A stretch of DNA of 22,962 nucleotides, taken from contig JAOZOU010000017.1 of NCBI GenBank assembly GCA_029933125.1, positions 1,553 to 24,514 of the forward strand, given 5' to 3'. Under the pieces are notes generated by a model. The model did not search any database. It was not told the origin of the DNA and saw only the letters and a list, made by a program, of their open reading frames with translations. The first letter of the stretch is position 1, and each line of letters begins with the position of its first letter. The position numbers were made by a program, and so were the translations under genes. Origin of the DNA: a bacterium. GTDB taxonomy: Bacteria; Arandabacterota; Arandabacteria; Arandabacterales; Arandabacteraceae. Shown piece by piece: positions 1 to 22,962 of this stretch.

Positions 1-2040
1 GCCAGCCAGGGCATTATTGGCATCGTTCCACTCGGGACGCACGGTGTTCATCCAGATGCCACCACCGGGCACAAGGCAACAAATCTTGGCAAGGATCGGC
101 ACAAGCAGTTTCTCGGCAAGGCTAACGTTGTGAACGTGCCCGTCTTTGTGTAAGAGCCTCCCATCCGTACCTTCCCTGTCAGTGCGGGCAAGAATCTTGC
201 GATGTTGCTCCCAATCGAACTCAATGGTGTGTCTGGGATCTTTGACGATTTCAGCGTAGGACTTAAGCCGGTAGGGTACATCTGCATATGAGAAAAACCT
301 CTCGCTGACGAGGCCTGTTAGCCTCTCTGGATAGTGCGCTTCAAGGAGCTCCATAAGCCTTAAGAGATAGACGATTTGATGATCGCCCCAATAGCCCACC
401 GAGCTCCAGGGATTACCAGGATCGGGCACCTCCCAGTCGATGCCATCCCTTGCAATACGGTAGGGATTGAAACCATCGACAGTTGAGGCATTCACAAACT
501 TGGCTATTATGGGTTCTAGCAGCAAAGGAAAGCTTCGACAGAGGGCTTCCCAGTTCTGGAAAATGTCCCTCCAGTTGCCCTGATAGCTGTAAAGAAAGGA
601 GCCGTCCGCTTTTTGTACATCGATTGAAAACTGATTCCAGGGTCGTGATGGATCACCGTGGCGACGCGAGAAGGTTATGGGCAAGTATTCATAACATAGC
701 CTGATGAGATCAGGATCACCCTCGCCACGCGCCTGCTTGTGAAGCTCAGGAAGATCCACTCCACGAGGAAGCTTCTCGACCCACTTACGATAACGCTGCC
801 AGATGGCTCTGTTGCGGACATAGAGGAAGTCGAGAAGGTCATCTTTATCAATCCTATATCCATTGGGAGGTACTCCGCCACGTGCTATGTTGTAAGCGAC
901 ATTGGAGATGTGGTGTCCTGTCGTAACGTCATCCGCACTAAGCTGGAAGCCGTCTGCACAGGCAATCAACCTTGCAAGCCTTTGCCTGCTTGAGGCGAAG
1001 TCCTCCTCGATTTCACCGGAGATACCACGTGAGAGTGATGCCTTCAGGGAGATAACCTTTGCATGGTCACAGAGGGTATCGACTCCGATCACCCAGCCTG
1101 TCGAGCCTTTGGCGGCAAGCTTCACGGTCTTACTCAAAAGATACGAGAGTCGCTTGCCCTTCAGCGCAAGCCGAGCGGGAAGGCTTCCTGATCTTACGAA
1201 TTGGCTTATCACAGTTCCATCCAGACTGATCTCAACATCCTTAAGTCCGCTCTGCCAGGCAACGGTGGCATAGAGTGCCTCACTTGGTTCAGGCCTATCA
1301 ACGATATTTGAGGTAAGGCTTAAGATGGCAAGCCCCGTTTCCGGGTCGCATTCACCGTACTTATAAGCATCAGCAAGGCAGCTAAGACTCTCCTGAAGGG
1401 GCTTGGTAACACCAGGTGGGAGCAGGTTGAGCAAACCATCAAGGGTTTCGAGATTACGTTCCTTAGATGTAAGATTGGCTATCTCAACAATTCTCAGCCA
1501 CCCAAACCGTCTGCCCGGACGCCAACAATAACGAAAGACAAGACCAAGGCTGTGATTGATCTCCTCAAACCACAGGTCACATCCCAGAAGATTCTTGTAT
1601 AAGCATCGCTTGATCTCATAGCGCTCGTGACCATCGTCGCTAAATGGCTGCCATATGAAAAGCTGATCCCCTTCGGCGCACCTTATGACCGTGCATGGTC
1701 CAGTATCCCTGTGGCAACTGTGAAGCTTATCAACAGTTTGATATGGAAATATGGCAAAGTCGGCACTTCGTCTGCCAGCAGTAAGCCCCCCTTTGGAAGA
1801 AACATACATCCAGAGATCACAATCACTCAGTAGGCTTATGAGAAAAGGCTCAAGACCATCGTAGTCGCTTATGCAATAATAGCGTCCATCCTTGAACTCA
1901 ACTATCCTGCCTTCAACTGAGAGATTAACTTGAGGCAAGCTCTCCAGTCCAATTCTAATCCTGTTTGTCATAGTTGTATCCCATCGGAGATGAGCCTCAA
2001 ACCTTCTCTCGAGGGATTCTATCAGAGTGACTACAGGCAT
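1..2040 (-). CDS. Large GH94-like (alpha/alpha)6 protein, C-terminus beyond window
   Basis: The reverse strand is open without a stop from an ATG at 2040 to base 1, giving the first 680 residues of a longer protein. An in-frame TGA lies directly before this ATG; a second in-frame ATG is at 1971, and neither has a strong Shine-Dalgarno. No signal peptide is seen, so it is probably cytoplasmic. Residues 1-340 look beta-rich and the rest mostly helical. Notable stretches are GNWRDIFQNWE (488-498), GYWGDHQ (549-555) and RPEWNDANN (668-676). The last resembles the DWND catalytic-acid motif of GH94 phosphorylases, and the layout (N-terminal beta-sandwich, then helical barrel) fits that kind of enzyme. 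I recognise it as a conserved protein type but cannot name a proven function. Divergent from the operon at 2151, it may act on imported glucan oligosaccharides. The reading frame is certain; the enzyme class is inference. Confidence 0.85.
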   Translation of the reverse strand, partial: MPVVTLIESLERRFEAHLRWDTTMTNRIRIGLESLPQVNLSVEGRIVEFKDGRYYCISDYDGLEPFLISLLSDCDLWMYVSSKGGLTAGRRSADFAIFPYQTVDKLHSCHRDTGPCTVIRCAEGDQLFIWQPFSDDGHERYEIKRCLYKNLLGCDLWFEEINHSLGLVFRYCWRPGRRFGWLRIVEIANLTSKERNLETLDGLLNLLPPGVTKPLQESLSCLADAYKYGECDPETGLAILSLTSNIVDRPEPSEALYATVAWQSGLKDVEISLDGTVISQFVRSGSLPARLALKGKRLSYLLSKTVKLAAKGSTGWVIGVDTLCDHAKVISLKASLSRGISGEIEEDFASSRQRLARLIACADGFQLSADDVTTGHHISNVAYNIARGGVPPNGYRIDKDDLLDFLYVRNRAIWQRYRKWVEKLPRGVDLPELHKQARGEGDPDLIRLCYEYLPITFSRRHGDPSRPWNQFSIDVQKADGSFLYSYQGNWRDIFQNWEALCRSFPLLLEPIIAKFVNASTVDGFNPYRIARDGIDWEVPDPGNPWSSVGYWGDHQIVYLLRLMELLEAHYPERLTGLVSERFFSYADVPYRLKSYAEIVKDPRHTIEFDWEQHRKILARTDREGTDGRLLHKDGHVHNVSLAEKLLVPILAKICCLVPGGGIWMNTVRPEWNDANNALAG

Positions 2041-2068
2041 TCAAGTTGACACCATGCAAGCTGCTCGC

Positions 2069-2098
2069 TTGACATAACGAAAAGCCTAAGGGTAAATT
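2069..2098 (+). promoter_or_regulatory. Candidate sigma70-type promoter of the plus-strand glucan operon
   Basis: A perfect TTGACA at 2069-2074 is followed after 18 bases by TAAATT (2093-2098), which matches four of six -10 positions. A second TTGACA lies at 2046-2051. A small inverted repeat, CAAGC (2057-2061) and GCTTG (2067-2071), overlaps the -35 and could be an operator. The site is in the 110-base gap between divergent genes. Confidence 0.4.
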
Positions 2099-2150
2099 GA
2101 GATGATGAATGCCATCAGCTTAGAACATTTGCATCAAAGGAGGCAAATCT

Positions 2151-3521
2151 ATGGAAATCAGAAGAATTGCATTTCTCATCTTAGCAACGCTCACACTTGT
2201 CTCTTTGGCAGGCTGCACAAGGGAATCCGGTGGTCTCGGACCTGCCCCAGTGAGTACAGATCCCGTTGTATTCGATGATAACTTCGGTGCGGGTGTTGAC
2301 TTCCAGGCCTTCCTCTGGTCGGACTACTACGCGCTTACCCAGGATCCCGTGGGTGGACTCAACGGTTCAAATGCACTAAAGGTGAATGTGCCAGGTCCCG
2401 GCTCTTTTGCGGGTGGTGCCTTCGTATGTTCCGAGCCACGGGATCTTTCGGGCTACAATGCCCTTACTTTCTGGGCGCGTGCAAGTCGTCCAGAGACGTT
2501 TGACATAGTGGGAATCGGAAATGACAACACAGGTACATCGAAGTATATGGCTAGCTGGCGAAATGTTGAGCTCACAACGGAATGGCAAAAATATGTTCTT
2601 CCCATCCCTCTGCCAGCAAGGCTCAACCTGGAAAGAGGTCTTTTCTTCTTCGCAGATGATGTGGGAAACGCAACAAGTGGCTACGAGATGTGGTTCGATG
2701 AGATACGCTACGACACGGTCAGTGTCATATCCGATCCAAGACCCTCAATGGACGACCAGCAGCTCACCACATTCATTGGCGCCACAGTTAACATCACCGG
2801 TACGAAGGTCATATTCAACGTTGGTGGGGTTGATGAGACAATTGAATGTATGCCCGGATACTTCACTTTCTTCTCATCCAATGACACCGTAGTCACAGTT
2901 GAAGACAATGAGATAAGAGCAGTTGGAAGCGGCACAGCGGTCATTACTGCGAAATTGGGAGACATCGATGTCGAAGGTGAAGTAACCGTTGAGGTTGTCC
3001 CAACACCGCCGACAGCGGCACCCACACCAACTCTTCCACCTGAAGACGTGATCTGTCTTTATAGCGATGCTCCCGGATATGTGAATCATCCGGTCGATAC
3101 GTGGGCAGCTCCCTGGGCATGGGCATCGCAGGAGGTTACCGACATTGAGATCGACGGTGACAGTGCTAAGGTCTACACCAATATGACTTCCTTTGTCGGC
3201 ATAGATTTCTCATCAAACGTAATAGATGCCTCTGCAATGACCCATTTCCACATGGACATATGGGTTCCCGAAGGCAACGTCTTTAAGGTTAAGCTCGTTG
3301 ACTTTGGTGAGGACGGTGCTTATGGCGGAGCTCCCGACAGTGAGCATGAGCTTACCTTCAACGAATCCTCAACACCACCCATTGTCAATAAGCAATGGAT
3401 AAGCCTTGATATCCCGCTATCAGACTTCGTGAGGTTGATGAGCACCGAACACCTGGCTCAGATAATCCTTTCAGGAAACACCAGAACCATATTCCTGGAC
3501 AATGTTTATTTCCACAAGTAA
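2151..3521 (+). CDS. Surface lipoprotein with carbohydrate-binding-like domains
   Basis: The protein has 456 residues. The start is set by AAAGGAGG at 2136-2143, seven bases before the ATG. The N-terminus is a lipoprotein signal ending LAGC, with the lipidated cysteine at about residue 22. Residues 40-185 form a beta-sandwich like carbohydrate-binding modules found beside glucanases, with the typical ending 'W-F-D-E-I-R-Y'. Residues 200-285 look like a bacterial Ig-like (BIG2-type) domain. A Pro/Thr linker (about 285-300) leads to a second binding-like domain ending 'I-F-L-D-N-V-Y'. No catalytic motif is seen. It is first in the operon, just before a GH16 glucanase, so it probably holds beta-glucan at the cell surface, as surface glycan-binding proteins do in Bacteroidetes. 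That role is inferred from architecture and position. Confidence 0.85.
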   Translation: MEIRRIAFLILATLTLVSLAGCTRESGGLGPAPVSTDPVVFDDNFGAGVDFQAFLWSDYYALTQDPVGGLNGSNALKVNVPGPGSFAGGAFVCSEPRDLSGYNALTFWARASRPETFDIVGIGNDNTGTSKYMASWRNVELTTEWQKYVLPIPLPARLNLERGLFFFADDVGNATSGYEMWFDEIRYDTVSVISDPRPSMDDQQLTTFIGATVNITGTKVIFNVGGVDETIECMPGYFTFFSSNDTVVTVEDNEIRAVGSGTAVITAKLGDIDVEGEVTVEVVPTPPTAAPTPTLPPEDVICLYSDAPGYVNHPVDTWAAPWAWASQEVTDIEIDGDSAKVYTNMTSFVGIDFSSNVIDASAMTHFHMDIWVPEGNVFKVKLVDFGEDGAYGGAPDSEHELTFNESSTPPIVNKQWISLDIPLSDFVRLMSTEHLAQIILSGNTRTIFLDNVYFHK

Positions 3522-3566
3522 ACTCTGACGAACTGGCATAAGCATAGCAAAGCGGGGAAGGTTAGC

Positions 3567-4394
3567 GTGAACACCTGGGTTGAGATATTAAGCCGGAGGA
3601 AATGGGCTTTTGTCATCGCACTGCTAGCCTTCTTGGGTCTGGGCGGTAGATGCAGCAACGACGCGGTCGAGATGGGATTAATCTGGGAAGATGACTTTGA
3701 AGGACCAGCCGGCTCCCTTCCCGACCCGACTAAGTGGCGCTTCGACATAGGGACGGATTGGGGAAATGCTCAGCTCGAATATGATACCGACAGACCCGAG
3801 AACGTCTCACTCGATGGCCAGGGGCACCTCGCAATCATAGCACGGAAGGAAAACTACCGAGGCAGACAATATACCTCCGGTCGTATAAATACTCGTGACC
3901 TATTCGAGCATACCTACGGCCGATTCGAGGCTAGAATCCGCCTACCGATAGGTAAGGGCATCTGGCCTGCCTTCTGGCTCCTCGGTGCCAATTTTGATGA
4001 AGTGGGCTGGCCAGAGTGTGGAGAGATAGACATAATGGAGTATCGCGGGCAAGAACCCCATATCGTGCTGGGTAGCATTCATGGACCTGGCTATTCTGGT
4101 GGCAATGCACTTGGCAACAGATTCAGGCTGAGCCAGGGAACCTTCAATGACGATTTTCATGTCTTCGCGATTGAGTGGAATCCATCGAGCATAACCTGGT
4201 ATGTTGACGGTGTGGCATATCAGACACTTGAAACCCGCGATTTGCCTGATGGGGCGAGATGGGTCTTTGACCACCCCTTCTTCATAATCCTGAACGTAGC
4301 CGTAGGCGGACACTTTGTTGGTCCACCTGACTCTACAACAGCGTTTCCCCAAACTATGCTTGTTGACTGGGTCCGTGTCTACGGAGGAACGTGA
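3567..4394 (+). CDS. GH16 endo-beta-1,3-glucanase (laminarinase type)
   Basis: The protein has 275 residues and starts at GTG 3567 behind a purine-rich GGGGAAGG. It is a single GH16 jelly-roll. The active-site strand GEIDIMEY gives nucleophile E153, D155 and acid/base E158. The spacing E-x-D-x-x-E has the extra residue typical of laminarinases rather than lichenases. Conserved flanks WPAFWLLG (133-140), FAIEWNP and the C-terminal LVDWVRVYG are all present. Family members cleave internal beta-1,3 bonds (or 1,3-1,4 bonds) in glucans. The N-terminus is hydrophobic and ends G-G-R-C, which suggests a lipoprotein, but arginine just before the cysteine is unusual for a lipobox, so simple secretion or membrane anchoring is possible. 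It lies 45 bases after the binding lipoprotein, and its stop overlaps the next start by one base. Confidence 0.95.
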   Translation: MNTWVEILSRRKWAFVIALLAFLGLGGRCSNDAVEMGLIWEDDFEGPAGSLPDPTKWRFDIGTDWGNAQLEYDTDRPENVSLDGQGHLAIIARKENYRGRQYTSGRINTRDLFEHTYGRFEARIRLPIGKGIWPAFWLLGANFDEVGWPECGEIDIMEYRGQEPHIVLGSIHGPGYSGGNALGNRFRLSQGTFNDDFHVFAIEWNPSSITWYVDGVAYQTLETRDLPDGARWVFDHPFFIILNVAVGGHFVGPPDSTTAFPQTMLVDWVRVYGGT

Positions 4395-6061
4395 TGAAGG
4401 GGCGCGCTCGCCTTTGGGTTGCCTCAATATTCTCGCTCCTAATTCTAGCCCTACTGGCCTGTAGTGATCATACGCAGGTGATGCCCGAAGGTGTACTCGT
4501 TGTTTCTCAGGAACAACAGGCTTCATGGATAAGAAACTTTAACCCTCTGACAACTGCAGCAGCAGCTCGCTGGCCTACACTTGCAGGGATTTATGAGCCT
4601 CTCTTTGTCTATAACAGTGTAAAGGCTGAATATGTCCCCTGGCTCGGACTCTCCTACCGGTGGCTTAGCGGCAATCAAGTCTTACGTGTGGAGACGCGCG
4701 ACAGTGTACTCTGGTCAGATGGGAAGCCGTTTTCGGCAAAGGACGTTACATTCACATTCAAGCTTATGAAGCAATTTCCTGCTCTTGACCGACGAGGTGT
4801 CTGGAATTTCCTCGCAGATGTAATCACGGTTGACAGCAACACGGTTGATTTCCACTTCAGCCGAATCTACATCCCTGGCTTCGATGAAATAGCTGCCCAG
4901 CCGATAGTGCCTGAGCACATCTGGAGCAAGATTGAGGATCCGGTAACATATCCCAATGAAAATCCAGTCGCAACAGGTCCGTTTACTGAGGTCAGAATGT
5001 TCAAGAACCAGGTTTTTGAGCTCGGACGGAACCCACACTACTGGCAAAAGGGGCTTCCGAAGATCGAGGCTCTGAGATTTCCCGCTCTTCCTTCAAACGA
5101 CCGTGCGAATCTTGCTCTGGTCTTTGACGAAATAGACTGGGCTGGCAATTTCGTTCCGGCAATCGATAGGGTCTATGTTAGGCGTGATCCTGAGCATCAC
5201 CATTACTGGTTCCCCTTGACCGGAAGCACCATCTTTCTCTATGCCAACACAACCCGAAAACCGTTCGATGATGTACGCGTACGCAAAGCTTTGAGCATGG
5301 CGATTGATAGGCAGTTTCTCATAGATGTTGCTCTCTTTGGCTATTCTCGTCCATCAGATCCGTCAGCACTCAGCGATGCCTACGCATCCTGGCCTAAGAT
5401 AGAGGTGAGTGAGCAAGAAAATTGGGTGAGGTACAATCCTGAAGCTGCCAGGAGAATGCTTGACGAGGCCGGACTCGTTCTGGATTCAGAAGGAAGGCGT
5501 CATCTCCCGGATGGCAGCCCACTTGAATTTGAGATAATAACGGTCTCCGGATGGTCAGACTGGGTAAGGGCTTGTCAGGTGATTGCACGCACCTACACAG
5601 AACTTGGTCTTAAGACATCGGTACGAACATATGACTTTAGTGCCTGGTTTCAAAACGTGCTAGAAGGCAATTTCGACTTAGCCCTTGGCTGGTCCTACGA
5701 AGGTCCGACCCCTTATGTCTTCTATCGCTGGCTAATGGCTTCCGAGACTGTTAAACCAGTTGGTGAAGCAACAACAGGAAACTGGCATCGCTATGGTAGC
5801 CCAAGGGCTGATGATGTTCTCAAAGCGTTCGAGAAGGAGGCAGATCCGGTGAAACAAAGAGACCTCAGCCTTCGCCTGCAGAGGATCTTCTTTGAGGAAG
5901 CTCCGGCAATACCGCTCTATCCCAATCCGTCGTGGGCTGAATACAATGCACGGCGATTTGTCGGTTTTCCATCAGCGGAGAATCCTTATGCTGATCCGTC
6001 GCCAAACAAGTTTGACAGGGGTGAATGTCTCTTGGTTCTCACCTCACTAAGACCGAGATAG
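4394..6061 (+). CDS. ABC importer substrate-binding lipoprotein (SBP_bac_5, Dpp/Opp type)
   Basis: The 555-residue protein starts at ATG 4394, overlapping the GH16 stop as TGATG. GGAGG at 4383-4387 is six bases upstream of this ATG, which makes it better placed than the GTG at 4391. A signal ending LLALLAC marks a lipoprotein. The body matches family 5 solute-binding proteins: the early 'L-A-G-I-Y-E-P-L-F' segment, W-S-D-G-K-P-F-S-A-K-D-V near residue 110, and F-D-D-V-R-V-R-K-A-L-S-M-A-I-D-R near residue 300. The family was named for peptides, but members in Thermotoga bind cellobiose and laminaribiose. Between a glucanase and importer permeases, beta-glucan oligosaccharides are the likelier ligand here. 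The ligand cannot be read from the sequence. Confidence 0.92.
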   Translation: MKGRARLWVASIFSLLILALLACSDHTQVMPEGVLVVSQEQQASWIRNFNPLTTAAAARWPTLAGIYEPLFVYNSVKAEYVPWLGLSYRWLSGNQVLRVETRDSVLWSDGKPFSAKDVTFTFKLMKQFPALDRRGVWNFLADVITVDSNTVDFHFSRIYIPGFDEIAAQPIVPEHIWSKIEDPVTYPNENPVATGPFTEVRMFKNQVFELGRNPHYWQKGLPKIEALRFPALPSNDRANLALVFDEIDWAGNFVPAIDRVYVRRDPEHHHYWFPLTGSTIFLYANTTRKPFDDVRVRKALSMAIDRQFLIDVALFGYSRPSDPSALSDAYASWPKIEVSEQENWVRYNPEAARRMLDEAGLVLDSEGRRHLPDGSPLEFEIITVSGWSDWVRACQVIARTYTELGLKTSVRTYDFSAWFQNVLEGNFDLALGWSYEGPTPYVFYRWLMASETVKPVGEATTGNWHRYGSPRADDVLKAFEKEADPVKQRDLSLRLQRIFFEEAPAIPLYPNPSWAEYNARRFVGFPSAENPYADPSPNKFDRGECLLVLTSLRPR

Positions 6062-6070
6062 GAGACAGAT

Positions 6071-7054
6071 GTGAGATACATTCTCAGGAGGCTTGGATTT
6101 TATCTGGTTGCAGCCTGGGCAGCCGTGACTCTGAATTTCTTCCTGCCAAGGCTCATGCCAGGTGATCCTGCAACGGCTCTCTTTGCACGGTTTCGTGGTC
6201 AGCTCTCCCCTGAAGCGATGGAAGCCCTGCGTGAGACCTTCGGTCTCACAGAAGCCCCCCTGGTGAAGCAATACCTCACGTACCTGGGTCACATATTGAG
6301 AGGTGATATGGGGATTTCGGTAGCCTACTTCCCTTCTGAGGTCTCAGGAGTAATAGCAACGGGGCTACTTTGGACCATCCTTATCGCTGGCACAGCCGTA
6401 GTGGTGAGCTTCGCGATCGGTACCACCCTTGGCATAATCGCCGCTTCGAGAAGAGGAGGCTGGCTTGACAATGTGTTGCCTTCGGTTCTCATCTTCGTGG
6501 GTTCTTTCCCGTATTTCTGGCTTGCAATGGTTGTGCTCTTCATTATGGGATTTACGCTACGCTGGTTCCCACTGGGTCACGCCTACAGTGACAATCTGAC
6601 TCCATCTCTATCACTTGAATTCATCTCAAGCGTTCTGACCCATGCCTTTTTGCCGGTTGCAACCGTTGTGGTTGCAACCCTGGGCGGATGGCTGCTTTCG
6701 ATGCGTAACAATATGGTCTCAGTCCTTGGCTCAGACTATGTCAATCTTGCTAGGGCGAAAGGACTTAAGCCAGCACGCGTAATCATGAGGTATGCAGCAC
6801 GCAATGCCTTGCTACCAAGTGTTACAGGTTTTGGAATGGCACTTGGTTATATCCTCGGTGGCTCCCTCCTGACTGAGATCGTATTCTCCTATCCAGGCCA
6901 GGGCTATCTCCTGGTTCAAGCCGTAAGGAATCAGGACTACCCTCTGATGCAGGGTATATTCCTTATGATCACACTCGCTGTGCTGGGTGCAAACCTGATT
7001 ATTGATGTGGTTTACCTGTGGCTTGATCCAAGGACAAGGGAGATAGGACGATGA
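6071..7054 (+). CDS. ABC importer permease, DppB/OppB type
   Basis: The 327-residue inner-membrane protein starts at GTG 6071 behind GGAGA (6061-6065), nine bases after the binding-protein gene. About six or seven hydrophobic segments are visible. The start, 'R-Y-I-L-R-R-L-G-F-Y-L-V', and the segment 'F-F-L-P-R-L-M-P-G-D-P-A' are hallmarks of the DppB/OppB branch. The cytoplasmic EAA loop that contacts the ATPases is present as 'Y-V-N-L-A-R-A-K-G-L-K-P' (about residues 223-234). It should pair with the next gene to form the membrane channel. Confidence 0.94.
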   Translation: MRYILRRLGFYLVAAWAAVTLNFFLPRLMPGDPATALFARFRGQLSPEAMEALRETFGLTEAPLVKQYLTYLGHILRGDMGISVAYFPSEVSGVIATGLLWTILIAGTAVVVSFAIGTTLGIIAASRRGGWLDNVLPSVLIFVGSFPYFWLAMVVLFIMGFTLRWFPLGHAYSDNLTPSLSLEFISSVLTHAFLPVATVVVATLGGWLLSMRNNMVSVLGSDYVNLARAKGLKPARVIMRYAARNALLPSVTGFGMALGYILGGSLLTEIVFSYPGQGYLLVQAVRNQDYPLMQGIFLMITLAVLGANLIIDVVYLWLDPRTREIGR

Positions 7055-7986
7055 AAACAAATTCACAGGAAACAACAGCTTCGATCTGGGTCGAAGCTAT
7101 CCGTAAGGATCGCAAAGCCACAGCGGGTGCAATAATCATCGGTATCTTCTTGCTGATAGCAATTGTGGGTCCTTTCTTTGTTGGGGACCCCCATGAACCA
7201 GTCGGTATTCCGCTTCAACCCCCATCGAGATCGCATCTCCTTGGCACTACCGGTCAGGGGCAGGATGTCCTTGCGCAGGTTGTTGTAGGCACACGTATGT
7301 CGCTTGCCATTGGCTTCTGTGTTGGAATTATCGTCGTTATGGTAGGCGCTTTGATTGGAATAACAGCCGGCTTCTTTGGTGGCTGGGTTGACTCTGTGCT
7401 TTCACTTCTCATAAATGTCTTCCTCGTGATCCCCGGACTGCCGCTTGCCATTGTGATTGCTGCCTATCTTCCATCGGGACCTCTTACCCTGGGACTCGTC
7501 CTCGTGATTACAGGCTGGGCATGGAATGCGAGAGTGCTTCGCGCTCAAACTCTTTCAGTTCGCCGCAGAGATTTCGTGGCAGCCGCTGTCGTCACAGGTG
7601 AAAGCTCTCTCCGCATAGTTTCTCGCGAGATATTGCCAACGATGACTTCCCTGATTGTTGCTCAAATTATCGGAAGCACGGTATATGCGATAGGCGCGCA
7701 GGTGGGGCTCGAATTCCTCGGTCTGGGTGATGTGGCGACAGTCACCTGGGGAACAAACCTCTACTGGGCGCAAAATGATTCGGCACTACTGATGGGAGCC
7801 TGGTGGACATTTGTGCCAACTGGCTTGTGCATAGCGCTTGTGGGGTTCGGACTTACTATGCTTAACTCAGGTTTTGATGAGATAACCAATCCACGTCTAA
7901 GACTTGAGCGGGTCTGGAGAGCCTTCCTCGGAGGTTTAGGTCGTCCTCCTGAACCTTCGACTCCGGTTGTGAGGATAGCCGAATGA
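7051..7986 (+). CDS. ABC importer permease, DppC/OppC type
   Basis: The 311-residue protein starts at ATG 7051 with an ATGA overlap on the previous stop, which indicates translational coupling. It has the DppC/OppC features: a single N-terminal transmembrane segment (about residues 25-45), a short periplasmic part containing 'H-L-L-G-T-T-G-Q-G-Q-D-V-L-A', and then the transport domain with the EAA-type loop 'D-F-V-A-A-A-V-V-T-G-E-S' (about 174-185). 'L-E-F-L-G-L-G' and 'T-W-G-T-N-L' near residues 224-245 are also typical of this branch. It is the second half of the permease pair. Confidence 0.94.
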   Translation: MKTNSQETTASIWVEAIRKDRKATAGAIIIGIFLLIAIVGPFFVGDPHEPVGIPLQPPSRSHLLGTTGQGQDVLAQVVVGTRMSLAIGFCVGIIVVMVGALIGITAGFFGGWVDSVLSLLINVFLVIPGLPLAIVIAAYLPSGPLTLGLVLVITGWAWNARVLRAQTLSVRRRDFVAAAVVTGESSLRIVSREILPTMTSLIVAQIIGSTVYAIGAQVGLEFLGLGDVATVTWGTNLYWAQNDSALLMGAWWTFVPTGLCIALVGFGLTMLNSGFDEITNPRLRLERVWRAFLGGLGRPPEPSTPVVRIAE

Positions 7987-8942
7987 ATGAACCTATTTTG
8001 AAAATTGAGAACCTCAGCGTTGACTATGTGACTGGTGAGACCCTTGTGCGTGCAGTGGACAGGGTCTCCCTAGATGTCAAGCCAGGTGAAATAGTTGGTC
8101 TTGCAGGCGAATCCGGCTGTGGCAAGACGACGCTTGCCAAGGCTATCCTCAGAATACTTCCCCCACCGGCAATAATAACTGGCGGCAAGATCGAATACAG
8201 AGGGAAAAACATACTCGAGATAAATGAAGGTGAATTGCGGAAGCTCAGATGGCAAAAGATTTCTATAGTCTTTCAAAGTGCGATGAATGCTCTCAACCCG
8301 GTGATAAGGATAGGTGAGCAGATCACGGACGTAATACTGGCTCATAAGTCGGTCTCGCCCGATGAAGCCTATGATCGTGCAAGCCAACTCCTCGAAATGG
8401 TCGGCATACACCCCATCCACCTAAATTCTTACTCTCACCAGCTCTCAGGAGGTATGCGCCAGAGGGTTTGCATAGCTCTTGCACTGGCGCTCGAACCAGA
8501 CATAGTGATCATGGATGAGCCAACAACAGCCCTTGATGTCATAGTTGAGCGTGAGATTCTCAACCAGATAAAGGATCTTCAAGCAAGACTTGGCTTTTCA
8601 GTCATCTATATTACCCACGACCTTGCCCGCCTGCTTCAGTTCTCACACAGGCTAGCAATCCTCTATGCAGCTCATATTGCGGAGATTGCACCTGCTCAAG
8701 AACTCCAAGAAAATCCTCTTCATCCCTATACTCAGAAACTTATGCGGGCAATGCCCTCGCTTGTGCCATCAGAGGTCAAACCCGAGACCATACCAGGCAC
8801 TCCGCCGAGTCTTGCCAGTCCACCACCTGGTTGCAGGTTTCATCCCCGGTGCGATCGAGCAATTGAGATCTGCCAAAGGGAAAAGCCACCTCTTGTTGAG
8901 AAAGCTACCAACCACCTCGTGGCCTGTCACCTTGCGAGCTAG
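7983..8942 (+). CDS. ABC importer ATPase, DppD/OppD type
   Basis: The 319-residue ATPase overlaps the DppC-type gene by ATGA. Walker A GESGCGKTT is at 42-50, the Q-loop at V-F-Q (96-98), signature LSGGMRQ at 154-160, Walker B IVIMDEP at 174-180 and the switch histidine in I-T-H-D at residue 212. The C-terminus has the oligopeptide/dipeptide-transporter extension with C-R-F-H-P-R-C and a later cysteine pair. This subfamily works as a heterodimer, but the partner is not next door: it is encoded at 13462-14466 on the other strand. The gene ends only 14 bases from the stop of the convergent glycosidase gene, with no room for separate terminators. Confidence 0.94.
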   Translation: MNEPILKIENLSVDYVTGETLVRAVDRVSLDVKPGEIVGLAGESGCGKTTLAKAILRILPPPAIITGGKIEYRGKNILEINEGELRKLRWQKISIVFQSAMNALNPVIRIGEQITDVILAHKSVSPDEAYDRASQLLEMVGIHPIHLNSYSHQLSGGMRQRVCIALALALEPDIVIMDEPTTALDVIVEREILNQIKDLQARLGFSVIYITHDLARLLQFSHRLAILYAAHIAEIAPAQELQENPLHPYTQKLMRAMPSLVPSEVKPETIPGTPPSLASPPPGCRFHPRCDRAIEICQREKPPLVEKATNHLVACHLAS

Positions 8943-8956
8943 CCAGACTCATCACC

Positions 8957-11900
8957 CTACAGACTTATGTGGAGATAGCTGCTTATCTCCCACTCGTTGC
9001 CTTTATCACCCGATCCGTCAGGCATATACCTCGGTGAATGCTCATCGAGGGATCGCCAGAGCCCCCGCACACCCACCCGCGTCTGAGGGAAACCAAACCA
9101 CCGAGGTTTACCCAGGCTATATGAGACATCGCCCATCACCTGCAGAGGATAGGTTAGATTGAAGTCTTTGTGATAGTCGTATGGTCCCCAATCATTAAAC
9201 TTTAAGAAACCTTCCAGTGCGAGGCTGCCTCGGGTAAGCCTTCCCACGATACCATACCGATGTATGAGTCTGGGATCATCACCATTGGGTTCACCGTTTC
9301 CACCATAGAAGTTGACAACAAGGCGTGAGTCGGCATTCAACTTGGAGACAATTCGACTCCATATCTCCCAAACATCCCTTGCCGGCGTGCTAGCTGGGAA
9401 AGCAAAAGGTGTACCATCCTCAAGTATCCCGATGCCAGCATCGAGGGTTGTCGGCTGGTGCCTATATACAATGCCAAGGCTTGCTGCAAGACGTGCATTT
9501 TCGCGCACATCATTGTCCCATGCCCAGAACCACGTTGCAGGCGTGGGGTCATAGGTTATAAGTAATTCACCGGCAACCATCTCGCGGTTGGCTCTTACCG
9601 CAAAAGGATCATCGAGCACATTGCGCAATCTGCCTGGTGGTGGCGCATCGGGTGGCATTGGACCTATGATTGGCTTCTGCCACAGGAAATTGGGTGCAAA
9701 CTGGAAGTTGCCATAACTGTAGGCAAGCCCTGTCAGGAAGTTATTCTGATTACCCAGGCCACAGTCTTTCAATCGCCAGCCAGTAAATGTGACAGCTTCA
9801 GTCGGACCACCATCGGCAACTATGCCCATATGAGCTGCCTGAGCATACCAGTGGACCCTTCCCTTCACCACCGTAATCTTGACCTTAGCACCAAAGGTGT
9901 CTGAGCCCTTGACCTCATCGAGAAGCACTTTGTAGCTACCACCATCACGCTCGGCGACCTGGAACTCATCACCGATCTTTGTGGAACCAGACCAGATGCC
10001 GCCAACCTCGATTGTCGCAGGACCCTTTGTAGTCGAAAGTGTCAGGGTGGCTTTGCGATTCCTTGGCAGGGGGACAGCTATTGAGCTTGTGATGGAGACC
10101 TGTTTTTCGATGTCTTCCTGGAAGATGCCCGTAATGTTGTAGTTTGATACCTGGCGCTGATACTTCAATATGATCGCAGGATTAGCCCCCCACCAGAGCT
10201 GTGGTCCCACAGCAACCTTGAGTCCATCCAACCATTTCTTTGCTGCAACCTCAACACCAACAGGTGCCTCAGCATTGTATATGTCTATGTTCTCACCGTA
10301 GTAAGCGCTCCTATACAATCCAAAGAGATCACCCTCATAGCCCCAATGGAAGTGTCCCGTTCGGTAGAAGCCATCAAGCCTGAACCAACGATCGTCCCAA
10401 GATATCGATGCCTGATAGACCTTGACGCGTTCGATGTCTTGCATCTCATATGGTTGGTCATCAGCGATAATCGTCCTCGGTCGCCCTCTGTTCTCATAGA
10501 AGATCTCATCGATGCGATTTTCAGGCACGTGACCGAGAACGTTTAAAGATAAAGTTGCCATAACATTGCCTTTGGGTTGAGCCTTGAAATCGACGTAGAA
10601 GGATTCAAGATGATCAAAACCGCGAAAAGCAGGCCAGGTATTGCTTGCCACACCTTTCTTGGGGATGCTCGTTAGGTAGCCACCTGTATTATAAGTCTCA
10701 AACTCAAGCCTTACACCTGAGACCTGCGCGCGGCTTGAGGACTCCGCAAGGAGGCTTGCCTTATCTGCGCGTGCATCTACCTCGGCGACGACTGGGTCGA
10801 TCCTCTTGAAGTGTGCTTTAATTGTCTTAAGAGTTGTAGTCGGTGCGTAAGGGTCAAGCGTGAATGCCTCTTTCAAAGCGTAGTAAGCAGCACGCGGATA
10901 AACATAGAAGAGTCCTCGCTCATCTGGATAGCCCTTTGCGGCTATCCCCCACCATTCCTCGTTCATGTTGTTCTCACCAGGAACGTAATCGGGATAGCCA
11001 CCATTGGGCCAGGAAGCATTGGTATCGTGTATGTCAAGCCTGCTTTCCTGATCGTACTTCCACCATCCATCGCTCCATTGAAAGATGAAACCGCCGATTG
11101 CATTGCCTGCACGCCCCTTCCCCCAAGACTGCTCATATATTTCCTCCCACTGACCCAGGAGATAACGAGCCTGAGTGATCTGATCTTCTCTCATTCTCTT
11201 TGCGTCCCATGCGTCTGCACCAAACTCGCTGAACATAACGGGAATACCAAGGTGCTTTTTGACAACATCGAAAAGGTCACGGGCAGAAATCCCGCGATAG
11301 ACATTGCAGGCAAAGATATCTAAATGCTTACACTCCTCAGCGATAACTTCTATGTACTGGACGTCACCGTTGGCAATTGCAACGAGTCTTCCAGGATCCC
11401 GTTCCTTTATTACCTGAATGATCTCATCGTAAAGCGAATAGAGATAGCGGGCTCTTGCCGGACCACGCTCTTCCTCGGGCAGAGCTTCTATCTCGGGTGA
11501 AGTCCAATTGAGAACATAGTTGTTCTCATTTCCGAGGAGCCACATAAGGAAGCCAGGCACATTCCTGTATTGTTCTGCGAGCTCGCCTATCTCCTGCTTG
11601 AGTGCCTCCCGAACTTTGGGATCGGAATAGTTGACAGTAGGCATCCAGACACCATCAAGCGTATAGCCGTAACGTCCAACGGGATGATTTACAACTGTAA
11701 ATATACCGTAGGTCTTGTATATGTATTCCACCCATCGCGGTGGTATGCCAACGTACTGCCTTATCACGTTTATCCCCATCGCCTTAAGAAGGGGCATCTC
11801 ACGTTCAAGGGCTTCCTTGATAAAATCATCAGGCTGATCCCATATGCTGAACATATAGTTCTCGCCAATCGGAATATAGTCCCAGTTCATACCGAAGATC

Positions 11901-12073
11901 ATAAAGTCCCTGCCACCAACTTGAAGTCTCTGCCCGTGACCATCGCTCACGAGGCTTATCTCCCGGAACTCGCCAGATGGCTCGTCTTTTGCGCCACTTG
12001 CTGATGCAAAGCCGACAATGCCAAGTACGCAGATCAGTGCTAAGAGTCGATACTTCAGATTAGTTACCTTCAT
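8957..12073 (-). CDS. Clan GH-A glycosidase fused to an outer-membrane-barrel-like domain
   Basis: The 1038-residue protein starts at ATG 12073 behind GAGGGGG and has a signal peptide (about residues 1-27). Residues 40-400 form a TIM-barrel glycosidase of the GH2/GH5-like clan. It carries W-L-L-G-N-E-N-N-Y with probable acid/base E183, and V-M-F-S-E-F-G with probable nucleophile E283. The domain resembles GH2 catalytic domains without the usual N-terminal sandwiches. From about residue 560 the protein turns into alternating aromatic/hydrophobic strands with short turns, such as 'V-G-P-Q-L-W-W-G-A-N-P', and 'G-P-Y-D-Y-H-K-D-F-N-L-T-Y-P'. This looks like an outer-membrane beta-barrel. The last residue is leucine, not the usual phenylalanine. 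The substrate is probably a beta-glucan given the neighbours. It is last in its operon, 12 bases after the GH1 gene. Confidence 0.85.
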   Translation of the reverse strand: MKVTNLKYRLLALICVLGIVGFASASGAKDEPSGEFREISLVSDGHGQRLQVGGRDFMIFGMNWDYIPIGENYMFSIWDQPDDFIKEALEREMPLLKAMGINVIRQYVGIPPRWVEYIYKTYGIFTVVNHPVGRYGYTLDGVWMPTVNYSDPKVREALKQEIGELAEQYRNVPGFLMWLLGNENNYVLNWTSPEIEALPEEERGPARARYLYSLYDEIIQVIKERDPGRLVAIANGDVQYIEVIAEECKHLDIFACNVYRGISARDLFDVVKKHLGIPVMFSEFGADAWDAKRMREDQITQARYLLGQWEEIYEQSWGKGRAGNAIGGFIFQWSDGWWKYDQESRLDIHDTNASWPNGGYPDYVPGENNMNEEWWGIAAKGYPDERGLFYVYPRAAYYALKEAFTLDPYAPTTTLKTIKAHFKRIDPVVAEVDARADKASLLAESSSRAQVSGVRLEFETYNTGGYLTSIPKKGVASNTWPAFRGFDHLESFYVDFKAQPKGNVMATLSLNVLGHVPENRIDEIFYENRGRPRTIIADDQPYEMQDIERVKVYQASISWDDRWFRLDGFYRTGHFHWGYEGDLFGLYRSAYYGENIDIYNAEAPVGVEVAAKKWLDGLKVAVGPQLWWGANPAIILKYQRQVSNYNITGIFQEDIEKQVSITSSIAVPLPRNRKATLTLSTTKGPATIEVGGIWSGSTKIGDEFQVAERDGGSYKVLLDEVKGSDTFGAKVKITVVKGRVHWYAQAAHMGIVADGGPTEAVTFTGWRLKDCGLGNQNNFLTGLAYSYGNFQFAPNFLWQKPIIGPMPPDAPPPGRLRNVLDDPFAVRANREMVAGELLITYDPTPATWFWAWDNDVRENARLAASLGIVYRHQPTTLDAGIGILEDGTPFAFPASTPARDVWEIWSRIVSKLNADSRLVVNFYGGNGEPNGDDPRLIHRYGIVGRLTRGSLALEGFLKFNDWGPYDYHKDFNLTYPLQVMGDVSYSLGKPRWFGFPQTRVGVRGLWRSLDEHSPRYMPDGSGDKGNEWEISSYLHISL

Positions 12074-12085
12074 AAGCTAACCCCC

Positions 12086-13462
12086 TCAAATTCTCAGCCT
12101 CTCATCCTCTATTTCAAAACCTCGCCTAGCAATCACATCGCGATACCAGAAGGCACTATCCTTAGGAAGCCGCTTCTGGCTTACGTAGTCAACCCAGAAG
12201 AGCCCAAACCGCTTTGTATAGCCATGTGCCCACTCGAAGTTGTCAAGAAGCGACCACACAAAATATCCCTTAAGATTGACACCATCATCCATAGCGCGCT
12301 TTGCCTGGACGAGGTGGTCACGAAGGTACCTTATGCGACGCTCATCGTGAATCTTCCCGTCTTCGCTTGGCCCATCACTGTAAGCAGCTCCATTTTCCGT
12401 TATGTATACACAGCCAATGCCATATTCACCCTTGAGACGCTTGAGCATAAGGTAAAGCCCCTCAGGATAAACTTCCCATCCCATTTCGGTGAGATCTTCA
12501 TCAGGAACCGCTTTGACGGCAACAGGTTCATCATCTTTGCCAGCCCTTACGACTATCCTTGAGTAATAGTTAACCCCGAGAAAATCGACAGGTGCAGTGA
12601 TTTTCTCAAAGTCACCTCGCTTGATGAAGTCTGGCTCATCGGTCTCAAGATCACCTCGCTTCTTGCGAAAGGCAATCGCATCTTGAGGATACGAGCCTCT
12701 GAAGATGGGATCAAGGAACCACCTATTGAAGATGCCATCAAAAATGGTAGCTGCCCTCTCATCCTGCTCACCCGGGGAGGTGGCGAAGGCTGGCACGAGG
12801 TTTAGCACTATACCAATACTTGCCTTAGGAGAATTTGATCTTATGATCCCAACAGCCTCACCGTGCGAAACCAATAGATTATGGGCAACTATGAGCGCTT
12901 CCCGAGTATCCCGGTGCCCCGGGGCATGTTCGCCAACCTCATGACCAAGAAATGCTATACACCAGGGTTCGTTATGGGTTATCCAATTCCGCACCCTGTC
13001 GCCGAGTTTCCCAGTAACAAGGTCGACATATGCGGCGAAATCATCTATGAGCTTTCTATTCGCCCAGCCACCTTCATCCTGTAAAGCCTGAGGGAGGTCC
13101 CAGTGATAAAGTGTGACAAAAGGCTGGACGTCGATTCCGAGAAGGGCGTCTATCAATCTATCATAGAAGTCGAGTCCGGCTGGATTGGCTGTTTTCCCAT
13201 CGGGCATAACCCTCGGCCACGCTATTGAGAAACGATAGGCATTCACCCCAAGCCACTTTAACAATTCAACGTCTTCACGCCAACGGTGATAATGATCACA
13301 AGCACGACTTGCATCCGATCCATCCTCAATCTTTCCAGGTGTGGAACTGAAGCGATCCCAGATCGACTCGCCCCGACCATTTTCTCCCCATGCACCCTCG
13401 ATCTGATGAGATGATGTAGCCACACCCCAGATGAAATCCTCAGGGAAGGTGATCGAAGCCAT
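12086..13462 (-). CDS. GH1 beta-glucosidase
   Basis: The 458-residue enzyme starts at ATG 13462, which overlaps the upstream ATPase stop by one base (TGATG). GGAG lies seven bases upstream, so this ATG is preferred to the GTG at 13468. All GH1 hallmarks are present: F-I-W-G-V-A-T-S-S-H-Q-I-E-G near the N-terminus, T-H-N-E-P-W with acid/base E165, N-Y-Y-S-R at 299-303, and I-T-E-N-G with nucleophile E356. The aglycone-side W-S-L-L-D-N-F-E-W is also there. No signal peptide is seen, so it is cytoplasmic. Family members release glucose from the non-reducing end of cellobiose, laminaribiose and similar oligosaccharides, which fits a role after uptake by the importer. The length is normal for the family. 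Confidence 0.97.
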   Translation of the reverse strand: MASITFPEDFIWGVATSSHQIEGAWGENGRGESIWDRFSSTPGKIEDGSDASRACDHYHRWREDVELLKWLGVNAYRFSIAWPRVMPDGKTANPAGLDFYDRLIDALLGIDVQPFVTLYHWDLPQALQDEGGWANRKLIDDFAAYVDLVTGKLGDRVRNWITHNEPWCIAFLGHEVGEHAPGHRDTREALIVAHNLLVSHGEAVGIIRSNSPKASIGIVLNLVPAFATSPGEQDERAATIFDGIFNRWFLDPIFRGSYPQDAIAFRKKRGDLETDEPDFIKRGDFEKITAPVDFLGVNYYSRIVVRAGKDDEPVAVKAVPDEDLTEMGWEVYPEGLYLMLKRLKGEYGIGCVYITENGAAYSDGPSEDGKIHDERRIRYLRDHLVQAKRAMDDGVNLKGYFVWSLLDNFEWAHGYTKRFGLFWVDYVSQKRLPKDSAFWYRDVIARRGFEIEDERLRI

Positions 13463-14466
13463 CAGCACTCTCCTACCTTATGAGTAGTGTAGAGGTGACA
13501 CCTTACCCCTCGACCTTCAAGATCGACTACCACTGGATCTTCTTCCCAGCATAGATCAAACGCCTCAGGGCACCTTGGAGCAAAAGGACAACCCCGGGAT
13601 TCCTCCTCACGCCCCACTTCAAGGGAATGCCTGAAGTCGGCTTCGTCATATTCAACTTTGGCGATTGAGGAAAGAAGCGCCCGCGTGTAGGGATGAAAAG
13701 GATTTGATACAATGACATCGCTTGCTGCACTTTCGACAATTCGACCCTGCAAAAGCACAAGAATCTGTCGAGCAAGATACCTGGCTGATGCCAGATCGTG
13801 GGTGATGAGCAAAACGGCAAGCTTGCGCTCATCGATTAAACCCTCTATGAGATTCAAGATTTCCATCCTTATCGAGACATCCAGCATTGAGGTTGGCTCA
13901 TCAGCTATCAGTACATCTGGATCAACAGCAAGGGCTCTTGCAATAGCTACGCGTTGACGCTGACCACCCGATAGCTCGGCCGGATAGCGACGGATAAACT
14001 CCTCAGCCGGCTCAAGACCGACGGTCCGAAGCAGATCGAGTGCATCCTGCCAGGCACTTGCTCGAGTTGATCGCTTGTGTCTGAGGAGCGGTCTTATGAG
14101 ATGGTGGGCAACCGTGTGAACTGGATTCAAGGAGGCAAAAGGATCCTGGAATATGAGCTGAACCTTGTGCCGATACCACAACGAAGCATGCCTCCTCTCA
14201 CGCTCAAAGACATCGATACCCTCAAGAAAAATCTTGCCGCCATCAGGTGGCTCAAGCCTTGCAAGCAGGCGTGCGATTGTACTCTTACCACTTCCCGACT
14301 CACCCACAAGACCAATGGCTTCACCGCGGTTAAGACAGAATGATACTCTGTCAGCTGCCACCACCTTGCGTTTTGCCCCAAACAGAGCGCCCGCCTCATA
14401 GGTCTTCGAGAGATCTCTAGCCTCAAGTAAGCACCTGGCCTCAGGTTGCCTTCCGGTCAAAGCCAT
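13462..14466 (-). CDS. ABC importer ATPase, DppF/OppF type
   Basis: The 334-residue ATPase has Walker A GESGSGKST at 55-63, Q-loop I-F-Q-D-P (105-109), signature LSGGQRQ at 165-171, Walker B VLIADEP at 185-191 and switch H223. The C-terminal oligopeptide-transporter motif C-P-F-A-P-R-C is present. I place the start at ATG 14466 because homology begins soon after. The GGAGG touches this ATG directly, however, so the in-frame TTG at 14460, six bases from the GGAGG, is a credible true start. The frame stays open upstream to 14616 without a convincing start. It completes the importer whose other four parts are at 4394-8942 and leads the operon with GH1 and the GH-A/barrel gene. Confidence 0.92.
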   Translation of the reverse strand: MALTGRQPEARCLLEARDLSKTYEAGALFGAKRKVVAADRVSFCLNRGEAIGLVGESGSGKSTIARLLARLEPPDGGKIFLEGIDVFERERRHASLWYRHKVQLIFQDPFASLNPVHTVAHHLIRPLLRHKRSTRASAWQDALDLLRTVGLEPAEEFIRRYPAELSGGQRQRVAIARALAVDPDVLIADEPTSMLDVSIRMEILNLIEGLIDERKLAVLLITHDLASARYLARQILVLLQGRIVESAASDVIVSNPFHPYTRALLSSIAKVEYDEADFRHSLEVGREEESRGCPFAPRCPEAFDLCWEEDPVVVDLEGRGVRCHLYTTHKVGEC

Positions 14467-14520
14467 CCTCCGGTCTCGCAAGAATGGAAAAAGCCCAGAC
14501 CTCAGTCCTGTTGTTGCCAA

Positions 14521-14549
14521 ATAGTGCCAAACGCGAATGCCTGTGTCAA
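14521..14549 (-). promoter_or_regulatory. Candidate promoter of the minus-strand ATPase/GH1/GH-A operon
   Basis: Reading the minus strand, TTGACA (14549-14544) is followed after 17 bases by CACTAT (14526-14521). The -35 is perfect and the -10 matches three of six positions. It lies 55 bases upstream of the ATPase start and back-to-back with the plus-strand promoter. Confidence 0.45.
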
Positions 14550-14563
14550 CCATACGCGTTGAC
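14545..14563. promoter_or_regulatory. Inverted repeat between divergent -35 boxes, possible shared operator
   Basis: GTCAAC (14545-14550) and GTTGAC (14558-14563) are exact complements around a seven-base centre. The arms are largely the two outward-facing -35 boxes, so the symmetry may come only from that arrangement. A regulator bound here would block both promoters. Confidence 0.35.
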
Positions 14564-14587
14564 TTTTGGCAGAAAATGTGATAGTAT
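14559..14587 (+). promoter_or_regulatory. Sigma70-type promoter of the GH16/binding-module gene cluster
   Basis: TTGACT (14559-14564) is followed after exactly 17 bases by TAGTAT (14582-14587). Five of six -35 and four of six -10 positions match consensus. Transcription would start near 14594, leaving a very short leader with AAGGAG at 14592-14597 before the coding sequence. It is the best promoter match I noticed in the window. Confidence 0.6.
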
Positions 14588-14610
14588 GCTGAAGGAGATT
14601 GGTGGAGTCT

Positions 14611-16197
14611 ATGCAAACCATAATGAAATACATGCGTTTAATCTTACTAAGCTGGGCTTTTGTGCTCTTGGCAAGCGGGGTAACCTCTTCGCAGTGCCTG
14701 CTTGCCAATCCGAGTTTTGAGCTCACAGGTTCGGGCGGAAGCAACTTTGGAGGTTGGAATCAGTTTGGCAATACCGGCATATCAACCGACGCAACCCACG
14801 GTCACCTCGCAGCCAGAGTAACAGGGCCCGACCTGGGTGGTTGGGATGTCTCGGGCTACTGGCAGAAGCTTGATACCTCACCAGGAGAGCGCTGGGCAGC
14901 TTCAGTTAAGGGCTGGCACACATCGGGAAATCCCCTGTCAGGTCAGTCCAGGGCAATCCTTAACATAGAGTGGCGGGACGCTTCAGAGAATCTCATATCC
15001 TACGAGTCGTACACGGTTGCAGATGCTTCCACACCTGTAGATGAGATCCAAGCCTTTTACGTTGAAAGCGGACCAGCTCCATCGGGGACGGCAACCACAC
15101 GTCTCCTTCTTGGGGTTTTGCAAGCACCTGGTGATCCAGTGCCGGATGTTTACTATGACGAGGCGACCTTCGAAAACCTTGGTCCACCAACTGTAGAAGA
15201 AATTCAGTGGAATGACTTCCCTGGAGGCAGAACCCTCGACTTCTCAGGCTATACCTGGCGCGTTAAAGGTCCTGGCTACTATGGACCTGGTCCAAGTCTT
15301 TTCTCAGACGATCCGAGTTGCGTCTGGGTCGATGGCGAGGGGAAACTCCACCTCACCATAAAGCGAATCGGTGGTTCCTGGTATAGCACCGAAGTTGCGC
15401 TTGTTGACCTCTTAGGCTATGGCGACTACATTTTCACAACAGAGACTCAGCTCGACCTGCTTGACCGTCATGTCGTCCTCGGGCTTTTCCTCTGGGAATA
15501 CCGCAGGTGCTATGACCCAGCTTACTCCTGGTGGAATCCCAGCAACGAGATGGATATAGAATTCAGCCGATGGGACGATCCAGGTAACGAGATAGCCCAT
15601 TACGTGGTTCAGCCATATGACTATCCGGGCAACATCGTGAATTTCGACATATCTTTCTCTCCAGACGAAGTTACAAGCCATGCCTTCCGATGGCTTCCCG
15701 ATAAGGTTGAATACCGAAGCTGGCGAGGTGGACCTGCAGATGAAGCACCTGAGAATATGATCAACTCCTGGACATATACCGGTCCTCACATCCCGCGTCC
15801 CGAGCGGCCTCGAGTCCACATGAATCTCTGGCAGTTCAACGGTTCACCTTCTACTGAGCAGGAAGTTGTTATTAGCCAGTTCACTTTTGTCCCTGCTGAT
15901 AACGGCGCTGGCATAAGTCAGGAAGATCATGATATCGAGTTGTACGCTACAACAAATCCATTTAGTGACCAAACAACGATTCACTACTGTTTGAAGGAAG
16001 GGGGGATGGCACATATAGCGATTTATGATGTCACCGGTAGACTCGTAAGGGATCTTGGGAGTAGCACCGGGACTCAGAACTCGGTTGTCTGGGATGGATG
16101 TGATACAACAGGTAGGCGTGTTTCCGCAGGAATCTATCTGTGTCACATTCGTACAGACCGTGAGGCAACAAGCCGAAAGCTTGTTGTCGTGAGATGA
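14611..16197 (+). CDS. Secreted GH16 beta-glucanase with binding module and FlgD/T9SS-like C-terminal domain
   Basis: The 528-residue protein is placed at ATG 14611, followed by a clear signal peptide. In-frame TTG 14599 and GTG 14602 are alternatives; AAGGAG at 14592-14597 would suit GTG 14602, so the start is unsettled. Residues 29-190 are a jelly-roll binding-like module beginning L-A-N-P-S-F-E and ending with D-V-Y-Y-D-E. Residues 198-428 are a GH16-type domain with N-E-M-D-I-E-F: E313, D315 and E317 in the E-x-D-x-E spacing of lichenases and kappa-carrageenases, unlike the laminarinase-type enzyme at 3567. Residues 441-528 are a FlgD Ig-like/type A sorting-like domain with N-P-F, 'Y-D-V-T-G-R-L-V-R' and 'A-G-I-Y-L-C'. 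In the FCB group such endings often direct type IX secretion. It heads a cluster of three plus-strand genes. Confidence 0.88.
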   Translation: MQTIMKYMRLILLSWAFVLLASGVTSSQCLLANPSFELTGSGGSNFGGWNQFGNTGISTDATHGHLAARVTGPDLGGWDVSGYWQKLDTSPGERWAASVKGWHTSGNPLSGQSRAILNIEWRDASENLISYESYTVADASTPVDEIQAFYVESGPAPSGTATTRLLLGVLQAPGDPVPDVYYDEATFENLGPPTVEEIQWNDFPGGRTLDFSGYTWRVKGPGYYGPGPSLFSDDPSCVWVDGEGKLHLTIKRIGGSWYSTEVALVDLLGYGDYIFTTETQLDLLDRHVVLGLFLWEYRRCYDPAYSWWNPSNEMDIEFSRWDDPGNEIAHYVVQPYDYPGNIVNFDISFSPDEVTSHAFRWLPDKVEYRSWRGGPADEAPENMINSWTYTGPHIPRPERPRVHMNLWQFNGSPSTEQEVVISQFTFVPADNGAGISQEDHDIELYATTNPFSDQTTIHYCLKEGGMAHIAIYDVTGRLVRDLGSSTGTQNSVVWDGCDTTGRRVSAGIYLCHIRTDREATSRKLVVVR

Positions 16198-16211
16198 AAC
16201 TCTCGCAACGT

Positions 16212-16232
16212 TTCCGGAAAAGGTATCCGGAA
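16212..16232 (+). repeat. Short hairpin between the GH16 and single-module genes
   Basis: TTCCGG (16212-16217) pairs exactly with CCGGAA (16227-16232) around nine bases. It lies in the 62-base gap between two co-directional genes. There is no U-run after it, so it is a weak attenuator or processing-site candidate at most. Confidence 0.25.
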
Positions 16233-16259
16233 GAGACCTAAAGGAAAGGGGGTCGGATC

Positions 16260-16880
16260 ATGCGGTTTGGTATGGGCATTATAGCTTTGCTTTGCGTGAT
16301 GCTTGCAGCATCGGCTGTTGGAGCTAACATGCTCACTAATCCTGGTTTTGAGGAGGGGCTCAACGGCTGGGGATTCTTTGGTAATGTCTATCACGAGACT
16401 ACTAACCCACCTCAGTTTGTTCCCTACGAGGGTGACGGGCTGGTCTCAATGTTCGGAAACTGGAGTGGTCCTTACAATGTGAGTGGCATCTATCAGGAAT
16501 TCCCGACAAGCCCTGGTGAGTGCTATTCGCTCTCAGCCAAGTCACGTCATTGGAGCGGCGATCCGATGGTGGGAACAGGCGCACCAGATTTTAACTGGGT
16601 TGTCCAGAAGATAGTCTGGTTCGATGCTACCCACACTGAAATAGGTGGCGTCGAATCTACCATTCTCGATGGCACCTTCCCGACCGATGTGTGGTTTGAC
16701 AATGATCCCGTCATTGGCACAGCTCCCGATGGCGCAGTGACAGTGGGAGCTTATATTCTCTACATTCAGCCTGCAAGCGATGGTGGTGCAGCTCACATCG
16801 ATATGGTCGATCTTGAATACCTTGGTCCATCGGCTACTGAGCCGACGACCTGGGGTGGAATCAAGCAGCTCTACAGGTAG
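16260..16880 (+). CDS. Secreted single carbohydrate-binding-like module with TWxxIKxLYR tail
   Basis: The 206-residue protein starts at ATG 16260 after a purine-rich AAGGAAAGGGGG. The signal peptide covers about residues 1-22. The rest is one jelly-roll-like module, M-L-T-N-P-G-F-E at 24-31 through H-I-D-M-V-D-L-E-Y-L, homologous by eye to the module in the preceding GH16 protein and to both modules in the next gene; 'F-F-G-N-V-Y' and 'I-F-G-N-V-Y' are shared signatures. No catalytic residues are recognised. The C-terminus departs from its neighbours: instead of a FlgD/T9SS-like domain it ends after a short spacer in T-W-G-G-I-K-Q-L-Y-R. The same kind of ending occurs on the unrelated protein at 18610-19185. 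Probable role: an exported glucan-binding protein, attached or sorted by its tail; the latter part is hypothesis. Confidence 0.85.
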   Translation: MRFGMGIIALLCVMLAASAVGANMLTNPGFEEGLNGWGFFGNVYHETTNPPQFVPYEGDGLVSMFGNWSGPYNVSGIYQEFPTSPGECYSLSAKSRHWSGDPMVGTGAPDFNWVVQKIVWFDATHTEIGGVESTILDGTFPTDVWFDNDPVIGTAPDGAVTVGAYILYIQPASDGGAAHIDMVDLEYLGPSATEPTTWGGIKQLYR

Positions 16881-16941
16881 TTTGGTAAGGCTCAACTGAT
16901 AGCTCAAAGCAGGCACCTGGACTACTGAAAGTCAGGACAGA

Positions 16942-16973
16942 GCAGAGGGCAGCGAGAGCGGCTTGCCCTCTGC
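16942..16973 (+). terminator. Strong intergenic hairpin without U-tract
   Basis: GCAGAGGGCA (16942-16951) pairs perfectly with TGCCCTCTGC (16964-16973), a ten-base GC-rich stem with a twelve-base loop. It lies between the single-module gene and the two-module gene. No T-run follows, so it may be an mRNA-stabilising or attenuating structure rather than a classical terminator. Confidence 0.4.
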
Positions 16974-17008
16974 ACCGAGTTGCACAAAGCTGGTGAGGAG
17001 GTTTGGAA

Positions 17009-18418
17009 ATGAAATCTGTCCTTTTAGTGCTCGTGAGCTTAGTCCTGGTTGCCGTATTGGGAATAGCCTCTGGATCGCTGGCTCAGATAAACCTGCTGGC
17101 GAATCCTGGCTTTGAGACAGGCGGTGGCTCCTACGATGGGTGGTTTACCTTCGGAAGTGGACCACACATATCCACTGCTGAAACCGATGGCATAATGCGA
17201 AGTGGGGTTGCGGCTGCCAAGATCTTTGGCGAGTTCACAGGCTGTCCGGATCCCCATGGCCTTAATGTGGGTGGCTTCGGTCAGGCATTTACACCAACCA
17301 TAGGCAAGCTTTATGAATTCAGCGGCTATTCTTACATCTCGAGTTCAGACCCTATCCCTGGAACAGATACATGTAACCGCAATCGCTGCATCGCCAAGAT
17401 AGTTTTCTGGGATGCTGATTCAGCAGGATATGAAATCTCAGCAAACGAGATTGTAATCGGCGACGGCAACATGCCCCAGGATGAGTGGGTTTACTTCTCA
17501 ATCTCGGCACCTGCACCTCCTGGAGCAAAGCGTGTTGAGGCGCTGATTCTCTTCCTGCAGCCGGGTTGTGACTCAGGCTCGGTCTTTATCGATGACCTCA
17601 CCTTCTACGAGCTCCCGATAATTTCTGAGCCTAATATTCTTGTCAATCCGAGCTTCGACGGAGATCTCTCTGGCTGGAACATCTTCGGTAACGTTTATTA
17701 CGATGCTCGCTACTGGGCTGTGAGGACTCCGCCGGGTGCTGCCAAGATGTTCTCTACCTTCGTTCCCGGCTACGATTCGGGCATGTATCAGCGATTCCCG
17801 GCTAAACCCGATACGAGCTATAAGCTTGAAGTCTATACCCTCAATACGTGCTGGGAGACGCCGCTTACACCAGGTAATGACAACTTCGTCCTTGCTGAGA
17901 TTGCCTTCAGGGATTCAGCTGATACGGTCTTTGCAACTGCTGAAACCGTTGTGGCAGACAGCACCTCGCCGCTTGGAACCTGGACAAAGCATTCTTTGAT
18001 AGCCACCGCTCCAGCTGGAACTGAATCGCTCGATGTATATCTGCTCTTCATTTCACCTTCCCAGATGGGTGGTGCAATATGGGTTGATGACGTCCTCTTC
18101 AGAGCCCTGCCGCCAGCAGGTGTGGAGGATGACCATAACTGCCTGGTGCGGCTACATCAAAACTTGCCCAACCCCTTTAATTCGGCAACCAGGATAAGGT
18201 TTGATCTGGCTGAGCCGTCACGAGTTGTGGTAAATGTCTATGACGTAAGGGGTAAGCTTGTTAAGACCCTCGTTGATGGCTACCTGAGCGAGGGCAGACA
18301 TGAGCTTACCTGGGATGCAACCGATGCCAAGGGCGATGCTGTCGCAGACGGCATCTATTTCTATCAGCTCGTGACCAAGCACGGAGTTCAAACCAAGAAG
18401 ATGGTATTGATTCAATAG
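17009..18418 (+). CDS. Secreted protein with two carbohydrate-binding-like modules and FlgD/T9SS-like sorting domain
   Basis: The start is ATG 17009, seven bases after GAGGAGG at 16995-17001; a TTG at 17003 is in frame but too close. The 469-residue protein has a signal peptide ending S-L-A-Q (about residue 26). Module one covers residues 29-202 and module two 209-367. Both begin N-P-[GS]-F-[ED] and end with a hydrophobic 'I-D-D-L-T-F' or 'V-D-D-V-L-F' strand. Residues 377-469 are a classic type A sorting/FlgD-like domain: L-P-N-P-F-N-S-A-T, V-Y-D-V-R-G-K-L-V-K-T-L, W-D-A-T-D, D-G-I-Y-F-Y and final K-K-M-V-L-I-Q. There is no enzyme domain. It is probably exported to the surface to bind glycan, last in the cluster with the GH16 protein. 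Confidence 0.88.
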   Translation: MKSVLLVLVSLVLVAVLGIASGSLAQINLLANPGFETGGGSYDGWFTFGSGPHISTAETDGIMRSGVAAAKIFGEFTGCPDPHGLNVGGFGQAFTPTIGKLYEFSGYSYISSSDPIPGTDTCNRNRCIAKIVFWDADSAGYEISANEIVIGDGNMPQDEWVYFSISAPAPPGAKRVEALILFLQPGCDSGSVFIDDLTFYELPIISEPNILVNPSFDGDLSGWNIFGNVYYDARYWAVRTPPGAAKMFSTFVPGYDSGMYQRFPAKPDTSYKLEVYTLNTCWETPLTPGNDNFVLAEIAFRDSADTVFATAETVVADSTSPLGTWTKHSLIATAPAGTESLDVYLLFISPSQMGGAIWVDDVLFRALPPAGVEDDHNCLVRLHQNLPNPFNSATRIRFDLAEPSRVVVNVYDVRGKLVKTLVDGYLSEGRHELTWDATDAKGDAVADGIYFYQLVTKHGVQTKKMVLIQ

Positions 18419-18609
18419 TTAGGCGAAAGCCCAATTGCCTGTGCGAGTCCCGTGAGACTCGCACAGGCATATCTACATCACTATGTTGCTTTCTAGCTTT
18501 CGGGATACGGACCGGATGACGTCTTTCCACCGCTTGTGCCGATGCCATCGATGCCAATATTGCAGCTTTCTCAGCACGACAATGCCAATTACACCAACCT
18601 CAAAGCACG
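18419..18609. other. Convergent intergenic region
   Basis: Apart from the hairpin at 18437-18468 I see no feature. A 46-codon reading frame on the minus strand overlaps the end of the next gene by GTGA (18613 down to 18473) but lacks a proper ribosome-binding site. Confidence 0.5.
18437..18468. terminator. Perfect 13-bp hairpin between convergent genes
   Basis: GCCTGTGCGAGTC (18437-18449) pairs exactly with GACTCGCACAGGC (18456-18468) around a six-base loop. It begins 18 bases after the stop of the two-module gene and faces the converging gene that ends at 18610. No U-run follows on either strand, so it may be a bidirectional or factor-assisted terminator. Confidence 0.55.
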
Positions 18610-19185
18610 TCACCTGTACAGGGCCTTTATTAAACTCCAGGTTTGTGACCCTATTGAATTGCCAGTCTTTCTCAAACGGAAATTGCAATCGATCTCAATG
18701 AGAAGAGTAGAATCAGTCTTACCGCGTTGGGGGAAGCCTCGCGTTGGACATACGATGGCACAGGTATGCTCCTCATAACCCTCCGCATAGGCGTGCATTG
18801 TAACCATCGGACACGGTAGCTGTATGCAGCAGCAATGTGACATGTCTGACATGATGGGCACGAGATAGGTGCCGCCGTACCAACCCGAGCTATCTGTAAC
18901 AAATGGGCAGACCCACAGGCATAGGTCACAGGTATGTATCGGGTCCCAAGAATCCACGATCGTGATCTCGGGATCGCAAGTAACTGTAGCTCCTGCTATC
19001 CCGACATGTGTGGATTCATCTACTACACGCCCCTCGAACCTGAACTCGATCACACAAGTTGGATCTGAAGGCAAGATTCTAAATACGTCACCAGTGGCGG
19101 CAAGACCGGGCTCAGCGCACGCAAGCCAAAGCACAACAAATCCTGACAGCACTGCTAGGGCTGAACGGCTTCCTTGGTTCCGCAT
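18610..19185 (-). CDS. Small cysteine-rich secreted protein with carboxypeptidase-regulatory-like fold and TWxxIKxLYR tail
   Basis: The 191-residue protein starts at ATG 19185; GGAGG lies 13 bases upstream, rather far, but there is no better in-frame start. The N-terminus is a signal peptide, cleaved either after about residue 30 (L-A-A) or used as a lipoprotein signal at C23. Residues 48-75, 'F-E-G-R-V-V-D-E-S-T' followed by 'I-A-G-A-T-V-T-C', are typical of the first strands of carboxypeptidase-regulatory-like Ig-fold domains. There are 13 cysteines, including C-D-L-C-L-W-V-C (86-93) and C-C-C (118-120). That suggests disulfides or metal binding outside the cytoplasm. The final residues Q-T-W-S-L-I-K-A-L-Y-R match the tail of the protein at 16260-16880, though the bodies are unrelated. 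Function not recognised. Confidence 0.8.
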   Translation of the reverse strand: MRNQGSRSALAVLSGFVVLWLACAEPGLAATGDVFRILPSDPTCVIEFRFEGRVVDESTHVGIAGATVTCDPEITIVDSWDPIHTCDLCLWVCPFVTDSSGWYGGTYLVPIMSDMSHCCCIQLPCPMVTMHAYAEGYEEHTCAIVCPTRGFPQRGKTDSTLLIEIDCNFRLRKTGNSIGSQTWSLIKALYR

Positions 19186-19224
19186 AGGGCGACAACCACC
19201 TCCTCGCAGCTATGGACCTCTGTC

Positions 19225-19253
19225 ATCTTAGCAACGCGTCCATCGAAGCGCAA
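19225..19253 (-). promoter_or_regulatory. Candidate promoter of the cysteine-rich protein gene
   Basis: On the minus strand TTGCGC (19253-19248) is followed after 17 bases by TAAGAT (19230-19225). Matches to consensus are three and four of six. It lies about 40 bases upstream of the start codon at 19185. Confidence 0.3.
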
Positions 19254-19258
19254 TCATT

Positions 19259-19272
19259 ATCTGATATCAGAT
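19259..19272. promoter_or_regulatory. 14-bp perfect palindrome, possible operator
   Basis: ATCTGATATCAGAT reads the same on both strands. It sits five bases upstream of the candidate -35 box at 19248-19253, where an activator or repressor dimer could bind. Confidence 0.3.
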
Positions 19273-19547
19273 CCTCAAACACAGAGACCCCATCTCGGCT
19301 AGCCATTAGAACTCGTTGCACTTGGGATGGGAGGATAACAAGGCGAGATGCTAGTGAAGACCGGCGGTGAGGTAACCAAACAGTTCCGACAAGAGATCCT
19401 TCACCGGTGGAGCTTTCTCAGCCAGCACGTGGCAGGCCTTGGGAAGATGCAAGTCACGAGGTCACGACGCAACCCCGGAGCCTCAGTTGCAACGATGCTT
19501 GGTTCCTCCCGTTCTCTGATCAGGGGCCGAAGTCCAAAATACAAAAA
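19273..19547. other. Intergenic stretch with no recognised feature
   Basis: I see no tRNA, no repeat and no convincing gene here. Short plus-strand reading frames in this stretch run on through the 5S rRNA gene and are therefore chance frames. On the minus strand the 5S end is followed by T-rich bases (about 19535-19548) that may help end its transcript. Confidence 0.5.
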
Positions 19548-19663
<116 letters not shown>

Positions 19664-19812
19664 AAACCCAACTATTCAACTTTCCAAACTTTTTGCCTGG
19701 CCGGGAAAAAACGGGACACTCAGAACAGAGTCCAAGGGGACAAACCTGCAGAGCATCTACGCGCTGCCGTCAGACTACCCCCAACGCAACAACGACAACG
19801 TGGCTTCTTCAC

Positions 19813-19844
19813 ACCGGCGCCGGCCTATCCCGCATCGCGCCGGT
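19813..19844 (-). terminator. GC-rich hairpin after the Fn3/LamG lipoprotein gene
   Basis: ACCGGCGC (19813-19820) pairs with GCGCCGGT (19837-19844) across a 16-base loop. It begins 46 bases downstream of the lipoprotein stop on the minus strand. No T-run follows, so it is only a possible terminator. The rest of 19664-19890 shows nothing I can name. Confidence 0.35.
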
Positions 19845-19890
19845 TTCACCAAGTTTGGGAGGGCGTGGGGAGTGCCGTTCAAGCATCTGC

Positions 19891-22662
19891 CTACCCCGCG
19901 GGATCCCACCAGCCGAGATGATACAAGGAATCGACTTGGGCTGCCGAAAGTGCTACGCGATATATTCGTATGTCGTCGATTATCCCGTCAAAGAAGCACT
20001 TCCCCGCAGCGTCGACGAGAAGGTGTTTGCCGTCAACCCCAATGAACATGTCCATCGGCGTCGAAACATCTACTGCGGGATGCGTTGTCTGTGCTACGAG
20101 CTCACCGTCTATGTACAACAACAAATCAGTACCATGCCGGACAGCAGCTACATGGTACCATTTACTGAACTCTAGGTCACTGGGGCTGCAGACCTCGCTC
20201 GACTGCTCGTGACTGTAGGTCCACAGACAAATTTTATTTCCCAGCCGGTACTTCAGTTGCCATTGATTATATCCTGGCGTGTGCATACCTGGATCATATG
20301 TGTATCTCTTATCCATGATTACAATGCCAGCCCACTGGTCTCCAGGCTTTGGGATACTCCTAGGGTATATGAAAGCAACGATTGAGAAATCACCTTCCCC
20401 GAAGTTCAAACTGGGATCATCCGGCACTCTGATATAATCGTCCACCCCGTCAAAATCATAAGCGCTCGCAGCTATGCCAAACCGGTCCGCAGTCAACGTG
20501 GCTCCATGGACGATGCCATGGTTTCCACATCCGCTGTGATCATTCGCGTTGCCATCGAAGGGATAATATGCAACCAATCCGTTCGAGCAACTCACTCTCA
20601 CATCAATACCCCCGCTCTGAGATATGCGCCTATTCACCAAGCTCTCAGAATCCACAATTGCGTCCATAAACGCCATGGTAGCTTCTGATTCACTGTCAGT
20701 TTCTATGTCATCCAGCCAAAGAGTGTAGTTGCCGGACACAGCGGGAAGTCCAATCCCATCGAAACTACAATCAGTAAGAACTGTCCCGCATGTGTCAGGA
20801 ACAAGCATCCGGACTACTTCTGGATCACCGCCTACCCATCTGCCACTTGAGTCACGAAGCCCAACTACCAAGGTGTGTACCAGATCCGGATGCTCCGGCT
20901 CGTTGTACACTGTGCAGGTAAGGGATCCTGAAATAACTTCCCCACATCGCTTAGTAAGCCTCGTTCGGGGTAATCCATCAAGATACACCTCTCCAGAAAT
21001 GATTACTTGGTAAGGATAATCACACCCCCCTAACTTAGGCCTAACCTCGTTACTTCCTGACCAGTTCCCCGATCGGTTAACAACAAAGAGTCGATAGTAG
21101 TAAGACTCTTGCTCGACAGTATCGAGATCCGTGTAAACGGTATCTGTGGAAATAGTTGCCACATGGACTAGCGTGTTCCGTGGGCATACCCCGGGGGCAA
21201 TGGAACGGTAGAGTCTGTAACACATAAAATCCGCATCCGAGTTCATAGTCCAACTCAACTCAATTCCGCCATCAGACCCCGTCCTGGCAGCAAGTTTGCT
21301 CCTGGACGGCCAGTTGAACATTTGCCTATGATATAAGACTCCATCAACTTGTGAGATCTTGTATTCCACGCGCGTGGGCGCGGAGATGAGTTCCCATACA
21401 AAGCCTAGCTGATTCGGCACATCTATCACTGATAACAGCTTTTGCAGGACACTAGCTTTGTACATAATCAGCTGAGCAGCGTTCGCCGGTGCTTTTGACG
21501 GATCGCCCCATACCAATTCAATCACTAAATCCGGGTTCTCCTTACACAGCCAGGCGAGATCTTCTGCCAATGCCAAGGGCTCTAACCGAGCTATGTCAGT
21601 CACTATCTCGGCGAGTTTCTCGATCTTACGAATATCGCCCAGAATCCCTGGTACTCTCTCAAAGTGGGGCAACGCAAAAATGTCACAGAGTATATACCAG
21701 AGTGCTTGACCGACGTTACAGCACGTTCCAAGTGTCACCTCGTTACAGCAGCACAGATTAGAGCACCACTCCCAGCGTCCGTCATCGAGTACCGAACCAC
21801 CTTTGTCAAAGCAAATCTTGTATTCACCGTCACCAAGATCGTATTCTAAAGTGGTCGCTTCTCCCCAATGTATCGGCCAAACTATGTAGGTTCTCCTGCC
21901 AAGTACGAACAGCGAGTCCCTTGTTACAGCCGAACCACCACACCCAAGCGTGTTGTAAGCCCCGACCGCATAATAGATGCCCCTAGGATTCCTTAGAAGA
22001 ATGGCTGGCCCCTCGGTATCCTCTATATAGGGAGTGCGCGGTTCATTGGTCCCCAGGCCTACGCGGCGCACCTTTTCACTGAATTCGTCCAGTGCCCCAA
22101 TCGCGACAGTGTGGGCAAGCCTGAAGAGATCCTGTTCATCATCGCTGTCAAGAAAACCTGAGCCATGTATGGATATCGCTTTCCTCACGCTCGAGACCAG
22201 TTGCGGGAATGAGTCCTGAGAAACGATCGTTGCGGCTAATTCCCAGCGCTGCCCCTCCTCAATCCCGTCCAGTACCGGATCCATCATCACAATAGATAGA
22301 GCAGTAGTTGAATCTGTGATTCGTACACTGCTACATCCAGGTTCCAAATCTGATATCATGATTACTCTATCCTCATCGTCTATCAACACCACTGAGCCGC
22401 GTTGGCCAACGTCATCCACCACAACACTCGTAATTCCACTAGTGTCAGCAGCGACTGTCTCGAAATCTGTAACGATCTTCAACTCGGGGTAAGCAACTGC
22501 CGAACTCTCCGGTAACTCTATAGCTACCTCCACCCAGTCCATGGCCGGACTCGTCCCTCTACCACGATGGGTACAACCGCTGGTTAATACCAGCACCGCC
22601 GACAATAGCACAAGACACATGGTACTCAAACGACTAATACCCGTGAGCTTGCGCTCCCTCAT
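19891..22662 (-). CDS. Large lipoprotein with Fn3 and LamG/concanavalin-like domains
   Basis: The 923-residue protein starts at ATG 22662 with AGGAGGTG just upstream. The signal ends V-L-T-S-G-C, so C30 is probably lipidated. Residues 35-440 are not recognised; they include a cysteine cluster, W-C-S-N-L-C-C-C (299-306) with further C-C at 313-314. Residues 452-545 look like a fibronectin type III domain, with I-E-L-S-W, Y-R-L-Y-R-S and Y-Y-Y-R-L-F-V-V-N. Residues 692-917 are a LamG/concanavalin A-like jelly roll: L-V-A-Y-Y-P-F-D-G-N-A-N-D, Y-D-F-D-G-V-D-D-Y-I and F-D-G-I-I-D-D-I-R-I-Y. Such domains bind glycans or surface ligands. It lies between two 5S rRNA sequences, is not obviously part of the glucan operons, and carries neither of the two C-terminal tails seen to the left. 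Confidence 0.88.
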   Translation of the reverse strand: MRERKLTGISRLSTMCLVLLSAVLVLTSGCTHRGRGTSPAMDWVEVAIELPESSAVAYPELKIVTDFETVAADTSGITSVVVDDVGQRGSVVLIDDEDRVIMISDLEPGCSSVRITDSTTALSIVMMDPVLDGIEEGQRWELAATIVSQDSFPQLVSSVRKAISIHGSGFLDSDDEQDLFRLAHTVAIGALDEFSEKVRRVGLGTNEPRTPYIEDTEGPAILLRNPRGIYYAVGAYNTLGCGGSAVTRDSLFVLGRRTYIVWPIHWGEATTLEYDLGDGEYKICFDKGGSVLDDGRWEWCSNLCCCNEVTLGTCCNVGQALWYILCDIFALPHFERVPGILGDIRKIEKLAEIVTDIARLEPLALAEDLAWLCKENPDLVIELVWGDPSKAPANAAQLIMYKASVLQKLLSVIDVPNQLGFVWELISAPTRVEYKISQVDGVLYHRQMFNWPSRSKLAARTGSDGGIELSWTMNSDADFMCYRLYRSIAPGVCPRNTLVHVATISTDTVYTDLDTVEQESYYYRLFVVNRSGNWSGSNEVRPKLGGCDYPYQVIISGEVYLDGLPRTRLTKRCGEVISGSLTCTVYNEPEHPDLVHTLVVGLRDSSGRWVGGDPEVVRMLVPDTCGTVLTDCSFDGIGLPAVSGNYTLWLDDIETDSESEATMAFMDAIVDSESLVNRRISQSGGIDVRVSCSNGLVAYYPFDGNANDHSGCGNHGIVHGATLTADRFGIAASAYDFDGVDDYIRVPDDPSLNFGEGDFSIVAFIYPRSIPKPGDQWAGIVIMDKRYTYDPGMHTPGYNQWQLKYRLGNKICLWTYSHEQSSEVCSPSDLEFSKWYHVAAVRHGTDLLLYIDGELVAQTTHPAVDVSTPMDMFIGVDGKHLLVDAAGKCFFDGIIDDIRIYRVALSAAQVDSLYHLGWWDPAG

Positions 22663-22873
22663 TGGACACCTCCTAGGAAGATGGACGATTCTGAATCCAA
22701 CTCTCTTCTCATCTATGCCATACTATCAACGAGGGATTAGTTACATCTCTCCGATCGATCCTATGATATCCCTCCCGTGCTGGCGATCGCTTACTTGAAA
22801 ATCCCCATGTTCCATATTGATACTCGGCGTAATCAGGAAAAAGTTCCACGCTTGCACCGAAAGGGGAGTAGCG
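22663..22873. other. Upstream region of the Fn3/LamG lipoprotein gene
   Basis: About 210 bases between the lipoprotein start and the right-edge 5S-like sequence. Apart from the AGGAGGTG ribosome-binding site I find no promoter with both boxes in good register and no gene. A 69-codon minus-strand frame here begins within the 5S-like sequence and is probably chance. Confidence 0.4.

Positions 22874-22962
<89 letters not shown>

Follow-up and report, generated by a model that had tools for sequence, protein, structure and literature searches.

Two exported proteins with unrelated bodies, encoded in a bacterial DNA stretch of 22,962 nucleotides (the window), share a short C-terminal tail, and the recurrence of this tail in the window's genome is far beyond chance. 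As it recurs on approximately 10 to 70 exported proteins per genome in several uncultured bacterial phyla, it is very probably a portable address label for Sec-exported proteins that are secreted or reside at the surface. We place the probability that the tail is a sorting tag of some kind at about 0.9. The combined claim, that it is a sorting tag and that its route is linked to T9SS, has even odds. The core of the tag is [ST]-W-[GS]-x-[IV]-K-[AS]-[LM]-[YF]-R, and a flexible linker of a few residues (GPSATEP or SPVEE) precedes it.

Results

Tagged proteins of the window

The tagged proteins of the window and two neighbors with homologous modules are listed in Table 1. The initial annotation had proposed that the two tails are identical at 7 of 11 positions, that both end at the stop codon, and that they terminate exported proteins with unrelated bodies. 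All of this is confirmed: the translations place both tails immediately before the stop codon, both proteins have signal-peptide-like N-termini, and BLASTP gives no convincing similarity between them outside the tail. The linker of the single-module protein (16260-16880) belongs to the wider consensus G-P-[ST]-A-T-E-P (see following). This protein has no match in Pfam or NCBIfam, and the best solved-structure matches to its model are CBM16 carbohydrate-binding modules; by this model, its body is a CBM16-like module and not an orphan.

Table 1. Coordinates in the window of the tagged proteins, their parts, and the homologous neighbors
Feature	Position	Strand	Evidence
Second neighbor: at the N-terminus, a homologue of the 16260-16880 body; type A CTD at residues 453-530	14599..16197	+	BLASTP, TIGR04183
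Exported single-module protein, 206 aa, tagged	16260..16880	+	ORF and translation
Signal peptide MRFGMGIIALLCVMLAASAVGA, end approximate	16260..16325	+	Read from translation; heuristic h-region score 3.42
Linker GPSATEP	16824..16844	+	Profile of 85 tags; pLDDT <50 from residue 192
Tag TTWGGIKQLYR, abuts the stop codon	16845..16877	+	Translation, genome pattern search, profile of 85 tags
Neighbor: two homologues of the 16260-16880 body, followed by a C-terminal type A CTD	17003..18418	+	BLASTP, TIGR04183
T9SS type A CTD, residues 389-468, at the place of the tag in 16260-16880	18167..18406	+	TIGR04183, PF13860
Cysteine-rich exported protein, 191 aa, tagged	18610..19185	-	ORF; orthologue with the same tail, L172 in G002
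Tag QTWSLIKALYR, abuts the stop codon	18613..18645	-	Translation, genome pattern search

The region 2151-18418 of the window resembles a glycan-use locus, with enzyme names read from the sequences by eye. It would include genes of a binding-protein-dependent ABC transporter, a GH16-like protein with an EIDIME motif (3567-4394), a large glycosidase-like protein (8957-12073), and a GH1-like protein (12086-13468), as well as three putatively exported proteins that look carbohydrate binding.

Distribution of the tag

The pattern W-x-x-[IVM]-K-x-[LIMF]-[YF]-R-stop was searched as DNA, with the reversed pattern as a control. There are 21 matches in the window's genome (3.23 Mb, 97% complete), 148 in the window's phylum, where all 8 genomes are positive, and 861 (summed) in a second, Eisenbacteria-type phylum, where 20 of 20 genomes are positive; the control gives 0 in each of the three sets. 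Over 42 genomes together, one finds 1015 matches of the pattern versus 1 of its reverse. The initial annotation had called for this search of the source genome and its relatives, and had mentioned similar endings in FCB-type candidate phyla. This link is borne out by the tags of Eisenbacteria, Krumholzibacteria, Effluviviaceae, and Coatesbacteria. When GTDB contigs were scanned with a stricter pattern, the matches listed included Candidatus Eisenbacteria, Krumholzibacteria, Effluviviaceae, a 'Gemmatimonadota' bin, and Coatesbacteria bin961. Among Coatesbacteria, tags are present in only 2 of 14 genomes, with 5 in bin961 (CP070633.1) and 1 in the other.

Position and sequence of the tag

Of 94 sampled motifs, 85 end exactly at the stop codon and all lie at most 8 residues from it. 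A codon other than a stop follows the Arg (first base A, C, or G) in just 10 matches from 8 genomes, and in the 9 of these that were read, a stop is found 1 to 8 residues downstream. Hence, all 94 motifs are at the extreme C-terminus. Extensions of 1 to 8 residues are seen, for example, in L165, L169, L173, L190-L193, and L201, and homologues elsewhere have longer ones (e.g., SWGTIKGLYRQRARRRPPG in L137), as if the loss of the stop codon were tolerated or the tag were decaying.

The 85 tags with exact ends give the wider consensus G-P-[ST]-A-T-E-P-T-T-W-G-x-I-K-[AS]-[LM]-Y-R, in which W, K, and R are set by the search pattern itself. In the set from the GTDB scan (stricter pattern), the linker among the matches listed is S-P-V-E-x-S-[ST]. 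Relaxed inspection identifies a few natural variants with a final K, E, or Q, and the true number of tags is thus above the pattern counts. All Gly, Arg, and stop codons (all three stops) are used among the tags, and this free choice of codons indicates that selection acts on the protein and not on the DNA.

The tail also lies outside the folded part of the proteins. In the model of the single-module protein, residue 190 is the last of the β-sandwich, and the pLDDT is below 50 over residues 192-206 (with a shallow alignment). In the model of an unrelated tagged family with 12 members, the tag is a detached helix at residues 260-269, beyond a body that ends at residue 250; the helix is modeled at low confidence, and this alignment is shallow too. 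If the tail were just the last helix of a fold shared by both window proteins, as the initial annotation had considered, one would expect otherwise; the BLASTP comparison, the diversity of tagged bodies (about 59 clusters, see following), and the two models with the tag outside the body all speak against it.

Export and diversity of the tagged proteins

Tagged ORFs are strongly enriched in predicted signal peptides. Using a heuristic that accepts any start codon, a rule that inflates the counts in both classes, 93 of 95 tagged ORFs have one, versus 220 of 606 in the background (Fisher P = 7e-34); when just the first start codon is accepted, the counts are 48 of 95 versus 98 of 606 (P = 2e-12). 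In both comparisons, the background consists of the other ORFs in the same loci around the tags, which may themselves be rich in exported proteins. In a less biased set from the phylum, a signal peptide is predicted in 65 of 75 untruncated tagged ORFs, and some of the tagged ORFs lacking one are short fragments or genes with in-frame stops. The enrichment at the C-termini of exported proteins, on which the idea of a sorting tag had been made to depend, is thus found in the genome counts, in the terminal position of the 94 motifs, and in the 93 signal peptides among 95 tagged ORFs.

The 193 tagged proteins fall into about 59 body clusters. Recognizable bodies include β-helix, NHL propeller, lamin-tail, FG-GAP, CBM20, choice-of-anchor J and V, and DNRLRE domains, along with relatives of MYXO-CTERM and PEP-CTERM proteins. 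The NCBI name "choice-of-anchor" denotes domains that stand beside different C-terminal anchors in different organisms, and such domains are therefore the expected company of a new anchor or sorting signal. Some tagged genes occur in tandem families (e.g., L012-L015 and L024).

A few tagged genes contain in-frame stops. In L010 (G000:C76:241120-244149, minus strand) and in L155 / L132 (G001:C43), which come from two genera, an in-frame TGA is found at the same position (contexts GFGIG*SDANYTEVAGSD and GLGIG*SSALYTKVAGSD), the frame being open on both sides. An identical 15-mer, GTCGCCGGGAGCGAC, with a 5-bp hairpin, begins approximately 21 nt downstream of the TGA in both. The position of the hairpin is as for a bacterial SECIS, with fold z-scores of only -0.6 and -0.8. 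Judged from its sequence, this tagged protein may be a selenoprotein that is secreted. Three further tagged ORFs of the window's genome, those of L004, L014, and L020, are cut by an in-frame TGA, TAA, and TGA, respectively, and the sequence upstream looks coding; these stops may reflect decay, assembly error, or recoding, which are alike in this data.

Exchange with the T9SS type A CTD

The neighbor at 17003-18418 provides an example of a homologous body with a different end. Its two modules are similar to the body of the tagged single-module protein (BLASTP E = 4e-23 and 6e-23), and it scores 34.3 bits with TIGR04183 (cut-off 23). A similar arrangement is found at 14599-16197, with E = 4e-15 for the module and 29.4 bits for the type A CTD. 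In the loci analyzed, most of the untagged homologues that tagged bodies have end either in a decayed or extended tag or in a type A CTD; the few that end in neither include some frame artifacts. At least seven tagged body families have homologues with a type A CTD, identified by eye outside the window. The window's genome contains 89 matches to TIGR04183 alongside its 21 tags. On these alignments, the tag takes the place that the T9SS type A CTD has in homologues of the same body. The notion that the tag is the truncated start of a CTD, with which it shares a [PG]-V-E linker, was inspected by eye and is too weak.

T9SS components and candidate readers

The SprA translocon is present in all 25 tag-bearing genomes tested. 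Because T9SS occurs in all these phyla, this co-occurrence by itself weighs little. SprA-like proteins are found in 14 of 14 Coatesbacteria (over the cut-off in 12), and in 12 of the 14 a SprA or SprA-like protein is present and the tag is absent. These untagged genomes rule out the presence of T9SS as the full explanation of the tag: T9SS is insufficient, and something beyond SprA is needed. PorU is over the cut-off in six of seven tag-rich genomes tested (G000 and five of six others), the exception being Krumholzibacterium G015. The PorV family is present in 21 of 21 genomes tested, with 9 to 18 matches per genome in G000, G007, G012, G013, and G015, and the best PorU and PorV matches of the window's genome adjoin (C120:121782-126103).

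Several candidate readers of the tag were rejected. The PorP/SprF family has no member above the cut-off in the tagged genomes tested, and its sub-threshold matches occur in tagged and untagged genomes alike, which removes a shuttle of this type. For PorV, a tree of 117 paralogues of the family contains no paralogue tracking the tag in Coatesbacteria, as sequences from the two tagged genomes (8 of 13 and 6 of 9 matches included, minus one too short) group with those of untagged relatives. A clade of nine sequences in this tree (support 98/94) is confined to tag-rich phyla among the sampled paralogues. This clade would be the first place to seek a receptor of the tag, and phylogeny alone may account for its distribution. 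The initial annotation had also called for a look at co-occurring processing enzymes or secretion components. No co-occurring enzyme was found, and exosortase (PF09721), which is present in two of four other tagged genomes tested, is missing from every one of the 8 genomes of the window's phylum and so is discarded for this role.

Discussion

A tail that is C-terminal, occurs genome-wide on unrelated proteins with signal peptides, and lies outside the fold agrees with the sorting tag originally proposed. After Sec export and removal of the signal peptide, the tail would fold as a short amphipathic helix, with W, I, L, and Y on one face and K and R exposed, and would be bound by a periplasmic or outer-membrane receptor. 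This receptor would send the tagged protein where type A CTD cargo goes, i.e., outside the cell or to its surface. The likeliest route would be T9SS, via the SprA translocon itself or via a shuttle. In P. gingivalis, GFP is secreted with no more than the last 22 residues of the HBP35 CTD (PMC10202324), which makes a short C-terminal T9SS signal plausible, and CTDs are read by shuttles, not only by the translocon (PMC12618676). Among the features of T9SS substrates, SprA, PorV, and a Sec signal peptide are all found, and PorU in six of seven genomes, consistent with this putative secretion route. Against it, the tag has neither the motif nor the length of type A, B, or C CTDs. A separate and undescribed sorting route, with its own receptor and working beside T9SS in several FCB-type candidate phyla, is possible, at somewhat less than even odds.

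The tail might instead be a docking peptide, by which a dedicated non-T9SS receptor (an outer-membrane protein, a surface scaffold, or a periplasmic complex) retains soluble exported proteins, as in the cargo peptides of encapsulins or in dockerins. This would require neither T9SS transport across the outer membrane nor processing. An amphipathic helix that stands apart from the body, with a W/I/L/Y face, lends itself to helix docking, the presence of T9SS fails to predict the tag, and the final residues vary (K, E, Q, or an extension of 1 to 8 residues), which fits binding better than exact cleavage. However, homologous bodies carry T9SS CTDs and some are choice-of-anchor, indicating the destination of CTD proteins, and no receptor was found; docking is the less likely of the two readings. 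Cleavage or transpeptidation of the tag by a sorting enzyme yet to be described is improbable. The broad use on unrelated exported bodies, some choice-of-anchor, is like that of exosortase/PEP-CTERM, sortase/LPXTG, and myxosortase/MYXO-CTERM, but the tag has no transmembrane segment and thus no membrane hold for an intramembrane enzyme, exosortase is missing from the window's phylum, and the tag stays conserved right to its terminus, in contrast to the variable basic tail of the known systems.

Signals for proteases can also be short C-terminal tails. Yet a signal for degradation or quality control in the envelope is very improbable for a tail that is maintained across dozens of unrelated secreted bodies, that exchanges with CTDs, and that ends in a charged Arg, tail-specific proteases favoring hydrophobic tails. 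Finally, the tandem families would suit a resemblance due to the shared ancestry of one domain, to a mobile DNA element, or to chance, but the number of body clusters and the counts of forward and reversed matches in 42 genomes refute this, and with the free synonymous variation they leave it a negligible likelihood.

Comparison with known systems

No curated model in NCBIfam or Pfam covers the tail. By titles and abstracts, the open-licence papers with its motif strings are not about it, and no paper linking Eisenbacteria or Krumholzibacteriota with T9SS was found among them. The tag was therefore rightly called undescribed as far as this literature and these models go, a description elsewhere being possible. 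It was also said to fit no known sorting tag, and this stands, since it lacks the tested defining features of the type A CTD, PEP-CTERM, LPXTG, and MYXO-CTERM.

Like the T9SS type A CTD (TIGR04183/PF18962), the tag is C-terminal on Sec-exported proteins, follows a linker, and occurs in the same genomes, on homologous bodies, and by the dozens per genome. However, the type A CTD is an Ig-like fold of approximately 70 to 80 residues with motifs A-E, whereas the tag is a peptide of 9 to 16 residues, and these models match neither the two tagged proteins of the window nor 56 tagged representatives. The type B and type C CTDs are likewise alternative C-terminal signals, but they have approximately 100 residues or more, and type B uses its own PorP/SprF shuttle, of which none is above the cut-off in the tagged genomes tested.

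PEP-CTERM, MYXO-CTERM, and LPXTG resemble the tag in giving a short common C-terminus to many exported bodies of unrelated kinds, choice-of-anchor proteins among them. Unlike PEP-CTERM, the last 20 residues of the consensus contain no hydrophobic stretch and hence no transmembrane segment; unlike LPXTG and its sortase, the consensus contains no LPXTG-like motif. In MYXO-CTERM, a transmembrane helix follows the Cys motif. The tag differs from this myxosortase system by having neither a transmembrane segment nor an invariant Cys in the tail, the latter being carried by the MYXO-CTERM motif (PMC11980579). The cargo peptides of encapsulins and microcompartments are, like the tag, short amphipathic terminal peptides with a flexible linker, but their cargo is cytoplasmic, whereas tagged proteins have Sec signal peptides.

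C-terminal sorting tags led to the first recognition of several classes of bacterial surface proteins, and the present one gives a string test for finding exported proteins in candidate phyla known mainly from metagenomes. A signal of less than 20 residues that swaps with an Ig-like CTD would bear on the minimal feature that T9SS or its shuttles read. In conclusion, C-terminal sorting signals are familiar as a kind; this probable tag is unfamiliar, as are its size and its putative reader.
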